Assembly (NCBI RefSeq): GCF_014699075.1
Contig: NZ_JACXAB010000001.1
Span: forward strand, 124,001 to 188,000
DNA from: Microvirga sp.
GTDB lineage: Bacteria; Pseudomonadota; Alphaproteobacteria; Rhizobiales; Beijerinckiaceae
DNA length: 64,000 nt
Direction of reading: 5' to 3'
In this document: one piece after another, positions 1-64,000 of the stretch
How the letters are laid out: each line of letters opens with the position of its first letter
Position numbering within the stretch: the first letter of the stretch is position 1
The notes under the pieces: generated by a model
Told to the model about the DNA's origin: nothing
The model's database searches: none
Seen by the model: the letters and a program-made list of their open reading frames with translations, nothing else
Program-made: the position numbers and the translations under genes

Positions 1-249
1 CTCAGCCATATTCGGCAACGACATGAGCAAATCATTGCAAGATATAGATTTTTTCCCGGATCGGCTCAGCTTCCGCTGCGGGCTGGCATCATGCTCGGCA
101 CAGCAGCCTGCCTCTTTTGCCCCTAGGTAAAGGGCTGATCGAGAGCCGTGATCCGGCCTCTGTGACGCAAAATACGTGAGAAAGACGGCTTAGTCCTTGT
201 GGAAGCTATGCCGTACACGAAATAAGGGCTCACAACCACGGAAGGCCTC

Positions 250-984
250 ATGGACCAACTATTTGCACTCGCAGCGGACCCGACCGCATGGGCGGCTTTG
301 GCAACCCTCATCGTCATGGAAGTTGTGCTTGGAATCGACAATCTCATCTTCATTTCGATCCTAACCAACAAGCTGCCGGCTCACCAGCAGGCAAGAGCAC
401 GTCGCATCGGCATCGGGCTGGCTCTCATTCTTCGTCTGGGTCTGCTGGGGACCATCGCCATTATCGTTCAGCTGACCGAGCCTCTCTTCACGGCCTTCGG
501 CCATGGTTTCTCTTGGCGCGACCTGATCCTGATCGCAGGCGGCCTGTTCCTGGTCTGGAAGGCCACCAAGGAGATCCACCACCATGTGGATCCCGATCCA
601 GGTCCGGATATATTCGAGGGGGAGAAGGCGCAAATGAGTTTTGCCTCCGCCATTGTGCAGATTCTGCTGCTGGATCTCGTCTTCTCCATCGACAGCATCA
701 TCACGGCGGTCGGCATGACGGATCACGTGCCGATCATGGTGATTGCGGTGCTGGTGGCCGTGACGGTGATGCTACTGGCGGCAAACCCGCTGGCGCGCTT
801 CATTCAAGCGAACCCGACGGTTGTCATGCTCGCGCTCGGCTTCTTGCTCATGATCGGCATGGTCCTGATCGCAGAAGGCTTCGGCGCTCACGTGCCTAAA
901 GGCTATATCTACGCAGCGATGGCGTTCTCTGGCCTCATTGAGGGCCTCAACATGCTCTCGCGGCGAGCCAAGAAAACACAGTAA
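250..984 (+). CDS. TerC family integral membrane protein
   Basis: The 244-aa product is a polytopic inner-membrane protein of the TerC family. Members are linked to metal export (including manganese) or to tellurite resistance. The two family signatures are visible: an acidic, aspartate-containing helix near the start ([12 protein letters not shown]) and a second one in mid-protein ([15 protein letters not shown]). About seven hydrophobic segments can be counted, with a charged cytoplasmic loop around residues 115-130. A GGAAGG ribosome site sits just upstream of the ATG. No tellurite-resistance genes are nearby, so a metal-homeostasis role is a family-level inference. I did not recognise a yybP-ykoY type leader in the upstream 249 bases, which otherwise hold nothing I can support. 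Confidence 0.9.
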
Positions 985-1042
985 GGAAAGTGATCGGGCG
1001 TGGCAGCTTTCATAGCCGCGCCCGATTCCATGCTCCGGCTGC

Positions 1043-1267
1043 TCAATCTTGAGCCTGTGCTGCCTCGGCTGCAGTCCAGAGCCCCAGGATGGCGTCCGGC
1101 TCGGTCATTCGGAGAAGCTCCTCCACGCTGAGACCGATGGAAGTCCCATACCGAAGGATTTTCTCACGATCCGCCTCGAAGACCTCCTTGTCGGCCCATT
1201 CCGGCCGGGCATCGATCAGGGCGTTCATCATTCGCCAGATTCGGTGAGACTGCGAGGGACCGAACAT
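1043..1267 (-). CDS. Small hypothetical protein
   Basis: This 74-aa protein of unknown function is predicted to be soluble, mostly helical and acidic. I chose the ATG at 1267 because a strong AGGAGG site lies just upstream of it. A longer reading to 1417 would add a hydrophobic stretch but has no such site. The C-terminal part (VEELLRMTEPDAILGLW) looks like a compact helical domain. It is flanked by the terC-like gene and the diguanylate cyclase gene without obvious functional linkage. Confidence 0.55.
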   Translation of the reverse strand: MFGPSQSHRIWRMMNALIDARPEWADKEVFEADREKILRYGTSIGLSVEELLRMTEPDAILGLWTAAEAAQAQD

Positions 1268-1517
1268 AGCCGCCCTCCTCTCATGGCGGATTTTTGGACT
1301 GGACGGAGCGACAGAAACGTCGTCTTCAGACCATATTCCAAACAGTATAACAAATATTAAAGCTAAAAATGCCTTAAAGGCACTCAGCTTTATTCCAAGA
1401 GCAGGGTCCGTCTCCACAACAGACTAATGACTACCATCTTCCAGCCAACAATTCTGTTGGCTCATTCCACTGGCTTCACCTATAGAATAAATTCAAACAA
1501 GATCGTTGTGCAGCCGA

Positions 1518-3032
1518 ATGAAGCGCCTGTTATCAGAAGTCTATTTGCACCTGATCGCAGGCGTGATCGCCCTCGGCATTCTGGGGATTTCCGCCCACAC
1601 GCTCTGGATGGACCGGCTCGGCACCTGGCAGGAGGCCGAACGATCCTCCAGGAACGTGCTGACCACCATCGCCCGCGATCTCGACAACAACCTTGAACTG
1701 CTCGATCTATCCCTCAAGGGAGCCATGGAGGGCCTGAGCCACCTCAGCTCGCATCAATTGTCCCCCGATCTCCAATACCGGATGCTGTTCGACCGTGCGG
1801 CTTCGGCCAACTTCATGGCAGCCCTCCTGCTGGTGGACAAGAACGGCAACCTGATTGCCGATGCAGGACCCGTGATCGCCTCACGGTCGCTCAACGTCTC
1901 AGACCGCGAGTACTTCACGGCTCACAAGAACACGCATCACCTCGGGCTGCACGTGAGCCGCCCCTACCGAAGCAAAGCACCCCATGGCGATCTCACCATC
2001 GGGATCAGCCGAAGACTCTCCGATCCCAACGGCGGCTTCGCCGGAGTGGTCATCGGTTCGATTGCCCTGAACACCATCAACCATCGGTTTGAGCACCTGA
2101 GCCTTGGCCGGCATGGAGCCATCAATCTCTTTCGAGGCGACGGTGTCCTGCTGACGCGCTATCCCTTCGACGAGAACCAGATCAATCAGGACCTGGGCGG
2201 CTCTCCTCATGTCCAGCGGCTCCTGAGGGAGAAGTCCGGCACATTCGACTCGGTGTCCCCTATCGATGGCGTACACCGCATCATCTCCTTTGGACGGTTG
2301 GAAAAGTACCCTCTCGTGCTCACCGTGGCGCTGTCGATGGATGAGGTTTTCGCCGCCTGGGAGAGGAAGGCCCTAGTCCTCAGCCTCGTGACGCTGGTTC
2401 TCTGCTGTGCCGTGGTCGGATTGACGTTTCTCTTCCAGCGGGAGCTGAAGCGCCGCACGAGAGCCGAGACCAAGCTCAGGCGGATTGCCAGAACCGATGA
2501 CCTGACGGGCCTGCCGAACCGTCGCGCATTCCGCGAGACCTTCGAGCGCGAATGGCGCCAGGCTGTCCGCTCGGGCTCCGCCTTATCCCTGCTTTTTATC
2601 GATGCCGATTATTTCAAGAGCTTCAACGATCGCTACGGACATGGCCGCGGCGATGAGGTTCTGCGCGCGATCGCCGGCACCCTCGACGCCAACATCCGGC
2701 GCCCGCGGGACATTGCAGCCCGTTATGGCGGCGAGGAGTTCGCCATCATCCTGCCCGAGACGGATCTGACCGGCGCCATGAGGATTGCCGACGCCATTCG
2801 CGAAACCGTCAACGCGATGGCAATGGCGCATGATGGCAGCCCTTATCACATCGCAACAGTGAGCATCGGCGTCGCATCGGCGCGGCCCTCCCGTGCGAGT
2901 GAGAGGAACACCCTTCTCGAATCAGCGGACCAGGCCCTCTATCGGGCGAAGGCTGACGGCCGCAACGCCGTTCGCAGTCCGGCAGAGGATTTTGTCCCGT
3001 CCCGGACATCACGACCGCACGCAGCAGCGTGA
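1518..3032 (+). CDS. Membrane-bound diguanylate cyclase (Cache sensor + GGDEF)
   Basis: This is a predicted cyclic-di-GMP synthase of 504 aa. An N-terminal membrane helix (about residues 7-27) is followed by a periplasmic region of about 250 aa resembling a double-Cache sensor. A second membrane helix lies near residues 280-302 and a C-terminal GGDEF domain follows. The active-site motif reads GGEEF (about residue 404), an accepted variant for active cyclases. An RPRD sequence sits five residues before it and matches the RxxD inhibitory I-site, so product feedback is expected. The ATG at 1518 was preferred over an upstream TTG at 1506. The sensor half resembles that of the HisKA_2 kinase at 49053. 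It converges on the Rid gene with a 6-bp gap. Confidence 0.93.
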   Translation: MKRLLSEVYLHLIAGVIALGILGISAHTLWMDRLGTWQEAERSSRNVLTTIARDLDNNLELLDLSLKGAMEGLSHLSSHQLSPDLQYRMLFDRAASANFMAALLLVDKNGNLIADAGPVIASRSLNVSDREYFTAHKNTHHLGLHVSRPYRSKAPHGDLTIGISRRLSDPNGGFAGVVIGSIALNTINHRFEHLSLGRHGAINLFRGDGVLLTRYPFDENQINQDLGGSPHVQRLLREKSGTFDSVSPIDGVHRIISFGRLEKYPLVLTVALSMDEVFAAWERKALVLSLVTLVLCCAVVGLTFLFQRELKRRTRAETKLRRIARTDDLTGLPNRRAFRETFEREWRQAVRSGSALSLLFIDADYFKSFNDRYGHGRGDEVLRAIAGTLDANIRRPRDIAARYGGEEFAIILPETDLTGAMRIADAIRETVNAMAMAHDGSPYHIATVSIGVASARPSRASERNTLLESADQALYRAKADGRNAVRSPAEDFVPSRTSRPHAAA

Positions 3033-3038
3033 CTTGGC

Positions 3039-3431
3039 TCAGGCCACGGCGATGCACTCGATCTCGATGTCGAACTCCATCGGCCAGGACGCCACCGGCA
3101 CGAAGGTGCGTGAGGGCGGATCTTTAGGGAAGAAGCGCGCATAGACGCGGTTGATGGCGCCGTAGAACCCGGCATTGGCCGCATAGATCCGCACCATCAC
3201 CACCTTGTCGAGGGAGGTGCCGGCGCTCTCCAGGCAATGCTGAAGCGCCCGGAGGCAAGCCTCCGTCTGCACCTCGATATCGCCTTTCACGAAACCGCCG
3301 CTCTCCATGTTGAAAGGCGGCGTTCCCGACACGAACACGAACCCGTTCGCCCTCGTCACCATGGACAGCGGCACGCCCACCTTCCGCACGCCTTCGGACA
3401 GAATGGGAACTTCAACGACTTCCTTGGACAT
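3039..3431 (-). CDS. RidA/YjgF/YER057c family protein
   Basis: The 130-aa product has the usual length and fold signatures of the Rid family. Archetypal members are trimeric deaminases that hydrolyse reactive enamine/imine intermediates made by PLP enzymes. The C-terminal signature is visible (FDIEIECIA). The residue aligned with the catalytic arginine of RidA (Arg105 in E. coli) appears to be serine here, in the segment PVASWPMEF. It may therefore belong to a Rid subfamily with different or no imine deaminase activity. It lies beside the arginine/ornithine catabolic genes, which fits a role in amino-acid metabolism, but that is inference. Confidence 0.85.
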   Translation of the reverse strand: MSKEVVEVPILSEGVRKVGVPLSMVTRANGFVFVSGTPPFNMESGGFVKGDIEVQTEACLRALQHCLESAGTSLDKVVMVRIYAANAGFYGAINRVYARFFPKDPPSRTFVPVASWPMEFDIEIECIAVA

Positions 3432-3517
3432 GGATGGCCCTCTTGAGAACAGCCCGCACTGTAGCGAATGGAGATAGTCGCGCCAGTCCGGAGAGGCATC
3501 GCTGCTGTGGAAGCGAT

Positions 3518-3955
3518 CTAGAGCTTGGCACGGGTGCTGCGCGGCGTTGCCAGAAGGAGGTTCGTTTCCGACGCGATGACGCCCGGGATCAGGCGCACCC
3601 GCCGCAGGATGGCGTCGAAGTCAGAGAGGCTGCTGGCGCCCAGTTCGACGATGAGATCCCACTTGCCGTTCGTGGTGTGGATGGCGCTCACCTCAGGAAA
3701 GCCGCCGAGCGCGTCCACCACCCGGTCGCCGGCCCTGCCCTCAACCTCGATCAGCATGATCCCCCGCACCGGCAAGGCCACCGCATCGGCCCGGAGGATC
3801 ACCGTATAGCCGACGATGTCGCCGGAGCGCTCGAGGCGCTCCATGCGCGCTCGGATTGTCGCCCGAGAGGCGCCGAGGGTGAGGGCAAGGTCCGAGACGC
3901 TCCGCCGCCCGTTGTGCCGCAGGAGTGTGATCAGGCGCTGGTCGAGATCATCCAT
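3518..3955 (-). CDS. Lrp/AsnC family transcriptional regulator
   Basis: The 145-aa protein has an N-terminal winged HTH (about residues 1-50, beginning MDDLDQRLITLLRHNGRRS) and a C-terminal RAM ligand-binding domain. It is divergent from the arginase-ornithine cyclodeaminase operon, so it is most likely its amino-acid-responsive regulator. A perfect 8-bp inverted repeat lies in the shared intergenic region, only 8 bp from this start codon. That placement suggests autoregulation as well as control of the operon. The ligand (arginine or ornithine) is inferred from context only. Confidence 0.93.
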   Translation of the reverse strand: MDDLDQRLITLLRHNGRRSVSDLALTLGASRATIRARMERLERSGDIVGYTVILRADAVALPVRGIMLIEVEGRAGDRVVDALGGFPEVSAIHTTNGKWDLIVELGASSLSDFDAILRRVRLIPGVIASETNLLLATPRSTRAKL

Positions 3956-3962
3956 CAGTTGC

Positions 3963-3991
3963 CATTATGGTTAGCTGAACTGGCCATAATG
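3963..3991. promoter_or_regulatory. Candidate Lrp-family operator (inverted repeat)
   Basis: CATTATGG at 3963-3970 and CCATAATG at 3984-3991 form a perfect 8-bp inverted repeat with a 13-bp spacer. It lies between the divergent Lrp gene and the arginase operon. AT-rich dyads of this kind are typical Lrp-family targets. Binding is inferred. Confidence 0.6.
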
Positions 3992-4078
3992 ATCACAACC
4001 TCTGCGCCTTTTGTCAAAGTATCTTGTTCATTCTGCCAAGGCACTCCGGTAGCTTGACGGCGAGATAGGGAGAGATGG

Positions 4079-5029
4079 ATGGCTTCGACCACATGCATCG
4101 TGCTGGGCATACCCGTGCAGGAGGGCGCCGGCCGGCTCGGCTGCGACATGGGCCCCAGCGCCTTCCGGACGGCCGGGCTGGTGACGGAGCTGCGCAATCT
4201 CGGCTATGCGGTGGAAGACCGCGGCAACATCGTGCCTGCGCCCCAGCGCGAAGTGCGCCACCCGAACGGCGCCATCAAGGCCTTAGCCGAAACGGTGGCC
4301 TGGACCGAAGCCATCACCGAGGCCGCCTATCAGGCGAGCGGCGACGGCATGCCCATCTTCATCGGCGGGGATCACAGCCTCTCGGCCGGTTCCATGACCG
4401 GGCTGGCCCGCCGAGCCGCCAAGGAAGGCCGCGAGTTCTTCGTCCTCTGGCTCGACTCCCATCCGGATTTCCACACGCTGGAGACGACCACGAGCGGCAA
4501 CCTCCATGGGGTGCCGATGGCCTATGCGACGGGCCTTAAAGGCTTCGATGGCTACTTCCCGGCTGTCGCCAACCCGCTCAAACCGCAGAACGTGTGCATG
4601 ATGGGGATCCGCAGCGTCGACCCGGCGGAGCGGGCCGCGCTTGCCACAGTCGGCGTGACGGTCCACGACATGCGCTCCATCGACGAGAATGGCGTCGCGC
4701 CGCTCCTCGACGCGTTCCTCAAGCGTGTGGCTGCCGCCGACGGCATTCTCCACGTGAGCCTGGACGTGGACTTCCTCGATCCGGGCATTGCCCCCGGGGT
4801 CGGCACGACCGTTCCCGGCGGCGCGACCTTCCGTGAGGCGCATCTCATCATGGAGATGCTTCACGACAGCGGCTTGGTGAGAAGCATTGATCTGGTCGAG
4901 CTCAACCCGTTCCTCGACGAGCGCGGCCGCACGGCCCTGCTGATGGTCGACCTCGTCTCAAGCCTCATGGGCCGGCGCGTGCTCGACCGCCCGACCCAGA
5001 GCTACCGTCATACCCCGAAGAACCATTGA
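4079..5029 (+). CDS. rocF: Arginase
   Basis: Arginase hydrolyses arginine to ornithine and urea. The 316-aa protein carries the binuclear manganese motifs of the ureohydrolase family: GGDHSLSAG, the DxHxD motif as DSHPDFH, and DVDFLDPG. All six expected metal ligands are present. Length matches the family. It starts the operon that continues 3 bp downstream with ornithine cyclodeaminase, so arginine would be converted to proline in two steps. A divergent Lrp regulator with an inverted-repeat operator lies upstream. Confidence 0.95.
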   Translation: MASTTCIVLGIPVQEGAGRLGCDMGPSAFRTAGLVTELRNLGYAVEDRGNIVPAPQREVRHPNGAIKALAETVAWTEAITEAAYQASGDGMPIFIGGDHSLSAGSMTGLARRAAKEGREFFVLWLDSHPDFHTLETTTSGNLHGVPMAYATGLKGFDGYFPAVANPLKPQNVCMMGIRSVDPAERAALATVGVTVHDMRSIDENGVAPLLDAFLKRVAAADGILHVSLDVDFLDPGIAPGVGTTVPGGATFREAHLIMEMLHDSGLVRSIDLVELNPFLDERGRTALLMVDLVSSLMGRRVLDRPTQSYRHTPKNH

Positions 5030-5032
5030 GCC

Positions 5033-6088
5033 ATGAACCTGAAACTGAACGTCGTCCCCTTCGTCAGCGTCGACAACATGATGAAGCTCGTCCTCACGAT
5101 TGGCGCGGAGCGCTTCCTGCTGGAGCTTGCGGAATGCATCGAGGCCGATTTCCGGCGCTGGGAATCCTTCGACAAGACTCCGCGGGTGGCCTCGCACAGC
5201 CGTGAGGGCGTGATCGAGCTCATGCCCACCAGCGACGGTGAGGTCTATGGCTTCAAGTATGTGAACGGGCACCCCAAGAACACCCGCGAGGGACGCCAGA
5301 CCGTGACGGCCTTCGGCGTGCTGGCCGATGTGGCAACCGGCTATCCCGTGCTCCTGACCGAGATGACCATCCTCACGGCGCTTCGCACCGCCGCCACATC
5401 GGCGGTGGCCGCCAAGCACCTCGCCCCCAAGGGCGCGCGCGCCATGGCCATCATCGGCAATGGGGCACAGGCCGAATTCCAGGCCCTGGCGTTCAAGGCG
5501 CTCCTCGGCGTCGACACCCTGCGGCTCTACGACATCGACCGCTCGGCCAGCACGAAATGCGTGCGCAATCTTGCGGGCTTAGGGTTTGGCATCACCGTCT
5601 GCAACTCCATCGAGGAGGCGATGGAAGGCGTCCAGATCGTCACGACGGTGACGGCTGACAAGCAGAACGCCACGATCCTCACCGACAACATGGTCGGCTC
5701 AGGGCTCCACATCAACGCGGTCGGCGGCGACTGCCCCGGCAAGACCGAGCTGCATGCCGACATCCTGAAGCGCTCCGACATCTTCGTGGAATATCCGCCG
5801 CAGACCCGCATCGAGGGCGAGATCCAGCAGCTTCCGCCGGATTACCCGGTTCAGGAACTGTGGCGCGTGATCGCCGGGCTCGAACCCGGCCGCACAGGCG
5901 AGCGTCAGATCACCCTCTTCGATTCCGTGGGCTTCGCGATCGAGGATTTTTCGGCCCTGCGCTACGTGAAGCGCCAGATCGAGCAGACAGGCCTCTCCGA
6001 CGAACTCGACCTCCTGGCCGACCCCGACGAACCCCGCGACCTCTTCGGCATGCTGCTGCGCGCGGCCGCGACGCCGAATGCGGCGTGA
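5033..6088 (+). CDS. ocd: Ornithine cyclodeaminase
   Basis: This enzyme converts ornithine to proline and ammonia using bound NAD. The 351-aa product belongs to the ornithine cyclodeaminase/mu-crystallin family. A dinucleotide-binding motif (AIIGNGAQAEFQ) is seen in mid-protein, with family sequence further on (HINAVGGDCPGK). The ATG is 3 bp after the arginase stop, so the two are almost certainly co-transcribed and probably translationally coupled. Such arginase-ocd pairs are known in Agrobacterium and Brucella relatives. Confidence 0.95.
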   Translation: MNLKLNVVPFVSVDNMMKLVLTIGAERFLLELAECIEADFRRWESFDKTPRVASHSREGVIELMPTSDGEVYGFKYVNGHPKNTREGRQTVTAFGVLADVATGYPVLLTEMTILTALRTAATSAVAAKHLAPKGARAMAIIGNGAQAEFQALAFKALLGVDTLRLYDIDRSASTKCVRNLAGLGFGITVCNSIEEAMEGVQIVTTVTADKQNATILTDNMVGSGLHINAVGGDCPGKTELHADILKRSDIFVEYPPQTRIEGEIQQLPPDYPVQELWRVIAGLEPGRTGERQITLFDSVGFAIEDFSALRYVKRQIEQTGLSDELDLLADPDEPRDLFGMLLRAAATPNAA

Positions 6089-6124
6089 GTTCTAGCAAGG
6101 GATTGTAAGATCATGGATCTGAAG

Positions 6125-6137
6125 TGGTAGCGGAGGA
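6125..6137. repeat. 13-bp copy of tRNA-Met 3' end (possible att remnant)
   Basis: TGGTAGCGGAGGA here is identical to positions 8678-8690, the CCA plus acceptor-stem end of the tRNA-Met gene. Both copies are in the same orientation. Direct repeats of a tRNA 3' end commonly mark the ends of integrated elements. At 13 bp this one is short, so it is only a candidate. Confidence 0.45.
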
Positions 6138-6524
6138 CCGATACCGCCAATCCCCTAGTTTTCGATCTTTACCTTCCGCCTGCGTTCTTTCGGCTGACGC
6201 TGAGACTCCAGATAACTTCAGCTTAGTGCCAGACCTGACCTTCCTCCATTCACGCAACCGATTCTTCCTCTCCCAAACCTTCGCACGATGTGCCGATGCT
6301 TGGTGGGGAAGCCTCCTGCTGTGTTCCATTCCGCTGATTAAACATCGGGTCGACACTCGTCAGCTGTCCATTTGGGCACTGCGCGGACACTTCAGCTGTC
6401 TGCCAACCGAAATGTGCAGACGGATGACAGAAGATCTCCCCACTTGCCTAACGATGGCTAGTGAGGAGATCCTGCCTTGTGAAGCATGTTTGCTCCAATA
6501 AGGTGAGTACTCTTCTGTTTAGCG
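6138..6524. other. Gene-free stretch with low coding signal
   Basis: About 390 bases without a gene I can support. Open frames exist on both strands, but their translations look non-protein-like and lack credible ribosome sites. Base composition is visibly more AT-rich than in the flanking genes. It lies just inside the tRNA-derived repeat, so it may be decayed acquired DNA. Confidence 0.5.
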
Positions 6525-8120
6525 CTATTCCTTCTTTGCCCAATAGAACAGGAGCTGGTTGTCGGCTCGCTGGACGAGCTTGACCTTCTTCGACACGCCC
6601 CAAGCAAGGGCCTGCTGGTGCAACGGGATATGGCCGTAGTCTTTGGTAGCGATTTCAAATGCCTTCTTGATCAGTTGGTTGCGCTTCTCCGGATCCGTTT
6701 CGACCAGGATCTGGTCGGTCACAGCATCAAGGTCCTTGTTGCAGTACCCGCCATAGTTGGTCTCGCCCCGGCTGGATCCAGGAACGTCGCGGCAGCCCAT
6801 GACGTCATAGAGAACATTGTGGCTGTCGAAGGTGCCAGGGGTCCAGCCGAGCAGCGAAACCGAGGTGGTGTAGCCTCCCGACTTTCCGGCTTTCCCAAAA
6901 TAGAGCGCCTTCGGCTGCGCCGTCAGGTTTACCTTCACGCCAGCGCGGGCCAGCATGCTGACAATGGCCTGACAAATAGCCTCGTCATTGACATAACGGT
7001 CGTTAGGACAGTCCATACCGACTTCGAACCCGTTCGGGTAGCCAGCGTCGGCCAGCAGCTTCTTGGCACCGTCGAGGTCATACTTCGGACGCTCGAAGTC
7101 CTTTGAGTAGACGAAAAGTTCGGGCGCGATCATCAGTGCTGAAGGGGTGGACAATCCCCGCATGACGCGGTCGCGGATAAGATTGATATCGATCGCCTTG
7201 AAGAAGGCTTCCCGAACCCGCACGTCCTTGAATGGGTTCTTGCCCTTCACGTTCGAGAACAGAAGCTCGTCACGGGCCGAGTCCATGTTGAGGAAGATCG
7301 TCCGGAGTTCCGGCCCTGTGAGCACTTGGGCATTCGGGGAAGAGTTGACACGCGCGATATCCTGTACGGGGACCGGTTCGATGACATCAACCTCGCCTGA
7401 CAGGAGCGCAGCAACGCGGGTGGCATCACTTGCGATGGGTGTAAAGACGATTTCATCGAGGTTGTGCTCTGGCTTGTCCCACCAGCTAGGGTTCGGCTTG
7501 AAAACCGTCTTGACGCCAGCCTGATGACTTTCGATCCTGAACGGACCGGTCCCGTTCGCATTCAGCGACGAGAAGCTTGGGGTCGTGGCGGCTGCCGGAG
7601 TAGGCGCTGTGGCGTTATTCGCCTCCGCCCATTCCTTGTCCATGATGTACCAGGTGTCCCACTGGGAGTTCAGGATCGGGTTCGGAGATTTGAGCTTCAC
7701 GTCAACCGTGTAGTCGTCGACCTTCACGAGCTCGGCACTGGTCGGCACGCGGGTCGTGAAGTTCGATCCCTGCGCCCGCACCCGGGTGGCCGAGAAGATC
7801 ACGTCATCCGCCGTGAAATCGCTACCGTTGTGGAACTTGACGCCCTTGCGCAGGAAGAAGCGCCAGGTCAGGCCATCATCACTGATCTCCCAGCGTTCCG
7901 CGAGGGCCGGCTGAACCGCGAGGTCCTTTCCGCGCCGCGTCAGACCCTCGTAGACATGCCCCAGATGGGCATTCGTGGTTGTCTCGTTGAGAGTATAAGG
8001 GTCGAGGGACTTAAGGTCGCCTTGGTTCGCATAGCGCAGCGATGCTGCGAGGGTAGGCATGGACAGTCCCGCGAGCAGGATCGCTGCGGCAGAGACAAAT
8101 ACGCTGTTTCGTATCATCAA
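6525..8120 (-). CDS. Peptide/nickel-type ABC transporter substrate-binding protein (SBP_bac_5)
   Basis: The 531-aa protein begins with a clear Sec signal peptide (about residues 1-25, ending MPTLAA). It shows the solute-binding family 5 pattern throughout, for example LKSLDPYTLNETTTNAH near the start and WRFFLRKGVKFHNGSDFTA in the first lobe. It should act in the periplasm and deliver an oligopeptide or similar ligand to an ABC permease. No permease or ATPase gene is adjacent, so it is an orphan receptor or has lost its partners. It lies inside a segment bounded by a tRNA-Met fragment and tRNA-Met, and its base composition looks lower in GC than its neighbours. Confidence 0.92.
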   Translation of the reverse strand: MMIRNSVFVSAAAILLAGLSMPTLAASLRYANQGDLKSLDPYTLNETTTNAHLGHVYEGLTRRGKDLAVQPALAERWEISDDGLTWRFFLRKGVKFHNGSDFTADDVIFSATRVRAQGSNFTTRVPTSAELVKVDDYTVDVKLKSPNPILNSQWDTWYIMDKEWAEANNATAPTPAAATTPSFSSLNANGTGPFRIESHQAGVKTVFKPNPSWWDKPEHNLDEIVFTPIASDATRVAALLSGEVDVIEPVPVQDIARVNSSPNAQVLTGPELRTIFLNMDSARDELLFSNVKGKNPFKDVRVREAFFKAIDINLIRDRVMRGLSTPSALMIAPELFVYSKDFERPKYDLDGAKKLLADAGYPNGFEVGMDCPNDRYVNDEAICQAIVSMLARAGVKVNLTAQPKALYFGKAGKSGGYTTSVSLLGWTPGTFDSHNVLYDVMGCRDVPGSSRGETNYGGYCNKDLDAVTDQILVETDPEKRNQLIKKAFEIATKDYGHIPLHQQALAWGVSKKVKLVQRADNQLLFYWAKKE

Positions 8121-8387
8121 ATTGTTCTCCCCTGGCAGTTCGCGCTTTACGATAGCTCCGGCTCAACGGCTGGATGGCACAGCGTGGCAGGAGTTCCTGA
8201 CCGGGTCCAGTGGAGATAAAATCAATGTTGTTGCGCGGAGGCACCAGAGGGGGGGTCGCCTGAACGGAGCAGAGTTGATTCATGCTCCACTCGCATGATC
8301 AAGCGGTGTCAGGCGAGACTCATTTCTGCAGAGGTCTCTTAGAGTCAGGCAACGAGGATCCCCTGCCCTTTGCAAACTTCTGCTCTG

Positions 8388-8544
8388 GGTCGAGCCTGTG
8401 TCAAAACACGATCTGGCCGCTCTGTGGAGCAATTCGATTTCGTGCGAGCCGAGATAAACCGTGAAATCCTCGGCACAGAAGCGTGAACTTGAACGGAAAT
8501 TTCGTCGAGATCTGGCGGCACTGAGTTTTGACACAGGCTCGGTC
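8388..8544. mobile_element. MITE-like element with 16-bp terminal inverted repeats and 4-bp target duplication
   Basis: The element core (8392-8540, 149 bp) starts with GAGCCTGTGTCAAAAC and ends with its exact reverse complement GTTTTGACACAGGCTC. The tetranucleotide GGTC flanks it directly on both sides (8388-8391 and 8541-8544), as expected for a target-site duplication. The inside holds no transposase, so this would be a non-autonomous derivative mobilised by a related insertion sequence elsewhere. The termini remind me of IS5-group ends; that assignment is uncertain. The gene-free flanks, 8121-8387 and 8545-8677, show nothing else I can name. Confidence 0.75.
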
Positions 8545-8677
8545 GAAAGCAGACGCTCACAATCACTGCAAACACCTGCTTAGCCAACAGAAATTATTGA
8601 GCTTTTCGTGCTGGAAGCGCTACCAGGCCCGAGGCCAGAAGATAACTTTCAATGATTTCGATCACCTAATGGATCGA

Positions 8678-8754
8678 TGGTAGCGGAGGAGGGATTTGAA
8701 CCCCCGACACAAGGATTATGATTCCTCTGCTCTGACCAACTGAGCTACTCCGCC
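8678..8754 (-). tRNA. tRNA-Met (CAT)
   Basis: A complete cloverleaf reads on the minus strand, beginning GGCGGAG with a matching acceptor CTCCGCT. The D-arm is GCTCAG..., the anticodon stem GAGGA/TCCTT has loop ATCATAA, the T-arm loop is TTCAAAT, and CCA is encoded. The anticodon is CAT. The body resembles elongator tRNA-Met of alphaproteobacteria rather than initiator (it has a normal paired first base) or tRNA-Ile2. The 3' end is duplicated at 6125. Confidence 0.95.
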
Positions 8755-8945
8755 CCAGGCAGCGGGGCGGACCCCGCGTCAGGCATGCGCGATATAGGGA
8801 AGGTTCGCCCTCGGTGTCAAGAAAGACCCGCGGGGAAAGTACGGATTTGTCGCCACCCCGTCGGCCATGCGCCTGGACGGCAGGATTTCGGCGCGGCGCA
8901 CCCGAAGACCTTCGTCCGTCCAGGGTTAACCATGGGTCGCTCGGG

Positions 8946-9164
8946 TCAGCCCTTGGGCTTCATCCGCCAGAGCTGGAAGCCCTCGCTGGAGACCGCCTGC
9001 TCGATGGCCTTGCGGTTGAACTTGTGCGGCGGGGTCTCGCGGGAATTCAGCGTGCCGGTCAGCCCCCAGGGGGCATACTTGGCCGGGAGCTTCGTGCCGG
9101 ATTCATCACCTGCAAAAGCGTGAAGATCGTCCTTGGCCTGGGACGTGAACATGAAAAGGCGCAT
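8946..9164 (-). CDS. Conserved small hypothetical protein
   Basis: This 72-aa soluble protein begins MRLFMFTSQAKDDLHAF and ends with a tryptophan- and lysine-rich tail (GFQLWRMKPKG). The pattern resembles a small protein family I have seen in Rhizobiales genomes, but no function is known to me. It stands alone between tRNA-Met and the methyltransferase gene. The upstream ribosome site is weak. The flanking gaps, 8755-8945 and 9165-9274, show nothing else. Confidence 0.65.
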   Translation of the reverse strand: MRLFMFTSQAKDDLHAFAGDESGTKLPAKYAPWGLTGTLNSRETPPHKFNRKAIEQAVSSEGFQLWRMKPKG

Positions 9165-9274
9165 TGGAAGTGCTTTCGTGATCTGAGGTTGCCCTTGCTC
9201 CTTGAGATAGGGCTTCGAGCCCGAAAGTCACGTCCCGCAGGCTGGGCCTTCGGCTCTTCCTCCCACCCTGATCG

Positions 9275-9916
9275 TCAGGCTTTCTTCTTGATTCTCATCA
9301 GCTTGAAGAAGCCGCTCGGGAACAGGGATCTCAGCTCCACGACCTCCATGCGGCCCGTCCGCTGAGCCCAGGCCTCGACCCGCGACGCCTTGAAGGCCGA
9401 GCTCCAGCCGATGGCCTTGGCGATGGGAGAGACCATCTCCTCGACCTTGGCGACGGGGCCGGAGGGCTGACCCCAGTGGTTGGCGAGCACGATCTCGCCG
9501 CCGGGCCTGAGCACGCGCATGAACTCGTCGAGCGCCGTCTCCGGCTCGGGCACCAGGGTGATGATGAACTGCGCCGTTACTGCGTCGAAGGTCCCATCCG
9601 GGAAGCCGAGGCGGGTGACGTCCATCACCTGCAGGCTCTTCACATAGGTGAGGCCGCGCCTGTCGACCTTTTCCTGGGCCCGGCGGAGCATGTCCTCCGA
9701 GAGATCGACCCCGTAGACCTCGGCATGCATGGGGTAATAGCCCAGGGACAGGCCCGTGCCGACGCCGGCCTCCAGCACCTTCGGCCCGCAGGCAACGGCG
9801 GCGTTCACGGCCGCGCGGGCGGCCGGCTCGGTGAGCTTGTCGTAGACGAGGTCGTAGATCGGCGCCCAACGCGCATAAGCCTTGCGCATCAGGACGGTGG
9901 TCGCTCCATCCGTCAT
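9275..9916 (-). CDS. Class I SAM-dependent methyltransferase, PmtA-like
   Basis: The 213-aa protein has the class I methyltransferase motifs: motif I as VLEAGVGTGLSL and motif II region as FPDGTFDAVTAQF. It carries the RWAPIYDLVYD opening typical of UbiE- and PmtA-like enzymes. Overall pattern and length are closest to the Rhodobacter-type phosphatidylethanolamine N-methyltransferase, which makes phosphatidylcholine. A ubiquinone or other small-molecule methylase cannot be excluded. The ATG at 9916 was chosen because it follows an AAGGGA site and leaves 22 bp after the mnmA stop; a longer reading would overlap mnmA. It is probably co-transcribed with mnmA. Confidence 0.75.
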   Translation of the reverse strand: MTDGATTVLMRKAYARWAPIYDLVYDKLTEPAARAAVNAAVACGPKVLEAGVGTGLSLGYYPMHAEVYGVDLSEDMLRRAQEKVDRRGLTYVKSLQVMDVTRLGFPDGTFDAVTAQFIITLVPEPETALDEFMRVLRPGGEIVLANHWGQPSGPVAKVEEMVSPIAKAIGWSSAFKASRVEAWAQRTGRMEVVELRSLFPSGFFKLMRIKKKA

Positions 9917-9938
9917 AAAGGTCCCTTCGGTCAAGGCC

Positions 9939-11105
9939 TCAGGCCGCGGCGGGTGCGGCTTCGGCCATTGTGCGAGCAATCGTCCCCCCGCCAAGCACAC
10001 GTGCCCGCGGAGCATCGCTCTCATAGATGACACAAGCTTGACCGGGAGACACCCCGTCTTCCGCCGATAACAGCTCGACTGTAGTGCTGGTTCCTGTGGA
10101 TCGAAGGATCGCCGGGCGCGGCTCGCGGGTGGAGCGCACGCGCACGGCCACCTCCATGCCCTTCTCGCTCAAGGAGTCGAGGGGCACGTCGCCGAGCCAG
10201 TTCACATCCGTCACGCGGATGAGCCGGGTGGCCAGCGCCTCCCGGGGGCCCACCACCACGCGGGCCTCCTTGGCTTCGAGCCGGACAACATAGAGCGGCT
10301 CGCCGACGGAAAGCCCTAAGCCCTTCCGCTGCCCCACCGTGTAGTGGATGATGCCCTCGTGGCGCCCGAGCACCCGGCCGTCGATATGGACGATCTCGCC
10401 GCCATGGACGGCGCCGGGCTTGAGGCGCTCGATCACGTCGCTGTAGCGGCCTTGCGTGACGAAGCAGATGTCCTGGCTGTCGGCCTTCTCGGCCACGGTG
10501 AGCCCGAACTCGCGCGCCAGTTCGCGGGTCTGCTCCTTGGGCAGCTCGCCCAGCGGGAAGCGCAGGAAATCCAGCTGCTCCGGGGTCGTCGCATAGAGGA
10601 AGTAGCTCTGGTCCCGGTCCGGGTCGGCCGCCCGATGCAGCGCCCGGCGTCCCTCCGGTAGGGCACGGCTTGCCACGTAATGGCCTGTGGCGAGCACATC
10701 GCCGCCAAGTTCCTTCGCCGTCTCCAGGAGATCGCGGAATTTGATGGAGCGGTTGCACTCGACGCAGGGGATCGGTGTCTCGCCCGCCAGATAGCTCTGG
10801 GTGAAGCGGTCGATCACGGCCTCGCGGAAGCGGGCCTCGTAATCGAGCACGTAATGGGGAATGCCGATGGCCTCCGCCACCCGCCGGGCATCGTAGATGT
10901 CCTGGCCGGCGCAGCAGGCGCCTTTCCGGTGCGCGGCAGCCCCGTGATCGTAGAGCTGAAGCGTGATGCCGATGACGTCATAGCCCTCGCGCTTGAGCAG
11001 GGCCGCGACGACGGACGAGTCCACGCCGCCCGACATCGCAACCACGACGCGGGTCTTCGAGGGTTCTGTAGGCAGGTCGAGTGAGTTGAGCATCATTCCA
11101 TCCAT
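9939..11105 (-). CDS. mnmA: tRNA-specific 2-thiouridylase MnmA
   Basis: MnmA thiolates U34 of tRNA-Lys, -Glu and -Gln in the cytoplasm using ATP and sulfur from the IscS/Tus relay or an equivalent. The 388-aa protein has the PP-loop ATPase motif (AMSGGVDSS). Its two catalytic cysteines are in the expected contexts, [10 protein letters not shown] and [11 protein letters not shown]. Further family sequence includes GHYVASR and GQRKGLG. Alternative ATGs at 11096 and 11093 would shorten the N-terminus slightly. The PmtA-like gene follows on the same strand. Confidence 0.96.
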
Positions 11106-11153
11106 GGGCGACGTTCAAGGCGGCGCACGGGAAGGGTTAAAGGTCCTCTATAG

Positions 11154-11265
11154 CGCATCGTGCGGAAAAGTGGACCCGGTTTTGCGCGGCAAACGATGCG
11201 TCAGCTCAGAGGATGAGCATCGGAATGGATCCCAAAACTGCAAGTCCACATTTGGGTCCGATGCT
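11154..11265. repeat. Dispersed two-hairpin palindromic repeat, copy 1
   Basis: Two adjacent imperfect palindromes make up this copy. The first (11154-11200) opens gcgcatcg and closes cgatgcg. The second (11216-11265) opens AGCATCGG and closes CCGATGCT around a CCAAAA/TTTGG stem. The same two-hairpin unit recurs at 59599-59711, and the second hairpin alone recurs at 39734-39781. It lies in the mnmA-sciP gap. Confidence 0.85.
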
Positions 11266-11362
11266 CGTGCGCCACAATTCTTAAAGGGAAAGTGCGCCGA
11301 AATAAGCCAATGTTAATGTTTATGGCTAAGCTTAGGCACTCTCGATAACCGCCTGATTGGGC

Positions 11363-11377
11363 TTAGGAAAACATTAA
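11363..11377. promoter_or_regulatory. Candidate CtrA box upstream of sciP
   Basis: TTAG-N7-TTAA at 11363-11377 matches the CtrA consensus TTAA-N7-TTAA at 7 of 8 positions. It lies 56 bp before the sciP start codon. In Caulobacter sciP is CtrA-activated, so the location is meaningful. Binding is inferred. Confidence 0.55.
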
Positions 11378-11433
11378 GTCCCGTCGCGTAAGTTCGAGCC
11401 ACTGAGGTCGTTGAATTTTTGTGTGAGCGTATC

Positions 11434-11709
11434 ATGACCGAACCCCACCGCCCAAGGGTCAAGTATGTCATTGGGCCTGATGGCAGTCCCCTGACGATTG
11501 CCGACCTTCCCCCGACCAGCACTCGCCGCTGGGTTATCCGCCGCAAGGCCGAGGTTGTGGCTGCCGTCCGCGGCGGTCTCCTGAGCCTCGAAGAAGCCTG
11601 TCAGCGCTACACGCTGACCACCGAGGAGTTCCTGAGCTGGCAGCTGTCCATCGACCAGCATGGTCTGGCGGGCCTGCGCACCACGCGCATCCAGCAATAC
11701 CGGCAGTAA
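11434..11709 (+). CDS. sciP: CtrA inhibitor SciP (DUF1153)
   Basis: SciP is a small DNA-binding protein that interacts with CtrA and blocks its recruitment of RNA polymerase in G1 (established in Caulobacter). The 91-aa product is a near-archetypal DUF1153 protein. It contains VKYVIGPDGSPLTIADLP, RRWVIRRKAEVVAAVRGG, and the closing GLRTTRIQQYRQ. The helix-turn-helix lies around residues 35-70. The ATG at 11434 gives the standard N-terminus; an upstream TTG/GTG extension is unlikely. It clusters with ctrA and chpT within 5 kb, which makes this a compact cell-cycle regulatory locus. Confidence 0.95.
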   Translation: MTEPHRPRVKYVIGPDGSPLTIADLPPTSTRRWVIRRKAEVVAAVRGGLLSLEEACQRYTLTTEEFLSWQLSIDQHGLAGLRTTRIQQYRQ

Positions 11710-11801
11710 GCACGCCGGCAGGTCCGACCACGAGGCGCTGCTCACCCGAGCCAGCGCCTTTTCCATTTGAGGGCTAACAGTTCAGTGGCAAAGCTCGGCC
11801 G

Positions 11802-11816
11802 TTAAGAGCTTCCTAA
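11802..11816. promoter_or_regulatory. Candidate CtrA box upstream of the FlbD-like HTH gene
   Basis: TTAA-N7-CTAA at 11802-11816 matches the CtrA consensus at 7 of 8 positions. It lies 54 bp before the GTG start of the FlbD-like gene. Read on the other strand, the sciP box has the same TTAA-N7-CTAA form. Binding is inferred. Confidence 0.55.
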
Positions 11817-11870
11817 CCATACCATGAGCATAAACTCCTGAATCACCTCTCCTAAAGGCAGGCTCTCAAC

Positions 11871-12164
11871 GTGCTCGGCACCCAGGATCTGTTGGAACGA
11901 CCAGTCTCCCTCGAAGCAACAGCCGCTTCGCCCTGCCCTGCTGGTCCGGAACAGACCATCCAGACCCTGCGGCGCATTCTGGTCGGCCGGACCATCGCCG
12001 ACGTGGAGCGGCACCTGATCCTCGACACGCTCGATTCCTGCCTCGGAAACCGGACCCATGCGGCCCGGATCCTCGGCATCTCGATCCGCACCCTGCGCAA
12101 CAAGCTGAACGAATACATGCAGGCCGGCATCGCCGTGCCAGAGCCGGGCCAACGCCCGGCCTGA
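11871..12164 (+). CDS. Orphan Fis-type HTH protein, FlbD C-terminal domain-like
   Basis: The 97-aa protein consists almost entirely of a Fis-family DNA-binding domain (about residues 35-85, with ADVERHLILDTLDSC and THAARILGISIRTLRNKL). This sequence closely resembles the C-terminal domain of the sigma-54 flagellar activator FlbD. The receiver and AAA+ domains of FlbD are absent and no coding remnant of them lies upstream. It may therefore work as a nucleoid-style or repressor protein at FlbD-like sites. It starts with GTG, with an AAGG site about 12 nt upstream. A candidate CtrA box precedes it and sciP is next door. Confidence 0.85.
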   Translation: MLGTQDLLERPVSLEATAASPCPAGPEQTIQTLRRILVGRTIADVERHLILDTLDSCLGNRTHAARILGISIRTLRNKLNEYMQAGIAVPEPGQRPA

Positions 12165-12185
12165 GCGCCTGCGCCTCCCTGACTC

Positions 12186-13199
12186 CTACTGATCGGACGA
12201 TGACAGCGGCGGCGGCGGCACGGAGCCGTCCGCAACCACCATTCGTCCGCGCCAGGCCTGCGCCAGCCGCGCCCGCTCGAACAGGAGCACAACCACAAGT
12301 GACAGGCCGAAGGGAATCAGGAGATAGAACAGGCGGAAGATGATGAGCGCCGCCAGCACGTCCGCCTTGGGGACGTCCGGCATGGCCGTGAGGAAGACGA
12401 GCTCGAATACTCCCAGGCCACCGGGGGCATGGCTCACAAGGGCCGCCGAGAATGAGGCCAGGAACACGGCGAGCACGACGATAAAGCTCGGCTCCAGATG
12501 CGCCGGGAGCACGAAATAGATGATGCCGGCGGCGCCCAGAAGCTCCAGCGGAGCGGCGATCAGCTGGCGCACCATGATGGCCGGACGCGGATATTCGAGC
12601 TTGGCCTTACGGATGACGAGCGGCGGAAGGTGCAGGACGGAGCCGATCACGTAGAGCGCCACGAAGCCGAGCAGCATCAGCCCGACGATGCGCGCGGTCG
12701 CCGGATTGGTCAGCATCGAGGGCAGAAGCTCCTCGAGCCGGTGCAGAAGGGTCGGATCGGCCACCAGCACCAGCCCGCCGAGCAGAATGGTTCCGAGCCC
12801 GAAAGTGAAGGAACACAGGGCCACCAGCACGGCGATCTGCGGGGCGCTCAGGCCTTTCGACGTATAGGCCCGGTAGCGCACGACGGCACCGGAGAAGACC
12901 GAAGCGCCGATGTTGTGGGAGAGCGCATAGGTCGTGAACGACGTGACCGATACGAACAGCCAGGAAATGTGACGCACACCGAGATGCAGCAGCGCGATCC
13001 GGTCGTACCAGGCGAGCGCCGCATAGGCGAAGAGGGTCGAGAGTGCGGCCAGAGCGTAACGGTGGGATGGAACGGCGGTCAGGCTGTCCCAGACGTCGTC
13101 CAAGGACATGCCGCGCAATTCTCGGTAAAGAAGCCAGCCGGACACGATGACTGCCAGCAGCCCGATCACGGGCCAAATGAACTCACGCACATTCTTCAT
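12186..13199 (-). CDS. UPF0104 / lysylphosphatidylglycerol synthase TM-domain membrane protein
   Basis: This 337-aa polytopic membrane protein has about eight hydrophobic segments. It matches the UPF0104 family, which is related to the flippase half of MprF. Characteristic sequence includes ALSHNIGASVFSGAVVRYR and SHAPGGLGVFE. The cytosolic lysyl-transferase domain of full MprF is missing, so lipid aminoacylation is not predicted. A lipid-transport role is a family-level inference. It converges on the FlbD-like gene with a 21-bp gap. Confidence 0.85.
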   Translation of the reverse strand: MKNVREFIWPVIGLLAVIVSGWLLYRELRGMSLDDVWDSLTAVPSHRYALAALSTLFAYAALAWYDRIALLHLGVRHISWLFVSVTSFTTYALSHNIGASVFSGAVVRYRAYTSKGLSAPQIAVLVALCSFTFGLGTILLGGLVLVADPTLLHRLEELLPSMLTNPATARIVGLMLLGFVALYVIGSVLHLPPLVIRKAKLEYPRPAIMVRQLIAAPLELLGAAGIIYFVLPAHLEPSFIVVLAVFLASFSAALVSHAPGGLGVFELVFLTAMPDVPKADVLAALIIFRLFYLLIPFGLSLVVVLLFERARLAQAWRGRMVVADGSVPPPPLSSSDQ

Positions 13200-13372
13200 C
13201 GAGCCGGCACATCTCCCTCATTGGCTCTTCTGTGCCCACAATCCCCTTGGTCTGCAAGGGGATAATGGCGTTCAGGTCCATGACATAAAGTCCAAGCGCG
13301 CCGGGTGACGCGGGGAAGCAATCGCTTTATCAAGCAGCCTTGTTCCCTGATGCCCCGAGAAGGCGATCCGCT

Positions 13373-13996
13373 ATGACGAGCGCTTCAGCAGCAGCTCTCA
13401 ACCTCAACGGCTATACCGATCTGCCTCCCGGCAAAATCGCGACGATCGTCACCTATCTCGAAATGCGAGAACCGCCCGACCTTCCCTCGATCCACCGGCC
13501 GGAAGGCTGGACGCTCCAGCGCATCGACCACGACCGGCCACGCTACCGGTCCTTGTTCCGCAAAGTGGGTGAGCCCTGGCTCTGGTTCAGCCGAGCCTTG
13601 ATGCCGGACGATGCGCTCGCGGCGATCCTCGACGACCCGAAGGTGGAGGCCCTCGCCCTTCATGACGGCACAGGCGATGTGGGCCTGCTCGAACTGGATT
13701 TTCGCGGCGACAACGAGGTCGAGCTCGCCTTTCTGGGATTGACGCCCGGCTTCATCGGCCAGGGCGCAGGACGCTTCCTGATCAACGAGGCCGTCCGTCG
13801 TGCTTTCGCCCGGCCGACGCGGCGCTTCTTCGTCCACACCTGCACGCTCGACTCGCCCAGCGCCCTTGCCTTTTATATCCGCTCGGGCTTCACGCCCTAT
13901 CGGCGTGCTATCGAGGTCGCGGACGACCCGCGTCTTCACGGGTTCCTCCCCCGGGCGGCGGCTCCCCACATTCCGCTGCTGCCCCCAGGGACATGA
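13373..13996 (+). CDS. GNAT family N-acetyltransferase
   Basis: The 207-aa protein has a C-terminal GNAT domain. The acetyl-CoA binding segment reads LTPGFIGQGAGRFLINEA, and the last motif is SALAFYIRSGFTPYRR. The substrate is unknown. The ATG at 13373 was chosen because AGAAGG lies about 10 nt upstream. It converges on fliJ, with a strong hairpin between them. Confidence 0.88.
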   Translation: MTSASAAALNLNGYTDLPPGKIATIVTYLEMREPPDLPSIHRPEGWTLQRIDHDRPRYRSLFRKVGEPWLWFSRALMPDDALAAILDDPKVEALALHDGTGDVGLLELDFRGDNEVELAFLGLTPGFIGQGAGRFLINEAVRRAFARPTRRFFVHTCTLDSPSALAFYIRSGFTPYRRAIEVADDPRLHGFLPRAAAPHIPLLPPGT

Positions 13997-14023
13997 AAAA
14001 GGGCGCGCCGTTCTGGCGCGCCC
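13996..14023 (-). terminator. Rho-independent terminator of fliJ
   Basis: A 9-bp GC stem (GGGCGCGCC / GGCGCGCCC, loop of 5) is followed on the minus strand by a run of five T. It ends the fliJ transcript. Confidence 0.85.
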
Positions 14024-14048
14024 TCTCGGAATTCAGTGCGGCGGTGTT

Positions 14049-14438
14049 TTAGGCCGTGGCGCGGACAGCGCGGCTTTGACCAGCCTGGCTGATGGCGGCA
14101 TCCAGGGAGCGCTCGCGGTCCTCGAGGCTCTCGGCCCGCTTCAGGTCCTCGAACGCTTCGCCCAACTCAGCCTTTGCGTCGTCGAGCTGGATGTGCAGGT
14201 TCTGAGCCGAGAGGCGCAGGTTGTCGCGCCTTTGGGCCGCAGCGCGTGCGTAGGTCGGATAGGCAAAGTGGTTGAGGTCGGTGATACCGGCCTTCTGCTC
14301 TTCCGCTGCGATTTCCCGATCAAGGTCAGCCGCCATGCGGTCGAACTCGGCGATCATCATCTCGATCTGCGCCACCCGGCGACGTTTCTCGTCGACTTGA
14401 AAGCGCTTGAGGCGGATGAGCGTGTCCCGCGACTTCAT
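14049..14438 (-). CDS. fliJ: FliJ-like flagellar export chaperone
   Basis: The 129-aa product is an almost continuous coiled coil beginning MKSRDTLIRLKRFQVDEK. Length and opening match the alphaproteobacterial FliJ family. FliJ acts with the export ATPase FliI in the flagellar type III system. The usual partner fliI is not adjacent, which is noteworthy. The gene is divergent from ctrA, and the pairing of fliJ with ctrA is a recurring Rhizobiales arrangement. Because coiled coils look alike, the assignment rests partly on context. Confidence 0.78.
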   Translation of the reverse strand: MKSRDTLIRLKRFQVDEKRRRVAQIEMMIAEFDRMAADLDREIAAEEQKAGITDLNHFAYPTYARAAAQRRDNLRLSAQNLHIQLDDAKAELGEAFEDLKRAESLEDRERSLDAAISQAGQSRAVRATA

Positions 14439-14619
14439 CTTGATTCAACTCCACACGTCGCTGTTTCATTTCGCCTCGCGGATCGCTCAGTTATCCGCCA
14501 GACATGCGACACCATCACCGATGGAGGTTGAGCTTTCCTTACCGCCGCGGACAAAAAATTCCTGTGATCTCAATCCCCTCGGCGAAATCTTGCCTCAAGC
14601 TTGCGTCTTGCGGGCCTCG

Positions 14620-14867
14620 TAAACCATTCGTTTACCCATTTCGTTAACACTGCCCTTGTCACGGTCGCGGTTCCCTAAGGGGCCGTCTCCAGACAAGGCT
14701 GAAACGCTTGGATGATAAGCTTTTGGGATGTTGTAAGGCGGTTCCCTATGGTTACCCAGAATCCACAGGATAATGGCCTTCGGCGGATGATCTGCCTGTC
14801 AAGTTCGTTAAGCGCTTGCGTCCCAGAATCAGGGTTTGTTAACCATTCCGTACTAGCGTTTCGAATC
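14620..14867 (+). promoter_or_regulatory. ctrA promoter region with CtrA-like boxes and GANTC sites
   Basis: The 518-bp gap between fliJ and ctrA carries no gene I can support. It holds two related motifs, TAAACCATTCGTTTA (14620-14634) and TTAACCATTCCGTAC (14839-14853). Each matches TTAA-N7-TTAA at 6 of 8 positions and shares the AACCATTC core of extended CtrA boxes. GAATC sites (CcrM target GANTC) lie at 14759, 14826 and 14863, and GATTC at 14442. The GAATC at 14826 sits 8 bp before the second box. This resembles the Caulobacter ctrA P1 layout of methylation site plus CtrA box; the comparison is inference. Confidence 0.5.
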
Positions 14868-14956
14868 AGTTCAAAAGAGCATCCGCCGCAAGCCCGGTGG
14901 CGGGTGAACAGCCTCCCGCTGTTTCAAAGCTCAAGGGCAAGGGCTGGGGATTGAAC

Positions 14957-15658
14957 ATGCGCGTACTTCTGATCGAAGACGACAGCGCGACAGCGCAAAG
15001 CATCGAACTGATGCTGAAGTCCGAGAATTTCAATATCTACACGACGGATCTCGGAGAAGAGGGCATCGACCTCGGCAAACTCTACGATTACGATATCATC
15101 CTTCTCGATTTGAACCTGCCCGACATGTCGGGATACGAGGTTCTGCGGACGCTCCGCGTCGCGAAGGTGAAGACGCCGATCCTGATTCTCTCCGGCATGG
15201 CCGGCATCGAGGACAAGGTGAAGGGTCTCGGCTTCGGCGCCGACGATTATCTCACCAAGCCGTTCCATAAGGACGAGATGGTAGCCCGCATCCATGCGAT
15301 CGTGCGCCGCTCGAAGGGCCATGCCCAGTCGGTGATCACCACCGGCGACCTGATCGTCAACCTCGACACCAAGACGGTCGAAGTCGGCGGCGCCCGCGTG
15401 CACCTCACCGGCAAAGAATACCAGATGCTGGAGCTCCTCTCCCTGCGGAAGGGCACGACCCTGACCAAGGAGATGTTCCTCAACCACCTCTATGGCGGCA
15501 TGGACGAGCCGGAGCTGAAGATCATCGACGTCTTCATCTGCAAGCTCCGCAAGAAGCTCGCCAATGCCTCGCAGGGCCGCAACTACATCGAAACCGTCTG
15601 GGGCCGCGGTTATGTGCTGCGCGAGCCGACCGAAGCCGAAGAGCGGATTGCGATCTGA
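14957..15658 (+). CDS. ctrA: Cell-cycle master response regulator CtrA
   Basis: CtrA is the OmpR-type response regulator that controls cell-cycle and flagellar genes in alphaproteobacteria. The 233-aa product has a receiver domain with the acidic pocket (IEDD) and phosphoacceptor Asp51 ([13 protein letters not shown]). The switch lysine is in DDYLTKPFH. The C-terminal winged HTH contains [14 protein letters not shown] and [11 protein letters not shown]. The ATG at 14957 gives the canonical N-terminus MRVLLIEDD. It faces chpT, its phosphodonor, across a bidirectional terminator, and sciP lies 3 kb upstream. Confidence 0.98.
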
Positions 15659-15679
15659 CGCAAGTCACATCCGACACGA

Positions 15680-15706
15680 AAAAGCCCGGCTCAATGCCGG
15701 GCTTTT
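15680..15706. terminator. Bidirectional terminator between ctrA and chpT
   Basis: An 11-bp stem (AAAAGCCCGGC / GCCGGGCTTTT) with a 5-nt loop gives U-rich tails on both strands. It serves the convergent ctrA and chpT transcripts. Confidence 0.9.
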
Positions 15707-15737
15707 CTTTTGGGCGTTCAAAGGAAACGTCGACTGC

Positions 15738-16379
15738 TTATGCGGTCTCGGCCTTGATCGTCACCTCGTCACCTTCGATGCTGAAAGCGATGGTCATGTT
15801 CGATGCGCGGGCCACCATGCCGGCGTAGAAGATCTGAATGCCATGAGCGTCGACCGTACCGGTCTCCGAATCGCCGGCGAGGAGCGCCTCGGAATGGGCG
15901 GGAATGCGGGCGTTCAGGCCTTTCGACACGATGGTGAAGGCGCAGTTCTCGGCGTCGCCTGTGACCGTCACGGCAATCGAGCCGCCCCGCGGGATGGCCG
16001 TGGTGGCGATCATCACCAAGTTGAGGAGCAGCTTCACCCGGTTCTTCGGGAACAGGAGACGGGGCGACGACCACGAAAAGCTGATCTTGTCGTCGAGGAA
16101 CAGGCCGCGGGCCACCTGCTCGGCGTCGCCGAGATCGATGGAAGCACCAGCGGAACCGGCCGCCCCGAAGGCAAGGCGGGCGAACTGGAGGCGGGCCGAG
16201 GCCTGCCGGGCACTCTTCTGAATCAGGTCCAGGGCGAAATCGCGCATGGAGGCGTCGTTGTCGTCCTCCAGAACCTCGAGCCCGTTGACGATCGCACCCA
16301 CCGGCGAGATCACGTCATGGCAGACGCGTGAGCAAAGGAGAGCGGCAAGATCGAGCGAATCGAGGGAGATGGTGGCCAT
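15738..16379 (-). CDS. chpT: Histidine phosphotransferase ChpT
   Basis: ChpT passes phosphate from the hybrid kinase CckA to CtrA and CpdR. The 213-aa protein has the family N-terminal four-helix dimerisation region with phosphoacceptor His21 in the motif CSRVCHDVISPVGAI. A degenerate ATPase-like C-terminal domain follows. Length matches the family. Its location opposite ctrA strengthens the assignment. Confidence 0.94.
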   Translation of the reverse strand: MATISLDSLDLAALLCSRVCHDVISPVGAIVNGLEVLEDDNDASMRDFALDLIQKSARQASARLQFARLAFGAAGSAGASIDLGDAEQVARGLFLDDKISFSWSSPRLLFPKNRVKLLLNLVMIATTAIPRGGSIAVTVTGDAENCAFTIVSKGLNARIPAHSEALLAGDSETGTVDAHGIQIFYAGMVARASNMTIAFSIEGDEVTIKAETA

Positions 16380-16552
16380 GAGGGCTCCGGAGGCGGCGTA
16401 AAGTCAGCTGTTCATTCATGAAATCGGAACTTCGACGGGCACGAAGACAGCCAAACAGGAAAGAGAACGTGAACCGGGATACCCGGCTCAGAGTTCTTTG
16501 AAAAGCGGGCAAAAAAGACATCGACAGCCCGAACGGGAACAGGCACAAATCC

Positions 16553-17386
16553 ATGATGCGCTTCGATGGACAGAACCCTGACGATATCGCCCTGAAGCTC
16601 GCTCACATCGCCTGGGAGGCCGGCCGGGTCCTGCGCGGCATGGAAAGCGCGCTGATGGACAAGCGCATCAAGGACGACGGAACCCCTACGACGGCAGCCG
16701 ATCTGGCTGCGGAGCAGCTAATCATCCGGCGCCTCAACGAGGCTTGGGATGGCGTTCCGGTGATTGCGGAGGAAACCTCCAGCACGGAACAGACGGATGA
16801 CTACTTCTTTCTGGTCGATCCGCTGGACGGCACCGGCGACTTCATCCACGGCACCGGTGAGTACAGCGTCAACATCGCGCTGATCCGGGGCAACCGGCCC
16901 ATGGCGGCCGTGGTGGCTGCTCCAGCCATGGGGTCGATCTGGATCGCGGGTGAGCGCGCCCGCGTGAGCGCACTGCCCGACGGCCAGGGGACGGATTTCA
17001 GCTGGCGCGAAGCAAAGGTGCGCCCGGCTCCCGAGCAGGATCTTGTCGCCTTGGTGAGCCGCCGCCATGGCGACATCGCTACCGAAGCCTGCCTGTCTGT
17101 CCTGTCGATCGGCACGAGGCGCATGACCTCTTCGGCCTTGAAATTCTGTCTCATCGCGTCCGGCGAGGCGGACGTCTATGTGCGCTGCGGCCCGACCATG
17201 GAATGGGACACGGCGGCGGGCGACCATATCCTCACCTGCGCCGGCGGCAGCGTCGTGGGACCGGGAGGAGCACCCCTCACCTACGGCCATGAGGATAAGG
17301 GCTACCGGAATGGCCCCTTTGCGGCGATCGGCGACACGGCCCTGGCGCCCCGGCTGGATCTGCCGGTGTCCGCTTCAGCCGCGTAG
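16553..17386 (+). CDS. cysQ: 3'(2'),5'-bisphosphate nucleotidase CysQ
   Basis: CysQ dephosphorylates PAP/PAPS, recycling nucleotide from sulfate assimilation. The 277-aa protein belongs to the inositol monophosphatase superfamily. It has a lithium-sensitive metal site motif (DPLDGTGDFIHGTGEYSVN), an upstream acidic ligand (VIAEETSS), and the C-terminal signature MEWDTAAGDHIL. The WDTAAG form and the length favour CysQ over SuhB. A second ATG at 16556 is an alternative start. Confidence 0.9.
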   Translation: MMRFDGQNPDDIALKLAHIAWEAGRVLRGMESALMDKRIKDDGTPTTAADLAAEQLIIRRLNEAWDGVPVIAEETSSTEQTDDYFFLVDPLDGTGDFIHGTGEYSVNIALIRGNRPMAAVVAAPAMGSIWIAGERARVSALPDGQGTDFSWREAKVRPAPEQDLVALVSRRHGDIATEACLSVLSIGTRRMTSSALKFCLIASGEADVYVRCGPTMEWDTAAGDHILTCAGGSVVGPGGAPLTYGHEDKGYRNGPFAAIGDTALAPRLDLPVSASAA

Positions 17387-17579
17387 GATCTACTCTAAAC
17401 ATCCTGACATCTTTGCCGAGAGACGGACGATCTCGGCTCATAAACAACAGCGGGACCTTTCGAAGAGGCATTCCGTACAGAGATTGTTAGGGTTGATGAC
17501 CTTAAGGTGCGAGCCTCGATAGCAGCCTTTCGGCCTGACACGGCCGGATTGTCCCCTGTCTCATGCGAGGAGATAGCCC

Positions 17580-18182
17580 ATGCGCTCCCGGTCAACCTTT
17601 CTTGCGGCTGCGGCTTTTGCCGCCCTGATCAGCGCCCTGCCCCTGCAGGCATCGGCTCAAACCGTCCAGCGCGCCTATGTCGCCAATCCCGGCAGCCCCG
17701 AATCCTTCCGTTCCGATGAACTGGTCCAGTCCGGTCACCAGTTCTTCGGCTCGGCCTCACGCGGCCTTGCCCTCGCGCTCCAGGAGGCGATCCGCCGCTG
17801 GGGCGAGCCCAACGGCTATATCCTGGGCCAGGAGGCCTCCGGCGCCTTCTTCGGCGGCCTGCGCTATGGCGAGGGCAAGCTCTTCACCCGCAACGCCGGG
17901 GATCGCCGGATCTTCTGGCAGGGTCCCTCCCTCGGGTTCGACGTGGGCGGCGACGGCGCCCGCACCATGATGCTGGTCTACAACATGCCCTTCACCGATG
18001 CGCTCTATAAGCGCTTCGTCGGTGTCGACGGTTCGGCCTATTTTATCGGCGGGTTCGGCGTGACGGCCGTGGCGGCGGACGAGATGATCGTGGTGCCGAT
18101 CCGGGCCGGCGTAGGGGCCCGTCTGGGCGTCAATATCGGCTACCTGAAGTTCACCTCGGAGCCCACCTGGAACCCCTTCTAG
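17580..18182 (+). CDS. eipA: Envelope integrity protein EipA (DUF1134)
   Basis: The 200-aa protein has a Sec signal peptide ending near QASA (about residue 25) and a DUF1134 body with GQEASGAFFGGLRYGEG and FIGGFGVTAVAADEMIVVP. In Brucella the homologue EipA is a periplasmic small beta-barrel needed for envelope integrity and virulence, and is under CtrA control. Here it lies 1.2 kb past chpT on the opposite strand. I saw no clear CtrA box in its 193-bp upstream gap. Confidence 0.9.
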   Translation: MRSRSTFLAAAAFAALISALPLQASAQTVQRAYVANPGSPESFRSDELVQSGHQFFGSASRGLALALQEAIRRWGEPNGYILGQEASGAFFGGLRYGEGKLFTRNAGDRRIFWQGPSLGFDVGGDGARTMMLVYNMPFTDALYKRFVGVDGSAYFIGGFGVTAVAADEMIVVPIRAGVGARLGVNIGYLKFTSEPTWNPF

Positions 18183-18339
18183 GCTCTTAACGCATGCGGG
18201 TGCCGACTCAGAGGCAGTGGAAACTGCCTCTGGATGCGCTACAACGGGCCGTCTGGAGCGTTAGGTTCCAGAAAGCTGCGCAGGCACAAGGCAAGGTGCT
18301 TGAGCGTTACCGGTCAAGCACCTTGGAGTTCGCGTCCGC

Positions 18340-19362
18340 GTGATCGAAACAATCATGGTTTTCGCGTTGGGGTTCGTCGCAGCCTCCCTCATCGCGCTTC
18401 TGATCATCCCAGCCGTCAATGCTCGCGCGGAGCGTCTCGCCCGCCGCCGGGCCGAGGCGCTCTTTCCCATGTCGATCTCCGAACTGACGGCGGAGAAGGA
18501 CCACCTGCGGGCGGAATTCGCCGTTCTCCAGCGGCGGATCGAGCGCAAGGCGGAAGAGGCTCTGGCCTACAAGCGGGAAAACATGGAGGAGCTGGGCCGG
18601 CGGGCGATCCGCATCGAAGCCCTCGAGACCACCCTGGCCGAGCGTGACCAGACGGTTGGTCAACTCGAAGTCAGCCTCGCCAGCACCCAGACGCGCCTTG
18701 CCGCGACCGAGGAAGATCTCGCGCAGACCAGAACATTCCTCGCGAGCACACGCGAAACCCTGACCGCCCTTGAGAACGCCCACCGGGCAACCCTGAACGA
18801 GCTGTCCAACACCCGGATGGAGCTGGAACTCACCCAGCACGAGCGCTCCCGGACGAAGACCGAGCTCCTTCATGCGGAGGAGAAGCTGGCCCGCCTGGAG
18901 GCAGAAGCCGCCGACATGGAGCGCCGGCTCACCACAGCCCTGAGCGACCTCGACACCAAGCGCATCACCATCTCGGATCTCGAGACCCGCCTCATGACTC
19001 AAACGGCTCGAGGCAACGACTTCGAGCGGGCTCTGAACGAGCGGCACAGCGAACTATCGGACGAGCGCCTGCGCCTGGCGGAACTCGCCAAGGGCATTGC
19101 CGCCGAGCAGGAGCGCGGCCTCATCCTCGAGCAGCGCATTCGCGAGATCGAAGCGGAGCGCGACGAAGCCCAGGACCGGCTCGCCAACCAGGAAGTCTCT
19201 GGAGGCCAGAACGATGAGCTGCGCCGCCAGATCTCCGAGGTGGCCGCCCAGATCATGAAGAGCGGCAGCGAGCAATCAACCGAAGTTAAACCTCGCGAGA
19301 ACAACAGGTCCCGCGAGGGCAAGCGTCGGCGCTCGGCCGGGAAGCAGCTCCCGGCGTCTTAG
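18340..19362 (+). CDS. Membrane-anchored coiled-coil protein
   Basis: The 340-aa protein has one N-terminal membrane helix (about residues 3-25) followed by a long, almost uninterrupted coiled coil to about residue 300 and a basic tail. It belongs to an unnamed Rhizobiales pattern with the post-helix sequence LARRRAEALFPMSISEL. No enzymatic motif is seen. A role as an envelope scaffold is a guess from architecture. It starts with GTG; an in-frame ATG at 18355 is an alternative. It converges on the small secreted protein gene. Confidence 0.75.
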   Translation: MIETIMVFALGFVAASLIALLIIPAVNARAERLARRRAEALFPMSISELTAEKDHLRAEFAVLQRRIERKAEEALAYKRENMEELGRRAIRIEALETTLAERDQTVGQLEVSLASTQTRLAATEEDLAQTRTFLASTRETLTALENAHRATLNELSNTRMELELTQHERSRTKTELLHAEEKLARLEAEAADMERRLTTALSDLDTKRITISDLETRLMTQTARGNDFERALNERHSELSDERLRLAELAKGIAAEQERGLILEQRIREIEAERDEAQDRLANQEVSGGQNDELRRQISEVAAQIMKSGSEQSTEVKPRENNRSREGKRRRSAGKQLPAS

Positions 19363-19366
19363 GACC

Positions 19367-19708
19367 TTATTTCGGATCGACCTGCTGGGTGGCCGGCGGG
19401 CGAATGACCGGCGTGGTGCCAGGGTTGGGCACGGGCGCGGGAACGGTGATGTCCGGAGTGGCCGTCTCGGGCGGCCGGATCACGCCGTCCGTCTGTTCGA
19501 GCTTATCGCTCAAGTTATTGGTTGAACCCGTGGTCGATGGACCACTCCCGCCGGAGAGCTTGCTGTCGGGCTCCACCTTCTCGGCCGGCATCTGGCTCGG
19601 CGCCGGCATGTTCGGGGCCTGCTGATTCAGCACCCCGGGGTTCTGCGCGAGGGCTGCCGTTCCGAGGCAGCCCGCCAGAATTGTCGATAGCACCAGAACA
19701 CGGTTCAT
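19367..19708 (-). CDS. Small secreted proline/threonine-rich protein
   Basis: The 113-aa product has a signal peptide (MNRVLVLSTILAGCLGTAAL, cleavage probably after LAQ). The mature part is low-complexity, rich in proline, threonine and asparagine and without cysteine pairs. The ATG at 19708 follows an AAAGGAG site. Function is unknown. It lies 53 bp after the D-amino-acid transaminase gene on the same strand, so co-transcription is possible. Confidence 0.7.
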   Translation of the reverse strand: MNRVLVLSTILAGCLGTAALAQNPGVLNQQAPNMPAPSQMPAEKVEPDSKLSGGSGPSTTGSTNNLSDKLEQTDGVIRPPETATPDITVPAPVPNPGTTPVIRPPATQQVDPK

Positions 19709-19761
19709 GGGTCGCTCCTTTGAAAAGGCAACGGGCGACCTGATGGCCGGTTCCGGCAACG

Positions 19762-20625
19762 CTACTCGGCGGCCAGGGCCGGGACGCGGGCCATGGACAG
19801 GTAAAGCTCCCGCAGGCGCCTCGTGACGGGACCGGGCTTTCCGTCACCAACGGGACGTCCGTCAATGGTCACGATGGGCAGGACGAAGTTCGACGCGCTG
19901 GTGAGGAATGCCTCGGCGGCATCGTAAGCCTCCTCGACCGTGAACCGGCGCTCTTCGAGGGGGATATTGGCCTCTTCCGAGAGCCGCAGGAGGGACTTGC
20001 GGGTGATGCCCGGCAGGATGGCATTCGAGAGCGGGCGCACGACGATGCTGCCCTGCTTCGTGACGATGAAGCCGCTCGACGAGCCGCCCTCGGTCACATA
20101 GCCATCCTCCACCAACCAAGCCTCCTGGGCTCCCGCCTCCTTGGCCGCCTGCTTGGCCAGGACTTGGGCGAGCAGGTTGATCGACTTGATATCGCGCCGG
20201 GCCCAGCGCTGGTCCGGCACCGTCACCACCGCAATGCCCGTGCGGGCGGCCGGAGCGTCGGCAATGGCCTTGGCCTGGGTGAACATGGCCACCGTGGGCT
20301 CGGCGTTCTCCGGGAAGAAGAAGTCCCGCTCCGCCACGCCCCGGGTGACCTGGAAATAGATGAAGCCCTCCACCATGCCGTTGCGGCGGACGATCTCTTC
20401 CTGCAGGGAGGTCCACTCGGCACGCGAATAGGGATTGCGGATGCGCACTTCGGCCAGGGAGCGCTCCAGCCGCTCAAGATGCGCCTCGTTGTCGATCAGC
20501 TGGCCGTCGAGGACGCCGATCCCTTCGTAGACCCCGTCCCCGAACAGAAAGCCCCGATCCATGAAGGGCACCTTGGCCTCCTCGAGCGGCAGGAAGGACC
20601 CATTCAGGAAGACGATGCGGGACAT
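19762..20625 (-). CDS. dat: D-amino-acid transaminase
   Basis: This 287-aa PLP enzyme of aminotransferase class IV interconverts D-alanine and D-glutamate, supplying peptidoglycan precursors. It starts MSRIVFLNGSFLPLEEAKV. Family motifs include FMDRGFLFGDGVYEG, the PLP lysine region (RDIKSINLLAQVLAKQ), and VTEGGSSSGFIV. A GAGG site precedes the ATG at 20625. A branched-chain or aminodeoxychorismate enzyme of the same fold is less likely given the N-terminus. Confidence 0.88.
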   Translation of the reverse strand: MSRIVFLNGSFLPLEEAKVPFMDRGFLFGDGVYEGIGVLDGQLIDNEAHLERLERSLAEVRIRNPYSRAEWTSLQEEIVRRNGMVEGFIYFQVTRGVAERDFFFPENAEPTVAMFTQAKAIADAPAARTGIAVVTVPDQRWARRDIKSINLLAQVLAKQAAKEAGAQEAWLVEDGYVTEGGSSSGFIVTKQGSIVVRPLSNAILPGITRKSLLRLSEEANIPLEERRFTVEEAYDAAEAFLTSASNFVLPIVTIDGRPVGDGKPGPVTRRLRELYLSMARVPALAAE

Positions 20626-20737
20626 GGAAACCTCGAAAGTCGTAACCCAACTCAACCAAGCTTAACCTATAGGCAGCTGAGCCGCTCGACCTATATCGCC
20701 AAGAGCCCTGCAAGCTAAGGCGATAGGTACCCCCATC

Positions 20738-21352
20738 TTGAGATCGACGCTACTTCTCATTTCGACGGTTCTGTCACCCCTGTTCCTGAGCGCTCCAGCC
20801 ACTGCCGGCTCCCAGGCGCCCCAGAGATGGTACAACGAGCGCGGCTATGTTGAGCCCGCGGGCGGCCGCATCATCGCCTGCCACGGCTACGGGTGCACGC
20901 GACGACTGGCACTCTCCGTCGATGGAAACTTGCTGAGCCGTGCGAGCGGGATGTTGAGATCGGCCCAGGGCTCGCCGGCAGCCGAGAGGCAGGCCCTGGC
21001 CGAGGTGATCAGATCCTACACGGCCTACCTGGCCGCCTCCCTGGGCGGGAAGCCTGACGTGCCGGGATCGCCGCCCCAGATGTCGGGCGTGCACGGGCAG
21101 ATGGATTGCCTGGATGAAACCGCGAACACAACCAGCCTGCTCCTCGTTCTGCAGGAGCGCGGGCTCCTCGCCCATCATGCAGTGGAGCATCCGGAATCGC
21201 GGGGGTTCTTCCTTGACGGGCGCTACCCGCATTTCACAGCCGTGATCACCGAGAAACGCACCGGCGCCGAATGGGCCGTGGACCCTTGGAAGAAGGCTCC
21301 GGGTCAGCGGCCGGAGATCCTGCCGCTCGATCGGTGGCGGCAGGATTCCTGA
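20738..21352 (+). CDS. Secreted protein with transglutaminase-like Cys-His-Asp pattern
   Basis: The 204-aa product has a signal peptide ending near PATAGS. No named family was recognised. The C-terminal half carries a cysteine at the start of a helix (QMDCLDETANTTSLLL), then a histidine strand (PHFTAVI), then a WAVDPWKK motif. That spacing is the Cys...His...Asp layout of transglutaminase/papain-like folds. A periplasmic cysteine peptidase or amidase role is a hypothesis. The start codon is TTG at 20738; I saw no ATG in a better position. Confidence 0.65.
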   Translation: MRSTLLLISTVLSPLFLSAPATAGSQAPQRWYNERGYVEPAGGRIIACHGYGCTRRLALSVDGNLLSRASGMLRSAQGSPAAERQALAEVIRSYTAYLAASLGGKPDVPGSPPQMSGVHGQMDCLDETANTTSLLLVLQERGLLAHHAVEHPESRGFFLDGRYPHFTAVITEKRTGAEWAVDPWKKAPGQRPEILPLDRWRQDS

Positions 21353-21371
21353 TCAACCTGAGGCTTTTTGC

Positions 21372-21695
21372 TTATTTCAGGTGCTGGGCAAGGTGCTTGT
21401 TCATTTCGAACATGGTCACCTTCGGCTTGCCGAAGATCGGCTGAAGCTTGTCGTCGGCGATGATCTCGCGCTTGTTCTCGGGGTTCTGCAGGTTGTTCTT
21501 CTTGATGTATTCCCACATCTTGCTCACAACCTCACCGCGCGGCAGCGGGTTCGAGCCCACGATGACGGCGAGCTCCTTGGACGGCTGCAGGGGCTGCTGA
21601 AGAGCATTGGGCTTGGAACCGGCAGCCTTCTTGGCAGCAGGCTTATCTGCAGCCTTCTTCGCGCCGGCTTTTCCGTCAGTCGTCTTGGTCGCCAT
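21372..21695 (-). CDS. SWIB/MDM2 domain protein
   Basis: The 107-aa protein has a lysine/alanine-rich N-terminal tail (about residues 1-30) followed by a SWIB domain (ELAVIVGSNPLPRGEVVSKM ... KREIIADDKLQPIFG). Bacterial SWIB proteins are small and of unknown role, possibly chromatin-like or DNA-linked. The ATG at 21695 follows a strong GGAGGA site. It stands alone, convergent with the secreted protein gene. Confidence 0.9.
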   Translation of the reverse strand: MATKTTDGKAGAKKAADKPAAKKAAGSKPNALQQPLQPSKELAVIVGSNPLPRGEVVSKMWEYIKKNNLQNPENKREIIADDKLQPIFGKPKVTMFEMNKHLAQHLK

Positions 21696-21879
21696 GTATT
21701 CCTCCGGGAACGGGGTGGGGAAGCTTGTCGACAGCCTTGGGTTTGGCTCGAAAAGCATATTGACCAACCTTCGGTCGGACATTCCGGAGAGCGTTCGCAG
21801 ACTCCGGCCCCCTGGTGAAGGTCAATTCCGGCAGAGCTTATGTCCGCTCAACGCCGTCAGCAAGATCGAGTTCAGGAAT

Positions 21880-22332
21880 TTAGGCTGTTTTCGGAAAGGG
21901 CAGGATGTTGGAATCTCGCTCCGTGGGCTGCCGTGTGGTTTCAGCAACATAGAACAGGCGATTCTTGCGCTCCGCTGCGGAAACCACATGGGAGACGATC
22001 ACCTCGTTGGGGCATGGTTTCGCCAGGAACGCCGCTCCGGGAGGGAGATCCCCCTCCGAGGGCCATTGCCGTCCCGACATGATCAGAAGTTCAGTTCCGG
22101 GCCAGAGCTCGTTCACCCGATGAGCCAGTTCGAAGCCGTTGCAGCCGGTCGGCATATCCACATCGGTGAGCAGCACATCGACTTTCAACCCTGCCTCCAT
22201 CAGCACCAGAGCTTCGGCGCCGTTGGCCGCCTCGACGACCCTGAAGCCGGCCTCTTCGAGAAGCTCCGACAGGAAGAGGCGGATCAGAGGCTCGTCTTCA
22301 ACCAGAAGAACTGTGGAATGAGTAGGCAACAT
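21880..22332 (-). CDS. Stand-alone response regulator receiver protein
   Basis: The 150-aa protein is a single receiver domain with acidic residues (LLVEDEPLIR), phosphoacceptor Asp in VLLTDVDMPTG, and lysine in AFLAKPCP. About 30 extra C-terminal residues follow. No output domain is present, so it would act by protein interaction, as in the PhyR/HWE-kinase networks of this group. An EcfG-type promoter lies 31 bp upstream of the start, in the gap after uvsE. The ATG at 22332 has a weak ribosome site. Confidence 0.85.
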   Translation of the reverse strand: MLPTHSTVLLVEDEPLIRLFLSELLEEAGFRVVEAANGAEALVLMEAGLKVDVLLTDVDMPTGCNGFELAHRVNELWPGTELLIMSGRQWPSEGDLPPGAAFLAKPCPNEVIVSHVVSAAERKNRLFYVAETTRQPTERDSNILPFPKTA

Positions 22333-22362
22333 CACTTCGTGACTCGCGATACAATACCCGAC

Positions 22363-22387
22363 AACGACATCTGCTCGGGTTGGTTCC
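22363..22387 (-). promoter_or_regulatory. EcfG-type general stress promoter
   Basis: On the minus strand GGAAC (22387-22383) is followed after 16 nt by CGTT (22366-22363). This matches the alphaproteobacterial sigma-EcfG consensus GGAAC-N16-17-CGTT. It precedes the receiver gene at 22332. Confidence 0.7.
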
Positions 22388-22412
22388 ACCAGCCGTACAG
22401 TTATCCGCAACT

Positions 22413-23468
22413 TTATCCTGTTGCGCGTAAGCTAGATTGTCGTCTCTCCATGTGATGGGCGAGACCCTCGGTGGCAATGTTCTTCAGCTTCGCCTCGATC
22501 TCGAAATCAGACCATGAAAGATGGCGCATCACCAGATCGTTGATGGCTTCGTTCCACATCAGGTCCGAGTGACCGCGCAGGTCCTTCGGCTTGATCCCCG
22601 ATGCAACGAGTGCCTTGAAATCCGGAAGGCTGTGGATGTCGTAGTCCGGAAGCAGGTCTTCGCGGGAGACGCTCACATGGCTCACCGGCCGCACACCGCG
22701 CCAGGATGCGACGATCAGGGAAATGCGCGGATCATCGGGCTCGATATATTCGCCCTGGCTCATGATCCAGTGATGATGAAGATCGAGAACGAGCGGCACA
22801 TCATCCGCAAGAGGCAGGAGATCGTCGAGGCCGAAGCTCACCTCGTCGTTCTCGATAGTGATCAGGTTGCGCGCGGTCTGCGAGAGATGCGCCAACCCGC
22901 TGCGGATCCCTTCCGCGCCCAACGCTTTCGCACCGCCATGGATGTTGATGTGAGCCCCGTGCGGATGCCACCCCTGGCCGTACCCCATGAGAGCCATGAC
23001 TTCGGCATGATACTCGAATTCCGCAATGCCGTTGGCGGCGGCTGAAGGGTTGGCGGAGGCAATCACGCAGAACTGGCCAGGATGCATGCTCAAGCGCACG
23101 TCCCGGTCCCGGGCGAGGCGCCCTGCCTGCGCGAGCTTCGTCTCGATCATGCTGCGCAGATCAGGATCGCGATAGAATTCCTGGCAGCTTACATGGGTGT
23201 AGCCCGGAAGCAGATCGCTGGACAGGCGGTGGAGGCGTTCCGGCTTCGGCCGTCCCGCCACATGCTCGATCTGAAGCCGGAAAGCCTCGAGGTTGTGAGA
23301 CACCACAGCCACGATCTTGTAGTAGGCAGCCTTCGGGTCGAGACGCCCCAGGTACGCCATCGTCGCCGTGGTCGTGTTCATGGCCCGCGCAAGCGGCGCC
23401 GAACCATCTTCGGGAATGTACTTGCAGCAAAAGCCGAACCGAAAGTCTTGCATGGTGGAGGAAGTCAC
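22413..23468 (-). CDS. uvsE: UV damage endonuclease UvsE/UvdE
   Basis: UvsE nicks DNA 5' of UV photoproducts, starting an alternative excision repair route. The 351-aa protein has the TIM-barrel metal-site signatures of the family: FGFCCKYI near the start, RLSMHPGQFCVI, NIHGGAK, and ENDEVSFG. It starts with GTG at 23468, or with ATG at 23453. It sits 31 bp after a receiver gene on the same strand that has an EcfG-type promoter, so it is probably part of the general stress regulon. Confidence 0.93.
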   Translation of the reverse strand: MTSSTMQDFRFGFCCKYIPEDGSAPLARAMNTTTATMAYLGRLDPKAAYYKIVAVVSHNLEAFRLQIEHVAGRPKPERLHRLSSDLLPGYTHVSCQEFYRDPDLRSMIETKLAQAGRLARDRDVRLSMHPGQFCVIASANPSAAANGIAEFEYHAEVMALMGYGQGWHPHGAHINIHGGAKALGAEGIRSGLAHLSQTARNLITIENDEVSFGLDDLLPLADDVPLVLDLHHHWIMSQGEYIEPDDPRISLIVASWRGVRPVSHVSVSREDLLPDYDIHSLPDFKALVASGIKPKDLRGHSDLMWNEAINDLVMRHLSWSDFEIEAKLKNIATEGLAHHMERRQSSLRATG

Positions 23469-23499
23469 CGGGAGAGAACAGGTTCCTCGGCCTCTTGCA

Positions 23500-23853
23500 T
23501 CAGCAAGAGAGAAGGTTGGGAACAGCGTGCTCGACGGTTTTCAGCAGCAGCTTTTCCTCGAACGGCTTTGCCACGAAAGCAGCCAGCTGCAAGGATTGCG
23601 GCAGATCCGAGGGCGCGGATGCTGAGACGAAAACGAATGGGATATGACGTTCGATGAGCGTCTCTGCCACGCCGAAGCTCTTGCCTCCGATGACGTCGAT
23701 ATCGAGCAGCGCGCAGTCGAACCTGTCGTCGAGATGCTGATAGGCTTCGGCGATCGAGCTGATGGAGTCGACAATCTCGTGCCCATCAGCCTCCAGGATG
23801 GCCTGCAGATCGAAGGCGATTGCCGGATCGTCTTCCAGGATCAGAATACGCAT
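23500..23853 (-). CDS. Stand-alone response regulator receiver protein
   Basis: The 117-aa protein is a lone receiver domain: MRILILEDDPAIAF at the start, phosphoacceptor Asp in CALLDIDVIGG, and lysine in AFVAKPFEEK. It is the first gene of a probable operon with uvsE. An EcfG-type promoter lies 82 bp upstream. It is distinct in sequence from the receiver at 21880. Confidence 0.88.
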   Translation of the reverse strand: MRILILEDDPAIAFDLQAILEADGHEIVDSISSIAEAYQHLDDRFDCALLDIDVIGGKSFGVAETLIERHIPFVFVSASAPSDLPQSLQLAAFVAKPFEEKLLLKTVEHAVPNLLSC

Positions 23854-23934
23854 GCCCCAACTCCATCACCGATCCCTGAGGACCACCTTCTGCGCAGCGC
23901 CTTTGGATAGGAAATTTTGGCCCTGTCGGGAGCC

Positions 23935-23959
23935 AACAAACTCGAAGGCGCCTCGTTCC
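23935..23959 (-). promoter_or_regulatory. EcfG-type general stress promoter
   Basis: GGAAC (23959-23955, minus strand) is followed after 17 nt by GTTG (23937 onwards). It matches the GGAAC-N17-GTT form of the sigma-EcfG consensus and points toward the receiver-uvsE pair. Confidence 0.6.
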
Positions 23960-24194
23960 TGGAAGGTCCTGCGTGAGACAGGAATTTAGCGGAACAGAGT
24001 TAAGAAATTTCATCATCTTCTTGAATTCAGGGCAGGTCAGCCCCATCTCAAGCTCACGCTGGCGGCACCCGTGCCGACCAGAAGCGGTCACGATGCCGAG
24101 ATGATGACGCCGGATGTACGCGCATCATCTCGCCGTGGCCGTTATTGTTTATGCAGGGCTGTTGAGTGCCTTGGCGATCACTCAAGTTCATAGC

Positions 24195-24226
24195 AAAAGG
24201 GCGCCGGTTTTCACCGGCGCCCTTTT
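24195..24226. terminator. Bidirectional terminator
   Basis: A 14-bp stem (AAAAGGGCGCCGGT / ACCGGCGCCCTTTT) with a 4-nt loop has U-tracts on both sides. It lies just past the end of the envelope-stress operon at 24250. Between it and the EcfG promoter at 23959 nothing further was found. Confidence 0.88.
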
Positions 24227-24249
24227 TGCATTTCGCTTGAAGCGCTGTG

Positions 24250-24978
24250 TCAGTGGCGATTGGCGTCGCGCTGACCGTTGAACTCGCTTTCGTGACGGCT
24301 GAACTGCGCGTCATCACCGCTGAACGTCTCCTCGACATATTCGCGGCCGCGGCTGGCAGCGTCGCGGGCGTAGCGCATGCCCTGATTGCGAACCTCGTCA
24401 GCCCATTCGCCGAACATCTCGTTCTCGCGGCGAGTGCGGGGCAGAAGAGCGCCGAGAAGCAGGCCGGCCGCCAGACCGACGAGGCCCACCACCATCGGGT
24501 TCTCGGACACGTAGCTCTGAACACCACCGCGGGCATTACCGAAAGCGCGAGAGGACTGGCCGCCCATCTTGTTCATGCGGCGGCGCTGCTGCGAGTAGGT
24601 TCCTGAGGCCCAATCGGACGCGCGCTCATAGGTGTCCCGCGCCCAGTCGGAAGCACCCTCATAAGCATCTTCAGCCTTCTGGCGCACCTGATCGGCCGCC
24701 TGCTGAGCCTTGTCAGTTATGCCACCCTGATCCTGCGCATTCCGCTGCGAGGATTGCCCTGAAGACTGTCCGGGCGACGCGCCCTTGGATTGGCCGGAGG
24801 ACTGTGCGCCGCCTGCCGCCGATCCAGCGTTCTGACCGGATTTCTGATCGTGGGCGTGAGGCATCGGAGCCTCGCCGATATTGCCGACCGATGTGCCGGC
24901 GGAGACCTTGCCGGCCATGCCGGCGTCGTTCTGCTTGTCCGCTCCCGGCTTGCCGGTCTCGTTCTTGGTATTTGCCAT
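24250..24978 (-). CDS. Glycine-zipper membrane protein, DUF883/YtxH-like
   Basis: The 242-aa protein opens with about 85 residues of low-complexity Ser/Gly/Gln-rich sequence. An amphipathic repeat region follows (DAYEGASDWARDTYERASDW), then a single glycine-zipper membrane helix (VGLVGLAAGLLLGALLP) and a charged tail. The architecture resembles ElaB/YqjD (DUF883) and YtxH proteins linked to stationary phase and stress. It is the last of four same-strand genes encoding small membrane proteins. Confidence 0.75.
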   Translation of the reverse strand: MANTKNETGKPGADKQNDAGMAGKVSAGTSVGNIGEAPMPHAHDQKSGQNAGSAAGGAQSSGQSKGASPGQSSGQSSQRNAQDQGGITDKAQQAADQVRQKAEDAYEGASDWARDTYERASDWASGTYSQQRRRMNKMGGQSSRAFGNARGGVQSYVSENPMVVGLVGLAAGLLLGALLPRTRRENEMFGEWADEVRNQGMRYARDAASRGREYVEETFSGDDAQFSRHESEFNGQRDANRH

Positions 24979-24999
24979 GGAAAGCTCCTATTCAATTCT

Positions 25000-25422
25000 T
25001 CAGTAGCGGGAATTCATGCCGGGCCGCTCGAACATCGGGTCCGTCGCAGGCTGGGGAACGGCTTCCGTCCCATAAAGACGGGGATCCTCCGCCTCCATCA
25101 GCAGATGCTCCTCCGTGATGAGGTCCTCATCGGCTGCGATCAACCGAGCCGGACGCATAGGACGGGTCGGGCGGCCGAGGCGGTAAGCGAGAAGCCCAAT
25201 GCCCATGGCAATCAGCATCACCGGCACGGGATTTCGCTTGACCGTATCGAGAACCCGGTCATAGAGCGGCCCATACTGGCCGTTGCGCGCGGTCCCAAGC
25301 ACGTCGTCGACAACACCGGAGACGGTCATCTTGTCCTGGAGGCGGTCGATGGTCTGGTCGAGTTGAGCGCGGCTGCGCTCGATATCCTTCTCCAGATCCT
25401 GCAGACTTTGCGACGTCATCAT
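25000..25422 (-). CDS. DUF3618 domain protein (nutrient-deprivation-induced type)
   Basis: The 140-aa protein has the DUF3618 opening (LEKDIERSRAQLDQTIDRLQ), a short loop, and one membrane helix (VPVMLIAMGIGLLAYRLG). A C-terminal acidic tail follows. Members in Rhizobiales are often annotated as nutrient-deprivation-induced. Its ATG overlaps the upstream stop codon (ATGA), which implies translational coupling with the holin-like gene. Confidence 0.85.
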   Translation of the reverse strand: MMTSQSLQDLEKDIERSRAQLDQTIDRLQDKMTVSGVVDDVLGTARNGQYGPLYDRVLDTVKRNPVPVMLIAMGIGLLAYRLGRPTRPMRPARLIAADEDLITEEHLLMEAEDPRLYGTEAVPQPATDPMFERPGMNSRY

Positions 25423-25811
25423 GCACCTCTCTCGGACAGGACTTCCGCATCGCGCTTGAGCGAGCGCATGGTCCTCTGCGGCGTGAGCGAGGACGACGAC
25501 ATGGCGTTCTTCCCCCACAGCCCGAGGCCGATGGCGATCACGGCCAAAAGGCCCCCGACGATGAGGGCGGCGAGCGCCTCGGAATCGACGACGGTCGCCA
25601 GCCACTCCACGAGCGACTCGGTCAGCAGCATAACGGCCGCGATCGCGAAGACCGCCGCCGCAACCACCATGGCGAGCCCGATGAAGAGGGTTCGCATGTT
25701 CTGGGAGATCTCGGTTTTGAAAAGGGTAAATTCCTTTTGTGCGAGATCGGTGGATTCCCGCAGGGCTTCGCCGACGAGGCCCTGAATCGTTTGATTGCCG
25801 TTACCCTGCAT
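25419..25811 (-). CDS. Holin-X-like membrane protein (DUF1469)
   Basis: The 130-aa protein has an amphipathic N-terminal helix (QGLVGEALRESTDLAQKEFT) and two membrane helices (about 45-70 and 78-100). This matches the Phage_holin_3_6/DUF1469 family. Despite the name, chromosomal members occur in stress operons and are not evidence of a phage. It overlaps the DUF3618 gene by 4 bp. Confidence 0.85.
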   Translation of the reverse strand: MQGNGNQTIQGLVGEALRESTDLAQKEFTLFKTEISQNMRTLFIGLAMVVAAAVFAIAAVMLLTESLVEWLATVVDSEALAALIVGGLLAVIAIGLGLWGKNAMSSSSLTPQRTMRSLKRDAEVLSERGA

Positions 25812-25822
25812 GACCGCCTCCG

Positions 25823-26365
25823 TCAGGCACTGGCTTTGGCGCGTGAACGCTGCTGACCCTGCTGGCCTTGCTGACGTGCGCGGCCCTGACCACCCTGAGC
25901 CGAGCCGGCATTCATGCCGTCATAGCGCAGATCCTCAGCCGTGCTCTTGATGAAGCGAGCTGCGAGGAATCCGACTGCCACGGACACTGCGGCCACGGTC
26001 GCAGGTCGACGGCGCACCACGCCCTCGAACTCATTAAAGAAATCGGCGAAGGTCCGTTCACGGATCGAGTCCGCCAATTGCTCCAGCCCTTCGGCCGCCG
26101 TATCGACAACAGCGCGGATGTTCGGCCGCTCATCGAAGGAATGGGTGGATTCGCGCAGCGTCGTGGCGAAATCGGCGACCGACTGTGCGATGTCGTCCTT
26201 GCGGCGGTCGACATAATCCGTCGCCTGCTCGCGCGCGCTGTCGATGAAGTAACGGCTGCGCTCGACGGCTGCGTCCGCGATATCGCCGACATCGCCCTTC
26301 AGCGCATCCCAATCCTCGGTGCCGTTGTCCTGCTGCCTGTTGGTGTTTTCCTGTCCCACGCCCAT
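25823..26365 (-). CDS. Membrane-associated stress protein of unknown function
   Basis: The 180-aa protein has an acidic helical N-terminal region (about 20-115) and one membrane segment (VAAVSVAVGFLAARFI). It ends in a Gln/Gly/Arg-rich tail. It is the first gene of the four-gene envelope operon, 11 bp before the holin-like gene. The ATG at 26365 was chosen for the GAGAGG site upstream. An EcfG-type promoter lies 28 bp before it. Confidence 0.75.
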   Translation of the reverse strand: MGVGQENTNRQQDNGTEDWDALKGDVGDIADAAVERSRYFIDSAREQATDYVDRRKDDIAQSVADFATTLRESTHSFDERPNIRAVVDTAAEGLEQLADSIRERTFADFFNEFEGVVRRRPATVAAVSVAVGFLAARFIKSTAEDLRYDGMNAGSAQGGQGRARQQGQQGQQRSRAKASA

Positions 26366-26392
26366 GGTCAACCTCTCTCAATCGTGAGGGAG

Positions 26393-26418
26393 TAACCACT
26401 AGAAGCGCGGCAGGTTCC
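26393..26418 (-). promoter_or_regulatory. EcfG-type general stress promoter
   Basis: On the minus strand GGAAC (26418-26414) is followed after 17 nt by GTT (26396-26394). It lies directly upstream of the four-gene envelope-stress operon. Confidence 0.7.
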
Positions 26419-26467
26419 GGATGCGCTTTGAAACCGGGATTTAGGGGATCGGGTCTGTTTCCTGGGC

Positions 26468-26854
26468 CTAGCCCACGGAGGCGAGCCAATCGACGAGATC
26501 GGCGACCTTCCTGCGGGCTTCATCGTCCTTCAAGCGCAGGAATCCCCGCACGAGCCTATCGCTTTCCGATCGGGTCAGGAACTCGGCCATGAGGCTGTCC
26601 CCGGAGAACCCGCCTGCCCGCAAGCCAGGGAGGCCTTCAAAGAAGAACTCGATGCTCACATCGAGAATACCGGCAATCTGGAGCAGGCGGCTGGCGCCGA
26701 TGCGGTTCATCCCCTTCTCGTATTTCTGAACCTGCTGGAAGGTGAGCCCCAGGGCGTCGGCAAGCCGTTCCTGGCTCATGCCGAGCATGGTCCGCCGGGC
26801 CCTCACCCGACTGCCCATATGCCTGTCGATGTGGTTAGGCGCCTTCTTCTGCAA
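26468..26854 (-). CDS. XRE-family HTH regulator, PraR-like
   Basis: The 128-aa protein has an N-terminal Cro/C1-type HTH (RRTMLGMSQERLADALGLTF, QQVQKYEKGMNRIGASRL). This is followed by LDVSIEFFFEG and a helical C-terminal region. The sequence closely resembles PraR, a rhizobial repressor of quorum-sensing and biofilm genes. The start is TTG at 26854 with an AGGAG site upstream; an ATG at 26818 is possible but would remove conserved residues. It is divergent from luxR, which supports a quorum-sensing role. Confidence 0.85.
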   Translation of the reverse strand: MQKKAPNHIDRHMGSRVRARRTMLGMSQERLADALGLTFQQVQKYEKGMNRIGASRLLQIAGILDVSIEFFFEGLPGLRAGGFSGDSLMAEFLTRSESDRLVRGFLRLKDDEARRKVADLVDWLASVG

Positions 26855-26910
26855 GTCCTGCTCCTGCCTCTAATGAACCCTGCCTTGTCTATGCCAGAAT
26901 TAAAACTTTT

Positions 26911-26935
26911 GGTAGCATTATGGCCTCTTGCAACC
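26911..26935. promoter_or_regulatory. Imperfect inverted repeat between xre and luxR
   Basis: GGTAGCA (26911-26917) and TGCAACC (26929-26935) form a 6-of-7 inverted repeat with an 11-bp spacer. It lies in the 112-bp divergent intergenic region. It could be an operator for the XRE or LuxR protein; the evidence is weak. Confidence 0.3.
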
Positions 26936-26966
26936 TTAAGCTATAAGACTCGCTTGGGAGACGCCT

Positions 26967-27698
26967 GTGAGCGGCCGCAGCCTTGACCATACGGTACAAG
27001 TGTTCGAGTTCATCGAGGAGAGCGACAGCCTGGCGTCGCCGCAGGCCATTATCGATGCGATGGAACGCTCATTCGCCCAGTTCCGGTTTGAGAACTTCAT
27101 CATGACCGGACTGCCGCATCCGGAACAGAAAATCGAAAGTTTGGTGCTTCTCAAAAAGTGGCCCCTTGGCTGGTATGAGCGCTACACGCGAAACAGCTAC
27201 GACCGGCACGACCCCGTGATCCGCCTGTGCCAGCGGACCGTCCAGCCCTTCGAATGGAGCGAAGCGCCCTTCGATCCTGAGATCGACTCTAAGGGCAAGG
27301 AGATCATGCAGGGTGCTGCCGATTTCGGCATGCGGCAGGGCTGTTGCCTGCCCATTCACGGGTTGAACGGGTTCGAGGCCTGCCTTTCCATGGGCGGCGC
27401 GGACCTCGACCTGACGCCCCAGACCAAGCCTGCCATCCACCTGATGGCCATGTACGCCTTCGAGCGCGCCCGCCTCGTCCTGGCTCCCTCCCCGCGGCCC
27501 AACCCGCTGACGGCCCGCGAGCGGGAAGCGCTGCGGTGGGCGGCCCTGGGGAAGTCCGCTGCAGATACCGGGGAGATCCTGGGCGTGACGGAGCGGACGA
27601 TTACGGCTCATATCGGCAGCGCCTGCCTCAAGCTGAGCGCCGCCAACAAGACCCATGCGGTCGCCAGGGCGCTTCAGCACCGGCTCATCGAGATCTGA
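26967..27698 (+). CDS. LuxR-family autoinducer-binding transcriptional regulator
   Basis: The 243-aa protein has an N-terminal autoinducer-binding domain with the conserved aromatic and acidic residues (WYERYTRNSYDRHDPVIR). A C-terminal LuxR/GerE HTH follows (LTAREREALRWAALGKSAAD, VTERTITAHIG). It should bind an acyl-homoserine lactone and regulate transcription. It starts with GTG after a GGGAG site. The cognate luxI lies 77 bp downstream on the same strand. Confidence 0.93.
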   Translation: MSGRSLDHTVQVFEFIEESDSLASPQAIIDAMERSFAQFRFENFIMTGLPHPEQKIESLVLLKKWPLGWYERYTRNSYDRHDPVIRLCQRTVQPFEWSEAPFDPEIDSKGKEIMQGAADFGMRQGCCLPIHGLNGFEACLSMGGADLDLTPQTKPAIHLMAMYAFERARLVLAPSPRPNPLTAREREALRWAALGKSAADTGEILGVTERTITAHIGSACLKLSAANKTHAVARALQHRLIEI

Positions 27699-27703
27699 CT
27701 CAC

Positions 27704-27719
27704 CTGTAATTTCCTACAA
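27704..27719 (+). promoter_or_regulatory. Candidate lux box upstream of luxI
   Basis: CTGTAATTTCCTACAA is a partial dyad (TGTA...TACA) in the short luxR-luxI gap, about 56 bp before the luxI start. Its form and position suit a LuxR-type site. It has not been compared with a defined consensus for this genus. Confidence 0.4.
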
Positions 27720-27775
27720 TACCCAAATCAGGCCGGTCATGGACACTGCTCTCCAGAAAAAGGAGGGCATGGGGT

Positions 27776-28420
27776 ATGACCTCAATTCACGTCATCACCG
27801 ATGAGAACAAAGCTGGATATGAAGCGATCCTCGACGATTGCTTCCGCCTGAGGCACGAGGTCTTCGTGGGTGAGCGCGGGTGGCGCGACCTCGAACGCCC
27901 TGACGGGCGGGATGTGGATGCCTATGACAATGACCAAGCAACCTATCTGGTGGCGCTCGACGATGGGCGCGTCATTGGGGGCCTGAGGCTCTACCCGACG
28001 CTGCTGCCGCACATGATCAGCGAGTCCTTTGCCCACCTGGTCAAAGGCCGCGATGTGCTGTCCGGTTCCACGATCCTCGAATGCACCCGCTACTTCATCG
28101 TCAGGGAGCGGCGCATGGGCCGCACGGATTGCCGCCTTCTGGCAGCCTTCCAGCAATTCTGCCTTGAGGAGGGGGTTACGGAGGTGACCGCCGTAGTCGA
28201 GATGTGGTGGCTGCCCCGCTGGCAGCAGGCCGGCTTCAAGGTCCGCCCTCTGGGTCTGCCGACCATGATCGAAGGCCAGCACTGCATCGCAGCCGCCATT
28301 CAGATTTCGGAGGACAGCCTGAGGCATGTCAGCCGGCTGGCGGGCCTGCGCGGCTCGTGCCTGGTGCGCGCCACTGCTGCTCCTGCCCTTGCCGATCGGG
28401 TGCCCCATGTCGCTGCCTGA
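27776..28420 (+). CDS. Acyl-homoserine-lactone synthase (LuxI family)
   Basis: The 214-aa protein has the invariant LuxI residues. The RLRHEVFVGERGW segment holds the conserved Arg, Phe and Trp. Acidic residues appear in DVDAYDND, then GGLRLYPT, then ECTRYFI with Glu and Arg. It makes the quorum-sensing signal from SAM and an acyl donor. The acyl chain (or aryl group, as in some Rhizobiales) cannot be read from sequence. A GGAGG site precedes the ATG. A small gene overlaps its 3' end by 14 bp. Confidence 0.94.
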   Translation: MTSIHVITDENKAGYEAILDDCFRLRHEVFVGERGWRDLERPDGRDVDAYDNDQATYLVALDDGRVIGGLRLYPTLLPHMISESFAHLVKGRDVLSGSTILECTRYFIVRERRMGRTDCRLLAAFQQFCLEEGVTEVTAVVEMWWLPRWQQAGFKVRPLGLPTMIEGQHCIAAAIQISEDSLRHVSRLAGLRGSCLVRATAAPALADRVPHVAA

Positions 28421-28655
28421 CGAGATCCCTCCTGTTACCTCCTTTGTCCAGGAGGAGATGGCTGACGGAGCCACCCGGACGCTCGCGGCCTGCCTTTCTC
28501 AGCTTCCGCCGATCGTGCGGCTGAGGCTTCTGGCCTTCATGCATCTGGTGGAAGATCCGGCCGCCATGAAAGCTGCACTCGAAATCACCCCGTCGGGCTC
28601 CATGCGGCTTACCCTGGACACGGCCGTCACACCCTGCCCGGCCAACTGTCACTGA
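28407..28655 (+). CDS. Small protein overlapping luxI (positional CinS-like candidate)
   Basis: The 82-aa protein starts with ATG at 28407 inside the luxI 3' end and reads MSLPDEIPPVTSFVQEE. No domain was recognised; a short helical core (LPPIVRLRLLAFMHLVED) is visible. In Rhizobium leguminosarum a small gene, cinS, is co-expressed with the luxI gene cinI. CinS counteracts PraR there. The present arrangement (PraR-like XRE, luxR, luxI, small gene) has the same logic. Sequence homology to CinS was not established. Confidence 0.7.
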   Translation: MSLPDEIPPVTSFVQEEMADGATRTLAACLSQLPPIVRLRLLAFMHLVEDPAAMKAALEITPSGSMRLTLDTAVTPCPANCH

Positions 28656-28682
28656 GCTCCTCCGCCCCCAGGAGCTCAAAAG

Positions 28683-28712
28683 AAAACCCCGCGCTCCCGG
28701 GCGCGGGGTTTT
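28683..28712. terminator. Bidirectional terminator
   Basis: A 12-bp stem (AAAACCCCGCGC / GCGCGGGGTTTT) with a 6-nt loop lies between the convergent luxI operon and yciF-like gene. Confidence 0.9.
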
Positions 28713-28730
28713 CGACGTCGGATGAGAACG

Positions 28731-29225
28731 TCAGGCGGCCTTGGTGTTGACGCGCGCCTCGGCGAGCTGGGTCAGAAGCTGATCGGTCTTCTTCTCCTCC
28801 TGAAGGTTCTGGTCCAGGAGCTTGGCGGCATCATTCATGCCGAGTTCCTGGGCCCAAGTCTTCAGGGAGCCGTAGCGGGTGATCTCGTAGTGCTCCACCG
28901 CCTGGGCGGCAGCCAGGATGCCGGCATCGAGAGCCTCGCTGTCGGCAAAGTCCTCCATGACTTCCTTGCCTTCCTCGATGATGCCGTTGATGGCCTCGCA
29001 CTGCACGCCGCGGGCCGGCTTGCCGAGCATCTCGAAAACCTTCTCAAGGCGCTCGATCTGGCCTTCCGTTTCCACACGATGGGTCTCGAAAGCCTGCCGC
29101 AGTTCCTCCGATTCCGCATTCTTCGCCATCTTCGGCAGGGACTTCAGGATCTGCTTTTCGGCGTAGAAAATGTCCTTCAGCGTGTGAAGGAAGAGGTCTT
29201 CCAGGGTCTTTTCCTTGGCTGGCAT
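28731..29225 (-). CDS. Ferritin-like YciF family protein (DUF892), copy 1
   Basis: The 164-aa protein has the DUF892 opening (TLEDLFLHTLKDIFYAEKQI) and later AVEHYEITRYGSL. It forms a four-helix bundle related to ferritin/rubrerythrin with Glu and His metal ligands. YciF-type proteins are stress-induced; their biochemical activity is unsettled. An EcfG-type promoter lies 32 bp upstream. The ATG at 29225 has a GGAG site. A paralogue lies at 41616. Confidence 0.92.
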   Translation of the reverse strand: MPAKEKTLEDLFLHTLKDIFYAEKQILKSLPKMAKNAESEELRQAFETHRVETEGQIERLEKVFEMLGKPARGVQCEAINGIIEEGKEVMEDFADSEALDAGILAAAQAVEHYEITRYGSLKTWAQELGMNDAAKLLDQNLQEEKKTDQLLTQLAEARVNTKAA

Positions 29226-29256
29226 GGTGACAACTCCTTGGTTGAAGCGTGGACTC

Positions 29257-29281
29257 AACGGAGGCCAAGCTTTGAGGTTCC
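29257..29281 (-). promoter_or_regulatory. EcfG-type general stress promoter (yciF copy 1)
   Basis: GGAAC (29281-29277, minus strand), 16 nt, then CGTT (29260-29257). This is an exact match to the sigma-EcfG consensus, directly upstream of the YciF-like gene. Confidence 0.75.
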
Positions 29282-29309
29282 GGACCTTTTCCGGACTCTT
29301 TTTCAGAGG

Positions 29310-29335
29310 GGAACAACAGCGCTTCGCGTCGCGTT
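29310..29335 (+). promoter_or_regulatory. EcfG-type general stress promoter (DUF2892 gene)
   Basis: GGAAC (29310-29314), 17 nt, then CGTT (29332-29335) on the plus strand. It is divergent from the yciF promoter 29 bp away, so one short region drives two stress genes. Confidence 0.75.
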
Positions 29336-29363
29336 CGGCCCATGCCAATCAAGGAGAAATGAC

Positions 29364-29624
29364 GTGACGAACATGATATCGGCCAGGGCCGGATCGCTGA
29401 TGAACGGGCCCGCCAATCTCAGCACGACAGAGCGCGGCGCCTACATGCTGGCGGGCCTCGGCCTTGCGGCCGCAGCCGCCAAGCCCCGTCCCAACCCGCT
29501 CCTGAACATCCTGGCGCTTGCGGGCGGATCCTATCTGGCTTGGCGCGGCTATGTTGGCCAGTGCCCGGTCAAAGCGGCCTTGACAGGCTCTTCGGACAGC
29601 GGTCGTCTCGCCCATCACGGCTAA
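29364..29624 (+). CDS. YgaP-type small membrane protein (DUF2892)
   Basis: The 86-aa protein matches DUF2892: a NLSTTERGAYMLAGLGL segment, a second hydrophobic segment, and the closing WRGYVGQCPV. It is a small inner-membrane protein of unknown function that accompanies stress and rhodanese genes elsewhere. The GTG at 29364 follows an AAGGAG site at ideal spacing; an ATG at 29373 is an alternative. An EcfG-type promoter lies just upstream. Confidence 0.82.
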   Translation: MTNMISARAGSLMNGPANLSTTERGAYMLAGLGLAAAAAKPRPNPLLNILALAGGSYLAWRGYVGQCPVKAALTGSSDSGRLAHHG

Positions 29625-29631
29625 AGGAAAA

Positions 29632-29655
29632 GGGCCACAGTTTCCGCTGTGGCCC
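29632..29655 (-). terminator. Terminator of the glsB-like gene
   Basis: A 9-bp stem (GGGCCACAG / CTGTGGCCC) with a 6-nt loop is followed on the minus strand by TTTTCC. It may also slow plus-strand transcripts of the DUF2892 gene. Confidence 0.75.
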
Positions 29656-29679
29656 CTCCTGATTTCGGTTCTGGTGCGA

Positions 29680-29946
29680 TCAGTATGTCGAGCTCGAGCG
29701 ACGACCGGCGATCAGGCCATAGATGAAGAGCACCACGATAGCGCCGACGATAGCGCCGATGAAGCCCGCTCCTTCATCGGCCCGGTACCAGCCCAAAGCC
29801 TGTCCAAGGTAGGTGGCGACCAAAGCGCCGACGATTCCGAGGATCGTCGTCATGATGAAACCCGATGGCTCGTTCCGGCCCGGCATGATCCATTTGGCGA
29901 TCAAACCCGCCACGAAGCCGATGATGATGGTCCAGATGATGCTCAT
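29680..29946 (-). CDS. GlsB/YeaQ/YmgE family stress membrane protein
   Basis: The 88-aa protein has three hydrophobic segments and the family sequence GLIAKWIMPGRNEPSGF and GIVGALVATYLG. It belongs to the transglycosylase-associated small membrane proteins induced by stress. The ATG at 29946 was chosen over an upstream in-frame start. No EcfG-type promoter was found on its strand, although one on the opposite strand lies next door. Confidence 0.9.
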   Translation of the reverse strand: MSIIWTIIIGFVAGLIAKWIMPGRNEPSGFIMTTILGIVGALVATYLGQALGWYRADEGAGFIGAIVGAIVVLFIYGLIAGRRSSSTY

Positions 29947-29977
29947 GAGAGAGTCCCTGTGAGTGTTGCCTCCACAA

Positions 29978-30002
29978 GGAACGCGCATCTTCGGCTAAGG
30001 TT
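29978..30002 (+). promoter_or_regulatory. EcfG-type general stress promoter (55-aa gene)
   Basis: GGAAC (29978-29982), 17 nt, then GTT (30000-30002) on the plus strand, 88 bp before the start of the small gene at 30090. Confidence 0.6.
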
Positions 30003-30089
30003 GCGGCGGAGGGTCGTTCCGGCCCTCTTTTCATGATCTCGCCGCACTTGAAGGCGACGCTTCCGGTTCATCGATAGGAGGTCTCGGTT

Positions 30090-30257
30090 ATGAATTCTTC
30101 CGGCGGTTCCTGGAGCTACGAATCCGTGCAGGCCCTTCTGACCCTGGCCCGGGAGGGAATTCCCGTCTCGGTCATCAGCCTGAAGCTGAAGCGATCAATC
30201 ACGGAGGTTCGAGCCAAGCTGGACGATCTCGGCGTCACGCCGGCGGCGGAAGTGTAA
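30090..30257 (+). CDS. 55-aa small helical protein
   Basis: The reading frame encodes 55 residues with an ATG preceded by an excellent AGGAGGT site. The protein has a helix-turn-helix-like composition (VQALLTLAREGIPVSVISL, then SITEVRAKLDDLGV). It resembles the first part of small HTH domains in which a helix pair recognises DNA. Function is unknown. An EcfG-type promoter lies upstream, which suggests a stress-induced regulator. Confidence 0.7.
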   Translation: MNSSGGSWSYESVQALLTLAREGIPVSVISLKLKRSITEVRAKLDDLGVTPAAEV

Positions 30258-30354
30258 ACCGCAGACCCGGGAGGATCATCGCGCATCAGGGTTTCGGAGT
30301 GCGCCAACCGCGCCTTCGAACCCTCATCCTACCTGCATCGATGTCTTGGAAAAA

Positions 30355-30431
30355 TGGCGCGCCCGAAAGGATTCGAACCTCTGACCCCCAGATTCGTAGT
30401 CTGGTGCTCTATCCAGCTGAGCTACGGGCGC
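30355..30431 (-). tRNA. tRNA-Arg (ACG)
   Basis: A full cloverleaf reads on the minus strand: acceptor GCGCCCG/CGGGCGC, anticodon stem CCAGA/TCTGG with loop CTACGAA, T-loop TTCGAAT, and encoded CCA. The anticodon ACG decodes CGN arginine codons after A34 deamination. Confidence 0.96.
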
Positions 30432-30535
30432 TTGGTCGGCTAGGTCGTTGCGGGAAGCAACGTTGGCCGAGGCCGGTGACATAAAGGGATCCGGCGCGGT
30501 TGGCAAGCCTCTTGTGCGGAAGTTTTGCCGAAAGC

Positions 30536-31984
30536 TCAGTTGGCTTCCGCGGTGGAGAGCCGGTCGGGGATCGTGATCTTGAAGCAGGTCCTTCCCTGCC
30601 CTTCATCGAGGATAATGGTTCCGCCATGGAGCTGGACGAGTTCGGCGGCAATCGGCAGCCCCAGGCCCGTACCGCCCTTCTGAGCCGAACCCTGGAAGGG
30701 CGTGAACAGGTTGGCCTTGGCCCGCTCGGGGATGCCGGGACCATTGTCCTTGATAAAGATAAGCACGGTGCTGCCCTCCCGGAGGGCCGAGATGTCGATG
30801 CAAGGCTGGCCATTCGGGGAACCAGTCTGGCTGAGAGCCTGAACCGCATTGCGCACCACATTCACGAGGACCCGGGAGAGCTGGTCCGGATCCGCATCGA
30901 TCATCAGGTCATCGGGAACATCCGCCTGGAACGCGATCCCGACCTCGGGCGCCAGATCCGTGAGGTTCGACAGCTCGTCGATCATGGGGCCTAAGGGGAT
31001 GAGGCGCCGCTGCGGCAGGGGCTCGGTCGCCCGGCCGAAGGCCAGGGTGGTCTCGCAGAAGGCGATGGCACGGTCGAGAGTGCTGACGAGTCTCGGGGCG
31101 ATGCGCTGCACGGAATCGTCGCTGACGTTGTCCAGGCGGTCCGTCAGGAGCTGAGCCGTGGTCAGCATGTTGCGCAGTTCGTGATTGATCTTGCTGACGG
31201 CAAGGCCGAGCTGGGCGAGACGCCGCTTCTGGCGCAGCTCGTCGGCCAGGGTCGTTTCCATGCGGGCCAGAGCCTGCTCGGCAAGGCCGATCTCGTCGAC
31301 GCGATCGGTGGGCCGGATAACCCGGGACGCATCTTCCGGATTGCTGGAGAATTCGGCGATGTTGCCGGTGAGGCGCCTCACCGGGCGCACGATCACCCAT
31401 TGCAGGGTGAGATAGACGAGACCCGCCGTAATGATGGAGATGAACAGGGACAGGAATAGGATGTTGCGCGAGAACTCGATCATGGCGTGGCGCAGGGGCC
31501 GCTGATCGAGGATCATCTCGACGAAGTCGACGCCCATGCCCGAGCCGATCACCCGGATTGGCTTGTCGGCCGGGTTGAGCAGGACGTCGAAGGCATCCTG
31601 AACCAGGGTGAGCCATTGCGCGTCCCGCAGGTCCACGGTCTTGCCCACCTCGGTCGGCACGTCCCCTGCGGCCAGAAGGCTCCTGCGCCCGCCGCCGCGC
31701 AGGGCGATGGCCCGGGCTCCGACACCCTGGAGGAGGCGGACTTCGAGGTCCTCGGGAAGGCTTTCCTCGGGCGCCGCATCGAGCACCATGGCGGCGATCT
31801 GCGCTGCGGCGAGGCGGTCGTTCAGCCATGTGAGCCGGAAATTGGCCACGGAGGGCACGTAGATGAGCACCTCCGCAATCATGACAAACAGCACCGTGAG
31901 CAGGAGCAGGCGCGCGGAGAGCCCGAACTGGCTCAGGATGCGCCCTGCAAGGGAGGTCTGCTCAGGTCTCATGTTCGGTTTCAT
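30536..31984 (-). CDS. Membrane sensor histidine kinase (HAMP)
   Basis: The 482-aa protein has a membrane helix near residues 23-45, a periplasmic region of about 130 aa, a second helix (SLFISIITAGLVYLTLQWV), and a HAMP linker. The phosphoacceptor region reads KINHELRNMLT. The C-terminal HATPase domain shows the N box (NVVRNAVQAL) and G boxes (KDNGPGIPE, GGTGLGLPI). No response regulator gene is adjacent, so its partner is unknown. Its ATG overlaps the stop codon of the upstream flavoprotein gene (ATGA), which implies coupled expression with a redox protein. Confidence 0.92.
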   Translation of the reverse strand: MKPNMRPEQTSLAGRILSQFGLSARLLLLTVLFVMIAEVLIYVPSVANFRLTWLNDRLAAAQIAAMVLDAAPEESLPEDLEVRLLQGVGARAIALRGGGRRSLLAAGDVPTEVGKTVDLRDAQWLTLVQDAFDVLLNPADKPIRVIGSGMGVDFVEMILDQRPLRHAMIEFSRNILFLSLFISIITAGLVYLTLQWVIVRPVRRLTGNIAEFSSNPEDASRVIRPTDRVDEIGLAEQALARMETTLADELRQKRRLAQLGLAVSKINHELRNMLTTAQLLTDRLDNVSDDSVQRIAPRLVSTLDRAIAFCETTLAFGRATEPLPQRRLIPLGPMIDELSNLTDLAPEVGIAFQADVPDDLMIDADPDQLSRVLVNVVRNAVQALSQTGSPNGQPCIDISALREGSTVLIFIKDNGPGIPERAKANLFTPFQGSAQKGGTGLGLPIAAELVQLHGGTIILDEGQGRTCFKITIPDRLSTAEAN

Positions 31985-33438
31985 CCCAAGCGGCGGACCA
32001 GGGACACCAGCCGCCGCACCCAGGGATTCTGAGCCGACGGCTTGAGGAACTCCACCGCCGCGCCCTTCGTCACCTCGGAATATGTAGGGTAGGGATAAAT
32101 CAACCCGGCGAGATGGGAAACCTTCAAGCCGCGGCTCATGGCCAGAACCCACGGCATGATGAGTTCCCCGGCATGCGCCCCGACGATGGAGCAGCCCAGG
32201 ATCCTGCCGCGTGGGGTGACCACGGCTTTCACATGCCCTTCGGCCTGTCTCTCCATGCGGGCCCTGTCGTTGTCGGCAAAGGCCCAGCGCAGGATGCGGA
32301 TCGCGCCGTGCTCTTCCCGGGCCCGTGCCTCCGTCAACCCGACGGAGGCCAGCTCCGGCGCCGTATAGGTCACGCGGGGAATGGGGGCCCGCCCGACCCG
32401 AACGGGCAGCCGGAAGAGGGCGCTCCGGATCACCAGGCCAGCATGATGGTTCGCCACATGGGTGAACCGTGCGCCAGCCGCCGCCCCACCGGCGCAATCG
32501 CCAATGGCGTAAACGCGCCGGTTCGAGGTTCTGAGCCCATTATCAGCGAGGATACCCGACGCGTCAGCCGCGATTCCCGCAGCCTCAAGGCCGAGCCCAT
32601 CCACGACAGGCTTGCGCCCCGTGGCGACGAGCAGATGGCTTCCCTCGATCGTCTCGCTGCTGTTGAGGACAACACCAAAGCCTCCCGCTTTCGCCGGTTC
32701 GATCCTGTCGATGGAGGCTCCGGTCCTGACGGCAACGCCATCGAACCGTAGAGCTTGATCGACGACATGCGCCATCTCGGGATCTTCCTGCGCCAGAAGG
32801 CGCTCTCCGGCCTCCAGAAGCGTGACCTGCACGCCCAGAAGCCGATAGGCCTGAGCGATCTCGACGCCCACGGCCCCTCCGCCGATGACCACGAGATGCG
32901 CGGGTTTCTCGGTCAGATCGAAGATGGTCTCGTTGGTGAGATAAGGGACCTGTTCAAGGCCGGGAATCGGCGGGATGGCAGGGCGGGAGCCGGTCGCAAT
33001 GACGAAGCGGCGGGCCCGGATGACTTGATCTTCGGCAACAACCGTATGGCCATCGGTGAACCGGGCTTGGCCCTCGATCACCGACATCCCCATGGCCCGG
33101 TAGCGCTCGGTCGAATCCATCGGGGCGATCGCCCCGATGGTGCCCTTCACATGCGCATGGACCTTGGCGAAGTCGACGATTGGCTCCCCTGCCCCGATCC
33201 CGAAACTTCCAGCTTCACGCATGCTGCGAGCATGGAGAGACGCAGCAATCAGCGCCTTCGAGGGAACGCAGCCTACATTCAGGCAATCGCCGCCCATCCT
33301 GTTCTTCTCGATCAGCACCACGGATGCGCCGAGGGAAGCCGCGATGGACGCGACCGACAGACCAGCCGATCCGGCGCCGATGACGCACAGATCGGGCTGC
33401 AAGACTCGCCCGCCCTTCGGGTCTGCCAGCTTCACCAT
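31981..33438 (-). CDS. Mercuric reductase-like FAD/NAD(P) disulfide oxidoreductase
   Basis: The 485-aa protein is a class I flavoprotein disulfide reductase: FAD site (VIGAGSAGLSVA), redox-active cysteine pair (GGDCLNVGCVPSKAL), NAD(P) site (VVIGGGAVGVEIA), and GDCAGG. In true dihydrolipoamide dehydrogenase the C-terminal motif holds a catalytic His-Glu pair. Here that position reads YPYPTYSE, with tyrosine in place of histidine. Mercury-binding cysteines of MerA are also missing at both ends. The substrate is therefore unknown. It is translationally coupled to both its neighbours, a VTT membrane protein and a kinase. Confidence 0.88.
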   Translation of the reverse strand: MVKLADPKGGRVLQPDLCVIGAGSAGLSVASIAASLGASVVLIEKNRMGGDCLNVGCVPSKALIAASLHARSMREAGSFGIGAGEPIVDFAKVHAHVKGTIGAIAPMDSTERYRAMGMSVIEGQARFTDGHTVVAEDQVIRARRFVIATGSRPAIPPIPGLEQVPYLTNETIFDLTEKPAHLVVIGGGAVGVEIAQAYRLLGVQVTLLEAGERLLAQEDPEMAHVVDQALRFDGVAVRTGASIDRIEPAKAGGFGVVLNSSETIEGSHLLVATGRKPVVDGLGLEAAGIAADASGILADNGLRTSNRRVYAIGDCAGGAAAGARFTHVANHHAGLVIRSALFRLPVRVGRAPIPRVTYTAPELASVGLTEARAREEHGAIRILRWAFADNDRARMERQAEGHVKAVVTPRGRILGCSIVGAHAGELIMPWVLAMSRGLKVSHLAGLIYPYPTYSEVTKGAAVEFLKPSAQNPWVRRLVSLVRRLG

Positions 33439-34232
33439 CAACCCTCGCCTGTTGCGCGACGGCGCCATTGCTTGAGCGCGATCGGGATCAGGGCCAAAAT
33501 TCCGAGCAGAGCGAGAGCAGCCATCAGCTCGGGCGTCAACAGGCTTTTGGCATTGAAGTCGATGGCGCAATCGCTTCGCCCCAGAGTCAGGCACTCTGAA
33601 CGCTGCCGCTCATGCGTTGCGATGACTTCATCCAGCCCCGACCCTGCAAGGGCGAAGGCGAACGAGGCGGGCAGCATCCCGAGCTGGGTTGCCAGGACGA
33701 AGGGTCTCAGGCGCATGCCGAAGAAGGCGGCAGCCAGGTTCGTCAGCCAGAACGGCACGACGGGGATCAGGCGTAAGGAGAGAAGATAGAGAAAGGATTG
33801 CTTGCGAAAGCCTGCCGCAAGGCTCTGGATGCGCGAGCCTGCCCGGTCGAGCAGAGAGCGCCCCAGGGACGACCGGGCGATGAGGAAGATGTTGGTCGCT
33901 CCGAGCGTCGCGGCAAGATTCGCCGTGATGCCTCCAAGCGGCCAGCCGAAGAGATAGCCCCCGATGGCGGTCAGAAAGGCGGAAGCTGGCAGCGAGAGGG
34001 TGACGGCCGCCACATAGATCAGGCCGTAAAGGCCAAGCATCGCCGGACCCTGGGCGGCCACAAGATCCTGAAGCCAAGCCTGATAGTGCACGAAGGTCTC
34101 AAACGAGAGGGAGCGGTGAACGCCTGTTGCGAAGACGGCTCCGATGGCCGCCAGAACGAGCGCCAGGGGTACGAGGCGCCAGAAACTCGCTGCCTTTGTC
34201 GGCCCCTGCTGCTTCGGATGTGTCTCGGCCAC
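33438..34232 (-). CDS. VTT domain (TVP38/TMEM64, DedA-like) membrane protein
   Basis: The 264-aa protein has about six hydrophobic segments and the VTT core (LSLPASAFLTAIGGYLFGWP, then LIPVVPFWLTNLAAAFFGM). Relatives act as lipid scramblases or transporters in the inner membrane. It starts a three-gene operon with the flavoprotein and the histidine kinase; this VTT-flavoprotein pairing recurs widely in bacteria. The stop and the next ATG share one base. Confidence 0.9.
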   Translation of the reverse strand: MAETHPKQQGPTKAASFWRLVPLALVLAAIGAVFATGVHRSLSFETFVHYQAWLQDLVAAQGPAMLGLYGLIYVAAVTLSLPASAFLTAIGGYLFGWPLGGITANLAATLGATNIFLIARSSLGRSLLDRAGSRIQSLAAGFRKQSFLYLLSLRLIPVVPFWLTNLAAAFFGMRLRPFVLATQLGMLPASFAFALAGSGLDEVIATHERQRSECLTLGRSDCAIDFNAKSLLTPELMAALALLGILALIPIALKQWRRRATGEG

Positions 34233-34499
34233 GTGCCCTCCTGGAACCGGTGTGGTATGTAGCGCCCGATAAGGTCAAGCCTACAGGCCCGTCACAGCTT
34301 GGTGAGGGAGGGCCGGATTGCCGCATGAAGGCCGAAGCGGCGTTGACTTTGCCCCACCATTCCTTCATAAGCCCGCAAGCTGACAGCGCTCTTCTTGGGC
34401 GCTGATCGTTTTTTCGAGACAGTTTCGGGGGAAACCCCTTCCCAACCAGACGGGCGCGAGCCTTCGAGCACCGCTGCCCCATTCGACCGGAGAAGTGCC

Positions 34500-34634
34500 G
34501 TGAAGAGGACGTATCAACCGAGCAAACTGGTTCGCAAGCGCCGCCACGGCTTCCGTGCGCGCATGGCGACCAAGGGTGGCCGCAAGGTCATTGCCGCTCG
34601 CCGCGCCCATGGCCGCAAGCGCCTGTCCGCGTAA
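34500..34634 (+). CDS. rpmH: 50S ribosomal protein L34
   Basis: The 44-aa product starts with GTG and reads [18 protein letters not shown] through to GRKRLSA, which is standard bL34. A GGAG site lies just upstream. It is followed by rnpA and yidC in the classic order. The upstream 260 bases hold the likely promoter, but no DnaA-box cluster was seen. Confidence 0.98.
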
Positions 34635-34654
34635 GCGCCGTCAAGGACAGCCCG

Positions 34655-35086
34655 ATGCGCGACCATCGCGCAACGTCTAGCCTCGGGCGTCTGACGAAAA
34701 GACCTGACTTCGTCGCGGCGGCCTCCGGCCGCCGCTTTCATACCGAGCGGATGACGGTTCAGGCCCGCCTTCGCGAAGGTTCCGGCCTCGGCCTGCGCTT
34801 CGGCCTCACGGTCACGAAGCGGGTCGGCCACGCCACCGAGCGCAACCGCATCAAGCGCAGGCTCCGGGCCGCCATCCCCACGGCAGGTCAGGACTACGCA
34901 ACCCTCGATGCGGATGTCGTCGTCATCGGACGGCGAGACATTCTCTCCGCCGATTTCGACGTGCTCATCGACGATCTTCGGCGCGCATTGCGGGCGGTCA
35001 CCAAGCCGAAAGGCGCCTCTCCCGCAGAGCGTTCTTCCTCCTCACCTCCCTCCAACGGCGAGCGTCGCGGACAATCCCATGCGTGA
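34655..35086 (+). CDS. rnpA: Ribonuclease P protein component
   Basis: The 143-aa protein has the RNase P fold with the RNR motif ([15 protein letters not shown]) that binds the catalytic RNA. It matures tRNA 5' ends. The C-terminal 25 residues are serine/proline-rich and not conserved. Its last 8 bp overlap the start of yidC. Confidence 0.96.
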
Positions 35087-36938
35087 TGACAACAAAAACC
35101 TCATCGTCGCCATCGTGCTGTCGATGGCGGTCCTGCTAGGCTGGCAATACTTCTTCGCGGCCCCGGAGGCCGAAAGGCAGCGCCAGGCGGCCCAGCAGCA
35201 GCAATCCACGCAGGTCAATCCCAACGCGCCGAACCCGCCGGCCAGCCCGAGCCAGGCCGGAGGTGCTGCTCCCACCGTGCCGGGCACGGTGCCCAGCACC
35301 CCGGTGGCACCCGCGGTCGAGACCCGTGAGGCAGCGCTCGCCCGCTCGCCGCGCGTGACCATCGATACCCCCGCCATCGCCGGCTCGATCAACCTGCGCG
35401 GCGGTCGCATCGACGACGTGTCGCTCAAGAACTACCGTGAGACGGTCGATCCGCGTAGCCCGAACATCGTGCTGCTGTCGCCCGCCGGCACCCAGAACCC
35501 GTATTACGCGGATTTCGGCTGGGTCGGAGCGCAGAACGGCGCCCTGCCGACGGCCGAGACCGTCTGGACCGCCGATCGCACAACGCTTAACGCGTCCACC
35601 CCGGTGACGCTCACCTGGGACAACGGCCAGGGCCTGATCTTCCGGCGCACGATTTCCGTGGACGACAAGTCCATGTTCACCGTGAAGAACGCTGTCGAGA
35701 ATCGCGGTTCCGCGCCGGCGACCCTGCACCCCTACGGCCTCGTCTCCCGTCATGGGAAACCGACGACGCTCGGCTATTACGTTCTCCATGAAGGCCTGAT
35801 CGGCGTCCTCGGCGACAAGGGCCTGCAGGAATACACCTACGACGCCATCGCCAAGGAAGAGCCGGTTCCCGCCGGCCAGAACACCGTGGGCGAGGTGTGG
35901 GATGAAGTGAACGGCGGCTTCGTCGGCATCACCGACAAGTACTGGGCCGCGGCGGTCATCCCGGACCAGGCGCAGCCCTACCAGGGCTCCTTCACCATGC
36001 GCCAGGGCCCGACGGGCCAGATCTATCAGGCCAACATGCTCGGGACGGCGCAGACGCTTCAGCCCGGCGCCACCACGGAGGTGACGCAGCGCCTATTCGC
36101 GGGTGCCAAGGAGGTTGCCACCGTCGACCAGTATCATGAAGCCTTCGGCATCAAGAACTTCGATCTCCTGATCGACTGGGGCTGGTTCTACTTCATCACG
36201 AAGCCGCTCTTTAAGGTGCTAGACTTCTTCTTCCGCCTGTTCGGCAATTTCGGCGTCGCGATCCTGATCGTCACGGTGCTGCTGAAGATCCTGTTCTTCC
36301 CGCTTGCCAACAAGTCCTATGCCTCCATGGCAAAGATGAAGGCAGTACAGCCGGAGATGACCTCGATCCGCGAGCGCTATGCGGACGACAAGATGAAGCA
36401 GCAACAGGCGCTGATGGAGCTCTACCGCAAGGAGAAGATCAATCCGGTCGCGGGCTGCTGGCCGGTGCTGATCCAGATCCCGGTGTTCTTCGCGCTCTAC
36501 AAGGTGCTCTTCGTCACCATCGAAATGCGCCACGCGCCGTTCTTCGGCTGGATCCGCGACCTCGCGGCCCCGGATCCGACGTCGATCTTCAACCTGTTCG
36601 GGCTGCTGCCCTACAACCCGGGCGCGGTGCCGGTGCTGGGCCCGTTCCTGATGCTCGGCGTGTGGCCGATCATCATGGGCATCACCATGTGGCTGCAGAT
36701 GAAGATGAACCCGGAGCCGCCGGACCCGGTCCAGAAGCAGGTTTTTGCCTGGATGCCGGTGATCTTCACCTTCATGCTCGGCTCCTTCCCGGCCGGCCTC
36801 GTGATCTACTGGGCCTGGAACAACCTGCTCTCCGTGTCGCAGCAAGCCTTCATCATGCGCAAGAACGGCGTGAAGATCGAGTTATGGGACAACCTGCGCA
36901 AGACCTTCAACCGCAAGGCCAGCCCCGCCAAGGGCTGA
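35079..36938 (+). CDS. yidC: Membrane protein insertase YidC
   Basis: The 619-aa protein has an N-terminal membrane anchor ([20 protein letters not shown]) and a low-complexity Pro/Gln/Ala linker. A large periplasmic beta domain follows, then a C-terminal insertase core of five helices starting near [11 protein letters not shown]. The conserved Arg of the hydrophilic groove is in the cytoplasm-facing segment. Length and order (after rnpA) match alphaproteobacterial YidC. The ATG at 35079 overlaps rnpA by 8 bp. Confidence 0.97.
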
Positions 36939-36963
36939 ACGGCGCCAGACCAGAACTGACCAT

Positions 36964-36992
36964 CCCCGGGCCCTGTCCCGGGGATTTTCTTT
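36964..36992 (+). terminator. Rho-independent terminator after yidC
   Basis: A 7-bp stem (CCCCGGG / CCCGGGG, 6-nt loop) is followed by ATTTTCTTTT. Confidence 0.88.
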
Positions 36993-37069
36993 TGCCGGTG
37001 GCGAGCGCCGTCATTTCTTCGAGCCGTCCCACATCTATATCAATCGTCGATGCAATGCGGTGACGGACA

Positions 37070-38611
37070 ATGAGCGGGTCCAAGGGAAGATCGAAGCAGC
37101 AAGGGGTATCCGACGTGCCCCGCGAGATCGAGCTGAAGCTGGAACTCGCCTCCGGCACAGCCGAGGACCTGCTCACGCATCCTCTCCTCAACAAGGCGCA
37201 GCCGCTGCCCAAGCAGAGCGGTCAGCTACATGCGGTCTATTTCGACACGGACGATCATGCCCTGCACCGCGAGGGCATCAGCCTGCGCATCCGCCGCCGG
37301 AACGGCAAAGCCATCCAGACCATTAAGGCCGAAGGCCCGCACAAAGGCATCGCCATGGATCGCGGCGAGTGGGAAACGCCGGTCGATGGCGAACTCGACC
37401 TGGCCGCCGCGTGCGGAACCCCTCTTGGAAAGCTCATCGCGGATAAAACTATGCGAGTGGGCATCAAGCCAGCTTTCAGCGTCGAAACGGATCGGAGAGC
37501 CTTCGAGGCCAAGTTCGACGGTGCCGTGATCGAAGTGGCCCTCGACTGCGCCAAAGCCTCTGGTGGCGATAGAACCATCACCTTCTCGGAAATCGAGCTA
37601 GAGCTGCGGCAGGGCAAAGCGGGCGCGCTCTTCGCGCTGGCCCGGCGTTTGAGCGAGGCGGCTCCCTTGAGGCTCTCGACGGTGGCGAAATCCGAACGCG
37701 GGTACCGCCTCCTGGACGAAGAAGTCCTTCGCCCCGTGCGGGCCGGGAAGATCAAGCTGCCGAAGGATGCAACCTGCGCCGAAACCTTTCAGGTCATCGC
37801 CCGATCCTGCCTCGCCCAGATGGTCGAGAACGAAGCCTTGGTGCGGCTCACGCAGGAGCCGGACGCCCTGCACCAGATGCGCGTCGGCCTGCGGCGCCTG
37901 AGAGCCGCCATTTCCCTGTTCAGGTCTCAGTTGCTGAGCGACTCCGAGAGCGCCGAGATCCGCAGCAATCTCCGCTGGGCTGGGCAGGCCCTGGGCGCAG
38001 CCAGGGACCTCGACGTGTTCATCGAGCGGCTGCGCTCCATGGATGATGCCGTGCCAGACCCGTCGCACATGGAGGAGATCGAGCGGCGCCGGACGGAAGC
38101 CTACAGAAACCTGCTGGAAACCCTGGAGTCCCACCGCTTTATGGACGTGATCCTTCAGACGGCTGCCTGGATCGAGGCCGGAGCCTGGATGGCATCCGGT
38201 GAGAAAGGGCGGAAATCCGTCCGCGAGCGCCCTGCCCGGGATTTCGCGGCAGCCGAGCTCTCGCGCCGCTTCAAGCGAATCCGCAAGCTTGCCAAGCACC
38301 TGAGGGACGTCGGTGATGAGGAGCGCCACGAACTCCGGATTCGCATCAAGAAGCTGCGCTACGGCACCGAGTTCTTCGCTTCGCTTTTCACCTCCGCCAA
38401 GGCAAGTAAGCGCCGCAAGACGTTCTCCTCCCTTCTGGCGGAGCTTCAGGAACACCTGGGCGACTTGAACGATCTCGCGGTGGGCGGCTCCCTTGCCATG
38501 TACCTCCCCGAGGTCTCGCCCAAGCGCCTGGAGAGGCAGCGGGAAAAGCTTCTCGACAAGAGCGAAGCCTCTCTAAGGGTGCTCGCGAAAGCAGATCCCT
38601 TCTGGCTGTGA
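37070..38611 (+). CDS. CYTH and CHAD domain protein
   Basis: The 513-aa protein has an N-terminal CYTH domain (about 17-215) with the signature EIELKLE and alternating basic/acidic strands for triphosphate binding. A C-terminal CHAD domain (about 230-510) has conserved histidines (LHQMRVGLRRLRA, ERHELRIRIKKLRYG). CYTH acts on triphosphates or adenylyl substrates; CHAD domains bind polyphosphate. The pair suggests polyphosphate or phosphate metabolism, which is inference. The next gene may be coupled. Confidence 0.93.
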   Translation: MSGSKGRSKQQGVSDVPREIELKLELASGTAEDLLTHPLLNKAQPLPKQSGQLHAVYFDTDDHALHREGISLRIRRRNGKAIQTIKAEGPHKGIAMDRGEWETPVDGELDLAAACGTPLGKLIADKTMRVGIKPAFSVETDRRAFEAKFDGAVIEVALDCAKASGGDRTITFSEIELELRQGKAGALFALARRLSEAAPLRLSTVAKSERGYRLLDEEVLRPVRAGKIKLPKDATCAETFQVIARSCLAQMVENEALVRLTQEPDALHQMRVGLRRLRAAISLFRSQLLSDSESAEIRSNLRWAGQALGAARDLDVFIERLRSMDDAVPDPSHMEEIERRRTEAYRNLLETLESHRFMDVILQTAAWIEAGAWMASGEKGRKSVRERPARDFAAAELSRRFKRIRKLAKHLRDVGDEERHELRIRIKKLRYGTEFFASLFTSAKASKRRKTFSSLLAELQEHLGDLNDLAVGGSLAMYLPEVSPKRLERQREKLLDKSEASLRVLAKADPFWL

Positions 38612-38667
38612 GCAGGAAATCAGCCCGGCGTCTTGAAGAAAGCGCTCTGAGCGCCGATAAGAGCCCC

Positions 38668-39333
38668 ATGACCGAGACAATCCCCCCGAACCAGGACGTC
38701 GATCCCTTCCTCGAGATCGGCCGCAAGCTCTTCGCCGGCGAGGCGGATTTCATCTGGGCCGCCAACGCCCTGAACAACCTGCCGCCCATGAGCAAGGTGG
38801 AGATCGCCTTCGCCGGGCGCTCCAATGTGGGCAAGTCGAGCCTCGTCAACGCCCTCACCGGGCGCAACACCCTGGCCCGCACCTCGCATACGCCGGGCCG
38901 CACCCAGCAGCTCAACTTCTTCAATATCAACGACCGCTTCCACCTCGTCGACATGCCGGGCTACGGCTTTGCCGCCGTCGAGAAGCAGAAGGTGCAGGCC
39001 TGGACGCAGCTGATCCACGATTACCTGCGCGGCCGGGCGAGCCTCGCCCGCGTCTATGTGCTGATCGACGCCCGCCACGGCATCAAGCCGGTGGACGAGG
39101 CGGTGCTGGAGACCCTCGGCACGGCCGCCGTCTCCTATCAGGTCGTGCTCACCAAGGCGGACGAGCTGAAGCCGGGCGAGCTCGAGAAGCGCATGGACGA
39201 CACCCTGAAGAAGATCCAGAAACGGGCGGCCGCTTTCCCGGAGATCCTGCCCACGTCCAGCCGCACCGGCTTCGGCATGCCGGAGCTGCGCGCCGGCATC
39301 GCCAAGCTCCTGAGCGAGCGGGGCGCCGGATGA
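38668..39333 (+). CDS. engB: Ribosome biogenesis GTPase EngB/YsxC/YihA
   Basis: EngB assists 50S subunit assembly. The 221-aa protein has GTPase motifs G1 (AGRSNVGKSS), G3 (DMPGYG), G4 (TKAD) and the surrounding family sequence (HTPGRTQQLNFF). An upstream in-frame GTG at 38608 overlaps the CYTH-CHAD stop and would add 20 residues. The ATG at 38668 fits the family length better. DUF423 follows with a 4-bp overlap. Confidence 0.95.
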   Translation: MTETIPPNQDVDPFLEIGRKLFAGEADFIWAANALNNLPPMSKVEIAFAGRSNVGKSSLVNALTGRNTLARTSHTPGRTQQLNFFNINDRFHLVDMPGYGFAAVEKQKVQAWTQLIHDYLRGRASLARVYVLIDARHGIKPVDEAVLETLGTAAVSYQVVLTKADELKPGELEKRMDDTLKKIQKRAAAFPEILPTSSRTGFGMPELRAGIAKLLSERGAG

Positions 39334-39698
39334 GCCTCGGCCTCAGGATCCTTGTTGTCCTGGCCTCCCTGTCAGGCCTCCTGGGCGTCGGCCTCTCGGC
39401 CGCCGCTGCTCATATCACGGGCGGCAACCTCACCACGGCGGCGCAGTTCCTGCTCTTCCACGCCCCTGCCCTGCTGGCCCTCGTGGCTCTGATCGCCGCT
39501 GGGGTCGTGAACCCGATGCTGGCACAGATCGCCGGCTACGTGCTGGTGCTCGGGCTCATCCTGTTCTGCGGCGACCTCTCCCGCCGCGCGTTCTCAGGCG
39601 TGGCGCTGTTTCCAAGGGCAGCGCCTGCGGGAGGCATCGTCCTGATGGTCGGGTGGTTGCTGGTGGGTATCTCCGCCCTTCTCCGCGTGAGAGCCTGA
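39330..39698 (+). CDS. DUF423 membrane protein
   Basis: The 122-aa protein has four hydrophobic segments and the DUF423 pattern (LGVGLSAAAAHI, then FLLFHAPALLAL). Function is unknown. It overlaps engB by 4 bp and is translationally coupled to it. Confidence 0.85.
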   Translation: MSLGLRILVVLASLSGLLGVGLSAAAAHITGGNLTTAAQFLLFHAPALLALVALIAAGVVNPMLAQIAGYVLVLGLILFCGDLSRRAFSGVALFPRAAPAGGIVLMVGWLLVGISALLRVRA

Positions 39699-39733
39699 AG
39701 TCCCTGTTTGCAGCAGCGCCACTTGAGGGCGGG

Positions 39734-39781
39734 AGCATCGGATTGATCCCAAAAGTGCATTCCACTTTTGGGTCCGATGCT
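39734..39781. repeat. Dispersed palindromic repeat, copy 2 (single hairpin)
   Basis: A near-perfect palindrome opens AGCATCGG and closes CCGATGCT, with an inner CCAAAAGTG/CACTTTTGG stem. It equals the second hairpin of the copies at 11216 and 59663. It lies between the DUF423 gene and argB. Confidence 0.85.
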
Positions 39782-39827
39782 CTAGAAGGCAGGCCGTCCG
39801 ATCCTGTTGACCGCGCCGGAGCCGCTC

Positions 39828-40733
39828 ATGTCCGATCCGTCCACGCCTCTTCCCGACGTCCATGTGCAGGCCGAGGTGCTTGTGCAGGCCCTGCCGCACA
39901 TGCAGCGCTATGACCAGCAGATGGTCGTCATCAAGTATGGCGGCCACGCCATGGGCGACCGGGCAGCCGCCGAGGATTTCGCCGAGGACGTGGTTCTCCT
40001 CGAACAGGCGGGCATCAAGCCCGTGGTCGTCCATGGCGGCGGGCCGCAGATCGGGAAAATGCTTGAGAAGCTCGGCATCAAGTCCGAGTTCAAGGGCGGG
40101 CTTCGCGTCACGGATGCGGCCACCGTCGAGGTGGTCGAGATGGTGCTTGCGGGCTCCATCAACAAGCAGATCGTCGGCTGGATCGGCGCCGAGGGCGGCA
40201 AGGCCGTCGGCCTGTCCGGCAAGGACGGCAACATGGTCATGGCCCGGAAAGTGACCCGCACCGCCATCGACCCCGATTCCAACATTGAGAAGGTGGTGGA
40301 TCTCGGCTTCGTCGGCGAGCCCGAGCAGGTGAACCGGGAGGTTCTGGACCAGGTGCTTCAGGCCGAGTTGATCCCGGTCCTGGCTCCGGTGGCGATCGGC
40401 CAGGACGGCCAGACCTACAACGTCAATGCCGACACCTTTGCCGGCGCCATTGCGGGCGCGCTCACGGCCAAGCGCCTCCTCCTGCTCACCGACGTTCCGG
40501 GTGTTCTCGACAAGAACAAGAACCTCATCCCCGAGATGACCATCGAGGATTGCCGCCGTCTCATCGCGGACGGCACCATCACGGACGGCATGATCCCGAA
40601 GATCGAGACGTGCATCTATGCCCTGGAACGGGGCGTGGAGGCGGTGGTCATCCTCGACGGCAAGGTGCCCCATGCGGTGCTGCTGGAGCTGTTCACGGAC
40701 CACGGTGCCGGCACGCTGATCCGCCGCGGATAA
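39828..40733 (+). CDS. argB: Acetylglutamate kinase
   Basis: ArgB phosphorylates N-acetylglutamate, the second step of arginine biosynthesis. The 301-aa protein has the amino-acid kinase motifs [22 protein letters not shown] and GKDGNM, and the C-terminal arginine-sensor helix region. The ATG at 39828 was preferred to an upstream TTG at 39807. Other arg genes are not adjacent. The pairing with a HAD nucleotidase gene downstream is common in Rhizobiales. Confidence 0.97.
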
Positions 40734-40776
40734 GGGTGACTCTTTCCGAAGTGGCAGAGAGCGCTTATATTTACAG

Positions 40777-40800
40777 CAGTGGGGCCGCACGGCCCCACTG
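40777..40800. terminator. Strong hairpin between argB and HAD gene
   Basis: CAGTGGGGCCG and its exact complement form a stem at 40777-40800. Only a weak T-rich tail (TCGTCTTT) follows, so it may attenuate rather than fully terminate transcription. Confidence 0.45.
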
Positions 40801-40815
40801 TCGTCTTTGGAATCC

Positions 40816-41553
40816 ATGAACGCCAAACCAGCCATCGAGAGCCACCTGTCCTCCGCCGAGTCCCGTCCCTTCTCGCATGTGGAGACGTGGGTTTTCGACC
40901 TGGACAACACCCTCTATCCGCACACCTCGCGGGTCTGGCCGCAGATCGACCAGCGCATCACCCTCTACATCAGCGAGCTCTTCGGGCTCGACGGGCTGTC
41001 CGCGCAGGCGCTGCAGAAGTTCTTCTATCACAAATACGGCACGACCCTGAAGGCGTTGGTCGACGAGTACGACATCGATCCGCACGACTTCCTCGACTTC
41101 GCCCATGACATCGACCACACGGATATCGAGCTGAACCACAGCCTGGGCGAGGCGATCGAGCAGTTGCCCGGCCGCAAGCTCATCCTCACCAACGGCTCGC
41201 GCAAGCACGCGGAAAATGTGGCGAGGAAGATCGGCATCCTCGACCATTTCGAGGATGTGTTCGACATCGCCGCCTCCAATTTCGTGCCCAAACCGGACCG
41301 TCGTGCTTACGAAATCTTCCTCGACCGGCACGGGGTGGAGCCCTCCCGCTCGGCCATGTTTGAGGACATCGCCAAGAACCTGACCGTGCCGCACGAGCTC
41401 GGCATGACGACCACACTGATCGTACCGAAGACCCTCGATCCCTTCCGGGAGAGCTTCGAGCAGGAAGCCGTCAAGACGCCGGATATCGACTACATCACCA
41501 ACGATCTGGCGGATTTCCTGCGCGCTTACGCGTTGCCGGCAAAATCCAAGTAA
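40816..41553 (+). CDS. HAD-family pyrimidine 5'-nucleotidase
   Basis: The 245-aa protein is a haloacid dehalogenase-type phosphatase with motif I DLDNTLYP, motif II LILTNGS, and motif III/IV KPDRRAYEIFL and FEDIAKNL. The pattern matches bacterial and yeast Sdt1-like pyrimidine 5'-nucleotidases. The ATG at 40816 was chosen over a TTG three codons upstream. It follows argB and may share its transcript past the hairpin. Confidence 0.9.
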   Translation: MNAKPAIESHLSSAESRPFSHVETWVFDLDNTLYPHTSRVWPQIDQRITLYISELFGLDGLSAQALQKFFYHKYGTTLKALVDEYDIDPHDFLDFAHDIDHTDIELNHSLGEAIEQLPGRKLILTNGSRKHAENVARKIGILDHFEDVFDIAASNFVPKPDRRAYEIFLDRHGVEPSRSAMFEDIAKNLTVPHELGMTTTLIVPKTLDPFRESFEQEAVKTPDIDYITNDLADFLRAYALPAKSK

Positions 41554-41564
41554 CAGCTCCCCAA

Positions 41565-41591
41565 CAAAAATGGCCTCCTTTCGGAGGCCAT
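41565..41591 (-). terminator. Terminator of second YciF-like gene
   Basis: A 9-bp stem (ATGGCCTCC / GGAGGCCAT, 4-nt loop) is followed on the minus strand by a T5 run. It separates the YciF-like gene from the convergent HAD gene. Confidence 0.85.
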
Positions 41592-41615
41592 GTTCGCATC
41601 TGACGGGCGAGAGGC

Positions 41616-42119
41616 TTACGCAGCCTGCGTGTTGATCTTGCTCTCGGCAATCCGATTGAGCTTCTGGTCGGTTGCCTTTTCCTGATCCAGGATCTGGTGC
41701 AGGACGCCGGCGCAGTCGTCGCGACCGAGCTGCTTGGCCCAGGCCACGAGCGTGCCGTAGCGGGTGATCTCGTAGTGTTCCACGGCCTGAGCGGCGGCGA
41801 GCAGCGCGGCGTCGAGAACCTGCGGATCGGCGATCTCGCCGGAGATCTCCTGCGCTTCGTCGATGATGCCATCGATGGCCGGGCAGGTCACACCCTTGGG
41901 ATCATGGCCATGCATGCGGAAGACCTGCTCGACCATCTGGATCTGCTGCTGGGTCTCGCCGAGATGGGTCTGGAAGGCCTGTTTCAGCTGCGGATCGGTA
42001 ACCTGTTCGATCATCTGCGGCAGCGCCTTCGTGATCTGCTGCTCGGCGTAGTAGATATCCTGCAGGGTATGGATGAAGAGGTCATCCAACGACTTGATGT
42101 CCTTTGACAAAAGGCCCAT
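41616..42119 (-). CDS. Ferritin-like YciF family protein (DUF892), copy 2
   Basis: The 167-aa protein shares the DUF892 layout of the copy at 28731 (SLDDLFIHTLQDIYYAEQQI and AVEHYEITRYGTL). It diverges elsewhere, so it is an old paralogue. An EcfG-type promoter lies 80 bp upstream, overlapping the rmuC stop codon. The ATG at 42119 leaves the preceding 50 residues of open frame out as untranslated leader. Confidence 0.92.
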   Translation of the reverse strand: MGLLSKDIKSLDDLFIHTLQDIYYAEQQITKALPQMIEQVTDPQLKQAFQTHLGETQQQIQMVEQVFRMHGHDPKGVTCPAIDGIIDEAQEISGEIADPQVLDAALLAAAQAVEHYEITRYGTLVAWAKQLGRDDCAGVLHQILDQEKATDQKLNRIAESKINTQAA

Positions 42120-42199
42120 AGCGCAATCCTTCCCGAGTTTTGAGACATGCCAGCATGCGAGCGCCCTCATTCGCTTGGCGCGTCGTGCAGCTTGGGGAG

Positions 42200-42224
42200 A
42201 ACGTCGCGGGCGAAAGGCGGTTCC
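42200..42224 (-). promoter_or_regulatory. EcfG-type general stress promoter (yciF copy 2)
   Basis: GGAAC (42224-42220, minus strand), 16 nt, then CGTT (42203-42200). It is an exact consensus match. The first G is also the last base of the rmuC stop codon. Confidence 0.72.
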
Positions 42225-43354
42225 TAGTCCACCGCCCGAAGATTGCGGCCCTGGAGACGCAGGAGCTCGGCCCGGGCCTCCGCCTCCCCCTCGTCGAACT
42301 CGAGGGCCTCGATCCTCTCGCCGCGCTTCACGATCTTGTCAGTCGAAACGCGGATCTGGGACACGTCGTCCTGCGCCTGCCGGAAATGGGCATCGAGCTT
42401 CGCCACGCGGGAATCGAGCCGTTCCACGTCTTCCAGGAGTTTCTGCACCTCGACCTGGATCACCCGCGCCTCCTCCCGGATGCGGGCATCGCGCACGAGC
42501 GCCTGCATGACCTGGATGGCGAGCGTCAGGAGGGACGGCGAGACGATGACAATGCGGGCGCGATGGGCCTTCTGCACCACCTCGTCGAAATGCTCGGCGA
42601 GATCGGCGTAGATCGACTCCGCCGGCACGAACAGCATGGCGATGTCCTGCGTCTCGCCGGGGATCAGGTACTTTTCCGCGATGTCCTTCACATGGACGAG
42701 CATGTCGCTGCGGACCTTTGCGGCTGCACGGCTGCGCGCCTCGTCACCCTTGGCCTCGCGGAACAGGGTAAAGCCCTCCAGCGGGAATTTGGCGTCGATC
42801 ACGAGCCCGCGCTCGTCGCCCGGCAGGCGTACGAGGCAATCCGGGCGTGTGCGGTTGGAGAGCGTTGCCTGGAACTCGAACGCGCCCACGGGCAGCCCGT
42901 CGCGAACGATTGCCTCCATGCGCCCCTGGCCGTAGGCGCCGCGGGTCTGCTTGTTGGACAGGATGTCCTTCAACCCCACGATCTCGCCCGTGAGGTTCGT
43001 CAGGTTCTGCTGCGCCGCGTCGATGACCGCAAGGCGCTCGTTCAGCTTGGACAGGTTTTCCGATTGGTGGCGCGTGGAGGATTCCAGCCCCTGGCCGACC
43101 CGGTGCTGCAGCCCGTCGATCCGCTCCGAGATCATGCGCACGAAGTCGCTCTGGCGGGATCCGAACACCTCCGCCATGGTCCGCATCCGGCCGGTCATCT
43201 CAGATTGGATCCGGGTGAGCTCCGCCACCTTGTCATCCATCTCCCGCGCCCGCTCGTCGGCGATCATCGCTTCCATGGCCCGATCCCGGCGGGTGCGCAG
43301 GAGCTGCATGGTGACGAGGAGAAGCATCATGAGACTCAGGCCAGCCATCCCCAT
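42224..43354 (-). CDS. rmuC: DNA recombination protein RmuC
   Basis: The 376-aa protein has an N-terminal membrane helix (MAGLSLMMLLLVTMQLL), a coiled-coil region (about 35-125), and the RmuC nuclease-like domain. In that domain the PD-(D/E)XK-type segment is visible (RPDCLVRLPGDERGLVIDAK). RmuC limits inversions and affects recombination in E. coli. The preceding frame has a stop close upstream, so the start is well bounded. Confidence 0.93.
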   Translation of the reverse strand: MGMAGLSLMMLLLVTMQLLRTRRDRAMEAMIADERAREMDDKVAELTRIQSEMTGRMRTMAEVFGSRQSDFVRMISERIDGLQHRVGQGLESSTRHQSENLSKLNERLAVIDAAQQNLTNLTGEIVGLKDILSNKQTRGAYGQGRMEAIVRDGLPVGAFEFQATLSNRTRPDCLVRLPGDERGLVIDAKFPLEGFTLFREAKGDEARSRAAAKVRSDMLVHVKDIAEKYLIPGETQDIAMLFVPAESIYADLAEHFDEVVQKAHRARIVIVSPSLLTLAIQVMQALVRDARIREEARVIQVEVQKLLEDVERLDSRVAKLDAHFRQAQDDVSQIRVSTDKIVKRGERIEALEFDEGEAEARAELLRLQGRNLRAVD

Positions 43355-43498
43355 GACAGCCTGGCCCCAGGTTATGGAGGTTTAGCCGAGGATCAGCACG
43401 ACATCGTTCATGAAGCTCAAGGTTCCGGTTGACGGATGCATCCGAACATAAGACGAACGATTTGACCATCCTCGCTCAAGCACTTATCTCCCGCGATC

Positions 43499-44017
43499 AT
43501 GACCATCAGACCTCTCGTTATTATCCCCGATTCCAAGCTCCGCCTGGTTTCCGAGCCCGTTCAGGAAATCACGGGCGAGATCCGCAGGTTGGCGGACGAC
43601 ATGCTGGAAACCATGTACGACGCCCCCGGCGTCGGCCTCGCCGCCATCCAGATCGGCGTGCCGGTCCGCATGGTGACCATGGACGTGTCGAAATCCGAGG
43701 GCGAGCGCGAGCCGATGGTGCTCATTAACCCCGAAATCGTCTGGGCCTCGGAGGAGAAACGGGTCTACGAGGAGGGCTGCCTCTCGATTCCCGAATATTA
43801 CGAGGAGGTTGAGCGGCCTGACCGGGTGCGCTTCCGCTACATGGACCTGAAGGGCGAGACCATCGAGCAGGACGCGGACGGACTGCTGGCCACCTGCGTC
43901 CAGCACGAGATCGATCATCTCAACGGAGTCCTGTTCATCGACTACCTGTCGAAGCTCAAGCGCGACAGGGTCATGACCAAGTTCAAGAAGGCGGCCAAGC
44001 GCGAGGCCGGCGCATGA
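43499..44017 (+). CDS. def: Peptide deformylase
   Basis: Removes the N-terminal formyl group from new proteins. The 172-aa metalloenzyme has all three motifs: [17 protein letters not shown] (metal cysteine) and QHEIDHLNG (two metal histidines and catalytic Glu). It overlaps fmt by 4 bp, the standard def-fmt pair. Confidence 0.98.
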
Positions 44018-44946
44018 GCCTGCGCGTCGTCTTCATGGGCACTCCGGATTTCGCCGTGCCCACGCTGTCCGAGATCGTCGGCCAGGGCCACGAGGTGGTG
44101 GCCGTCTACACCCGCCCGCCGGCTGCCGCCGGGCGTGGCATGGAGTTGAAGCCCTCCCCGGTCCACAATATGGCGGATCGGTTCGGGATTCCCGTGTTCA
44201 CGCCCAAGACCCTGCGCACCGACGAGGCTGCGGAGATCTTCCGCAGCCATGACGCCGATGTGGCGGTGGTGGTGGCCTACGGCATGCTGCTGCCGAAAGC
44301 TATTCTCGAGGCGCCGGAGCTCGGCTGCCTCAACCTTCACGCCTCCCTGCTCCCCCGATGGCGCGGCGCGGCGCCGATCCAGCGCGCCGTCATGGCCGGC
44401 GACCAGGAAACCGGCGTCGCCGTCATGAAGATGGAAGAGGGCCTCGATACAGGTCCCGTCGCCATGGTCGAGAAGGTGGCGATCGGGCCTGATATGAATG
44501 CGGGCGACCTGCACGACAAGCTCATGATGCTCGGCGGGGACCTCATGGTGCGGGCGCTCGCCGCCCTGTCGCGGGGGGGCTTGGGCTTCACGCCACAGCC
44601 TGAGGAGGGCGTCACTTACGCCCATAAGCTCAAGAACGAGGATGCCCTGATCGACTGGTCGCAGCCAGCTCAGGCCGTGCACGACCACATCCGTGGGCTC
44701 TCTCCCTTCCCGGGGGCCTATTTCACGGCGGATTTCGGCAAGGGTCAGGAGCGTGTGAAGGTGTTGCGCGCCGCCTTGGGAAAAGGCTCAGGTTCACCTG
44801 GGACATTGCTCGACAATAATGGTATAATATCCTGTAGCGACGGGGCTGTCCGTCTCATCCAGGTTCAGAGAGCCGGTAAGGGCCCCGTGGCTTTCGAGGA
44901 ATTCCTGCGCGGCGTGAGGCTTGGTCCGGGCGCCCGCTTTGGGTGA
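44014..44946 (+). CDS. fmt: Methionyl-tRNA formyltransferase
   Basis: Formylates initiator Met-tRNA using 10-formyl-THF. The 310-aa protein has the formyltransferase core signature ([20 protein letters not shown]) with catalytic Asn, His and Asp, plus a C-terminal tRNA-binding domain. The ATG overlaps the def stop. Confidence 0.98.
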
Positions 44947-44954
44947 GGTCCGGC

Positions 44955-45449
44955 ATGAGGGTTCGTCTGGAGGAGACTACCGACTGGCCTTCACTCTACA
45001 CTATCTATGCTGCCGCCTTCGGACAGTTGGCCGAGGCCGATCTTGTCCGGCGTATGCAGGATGACGAAGACCTCATCCTGTCGGTGACCGCCTATACGGA
45101 TGAGCCGGCCGGTCATATCGCCTACTCCCGTCTGTGTTTGCACGAGACTCCATCCATCAAGGCATGCGTGCTGGCCCCGCTGGCGGTCTGCCCCTTGTTT
45201 CAAAAGCAAGGCATCGCGGCGGCTCTTGTCCGGCATAGCCTCATGCGCCTGACGGAAGACGGATACGACTTGGTCGTCGTTCTTGGCGAACCGCATTATT
45301 ACGGCCGCTTCGGCTTCGATCCGAAGCTGGCGGAAAAGCTGAAAACGCCCTATGACGGGCCCTATCTCCAGGCCCTTGCGCTTTCCGACCACGGGAAAGG
45401 CGCCCACGGCCCTGTATCCTACGCCAGGGCCTTTGCAGAACTGAACTAG
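44955..45449 (+). CDS. GNAT family N-acetyltransferase
   Basis: The 164-aa protein has the acetyl-CoA motif [19 protein letters not shown] and a terminal [15 protein letters not shown] motif typical of YhbS-type acetyltransferases. The substrate is unknown. The ATG at 44955 follows GAGG just after the fmt stop. It sits between fmt and truA, so co-expression with translation genes is likely. Confidence 0.88.
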
Positions 45450-45451
45450 AC

Positions 45452-46201
45452 ATGCCTCGCTACAAGCTTGTCGTCGAATACGACGGCACGCCATTCACCG
45501 GGTGGCAGCATCAGACGAACGGTCTTTCCGTGCAACAGGCGGTCGAAGATGCGATCGCGCGCTTCACCGGCACACCCGTGCGCGTCCACTGTGCCGGGCG
45601 CACCGATTCAGGCGTTCACGCCACCCACCAGGTCGTGCATGTGGATTTGGAGAAGGAGTGGCGGCCGGATACCGTGCGCGATGCCACCAACTCTCACCTG
45701 AGGCCTGCCCCTGTTGCGATCCTGTCGGCGCAGATCGTGCCCGAGACGTTCAATGCCCGCATCTCCGCCGTGAAGCGTCATTACGTCTACCGCATCCTCA
45801 ACCGGCGCGCGCCGCCGACGCTTGAAGCAAACCGGGTCTGGCACGTGGCATGGCCGCTTGATGCGGAGGTGATGCACGAGGCCGCGCAGACACTGATCGG
45901 GCGGCACGACTTCACCACGTTCCGGGCGGCCGAATGCCAAGCCAATAGCCCGATCCGCACCCTCGACCGGCTCGACGTGGAGCGGATCGGCGACGAGATC
46001 CGCATTTATGCCTCGGCCCGCTCGTTCCTGCACCATCAGGTGCGCTCGATGACGGGAACTCTGGAGCGGGCCGGCGCCGGGCGCTGGTCGGTGGAGGATG
46101 TGCGGGCGGCTCTGGAAGCGCAGGACCGCAAGCGCTGCGGCCCCATGGCTCCATCGACGGGCCTTTACCTGATCGGCGTCGACTACCCGGAGCTAGCCTA
46201 G
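45452..46201 (+). CDS. truA: tRNA pseudouridine(38-40) synthase TruA
   Basis: The 249-aa protein has the TruA N-terminus ([16 protein letters not shown]) and the catalytic aspartate motif [11 protein letters not shown]. It modifies the anticodon arm of many tRNAs. It starts 2 bp after the acetyltransferase stop. Its last 9 bp overlap the convergent membrane protein gene. Confidence 0.98.
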
Positions 46202-46783
46202 AAGGCCTCGCATCGCCGTTCCCACGAAGGCATTGAGCACGATGCCGAGCACGACGATGCCCAGGGCCGGCAGACCGGTAAGGCCCAGCGTCGACTTGGT
46301 GGCGAACCATTGCAGCCGGACGATGATGATCGCAAAGGCGAGGCTGAACAGGCTGGCGAGGCCGGGAGGCGCCCAGCCCAGGAGCATGAGCATGGCTGGC
46401 ACGGAGAGCACCAACATGCCGATGACGGAGATCCAGTTCGTGACGATCACGAAAGGCACATAGGCCTTCTCGAGCCGGAGCCAGCGGGCAATCCAGATCA
46501 TGGCGACCGGCAAGGCAAGGAAGCCTGCCACATGGCCGAGGGCCACGACGAGATCCAGCCAGACATTGTCCAGCAGGGCTCGGTCGGGCTGAAGCAGGCC
46601 GAGGCGCAGACGCTCGAAAGCCAAGGAGACCACGTAGGCCGGAAGGGTCAGCCAGAGCGCCGTGAAGGAGCGCCAGAAACCTCGCTCGCTCATGTCGAAG
46701 GATTTCAGCCCTTCGACCCTGCTGTTGAGCAGGTCCAGTGTTCCCCTGAACGAGCGATTGACCTCATCCGCCGTGACGATCAT
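46193..46783 (-). CDS. Polytopic membrane protein of unknown function
   Basis: The 196-aa protein has about five hydrophobic segments after a soluble N-terminus ([19 protein letters not shown]). It resembles small Yip1-like or Rhizobiales-specific transporter-like membrane proteins, but no named family was recognised. The ATG at 46783 follows a GAGG site; an in-frame start at 46795 adds 4 residues. It overlaps the truA 3' end. Confidence 0.7.
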
Positions 46784-46885
46784 GAGCAGCCTCATCCATG
46801 AAGACGATTGCTCACGAGAATGGGCGGATGGCTAAATCGTTCCGCCAAAATTCCGACTTTAGTCTAAATAGTCAGGCTTGGGCTG

Positions 46886-48049
46886 TCAGGATGCAGCGGC
46901 GAAGTAGGCGTCGAGCACCTTGCGGTAAATCCCTGTCAGGCGGTCCAGATCGGCCACCGGCACCCGCTCGTCGATCTGGTGCATGGTCTGCCCGACGAGG
47001 CCGAACTCCACCACCGGGCAGTCCTTCACAATGAAGCGAGCGTCCGACGTGCCGCCGGTGGTGGAGAGTTTCGGCTGGACACCGGTCTCGGCCTCGATGG
47101 CATCGGCGATGAAGCCCACGAAGGCATTCGGCGGCGTCAGGAACGCGACGGCGTTGGTCGGCTCCATCACGAGGCGGTAGCGCACCGTGTTGCCGGCAGC
47201 CTCGCGCAGGCGGCGGTCGATCTCCTGCTCCAGGCTTTGGGGCGTCCAAAGATCGTTGAAGCGGATGTTGAATGTGGCCCGCGCCTCGGCCGGGATGACG
47301 TTGGAGGCGGGATTGCCCACGTCTACCGTGGTCATCTCCAGGTTCGAGGCATCGAAATGCTCCGTGCCGTGATCGAGCGGTTCGCTGAGGAGCTCGGAGA
47401 GCAGGCGCATCATGCCGGGGATCGGGTTGTCCGCCAGGTGCGGATAGGCCACGTGTCCCTGCTTGCCCTCGACGACGACCCGGCCGGTCAGCGAGCCGCG
47501 CCGGCCGATCTTGATCATGTCGCCGAGCTGGTTCGGGTTTGTGGGCTCGCCCAGAATGCAATGGTCGAACCGCTCGCCGCGGCCCTTCGCCCATTCAAGG
47601 AGCTTGACCGTGCCGTTGACGGCCGGCCCCTCCTCGTCTCCCGTGATGAGGAAGCCGATGGAGCCTTTGAACGCGGGAGTGTTGCGGATGAATTCGAGCG
47701 CTGCCGCCATCATGCAGGCGATGCCGCCCTTCATGTCGACCGCGCCGCGCCCGTAGAGCTCGCCGCCATGGATCTCGCCGCTGAACGGGTCATGGGTCCA
47801 GCGGCCCACATCGCCCGGCGGCACGACATCGGTGTGACCGGCAAAGAGCAGGTAGGGCTCGCCTTGGCCGTAGCGGGCATAAAGGTTCTCGACATCCGGC
47901 GTGCCGGGCTCGGAGAAGACCGGCCGGTGCACCACGAACCCTGCCTCCTTCAGGACGCCTCCGATGAAGGCGAGCGCCCCACCCTCCTCCGGCGTCACGG
48001 AGGGGCAGCGCAGGAGGGACTGGGCGAGGGAGAGGGGGGAATGGTCCAT
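46886..48049 (-). CDS. dapE: Succinyl-diaminopimelate desuccinylase
   Basis: DapE cleaves N-succinyl-LL-diaminopimelate in lysine/peptidoglycan synthesis. The 387-aa dizinc peptidase-like protein has [34 protein letters not shown], and GGTSDARF, which together supply the metal ligands and catalytic Glu. It starts 4 bp after dapD, so the two are an operon. Confidence 0.97.
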
Positions 48050-48053
48050 CGGA

Positions 48054-48899
48054 TCAGTCGCGCAACAGCTCGTTGATCCCCGTCTTTGCCCGTGTCTGGG
48101 CATCGACGCGCTTCACGATGACGGCGCAGTAGAGAGACGGACCGGGAGAGCCGTCCGGAAGCGGCTTGCCGGGAAGCGAGCCGGGCACGACCACGGAATA
48201 GGGCGGCACGCGACCCACGAAAACCTCGCCGGTGTTGCGGTCGACGATCTTGGTGGAAGCCGACAGGAACACGCCCATGGAGAGCACCGAGCCTTCGCCC
48301 ACGATCACGCCTTCCACCACCTCGGAGCGAGCGCCGATGAAGCAGTTGTCCTCGATGATGGTGGGATTGGCCTGGAGCGGCTCCAGCACGCCGCCGATGC
48401 CGACGCCGCCGGAGAGATGCACGTTCTTGCCGATCTGAGCGCAGGAGCCCACCGTCGCCCAGGTGTCCACCATGGTGTTCTCGTCCACATAGGCGCCGAG
48501 ATTGACGAAGGACGGCATCAGCACCACGCCGGGCGCGATGTAGGCGCCGCGGCGCACGGTGCAGTTCGGCACGGCCCGGAAGCCTGCGGCGCGGAAGCGG
48601 TTCTCGCCCCAGCCGGCGAACTTGGACGGCACCTTGTCCCACCAGGTCGCCTCGCCCGGACCGCCGCCGATGACCTCCATGTCATTCAGGCGGAAGGACA
48701 GCAGCACGGCCTTCTTCAGCCATTGATGCACCTGCCACTCGCCGCCGGCGCCCTTCTCGGCCACGCGAGCCTTGCCGGAATCGAGCAGGCTCATGGCCTC
48801 TTCCACGGCCTCGCGCACGGCGCCCGTCGTGGTGGGGCTGACATTGGCCCGGTCTTCCCAGGCGGCATCGATCGTTTGGGCGAGGTCGGTGGTGGACAT
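48054..48899 (-). CDS. dapD: Tetrahydrodipicolinate N-succinyltransferase
   Basis: DapD adds succinyl to tetrahydrodipicolinate, one step before the transaminase and DapE. The 281-aa protein has a left-handed beta-helix of hexapeptide repeats (for example [20 protein letters not shown] and [14 protein letters not shown]). The ATG at 48899 was preferred over an upstream start because it gives the standard N-terminus. Confidence 0.97.
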
Positions 48900-49052
48900 G
48901 AGCAGCTCGGAGCAAGGGTTTCGTTGCCGCCTGATTAGCAACGGCGCTCAGGCCTGTCACCTGATCTATGTTGTGGACACCCAGTCAAAGCCTAGCATAG
49001 GGTCCGGTCTGCACCTGTTTCACCCACAGCCTTGGACCTGAGCTCCCGCCGT

Positions 49053-50639
49053 ATGATTCCCGTCCGCGACATGCGCAGCGTTCTTTATGCTACGGCGATC
49101 CTCTTCGCCGTTGCGGTGATCGGGATCAGAGGGGCGTTCCTGTGGCTCGAGTACCGCAGCGCCTTGAATCGCGCCGAGGCTGCAACGCAGGATCTCGCCC
49201 TCCTGATGGAGGAATATGCCAAGCGGACCCTCGAGACGAGCGACCTCCTCCTCAACGACATTATTGCCTATGTGCGCCTGAGAGGCGGTGTCGGCGCCTT
49301 GAGCGAAACGACCGATGCCAGCCAGTACCTCGCCGAATTGACGCAGAGGTCCTCCGCCAGCGATTTGTTCCTGATCATCGACCGGGATGGCAAAGTGGTT
49401 GGAGTATCGATCCCGCAGCTGGGGGAGCCGGTGGGCTTTGCGGACCGGTCCTGGTTCAAGGCCCACTGGGCCGGAGCTGAAAGCTTCGTGGGCGGCGCCA
49501 TCGTGGGACGGCTCACCAAGGAAATCCTCTATACCTATTCCCGACGCATTCCCGATCTGAACGGCGATTTCGACGGAGTCGCGCAAGTCGCCCTGCGCCC
49601 AGCCTTCCTGCAGGAGATCTCAAGGCCTGACATTGAGGACGACAACATCATTCTCGGCCTCTGGGGCCGAGATGGGCGCGTCATTGCACGCACCGGCCTC
49701 GCGGCGAACCAGACGGACACGGGCGTCAGCCACACGGCGCTCTTCAACGAGATGGAGGGGCAGCGCAGCGGCACCTACCGCGCCAGCGATATGGGCGATG
49801 GAATCGAGCGGATCATCTCCTTCCGCCGGCTGGAACGCTGGCCCGTCACCGTTACGGCCAGTGTGCCGGTCACGACGGCACTCGCCGCCTGGACAACGGG
49901 CTTCTACTGGAGCGCCGGAATCACGGCCATCGTGCTGATTGCACTGTGCTGGCTCACCTGGATCGGAGTGCGGCTCAGCCACCAGACGGAGACCACTCAA
50001 AAGGAGTTGCAGCGCGCGAACGAAAGCCTTGCGACCGCGCTGTCCGACAAGGTCATGCTGCTGCAGGAAATTCATCATCGTGTGAAGAACAACCTGCAGG
50101 TTACATCGAGCCTGCTGCAGATGCAGGCCCGCCGCTTCCAGGATCCGGGTGTGAGGTCAGCGTTCCAGGAAACGCAGGACCGTCTGCGCTCCATCGGGCT
50201 GATCCACGATATTCTTTATCGCAAGGATACGGGCGGCACGATCGATCTGCAGGACTATCTTGGCCGGCTCATTCACGAACTGTCCGCCACCTACGGGGCT
50301 GCGGCCCGGGGGATCATCGTCGACCTCGATGCCGAACCGATCATGATCGATCTCGACCGCGGCGCTCCGCTGGCGCTCGCCGTAACAGAGGCGATTTCCA
50401 ATGCGTTCAAGCACGCTTTCGGGCCCGGTGAAGGCGGCCGCATCATCGTCTCTGCGCACAGGATCGATGGCCGGATCGCAATCGCCGTGCGCGACACGGG
50501 CAAGGGCGTGTTGGATGTGCCGGAGAATGCGTCGTCGCTCGGGATGAAGCTCATCCGATCCTTCGCCCAGCAGCTCGGCGGCCAGTTCAGCCTGACGGCC
50601 GATGGCGGCACGGTGTTCCGGCTCGACATTCCGGCGTGA
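49053..50639 (+). CDS. Membrane sensor histidine kinase, HisKA_2 type
   Basis: The 528-aa protein has two membrane helices (about residues 7-27 and 275-297) around a periplasmic double-Cache-like sensor. A cytoplasmic HisKA_2 dimerisation region follows (LLQEIHHRVKNNLQVTSSLL, phosphoacceptor His). The C-terminal HATPase domain shows AVTEAISNAFKHAF and VRDTGKGV. HisKA_2 kinases of alphaproteobacteria often feed the PhyR general stress pathway. Given the EcfG-type promoters in this window, such a role is plausible but unproven. An upstream TTG at 49032 is an alternative start. Confidence 0.92.
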   Translation: MIPVRDMRSVLYATAILFAVAVIGIRGAFLWLEYRSALNRAEAATQDLALLMEEYAKRTLETSDLLLNDIIAYVRLRGGVGALSETTDASQYLAELTQRSSASDLFLIIDRDGKVVGVSIPQLGEPVGFADRSWFKAHWAGAESFVGGAIVGRLTKEILYTYSRRIPDLNGDFDGVAQVALRPAFLQEISRPDIEDDNIILGLWGRDGRVIARTGLAANQTDTGVSHTALFNEMEGQRSGTYRASDMGDGIERIISFRRLERWPVTVTASVPVTTALAAWTTGFYWSAGITAIVLIALCWLTWIGVRLSHQTETTQKELQRANESLATALSDKVMLLQEIHHRVKNNLQVTSSLLQMQARRFQDPGVRSAFQETQDRLRSIGLIHDILYRKDTGGTIDLQDYLGRLIHELSATYGAAARGIIVDLDAEPIMIDLDRGAPLALAVTEAISNAFKHAFGPGEGGRIIVSAHRIDGRIAIAVRDTGKGVLDVPENASSLGMKLIRSFAQQLGGQFSLTADGGTVFRLDIPA

Positions 50640-50714
50640 AAGCTACGCCGGCATGGCAGTCCCCCGCCTTGATCCGGGTATCAGTCCCGGCCATCCACGT
50701 CTCGTTTATTCCAA

Positions 50715-50757
50715 CCTCATCCTGAGGAGCAGACGCAGTCTGCTCCTCAGGATGAGG
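50715..50757. repeat. Palindromic repeat with 19-bp perfect stem
   Basis: CCTCATCCTGAGGAGCAGA (50715-50733) is exactly complementary to 50739-50757. Most of the same unit recurs near 56136. Similar sequence context (CCATCCACGTCT) precedes both copies. A second small dyad follows (ATCACCGGC / GCCGGTGAT near 50785). The recR gene converges on it. Confidence 0.85.
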
Positions 50758-50826
50758 GCGAAGGAAAACAATACCGAGATCACCGGCACAAGGCCGGTGA
50801 TGACGTGAGAAGGGCAGGGCTTTTTT

Positions 50827-51432
50827 TCAGAACGAGGTGCGCTGGCGGATGGCAGCCGACAGGGTACCCTCGTCGAGATAGTCGAGCTCGCCGCCGACCG
50901 GCACGCCGTGGGCAAGCTTCGTCACCTTGATGGGCAGATGTGCGAGCAGCTCGGTGATGTAATGAGCCGTGGTCTGCCCATCGACAGTCGCGTTGAGGGC
51001 CAGAATGACCTCGGCGACGCCGGGCTCCGACACGCGGGCGACGAGGCGTTCCAGGTTCAGGTGCTCGGGACGCACGCCGTCGAGCGGGGAGAGCACGCCG
51101 CCGAGCACATGGTACTTGGCGTTGACTGCGCCGGAACGTTCGAGAGCCCAGAGATCGGACACGTCCTCCACCACGACGAGGATCGAAGGGTCGCGCTTGG
51201 CATCGCGACAGATGGTGCAGGGTTCCGACGTATCCACATTGCCGCAGGACGAGCACACGACGATGCGCTCGTTGGCGATGCGCATGGCATCGCTCAACGG
51301 GTTGAGCAGCGTCTCACGCTTCTTGATGAGATGGAGTGCCGCGCGCCGTGCAGAACGCGGGCCCAAGCCCGGCAGACGGGCAAGCAGCTGGATCAGACGC
51401 TCGATCTCAGGTCCGGCAACGTGTTGAGCCAT
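50827..51432 (-). CDS. recR: Recombination mediator protein RecR
   Basis: The 201-aa protein has the helix-hairpin-helix region ([16 protein letters not shown]), the four-cysteine zinc finger ([16 protein letters not shown]) and a Toprim domain ([12 protein letters not shown]). It works with RecF and RecO in gap repair. It lies 7 bp after ybaB in the conserved dnaX-ybaB-recR order. Confidence 0.97.
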
Positions 51433-51439
51433 TGATGTC

Positions 51440-51760
51440 TCAGAACAGCTTCAGGCCGGGCGGCAGCGGCAAGCCCTTGGTGATGCTTTCCATGCGCTCC
51501 TGGGCGGCACGTTCGGCCTTGCCGCGGGCGTCGTTCATGGCGGCCACGATGAGATCCTCGAGGATCTCCTTCTCGTCCGGGTTCATGAGCGAGGAATCGA
51601 TGTTGATCGATTTCAAGCTGCCCTTGCCGGTCACCTTCACGGTCACGACGCCGCCGCCGGCGGTGCCGTCGACTTCCAGGGTGTCGAGCTCGGCCTGGGC
51701 ATCCTGCAGCTTCTGCTGCATCGCCTGAGCCTGCTTCATCAATCCCATGATGTCCTTCAT
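51440..51760 (-). CDS. ybaB: Nucleoid-associated protein YbaB/EbfC
   Basis: The 106-aa protein matches YbaB ([18 protein letters not shown] and [15 protein letters not shown]). It is a dimeric tweezer-like DNA-binding protein. It lies between dnaX and recR, 15 bp after dnaX. Confidence 0.96.
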
Positions 51761-51775
51761 GACCGCATCCTCAAT

Positions 51776-53620
51776 TTAAAACAGATCGTCGTCTTCTTCA
51801 GTCTCGTGCGCAGCCGCCGCATCCTCTTCGCCGAGGATCTCGGCTTCCGCGTCCTCGCCGGTCTTTTCCGCACGCTCGATCACGTTCACGATCTGCGCGC
51901 CGGGAAATTTCGAGAGCACCGCCTGCACAAGCGGATGGTTGGCCGCCCCCTCCTTGCGCTCGCGTTCGGCCGCGACCGCCTTTTCGTGCAGGGTCGGAGC
52001 GCCTTCCTCGGAGGAGAGCGCCACCATCCAGCGCTCGCCGGTCCATTGCTGGAGGGCGCGGGTGAGATCGTTGGCGATGGTGCGGCTGCCGGTCTCGGTG
52101 AGGCTGAGCTCGATGCGGCCCTCCTCGAAGCGCACGAGGCGCACGTCGCGCTCCAGCGCCGCCTTCAGGACGATCTCGCGCTTCTCACCGGCGAGCGCCA
52201 CCACGTCCTCGAAACGGCGCAGGCGCATGGTCGGCTCTGCCGGTGCAGGCTGAGCGCGCGGCTGCGGCTGAGCCTGCGAGGTCGCGAGCGCCATATTGCC
52301 GGAGGTCGCCGGGCCTGACGGCCGCGAAGGCGCGGGAGCCGGGCCGCCTGGGGTGAGCGGAGCGCCGTCCTTCAGGGCGCGCAGCGCCTCGTCGGGCGTC
52401 GGCAGGTCGGCCGCGTAAGCCAAGCGCACGAGCACCATCTCGGCAGCCGCGATCGGGCGGTTCGACGCCTGGACCTCGGGGATGCCCTTGAGCAGGATCT
52501 GCCAGGCGCGCGACAGGGTCCGGACCGAGAGCTTCCCGGCATAGTCCATGCCGCGGGTGCGCTCGATCTCCGAGAGAGCGGGATCCTTGGCGGCCTCCGC
52601 GATGAGCTTGAGGCGGGTGACGATGTGCGAGAAGGCCGCGAGGTCCGACAGGATCACGGCCGGGTCCGCACCGGCATCATATTGCGAGCGCAGTCCCTCG
52701 AAAGCTGCCGGCACGGCGCCGCGCATGATGGCCTCGAACAGATCGATGACCTGGCTGCGGTCGGCGAGCCCGAGCATGTCGCGCACCGTGTCGGGCGTGA
52801 CCACGCCGGCGCCGTGCGCAATGGCCTGATCCATCAGCGACAGGGAATCGCGCGCCGAGCCTTCGGCCGCGCGGGCAATCGCCGCGAGCGCCTCCTGGTC
52901 GGCCTGCACGCCTTCGGCATCGCAGATTCGGCCGAGATGAGCCACGAGCTTGTCGGCCTCGATGCGGCGCAGGTCGAAGCGCTGGCAGCGGGACAGGATC
53001 GTGACGGGCACTTTACGGATTTCGGTGGTGGCGAAGATGAACTTCGCGTGCGGCGGCGGCTCCTCCAGGGTCTTCAGGAAGGCGTTGAACGCCTTCTCCG
53101 ATAGCATGTGGACCTCGTCGATGATGTAGACCTTGTACCGGGCCGAGACCGGCGAGTAGCGGATGCCGTCGATGATCTGGCGAACGTCGTCGATGCCGGT
53201 ATGCGACGCCGCGTCCATCTCCAGCACGTCCACGTGCCGCGATTCCATGATGGCTTCGCAATGGACGCCGAGGTCCGGCATGTGGACCGTCGGAGCGCCG
53301 GAGCCGTCGGGCTTCTGATAGTTGAGGCCGCGGGCCAGGATACGGGCCGTGGTGGTCTTGCCGACGCCGCGGACGCCGGTGAGCATCCAGGCCTGCGGGA
53401 TGCGGCCGGTCTCGAAGGCGTTCGAGAGGGTGCGGACCATCGCCTCCTGGCCGATCAGGTCGTCGAAGGTGCGCGGGCGGTATTTGCGGGCAAGAACGCG
53501 GTAGGGCGAGGCCTTCGCTGCGGAAGCAGCCGCCGCCGGTGCTGGCGCGGCGGGGAAGCCCGGCAGGGCCGGCTCGTCGTTCAGGGGCGTGCCGGCTGTG
53601 GTATCGTCCATCGACTGCAA
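51776..53620 (-). CDS. dnaX: DNA polymerase III subunits gamma/tau
   Basis: The 614-aa clamp-loader ATPase has Walker A (GVRGVGKTTTARILA), the DEVHMLS box, and sensor 1 (FIFATTEIRKVPVTILSRC). A C-terminal tau region with a Pro/Ala-rich linker and acidic end follows. The four-cysteine zinc module of E. coli DnaX is mostly lost (only one Cys is seen around residue 125), as in other alphaproteobacteria. The SRP RNA gene ends 20 bp upstream. Confidence 0.97.
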   Translation of the reverse strand: MQSMDDTTAGTPLNDEPALPGFPAAPAPAAAASAAKASPYRVLARKYRPRTFDDLIGQEAMVRTLSNAFETGRIPQAWMLTGVRGVGKTTTARILARGLNYQKPDGSGAPTVHMPDLGVHCEAIMESRHVDVLEMDAASHTGIDDVRQIIDGIRYSPVSARYKVYIIDEVHMLSEKAFNAFLKTLEEPPPHAKFIFATTEIRKVPVTILSRCQRFDLRRIEADKLVAHLGRICDAEGVQADQEALAAIARAAEGSARDSLSLMDQAIAHGAGVVTPDTVRDMLGLADRSQVIDLFEAIMRGAVPAAFEGLRSQYDAGADPAVILSDLAAFSHIVTRLKLIAEAAKDPALSEIERTRGMDYAGKLSVRTLSRAWQILLKGIPEVQASNRPIAAAEMVLVRLAYAADLPTPDEALRALKDGAPLTPGGPAPAPSRPSGPATSGNMALATSQAQPQPRAQPAPAEPTMRLRRFEDVVALAGEKREIVLKAALERDVRLVRFEEGRIELSLTETGSRTIANDLTRALQQWTGERWMVALSSEEGAPTLHEKAVAAERERKEGAANHPLVQAVLSKFPGAQIVNVIERAEKTGEDAEAEILGEEDAAAAHETEEDDDLF

Positions 53621-53640
53621 GGCTTTGGAGAAACTTGTAC

Positions 53641-53740
53641 GGTGGGAGGCTGGACGAAGACCCGTTCGGTCTCGTTAGGGCTGCTTCCTTCCGGACCTGA
53701 CCCGGTTGGCGAGTGAGACGTCCCTCGCCAACCTCCCACC
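53641..53740 (-). ncRNA. ffs: Signal recognition particle RNA (4.5S-type)
   Basis: On the minus strand the universal SRP core is present (GGTCAGGTCCGGAAGGAAGC). It lies inside a long hairpin whose ends pair perfectly (GGTGGGAGG at the 5' end, CCTCCCACC at the 3' end, about 100 nt). It binds Ffh to target membrane proteins. The ffs-dnaX order is conserved in this group. Confidence 0.95.
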
Positions 53741-53855
53741 GGCTATATGAGGGCATCGTTCCCGAAACGCAAGTTGGAAACAGTTATCCAGAGGCCGTCA
53801 TCCCGGGGCTGCGTCAGCAGAACCCGGGATCGCTGGAGGAGTGTGGCTCCCTTCA

Positions 53856-54017
53856 CCTCTCCCAGTGGGAGAGGTCGCGCCTTCAGGCGCAGGTGAGGGG
53901 TTACGCCATACCCGGAAAGACCTGTAACCCCTCACCCCACCCCTCTCCCTCAGGGAGAGGGAGACCCGCGCCCTATCCTACAAACGATCCCGGATCGGCT
54001 GCGCCGTCCGGGATGAC
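53856..54017. repeat. Composite of palindromic repeats upstream of the HIT gene
   Basis: Several dyads are packed together. They are CCTCTCCC/GGGAGAGG (53856-53874), GGTGAGGGGTTAC (53892-53904) with its exact complement at 53924-53936, and a 10-bp stem CCCTCTCCCT/AGGGAGAGGG (53941-53961). The last is a CGATCCCGGATCGGCT... unit (53985-54017) that also occurs at 55615-55647. The 53741-54063 gap otherwise has nothing I can identify. Confidence 0.8.
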
Positions 54018-54063
54018 AAATCCTGAGGCTGACAGGATGCCGCGGGCTCGGTTACATAGCCTC

Positions 54064-54474
54064 ATGACATTCCAGCTCGATTCCCGGCTCGACGCCGACA
54101 CGATCCCGGTCGGCGACCTCGCCCTCTCGTCGGTTCTGCTGCTGAACGACGCACGTTTTCCCTGGTTCGTCCTAGTGCCCCGCATCGCGGGGGTGAGCGA
54201 GCTGACGGACCTGTCCGAGGAGCAATCCGCCCAGCTGATGCAGGAGATCCGCATCGCCACGGGGGTGATGCTGGAGCTCTCGAAACCCGACAAGGTGAAT
54301 GTGGGCGCGCTCGGCAACATCGTCGCGCAGCTTCATGTTCATGTGATCGGACGCTTCCGCTCCGATCCGGCCTGGCCCGGTCCCGTCTGGGGGCACGGCA
54401 CCCGGACCCCTTACCCTCCCCACGCGGCTTCTGCCCTCATCGAGCGTGCCGCCACTCTTTTCGCGGCGGCCTGA
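54064..54474 (+). CDS. HIT domain protein
   Basis: The 136-aa protein has the histidine-triad segment QLHVHVIGRFRSDPAWPGPV. The third histidine position is Ile, as in a bacterial subfamily with the same DPAWPGPVWG continuation. It is likely a nucleotide hydrolase or transferase. It lies 3 bp before nudC, a second nucleotide hydrolase, so the two form an operon. Confidence 0.9.
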   Translation: MTFQLDSRLDADTIPVGDLALSSVLLLNDARFPWFVLVPRIAGVSELTDLSEEQSAQLMQEIRIATGVMLELSKPDKVNVGALGNIVAQLHVHVIGRFRSDPAWPGPVWGHGTRTPYPPHAASALIERAATLFAAA

Positions 54475-54477
54475 CCC

Positions 54478-55380
54478 ATGATCCGACCCATCGCCTACAT
54501 CACGAACCCGCTCGTCCGCCACAGCGCGGAGCGGGACCCGGAGGCGATCGCCAACGCCGTGGCCAATCCCTGGACAGCCATGGTCGTCCTGGCCGGCGAC
54601 CTGCCCGTCCTGCGGACCGGCGAGCCGGGAACGTGCCTCCTGAGTGCCGAGATCCTGGGGCGCCTTCCCGCCCACCAGGAGCAGGTGTTTCTCGGCACGC
54701 TCAACGACCGCCCCGTTGTGGCGACCCTGGTCGCCCCGGAGGCGGCCGAGCTGTTTCAGGACGACCCGGTCTTCACGGCCGTCGACCTGCGATCCATCGC
54801 GGTGCGCGGCCTCGTGCCGGCGGAGGAGCTTGGGATGCTCGCCATGGCGAAGTCGATGCTCGACTGGCACCGCCGCCACCGCTTCTGCGCCAATTGCGGT
54901 GCGCCGACGCAAGCGGCCCAGGCCGGTTTCCGGCGCGATTGCGCGGCCTGCGGGGCCCAGCATTTCCCGCGCACCGATCCGGTCGTCATCATGCTCGTGA
55001 CCCGCGGCGACAAGTGCCTGATGGGCCGCCAGCCGCGCTTTCCGGAAAAGATGTATTCCTGCCTCGCCGGCTTCCTGGAGCCTGGCGAGACCATCGAGGA
55101 CGCGGTGCGCCGGGAGACCTTCGAGGAGGCCGGCATCCGGGTGGGTGCCGTGCGCTATCTCGCCTCCCAGCCCTGGCCCTTCCCGTCGAACGTCATGATC
55201 GGCTGCATTGGGGAAGCGCTCAACGACGACATCGCCTTCGACGGCGAGGAGCTCGAGGACGCCCGCTGGTTCACCAAGGACGACATCCGGCGCATGCTGG
55301 AAGGCGCCCACGAGGAATTCCTGGCGCCGGCTCCGATTGCCATTGCGCACCACCTCATTCGGGAGTGGGTGAAGGAGTAG
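54478..55380 (+). CDS. nudC: NAD+ diphosphatase / RNA decapping hydrolase NudC
   Basis: The 300-aa protein has an N-terminal domain, a four-cysteine zinc ribbon (CANCG ... CAACG), and a Nudix box (GFLEPGETIEDAVRRETFEE). The downstream SQPWPFPSNVMIG motif is diagnostic for NudC. It cleaves NADH and removes NAD caps from RNA. It is coupled to the HIT gene. Confidence 0.96.
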   Translation: MIRPIAYITNPLVRHSAERDPEAIANAVANPWTAMVVLAGDLPVLRTGEPGTCLLSAEILGRLPAHQEQVFLGTLNDRPVVATLVAPEAAELFQDDPVFTAVDLRSIAVRGLVPAEELGMLAMAKSMLDWHRRHRFCANCGAPTQAAQAGFRRDCAACGAQHFPRTDPVVIMLVTRGDKCLMGRQPRFPEKMYSCLAGFLEPGETIEDAVRRETFEEAGIRVGAVRYLASQPWPFPSNVMIGCIGEALNDDIAFDGEELEDARWFTKDDIRRMLEGAHEEFLAPAPIAIAHHLIREWVKE

Positions 55381-55400
55381 AGCCAGCTCTCACGATGGTA

Positions 55401-55660
55401 CGTCATCCCGGACGGAGCGTGAGCGAAGATCCGGGGTCGCGGGCAGGATAAGGTGTTGGATCCTCACCGGTGTCATCCCCGCGCAGGCGGGGATCCATCA
55501 CCGCTGACGCCTCAAGAAGAGCGAACCGCGTTGCGCCTCGTTCTGCACCGTCGGCGGTTATGGATCCCGGGCTCTGCTGCGCAGCCCCGGGATGACAGGG
55601 CTTTACTCGTCATCCGATCCCGGATCGGCTCTGCCATCCGGGATGACCCACTTGATGTCT
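55401..55660. repeat. Cluster of short palindromic repeats
   Basis: At least three CGTCATCCCGG-type units are present, including one at 55615-55647 that matches 53985-54017. They sit in a 1,064-bp gene-free gap (55381-56444) after nudC. They resemble REP/BIME elements. Confidence 0.75.
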
Positions 55661-55679
55661 CTGTCAAAGAGCCAGCACC

Positions 55680-56010
55680 TTGGGGCCCGCAGCGGGTGCT
55701 GCGAGCCTGAAGGTTGATCGAGGGTGGCGCGACGGGCAGCCCGGCTCGATGTGTGTTGGTGAAATGGAAGAGCCGAGGTGCCTCTTCGCGCACGGCTTCT
55801 TTAGGCGTTCAAGCGATGCCAGCCCGGTGACCGCTCAAGGCGGGGCCCGCCTGCTCAGCGGGGGCCTTGAACCGATTCCGACCACCGGCACGCAGCCTGG
55901 GCCTCCCGTCGCACAGGTTTGCGAAACCTCTGCACGGGACCGTGCCTGCTCCCACACTGCGACGCCTCGCGAGCGCGCCCCTCACAGGAACAGGTCTACG
56001 CAACCTTATA
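55680..56010. ncRNA. Candidate structured non-coding RNA (unidentified)
   Basis: This block has no credible gene but a dense set of nested dyads. CCGGTG (55824) pairs with CACCGG (55883), and CAAGGC with GCCTTG just inside. AGGCGGG-G-CCCGCCT is an apical stem at 55838-55852, AGGTTT-GCG-AAACCT a hairpin at 55915-55929, and GATCGAG a stem earlier. It differs from the flanking REP-type repeats. The CCTTGAACC and GCAGCCTG pieces on the plus strand loosely recall 6S RNA. I could not assign it or decide the strand. Confidence 0.35.
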
Positions 56011-56059
56011 GCCGAGCTTAGAGCAACAATCAAGAACAAAATAAGAACATTGATCCTTC

Positions 56060-56290
56060 CACCTGCTGTCATCCCCGCGCCGTCATGGCCGGGCTTGTCC
56101 CGACCATCCACGTCTTTGCCACCCACCCTCTCCATCCTCATCCTGAGGAGCAGACGCAGTCTGCGTCTCGAAGGAGGCTCCAGAGAGCACTGGATGATCC
56201 TTCGAGACGGTCGCTGCGCGACCTCCTCAGGATGAGGCAGGAGCGGTGGACAGCAAAGACGTGGATCCCCGGACCAAGTCCGGGGATGAC
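56060..56290. repeat. Cluster of palindromic repeats
   Basis: Includes a CCTCATCCTGAGGAGCAGAC unit near 56136 shared with 50715, and a partner dyad CCTCCTCAGGATGAGG near 56222. A CCCCGGACC/GGTCCGGGG-type dyad lies near 56270. The rest of the gap to 56444 shows nothing further. Confidence 0.7.
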
Positions 56291-56444
56291 GGAGAGGGTG
56301 TTGGAACCGGGGAGTGTCAGAACCCCAAGAGTGTCATTCCCGGCCGGAGCGTAGCTGAGTGGAAGGGGATCCAGAGCGTTGGGCGTGAGGATGGATCTCC
56401 TTCCCGCACTTCATGCGCTGGGGGTGACGCGCGTCGAGGACAAA

Positions 56445-56978
56445 TCAACCCTCCGGGGGCAGCTCGAACCGATACGCAACCTCGGTGACCATCTGACCGC
56501 GTAGGTCGAAGGACTGCTCAGCTCCGGATGTGCCGCCCAGAGATTCATAGAAGTGGCGGGCAGGCAGGTTGTCCTTCAGGACCCACAGGGCGACCGAGCG
56601 GATGCCGTGGGCGGCGAGGTGATCGAAGACGCCGGCCATGAGCCTGCGACCGATGCCCTGCCGCTTGACCTTGTCGAGCAGGTAGATGGCATAGATCTCG
56701 GCATCGGTCCCGAGAAGATCGACACCCTGGCCGCGGATCGGCCCGCCTCGGATGAACCCGACGATCTCGCCGTCATCGGCTTCAGCCACGAGGAGCCTGG
56801 CCCTGGGCTCCGGCTCGGCCAGAGCCCGTTGCCATAACTGGACCCGCTCCTCGACGGAGAGACCCGCGAGGGCCTCCGGTGAGAGGAAGCTCTTGTAGGA
56901 TTCGCGCCAGCCCTGGACGTGGGCCCTGGCAATGCCTTCCACGTCAGCCTCAACGGCATCGCGGATGCGGATCGTCAC
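56445..56978 (-). CDS. GNAT family N-acetyltransferase
   Basis: The 177-aa protein has the GNAT core with an acetyl-CoA loop (LLDKVKRQGIGRRLMAGVFD) and the closing NLPARHFYESLGG. The substrate is unknown; the class is often annotated as peptide or amino-acid acetyltransferase. Its ATG overlaps the pheA stop by 4 bp. Confidence 0.9.
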   Translation of the reverse strand: MTIRIRDAVEADVEGIARAHVQGWRESYKSFLSPEALAGLSVEERVQLWQRALAEPEPRARLLVAEADDGEIVGFIRGGPIRGQGVDLLGTDAEIYAIYLLDKVKRQGIGRRLMAGVFDHLAAHGIRSVALWVLKDNLPARHFYESLGGTSGAEQSFDLRGQMVTEVAYRFELPPEG

Positions 56979-57829
56979 TCCGCCGCTTCCTTGATCTTCT
57001 CCCGGAACGGATCGGCCGGGTAGACACCCAAAATCCGCAGCTCACGGGAGAAGAATTCCAGCTCCTCGAGCGCTCGCTTGAGGTTGGCGTCCTCCGGGTG
57101 ACCGTCCACCTCGGCGTAGAACTGCGTGGCCAGGAACTCGCCTTCGAGCATGTAGCTCTCGAGCTTCGTCATGTTGATGCCGTTGGTGGCGAAGCCCCCG
57201 AGCGCCTTGTAGAGAGCCGCCGGCAGGTTGCGGACGCGGAACACGAAGGACGTGACCGTCGGGCCCTCGCTGGCCGGAGCCCATTGCGGCGTTTTCGACA
57301 GGATGACAAAGCGGGTGGTGTTGTGAGCCTCGTCCTCCACGTTCTCGGCCAGGATCTTGAGGCCGTAGATGTCGGCCGCCATTCGGGGCGACAGCGACGC
57401 CCGGGTCGGGTCCTTCCATTCCGCCACCTCGCGGGCAGAGCCTGCGGTGTCGCCGGCCACATGCGCTTTTAAGCCCAGCTTGCGGATGATTTTGCGGCAC
57501 TGGCCGAGCGCATGGACGTGGCTGTAGACGTCCTTGATGGTGCCGAGATTGGCATCCGGGACGGCCATCAGGTGAAAATGGATCGGCAGGAAATGCTCGC
57601 CGACGATGTGCAGACCCGAGGTCGGCAGCAGATGGTGGATGTCGGCCACGCGGCCCGCAATCGAGTTCTCGATCGGGATCATGGCGAGGCTCGCCGGACC
57701 CTCGTTCACGGCAGCGAAAGCGTCCTCGAAGGTCGGGCATGGCAGCGCCTCCCAGTCGGGACGGGCTTGCGCGCAGGCGGTGTGGGAATTGGCGCCCAAT
57801 TCGCCCTGGAACGAAATCAACTTGCTCAT
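56975..57829 (-). CDS. pheA: Prephenate dehydratase
   Basis: Converts prephenate to phenylpyruvate for phenylalanine synthesis. The 284-aa protein is the monofunctional form: a dehydratase domain with the catalytic Thr in [12 protein letters not shown], then a C-terminal ACT domain ([20 protein letters not shown]) for feedback control by phenylalanine. Translation is coupled to kdsB upstream and the GNAT gene downstream by ATGA overlaps. Confidence 0.96.
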
Positions 57830-58569
57830 GATTGCCTCCGCGCCGCGATGATCTCACGCGCTCTGTCCAGATCGTGGGGAGTATCGACGCCCAGCGGCAC
57901 GTCGTCGACGACAACGGCATCGATGCGCATGCCGGCTTCGAGCGCGCGCAGCTGCTCCAGCTTCTCGCGCAGCTCCAGGGGTGACGGCTTCAGGCCGACG
58001 AAACGCTGCAGCGCCTTGCGGCGGTAGGCGTAGAGACCGATGTGATGATAGAGCGGCCCGTCACCATAGGGCGCGGTCGCCCGGGTGAAGTAGAGCGCGC
58101 GGAAGCGGCCCGGGGAGATCTGGCTTCCCACCATCTTCACCACATTGGGATTGGTCCTCTCCTCCTCGCGCCCGATAACCGCCACCAGGGTCGCAAGATC
58201 GACTTGCGGATCCGAGAGCGGGGTGATCGAAGCGGCAATCGCCCGGGGATCGACGGTCGGCAGGTCCCCCTGCACGTTCACGATCACGTCGTGCCGCCCG
58301 TCCGGGTCGAGCTTTTCCACAGCCTCGAAGATGCGGTCGGACCCGGAGGCATGGTCGGCCCGCGTCATGACCGCATGGCCACCCGCCCGCGTCACGGCTT
58401 CGGCGATCTCGGGCGCATCGGTAGCGACCGCCACGGGTCCGATCCCTGCTTCCATGGCCCGGCGCCACACATGGACAATCATGGGCTCCCCCGCGATGTC
58501 GGCGAGCGGCTTGTTGGGCAGGCGCATTGCGGCCATACGGGCCGGGATGAGGACGAGAGGGTCGGACAT
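57826..58569 (-). CDS. kdsB: 3-deoxy-manno-octulosonate cytidylyltransferase
   Basis: Activates KDO with CTP for lipopolysaccharide core synthesis. The 247-aa protein has the nucleotidyltransferase start ([16 protein letters not shown]), [10 protein letters not shown], and a C-terminal [12 protein letters not shown]. It is the first gene of kdsB-pheA-GNAT. The 58570-58860 gap upstream holds its promoter; no motif was recognised. Confidence 0.96.
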
Positions 58570-58860
58570 GGCGCGATCTTCAAGGCAGAGGGGTCTTCAA
58601 GGGCTGGGGCTTGAGCGTCCTTAGCAAGGCGCGCCCTGTTTGTCATGACCGTGTGCGGCACTCTATCCAGGGACCTCGAGGCACCCTGAATTCGTTGCAA
58701 CCCCGAACTGCGACCACGAGAACGGCGAAAACCTCCGGAAACCCCATTGTCAAACCCCCATGACAACGGCTAAGCAACGCCCCGACGCGGGCACCCGCCT
58801 GCGGATCCTTTCTGCTGCGCTGGTTTCGCCGCTTTTACGAAGGCGAGGAGAGCCTCACTC

Positions 58861-59478
58861 ATGAATATCGAGACCAATAAGATCGCAGGCGCCGTTTTCG
58901 CCTCGCTTCTTTTCGTGGTCGGCGTCAATGTCATCGCCGGCGGCCTGTTTTCTCCCCATAAGCCCGCCGTTCCAGGCTATGACCTCCCGGCACCGGATGA
59001 AGGCGCGACCGCCGATGCGGGCGCCGCCGCTCCGGCCGAGCCGCTTCCCATTCTTCTCGCCAGCGCCGACGTCGCCAAGGGTCAGGCTGCGGCCAAGAAG
59101 TGTGCTTCCTGCCACACCTTCGAGGAGGGCGGACCCAACAAGGTCGGCCCAAACCTTCATGGCGTGGTCGGCCGTGCTCTCGCGTCTCACGCGGGCTTCA
59201 ACTACTCGGGCGCCCTCAAGGGCAAGGGCGGCGATTGGAATTACGAGGCTCTGAACGCCTTCATCCAGAACCCCAAGCAGGCCGTCCCCGGCACCATCAT
59301 GGCCTTCGCGGGCATCGCCCAGGCCAAGGAGCGGGCCGATCTCATCGCCTATCTGAAGTCGGTCTCCCCCGCGGCTCCTCCGCTCCCTGAGGCCTCCGCC
59401 GCTGCGGCTCCGGCCAATGCGGCCGCCCCTGCGGCGCCCGCTGCAGGAGGAACTCCTGCCGCTCCGGCAGCCCAGTAA
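58861..59478 (+). CDS. Membrane-anchored class I cytochrome c (CycM-like)
   Basis: The 205-aa protein has an uncleaved N-terminal anchor (about 8-30), an Ala/Pro-rich linker, and a cytochrome c domain. The heme motif is CASCH and the distal methionine lies in GTIMAFAGI. A Pro/Ala tail of about 35 residues follows. It resembles cytochrome c552/CycM, which passes electrons from the bc1 complex to terminal oxidases. The gene stands alone. Confidence 0.92.
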   Translation: MNIETNKIAGAVFASLLFVVGVNVIAGGLFSPHKPAVPGYDLPAPDEGATADAGAAAPAEPLPILLASADVAKGQAAAKKCASCHTFEEGGPNKVGPNLHGVVGRALASHAGFNYSGALKGKGGDWNYEALNAFIQNPKQAVPGTIMAFAGIAQAKERADLIAYLKSVSPAAPPLPEASAAAAPANAAAPAAPAAGGTPAAPAAQ

Positions 59479-59502
59479 GACACCCCCCTCTCACATTTCC
59501 GA

Positions 59503-59530
59503 AAGCCGGGCCGAAAAGCCCGGCTTTTTC
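59503..59530 (+). terminator. Rho-independent terminator after cytochrome c gene
   Basis: AAGCCGGGC / GCCCGGCTT stem (6-nt loop) followed by TTTCTTTT. Confidence 0.88.
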
Positions 59531-59598
59531 TTTTGAGCCGCCTCTCCTTTCAGGCGTTGTCCCTTGCGCTCGCTCCACAGCGCCCAAAAATGTAGCTA

Positions 59599-59711
59599 GC
59601 GCATCGGACGGAAAAGTGGGATCCGGTTTTCCGCTCCGAACGATGCGCCAGTATAAAGAAGAAGCATCGGATTGATCCCAAAAGTGCAGTTCCACTTTTG
59701 GGTCCGATGCT
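59599..59711. repeat. Dispersed two-hairpin palindromic repeat, copy 3
   Basis: Hairpin one spans 59599-59648 (gcgcatcg ... cgatgcgc) and hairpin two 59663-59711 (AGCATCGG ... CCGATGCT). Order and spacing match the copy at 11154. It lies in the gap before the binding-protein operon. Confidence 0.88.
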
Positions 59712-59744
59712 TGGACAGACGCCTCACATCCTAGGAGACGCCGT

Positions 59745-61589
59745 GTGATCCGTACCCTTCTGCCGAGCCTCCTGGCTGCCTGTCTTGCCCTCAGCCCCCT
59801 CGCAGCCCAGGAAGCGCGATGGCGGCACGGATCGGTCCTGCTCGACGAGCCGAAATACCCGGCAGGCTTCAAGCATTTCGACTATGTGAACCCGGATGCT
59901 CCCAAGGGCGGGCTGGTGCGCCTCGGCGCCCAAGGCACCTTCGACAGCTTCAACATTGTGGTGGCCGGCGTGAAGGGCTCGCCCGAACAGGGGATCGGGC
60001 TCGTCTACGAGGCCTTGACCACATCCGCCCTCGACCAGCCCAACTCGTCCTATGGTCTCCTGGCCGAGGCTTTTTCGTACCCGGAAGACTATTCCTCCGT
60101 CACCTTCCGCCTGCGTCCCGAAGCGCGCTGGCACGACGGGAAGCCGGTGACGGCGGACGACGTGATCTTCTCCTTCGAGGCACTGAAGACCAATAGCCCC
60201 ACTTACGCCTTCTACTATGCCAACGTGACCAAGGCCGAGAAGCTGGGCGAACGGGAGGTGAAATTCACCTTCGACGAGAAGGGCAACCGCGAGCTGCCGC
60301 AGATCATGGGACAGCTCATCGTCCTGCCCAAGCACTGGTGGGAAGGGACCACGCCGGACGGGCGCAAGCGCGACATCACGCAGACGACCCTGGAGCCGCC
60401 GCTGGGCTCAGGCCCCTACCGTCTCAAGAGCTTCGAGGCTGGCCGCACCGCTGCTTACGAGCGCGTGAAGGATCATTGGGGTGCCAATCTCAACGTGTAT
60501 GTCGGCCAGAACAATTTCGACGAGATCCGTTTCGAGTATTACCGCGACGCGACGGTGCTGCTCGAAGCCTTCAAGGGCGACCGCATCGATTTCCGTTCCG
60601 AGAACAGCGCCCGCAACTGGGCCGTCGGTTATGACTTCCCGGCGCGCCAGGAAGGCCGCGTGATCCGTGAGGAATTCCCGATCCGCGCGAGCGGCAGGAT
60701 GCAGGCCTTCGTGCTCAATCTCAGGCGCGACCAGTTCAAGGATCAGCGCGTCCGCCGGGCCTTCAACCTCGCCTTCCCGTTCGAGGAGTTGAACAAGACG
60801 ATCTTCTACGGGCTCTATGAGCGGCCCTCGAGCTACTTCTACGGATTGGATCTCGCATCATCGGGTCTGCCAGAGGGCAAGGAGCTGGAGATCCTGGAGA
60901 GCGTGCGCGACAAGGTGCCTCCGTCGGTCTTCACCACACCTTACAAAAACCCGGTCAACGACTCGCCAGAGGCCATTCGCAACAACCTGCGCGAGGCCGA
61001 CCGCCTGCTGAAGGAAGCAGGCTGGGAGGTGAAGGGCGGCCACCGCGTCAACGCCAAGGGCGAGGTCTTCAGCGTCGAGCTTCTCGGCAGCAGCCCCAAC
61101 GACGAGCGCATCTTTCTGCCCTATGCGGATGTTCTCAAGCGGCTCGGCATCGCCGCCAGCGTGCGCACCGTGGACGACGTTCAGGAGACCAACCGCACCC
61201 GTGCTTTCGACTTCGACATCACCACGGGCCTCTGGCCTCAGTCGTCCTCGCCCGGCAATGAGCAGCGTGAGTTCTGGGGCTCGCAGGCAGCAAGCCGCGA
61301 AGGCTCGCAAAACCTCGCCGGCATTGCGGATCCTGCGGTCGACGCGCTCATCGATCGCGTGATCTTCGCCAAGGACCGCGACGAACTGGTCGCCGCCACA
61401 AAGGCGCTCGACCGCGTGCTGCTGGCGCACGATTATGTCGTTCCACAATGGACGTCGCTCAAGCAGCGCACCGCCCGCTGGGACCGCTACAGCCATCCCG
61501 AAAATATGCCGCGTTATGGTGGTGCCGCCTTCCCGACCGTCTGGTGGTACGATGAGGCCAAGGCTGCCAAGACGGGAGCGCCGCGATGA
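59745..61589 (+). CDS. Peptide ABC transporter substrate-binding protein, YejA-like (first copy)
   Basis: The 614-aa periplasmic binding protein has a Sec signal peptide (LLPSLLAACLALSPLAAQ) and SBP family 5 sequence. The FKHFDYVNPDAPKGG opening and VGQNNFDEIRFEYYRD are typical of YejA. Members feed YejBEF, which imports microcin C-like peptides and contributes to peptide resistance in Brucella. It starts with GTG after an AGGAG site and overlaps the next binding-protein gene by 4 bp. Confidence 0.92.
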   Translation: MIRTLLPSLLAACLALSPLAAQEARWRHGSVLLDEPKYPAGFKHFDYVNPDAPKGGLVRLGAQGTFDSFNIVVAGVKGSPEQGIGLVYEALTTSALDQPNSSYGLLAEAFSYPEDYSSVTFRLRPEARWHDGKPVTADDVIFSFEALKTNSPTYAFYYANVTKAEKLGEREVKFTFDEKGNRELPQIMGQLIVLPKHWWEGTTPDGRKRDITQTTLEPPLGSGPYRLKSFEAGRTAAYERVKDHWGANLNVYVGQNNFDEIRFEYYRDATVLLEAFKGDRIDFRSENSARNWAVGYDFPARQEGRVIREEFPIRASGRMQAFVLNLRRDQFKDQRVRRAFNLAFPFEELNKTIFYGLYERPSSYFYGLDLASSGLPEGKELEILESVRDKVPPSVFTTPYKNPVNDSPEAIRNNLREADRLLKEAGWEVKGGHRVNAKGEVFSVELLGSSPNDERIFLPYADVLKRLGIAASVRTVDDVQETNRTRAFDFDITTGLWPQSSSPGNEQREFWGSQAASREGSQNLAGIADPAVDALIDRVIFAKDRDELVAATKALDRVLLAHDYVVPQWTSLKQRTARWDRYSHPENMPRYGGAAFPTVWWYDEAKAAKTGAPR

Positions 61590-63451
61590 GAGAGTTCAGC
61601 CGCCGTCACATTCTTCGAACAGGGGCAGCGACTGCTGCGCTCTCAGTCCTTCCGCGCACTGGTTGGACGCAGGAAGGCAACGGCTCTGAGACCCATGGTC
61701 TCTCCAGCTTCGGCGAGCTCAAGTACCCGCCCGACTTTAAGCATTTCGATTACGTGAACCCGGCGGCTCCGAAAGGCGGCACGCTGGCGATCCAGATCAA
61801 GCAGACGCTGGGCAACCAGAACTTCGATACGTTCAACACGCTCAATGTCTTCGTGCTGAAAGGCGACGGCGCAGCGGGCATGGCCGGCACCTTCGACACC
61901 CTGATGGCCGGCTCCGGCGACGAGCCCGATGCGCTGTATGGCCTCGTGGCGAAGAGCGTGCGCATCTCCGACGACAAGCTCACCTATCGCTTCACCTTGC
62001 GGCCCGAGGCGCGCTTCCATGACGGCTCGAAGCTGACTGCGAAGGATGCGGCCTTCTCGTTGAACATCCTCAAAACCAAAGGCCACCCGGTCTTCAGTCA
62101 GCTCCTGCTGCAACTGGCCTCGGCGGAAGCGGAATCGGACGAGGTCCTGCGCGTCCAGTTCACGCCGCAGCGCAGCCGCGACCTGCATCTCGTCGTCGCC
62201 GGACTGCCGATTCTCTCCGAGCGCTACTGGCAGGGCAAGGATTTCGAGGCTGCCACGCTCGAAGCCCCGCTCGGCTCGGGTCCGTACAAGGTGGGACGCT
62301 TCGAGGTCGGGCGCTTCATCGAGTTCGATCGGGTGCCCGATTACTGGGCCAAGGATCTGCCCGTGAATGTGGGGCAGAACAATTTCGACCGCGTCCGCTA
62401 CGATTATTTCCGCGACCGCACGGTGGCGTTCGAGGCGTTCAAGAACGGCACGCTCAACTTCCACGAGGAGTCGACATCGCGAACCTGGGCAACGGGCTAC
62501 GACTTCCCGGCGGCGCGCGAGGGACGCGTCAAGAAGGAGGAGCTTCCCAACACCCTGCCGGCGCCGATCCAGGGCTGGTACTTCAACACGCGCCGCGAGA
62601 TGTTCAAGGACCCGCGCATCCGCGAGGCGATCGGGTTGGCGTTCGATTTCGAATGGACCAACACGAACATCATGTTCGGCTCGTATCGCCGCACAACATC
62701 GTTCTTTGAGAACTCGGACATGAAGGCTGTGGGCCGTCCGTCGAGCGAGGAACTGGCGCTGCTGGAGCCGTTCCGGGACAAGCTGCCGGCCTCCGTCTTC
62801 GACGAGCCCGTTGTGCCGCCCGTCTCCGACGGGTCGGGCCAAGACCGGCAGCTGCTGCGCCGGGCAGACGAGCTTCTGCGACAGGCCGGGTGCAAGCGCG
62901 ACGGCGGCGTTCTCAAACTACCGAACGGACAGCCCTTCGTGATCGAGTTCCTCGATGCCGCGACTTTCCTTCAGCCGCATACTCAGCCGTTCCAGAACAA
63001 CCTGAAGCGGCTCGGCATCGATGCCCGCTCGCGCATCGTGGATGCGGCACAATATCAGCAGCGGCTGAACGAATACGATTTCGACATCACGAGCCGGGCC
63101 CTCGTCGGCGTCACAACGCCCGGCGACAGCCTGCGAACCGTCTACGGCTCACAGGCCGCCCGCACCCCGGGAGCGCAGAACCTGGCCGGGATCGAGCACC
63201 CGGCCGTCGACGCCCTGATCGAGACTATCGGCAGGGCCAAGTCGCGCCAGGAGCTGAACATCGCCTGCCGCGCCCTGGACCGGGTTCTCCGTTCGGGCCA
63301 TTATTGGATCCCCATGTGGTTCAAGGCCAGCGACTGGTATGCCTATTGGGACCAGTTCTCGCGTCCGGAGACCAAGCCGCGCTTCGCCTCGGGCGCGCCG
63401 GGAACCTGGTGGTACGATGCCGAGAAGGCGAAGCGGATCGGGCGAGGATAA
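61586..63451 (+). CDS. Peptide ABC transporter substrate-binding protein, YejA-like (second copy)
   Basis: The 621-aa protein is a paralogue of its upstream neighbour. It shares FKHFDYVNPAAPKGG, LGSGPYKVGRFE and VGQNNFDRVRYDYFRD, but has diverged widely. Its signal peptide carries a twin-arginine motif (FSRRHILRTGAATAAL), so it is probably exported folded by Tat, unlike the Sec-exported first copy. Two receptors for one transporter would widen the ligand range; that is inference. Confidence 0.92.
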   Translation: MREFSRRHILRTGAATAALSVLPRTGWTQEGNGSETHGLSSFGELKYPPDFKHFDYVNPAAPKGGTLAIQIKQTLGNQNFDTFNTLNVFVLKGDGAAGMAGTFDTLMAGSGDEPDALYGLVAKSVRISDDKLTYRFTLRPEARFHDGSKLTAKDAAFSLNILKTKGHPVFSQLLLQLASAEAESDEVLRVQFTPQRSRDLHLVVAGLPILSERYWQGKDFEAATLEAPLGSGPYKVGRFEVGRFIEFDRVPDYWAKDLPVNVGQNNFDRVRYDYFRDRTVAFEAFKNGTLNFHEESTSRTWATGYDFPAAREGRVKKEELPNTLPAPIQGWYFNTRREMFKDPRIREAIGLAFDFEWTNTNIMFGSYRRTTSFFENSDMKAVGRPSSEELALLEPFRDKLPASVFDEPVVPPVSDGSGQDRQLLRRADELLRQAGCKRDGGVLKLPNGQPFVIEFLDAATFLQPHTQPFQNNLKRLGIDARSRIVDAAQYQQRLNEYDFDITSRALVGVTTPGDSLRTVYGSQAARTPGAQNLAGIEHPAVDALIETIGRAKSRQELNIACRALDRVLRSGHYWIPMWFKASDWYAYWDQFSRPETKPRFASGAPGTWWYDAEKAKRIGRG

Positions 63452-63490
63452 GGCTTGGATAGAGTTGTGACGACGCACAATGAGCCGGAC

Positions 63491-63859
63491 ATGCCCCGCC
63501 TGCTTCTTCGCCTCGAGGGCATGGCTCTCTTCATCCTGGCCACATGGGCCTTCGCCCATACCGGCACCTCCTGGTGGCTCTATGCGGTTCTCTTCCTGAC
63601 GCCCGACCTGAGCTTTGCAGGCTACTTGGCCGGTCCCCGGCTCGGCGCCGTGGCCTATAATGCCCTGCACTCCACCCTCGGGCCTGCGCTCTTTGCAGGG
63701 CTTGGTCTTTTCCTCGATCACTCTATGCTGCTCGGGGTCGCTGCCATCTGGGCGGCGCATATCGGGTTCGACCGCATGTTGGGATATGGCTTGAAATATT
63801 CGTCCAGCTTCAACGACACCCATCTCGGCCGTATCGGCCGGCAAGCAGCAGGCGCTTGA
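63491..63859 (+). CDS. DUF4260 membrane protein
   Basis: The 122-aa protein has about four hydrophobic segments and the DUF4260 pattern (FLTPDLSFAGYLAGPRLGA, then GFDRMLGYGLKY). Function is unknown. It is inserted between the binding proteins and the permease gene, and its stop shares a base with the permease ATG. An upstream GTG at 63467 or TTG at 63455 could extend it. Confidence 0.82.
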   Translation: MPRLLLRLEGMALFILATWAFAHTGTSWWLYAVLFLTPDLSFAGYLAGPRLGAVAYNALHSTLGPALFAGLGLFLDHSMLLGVAAIWAAHIGFDRMLGYGLKYSSSFNDTHLGRIGRQAAGA

Positions 63860-64000
63860 TGCTGGCCTATATTGCGCGTCGCGTTCTCCTCATGATCCCC
63901 ACTATCCTGGGGATCATGCTCATCTCCTTCGTGCTCGTGCAGTTCGCGCCCGGCGGGCCCGTCGAGCGCATCATCGCCCAGCTCCAGGGCCAGGATTCAG
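63859..64000 (+). CDS. ABC transporter permease, YejB-like (partial, cut by window end)
   Basis: Only 47 residues are present: a cytoplasmic start (MLAYIARRVLLMIPT), the first membrane helix, and the periplasmic FAPGGPVERIIAQ motif. That motif is typical of DppB/OppB/YejB permeases. Context with two YejA-like proteins favours YejB. The gene continues beyond position 64000. Confidence 0.85.
   Translation, partial: MLAYIARRVLLMIPTILGIMLISFVLVQFAPGGPVERIIAQLQGQDS

Follow-up and report, generated by a model that had tools for sequence, protein, structure and literature searches.

Promoters of the sigma-EcfG type are well known, and in the available portions of two regulon reports the measured sets include GCAAC and non-CGTT boxes (PMC7083833; PMC6599016). 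The standard partner switch is presumed to operate upstream of them: under stress, phosphorylated PhyR would bind NepR and EcfG would be freed. Among stand-alone receivers, LovR is controlled by SigT, and the FATGUY motif is given as PFXFATG(G/Y), according to the part of PMC5964349 available to us. Here we analysed a 64,000-nucleotide stretch of a Microvirga sp. genome (the window; C13:124001-188000). The genome encodes PhyR, NepR and EcfG. As a first-pass annotation had stated, phyR, nepR and ecfG are absent from the window; all NepR and EcfG matches fall outside it, and a PhyR query matches within it just the two single receivers.

The annotation had placed seven EcfG-type promoter sites, the first six of which it read as a dense cluster, 22363-22387 (-), 23935-23959 (-), 26394-26418 (-), 29257-29281 (-), 29310-29335 (+), 29978-30002 (+) and 42200-42224 (-), all of which were found. 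The strict pattern, GGAAC-N16/17-CGTT, is present in four of the seven; the site at 23935 has TGTT, and those at 26394 and 29978 have GGTT. The annotation missed a strict site at 19730-19754 (-) in the same block. The promoters of the cluster combine a -35 box, GGAAC or GCAAC, with a CGTT-like -10 box 16-17 bases away. In three promoters the -10 or the -35 box departs from the consensus. The features are as follows, with retention counted among Microvirga relatives.

19367-19708, minus strand: 113-aa protein whose N-terminus has a hydrophobic, signal-like segment; no Pfam match at E 0.001
19730-19754, minus strand: EcfG-type promoter, strict, 21 bp before this small secreted-protein-like gene; strict in 22/22 orthologous upstreams
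21880-22332, minus strand: RR1, single-domain receiver, 150 aa (PF00072)
22363-22387, minus strand: EcfG-type promoter of RR1, strict, 30 bp before ATG; 22/22 (L073 dropped of 23)
22413-23468, minus strand: UvsE/UvdE UV-damage endonuclease (PF03851, 5.6e-37), 31 bp downstream of RR2 and in the same orientation
23500-23853, minus strand: RR2, single-domain receiver, 117 aa (PF00072), with the stretch PFVFVSAS
23935-23959, minus strand: EcfG-type promoter of RR2-uvsE, TGTT -10 box, 81 bp before ATG; 22/23 (L072 dropped of 24)
24193-24227, no strand assigned: GC-rich hairpin with A and T runs on either side, which may terminate the operon ahead of the RR2 promoter
24250-24978, minus strand: operon gene 4, YqjD-like glycine-zipper membrane protein (hhalign 4.8e-7 to YqjD)
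25000-25419, minus strand: operon gene 3, DUF3618 (PF12277, 3.2e-9)
25419-25811, minus strand: operon gene 2, DUF1469/Phage_holin_3_6 (PF07332, 1.6e-26)
25823-26365, minus strand: operon gene 1, 180 aa, with a single hydrophobic segment in the C-terminal part; no family reached its cut-off
26394-26418, minus strand: EcfG-type promoter of the membrane operon, GGTT -10 box, 28 bp before ATG; GGAAC-N16/17-NGTT in 24/24
28731-29225, minus strand: YciF-type protein, DUF892 (PF05974, 5.4e-63)
29257-29281, minus strand: EcfG-type promoter of YciF, strict, 31 bp before ATG; 20/20
29310-29335, plus strand: EcfG-type promoter of the DUF2892 gene, strict, 28 bp before GTG and facing away from YciF; 23/23
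29364-29624, plus strand: DUF2892/YgaP-like transmembrane protein, 86 aa (PF11127, 2.8e-6)
29680-29946, minus strand: GlsB/YeaQ/YmgE-type small membrane protein (PF04226, 9.3e-15, over cut-off)
29980-30004, minus strand: EcfG-type promoter of GlsB/YeaQ, GCAAC-N16-CGTT, 33 bp before ATG; 23/23
41616-42119, minus strand: second DUF892 protein (PF05974, 2.8e-64)
42200-42224, minus strand: EcfG-type promoter of the second DUF892 gene, strict, 80 bp before ATG

By itself, a match to the motif is weak evidence. The window holds 5 strict matches against 0.71 expected and 13 matches to GGAAC-N16-18-GTT against 3.67 expected, and counts of at least 5 and at least 13, respectively, were each reached in 0/100 shuffles. 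A genome-wide scan gave 152 strict matches versus 104 for the reversed control, a modest and unspecific enrichment; strict matches were fewer than the control in 5/24 congeners (e.g. 109 vs 133 in G001) and in 14/16 other genomes of the order. Four strict sites within 9.6 kb arose somewhere in the genome in 19% of 5000 random placements, which were uniform and ignored gene structure. Since so many random placements match it, the density of strict motifs by itself is no proof of a cluster, and this line of proof was rejected (genome-wide control too close, P = 0.19). In genomes of this kind, counts of EcfG motifs mislead if conservation is left out of account. Scanning 19300-30500 for sigma-70 promoters gave 0 sites, compared with 1.8 in shuffles.

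The cluster question was decided by conservation across 24 Microvirga genomes rather than by motif matching. In 111/112 orthologues of the genes behind five sites (RR1, RR2-uvsE, membrane operon, YciF, DUF2892), GGAAC-N16/17-NGTT is kept, the one miss being the RR2 site in L059, whereas the same motif precedes eleven other genes of the block in 1/212. Reversed controls across the orthologous upstreams gave 0/388 strict and 3/388 relaxed matches. At the RR2 site, CGTT is present in just 13/24 rows. In alignments that were not motif-selected, the eight core positions have a mean identity to the window of 0.96-1.00, compared with 0.43-0.84 for the spacers, and no more than 1 to 3 of the 115-116 offsets reach the score of the core positions. 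L073 and L072 were dropped before counting, each match being the other receiver, and their rows remained in these alignments. For the DUF2892 gene the script returned 21/23; both misses carry the site at the edge of the cut and were counted as hits on inspection. Orthologues whose match started after residue 25 or lay too near the locus end were not used. The site at 42200 is conserved in 23/23 best matches, taken as one per genome in 23 of 25 other genomes (L171 and L172 have the YciF-like copy only); a second copy of this gene in one genome (L173, 79% identical) is without the site. Five of the six first-pass sites in the block, and the one at 42200, are conserved at a near-constant distance from their genes, as would be expected of functional EcfG promoters.

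These data bear directly on whether the sites are chance matches in a GC-rich genome, the cluster arising from nothing more than a short and permissive search pattern. Such a reading would fit the small lead over the reversed control, its reversal in five congeners and the ease with which random placements yield four strict sites; near-complete retention in 24 relatives despite diverged spacers, together with the near absence of the motif before the eleven other genes, makes it scarcely credible. The sixth site, 29978-30002 (+), had been assigned to a 55-aa gene. The sequence is indeed there, yet strand and gene appear wrong, as it overlaps on the opposite strand the site at 29980-30004, which is better read as the GlsB/YeaQ promoter. 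In 12/17 relatives a plus-strand GGAAC-N16-GGTT does lie 87-101 bp before the 55-aa gene, but the GGAAC is lost in L062 and L064-L066, and the fifth miss, L067, has its 55-aa match elsewhere. On the minus strand, by contrast, GCAAC-N16/17-CGTT stands 31-35 bp before GlsB in all 23 relatives, including six genomes without a 55-aa match in the stretch, so that a promoter for the 55-aa gene is very improbable here. In the window, the broader GCAAC-N16/17-CGTT gives 1 match vs 0 for the reversed control. A separate GCAACCTT regulon was also considered and rejected, as the only genomic match to GCAACCTT-N13/14-CGTT is the one at GlsB.

The promoters could also be real but belong to a reader outside the main PhyR switch, either another ECF sigma or a single specialised EcfG paralogue. 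Motif conservation would fit another ECF sigma of identical recognition as well, and EcfG-like loci number about ten in the genome, of which two are fragmentary, and NepR matches 11, versus one full-length PhyR (contig C101); in Rhizobium etli, the available part of PMC3892343 describes two EcfG proteins with largely separate regulons. Against this, the motif equals that reported for EcfG in several genera, in the portions of those reports available, and the same strict sites are present at the phyR locus of this genome. We therefore consider a different reader unlikely, and infer EcfG dependence and the acting EcfG paralogue from sequence.

The block at 19367-30004 is thus very probably a conserved general-stress-response island of Microvirga under sigma-EcfG promoters. 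The regional regulon that the annotation had proposed holds up, though only with the missed promoter at 19730 added and with EcfG dependence as a prediction. With the same uniform null, seven conserved promoters within 10.3 kb were obtained in 0/3000 random placements when 50, 100 or 200 promoters were placed, and in 0.1% when 300 were. The phyR-nepR locus, with 10 strict sites in about 5.6 kb, is denser than the block, and the best reading is an ordinary sigma-EcfG regulon island that is not the densest in the genome. RNA polymerase with freed EcfG would read its seven promoters, each driving a short unit of its own: the small secreted protein, RR1, the RR2-uvsE pair, the membrane operon of four genes, YciF, the DUF2892 protein and GlsB/YeaQ. 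An eighth promoter lies outside the block, at 42200. The genes behind the conserved promoters are probably turned on together under stress.

Several assignments were examined at the protein level. UvsE passes PF03851 (127.9 bits, cut-off 24) and scores 103.8 bits against NCBIfam uvde, under its cut-off of 124.45; the GlsB/YeaQ protein likewise stays under the cut-off of NF007771 (6.7e-18). In the membrane operon, gene 2 shares PF07332 with E. coli YqjE (3.5e-21 for YqjE), while direct hhalign between the two was not significant (0.041). Gene 4 resembles YqjD over 48 profile columns (4.8e-7, versus 0.51 and 0.21 for two control proteins), and its match to NF007523 (4.9e-4) is far under that cut-off. 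The earlier label 'YtxH-like' for gene 4 found no backing, and neither did DUF883 (PF05957/PF19029), as no Pfam family matched at E 0.1. For gene 1, a YqjD-like assignment was unsupported (hhalign 0.027, 21 columns). A terminator scan found 12 candidates, compared with 8.1 in shuffles, and the hairpin at 24193-24227 was not among them. Outside the genus, GGAAC-N16-(G/T)GTT precedes the operon in 13/13 loci, ten of which are close relatives with a nearly identical spacer; operon and promoter also occur in Methylobacterium, and uvsE lies downstream in 10/12 loci.

As to function, UvsE most likely acts in UV repair, and is a candidate for what makes phyR mutants sensitive to UV. RR1 and RR2 most likely feed back on stress kinases, and the YqjDE-like operon most likely serves membrane and ribosome dormancy functions; all of these roles are predicted. 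A bolder and rather doubtful proposal sees the island as a stress-dormancy module: an ancestral unit of YqjE-like and YqjD-like membrane proteins would have been attached, according to lineage, to one of three unrelated stress sigma factors (sigma-S, AlgU, EcfG), UvsE repair would have joined it in Methylobacterium and Microvirga, and in Microvirga also a stress-induced receiver feeding back on PhyR kinases. If true, this would account in part for why phyR mutants are UV-sensitive. In the article texts searched, uvsE was not found in company with PhyR or EcfG; DUF3618 turned up alongside the general stress response in one paper, on Actinoplanes, and for Microvirga with general stress response the genus was unmentioned among the matches listed. 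The gene list is partly new, in that general-stress control is predicted for a YqjDE-like operon and for a UV endonuclease. It links the poorly understood YqjDE-type proteins to what is predicted to be a third stress sigma factor, and provides a conserved, testable set of general-stress targets for Microvirga.

Compared with the EcfG regulons of Sphingopyxis granuli, Sphingomonas melonis, Rhizobium etli and Methylobacterium extorquens, the island has the same GGAAC/GCAAC box, a spacing of about 16-17 bases, a CGTT-like box, a short promoter-start distance and PhyR-NepR-EcfG in the genome. In the article texts searched its gene content differs from theirs, and the Microvirga targets are packed in a conserved island. 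RR1 and RR2 are stand-alone receivers like SdrG, MrrA and LovR, and their predicted EcfG control parallels the SigT control of LovR described in the source portion cited above. Unlike those proteins, RR2 has PFxF without the ATG(G/Y) of the FATGUY motif and RR1, which reads LLIMSGR, is without the motif, so both were rejected as FATGUY regulators of the SdrG/MrrA kind. The membrane operon resembles E. coli yqjCDEK (sigma-S) and P. aeruginosa PA3040-3042 (AlgU) in pairing a PF07332 YqjE-family protein with a YqjD-like glycine-zipper membrane protein; those operons are under stress sigma control, and the Microvirga operon is predicted to be under EcfG. In contrast to both, the YqjE-like gene comes before the YqjD-like gene in Microvirga, the DUF883 Pfam models do not match, and the operon has four genes, two of them without a counterpart by sequence.

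The sites of all seven EcfG-type promoters proposed in the first-pass annotation, six in 21880-30257 and one at 42200, are present in the sequence. In the window, 0.71 matches to the strict pattern GGAAC-N16/17-CGTT are expected and 5 are observed; for GGAAC-N16-18-GTT the figures are 3.67 and 13. One strict site of the same block, at 19730-19754 on the minus strand, was absent from that earlier list. The window is C13:124001-188000 in a genome of 6.6 Mb and 101 contigs, over the whole of which the strict pattern matches 152 times versus 104 for the reversed pattern. Among 40 relatives, strict matches are fewer than the reversed control in 5 of 24 congeners and in 14 of 16 other genomes of the order (e.g. 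109 versus 133 in G001 and 68 versus 100 in G005). In 5000 uniform placements of 152 sites, 19% had at least one 9.6-kb stretch with four or more of them. Matching of the EcfG-type motif by itself does not reach far as evidence.

We therefore rely on conservation, using stretches from 24 congeners (L052-L075) and seeking GGAAC-N16/17-NGTT within 250 bp upstream of the orthologues of 19 genes. Synteny of the block is kept among these stretches, with losses mostly in more distant relatives.

Genes of the block and conservation of the site before each
19367-19708, small secreted protein: kept in 22 of 22
21880-22332, receiver RR1: kept in 22 of 22 (23 rows, one paralogous match left out)
23500-23853, receiver RR2: kept in 22 of 23 (24 rows, one paralogous match left out), missing in L059
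26365-24250, membrane operon, before its head: kept in 24 of 24
YciF gene: kept in 20 of 20
DUF2892 gene: 21 of 23 by script, 23 of 23 once inspected

Eleven other genes of the block (aminotransferase, 20738, SWIB, uvsE, YtxH-like, DUF3618, DUF1469, HTH, luxR, luxI and HK) have such a site in 1 of 212 upstreams; the GlsB and 55-aa genes, which complete the 19, are counted apart. Reversed controls over 388 upstreams gave 0 strict and 3 relaxed matches. In motif-blind alignments, the eight core positions have a mean identity to the window of 0.96 to 1.00 and the spacers of 0.43 to 0.84; of 115-116 offsets, only 1 to 3 reach the motif's score. In other genomes, the best matches of the second DUF892 gene retain the 42200 site in 23 of 23 cases, 67-87 bp ahead of the start; 2 of the 25 genomes lack a close counterpart of this gene, and one genome has an additional copy without the site.

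One site changes its gene. The plus-strand match at 29978-30002, assigned earlier to the 55-aa gene, overlaps a GCAAC site on the other strand.

Site and gene at the reassigned promoter
29980-30004, minus strand, GCAAC-N16-CGTT, 33 bp before the GlsB/YeaQ gene
29680-29946, GlsB/YeaQ gene

The plus-strand reading is kept in 12 of 17 relatives, GGAAC being gone in L062 and L064-L066, versus 23 of 23 for the minus-strand reading. GGAAC and GCAAC are reported as the two commonest -35 boxes of the Sphingopyxis regulon, where changing CGTT to TGTT or CATT weakens in vitro transcription (PMC7083833), and the sites listed for S. melonis include GCAAC..CGTT and GGAAC..GGTT ones, several of which precede the gene by 25-54 bp (PMC6599016). 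Because 29978-30002 is better read as a minus-strand GlsB/YeaQ promoter, and given these published GCAAC boxes, we removed the 55-aa gene from the gene list. In the GlsB promoter, GCAACCTT is unchanged in all 24 sequences, the window included, and the -35 box stays off the GGAAC consensus; GCAACCTT-N13/14-CGTT occurs once in the genome. Before the 55-aa gene, at 30010-30090, ATGATCTYGCC..CACTT.....GACGCTT appears conserved by eye in most of 17 relatives; this stretch may be a promoter for that gene or a site for a regulator.

The regional regulon first proposed is supported in its core by seven conserved promoters within 10.3 kb, and is amended by the missed site at 19730-19754, the moved one and the loss of the 55-aa gene. 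Such a cluster was never reached with 50, 100 or 200 random promoters (3000 trials each) and in 0.1% with 300. At the phyR-nepR-ecfG locus on contig C101 (L039:784-6432), 10 strict sites, motif matches only, lie in ~5.6 kb, the densest stretch seen and a density reached in 0 of 5000 random trials. Since the seven conserved sites cluster and the phyR-nepR locus is denser, the window holds a promoter island, but not the densest stretch observed. A luxR-luxI quorum-sensing pair (26967-28420) lies inside it; luxR was detected in the stretches of 17 of the 24 relatives, and their upstreams of luxR (0 of 17) and luxI (0 of 16) contain no EcfG-type site. Taken together, the predicted EcfG regulon is very likely real and of a known kind, the dependence of its promoters on EcfG being a prediction from sequence.

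Of the PhyR matches in the genome, one, on C101, is full-length and combines the PhyR sigma-like and receiver domains, and 16 more cover the receiver part only. EcfG-like loci number about ten, including two fragmentary ones, and NepR gives 11 matches, 10 over the cut-off; this NepR expansion extends to the 24 congeners, with 2-15 matches versus 0-2 in 16 genomes of the order's other families. Large EcfG/NepR sets have been described before: M. extorquens AM1 has six EcfG, and Methylobacterium is said to be the genus with the most (PMC4814048). Two similar loci elsewhere in the genome (L047:3658-5099 and L044:4365-5756) carry an EcfG-type site with a near-identical spacer, a gene resembling by eye a LuxR/NarL-type regulator and, downstream, an orphan NepR-like gene. 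RR1 and RR2 are both free-standing receivers in which the acidic and lysine residues are conserved; RR2 lacks the FATGUY motif that marks SdrG and MrrA, keeping the PFxF part alone. Caulobacter LovR is reported to be under SigT control and has been proposed to belong to a feedback sink (PMC5964349); that RR1 and RR2 might act in feedback too would be a guess by analogy.

The operon extends beyond the genus. A scan of genome contigs gave 52 loci, of which we analysed the 13 outside Microvirga (12 Methylobacterium and Rhizobiales YIM 77505). All four genes are matched in 13 of 13, and GGAAC-N16-(G/T)GTT precedes the operon head in each; a near-identical spacer is common to 10 of them, which therefore represent few independent cases. 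Ten of the 12 Methylobacterium loci have uvsE after the operon on the same strand, and in one of the other two the contig ends inside the operon. In Microvirga, uvsE, where present, follows RR2, a gene with a site of its own. An M. extorquens phyR mutant is reported in a review to be more sensitive to UV light (PMC8069551); searches of main texts, covering few subscription journals, found no paper on uvsE together with PhyR or EcfG.

Parts of the membrane operon (26365-24250)
gene 1: 180-aa protein, one hydrophobic segment at the C-terminal end
genes 2, 3 and 4: DUF1469/PF07332 protein, DUF3618 protein and 'YtxH-like' protein
24193-24227, GC-rich hairpin after the operon, not among the terminator-scan results

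E. coli YqjE also matches PF07332 (3.5e-21), and its direct profile comparison with the operon's DUF1469 protein is not significant (0.041). The YtxH-like protein aligns with YqjD over 48 columns of the glycine-zipper segment (4.8e-7) and with YgaM (1e-5), versus 0.51 and 0.21 for the controls YqjE and AlaE; it gave no match to the DUF883 Pfam models. In E. coli, yqjC, yqjD and yqjE are described as sigma-S dependent (PMC10746276), and the related PA3040 operon of P. aeruginosa as AlgU dependent (PMC11302039). The Microvirga operon is of a similar type and is predicted to depend on EcfG, from which we infer that a third stress sigma factor controls an operon of the yqj/PA3040 kind.
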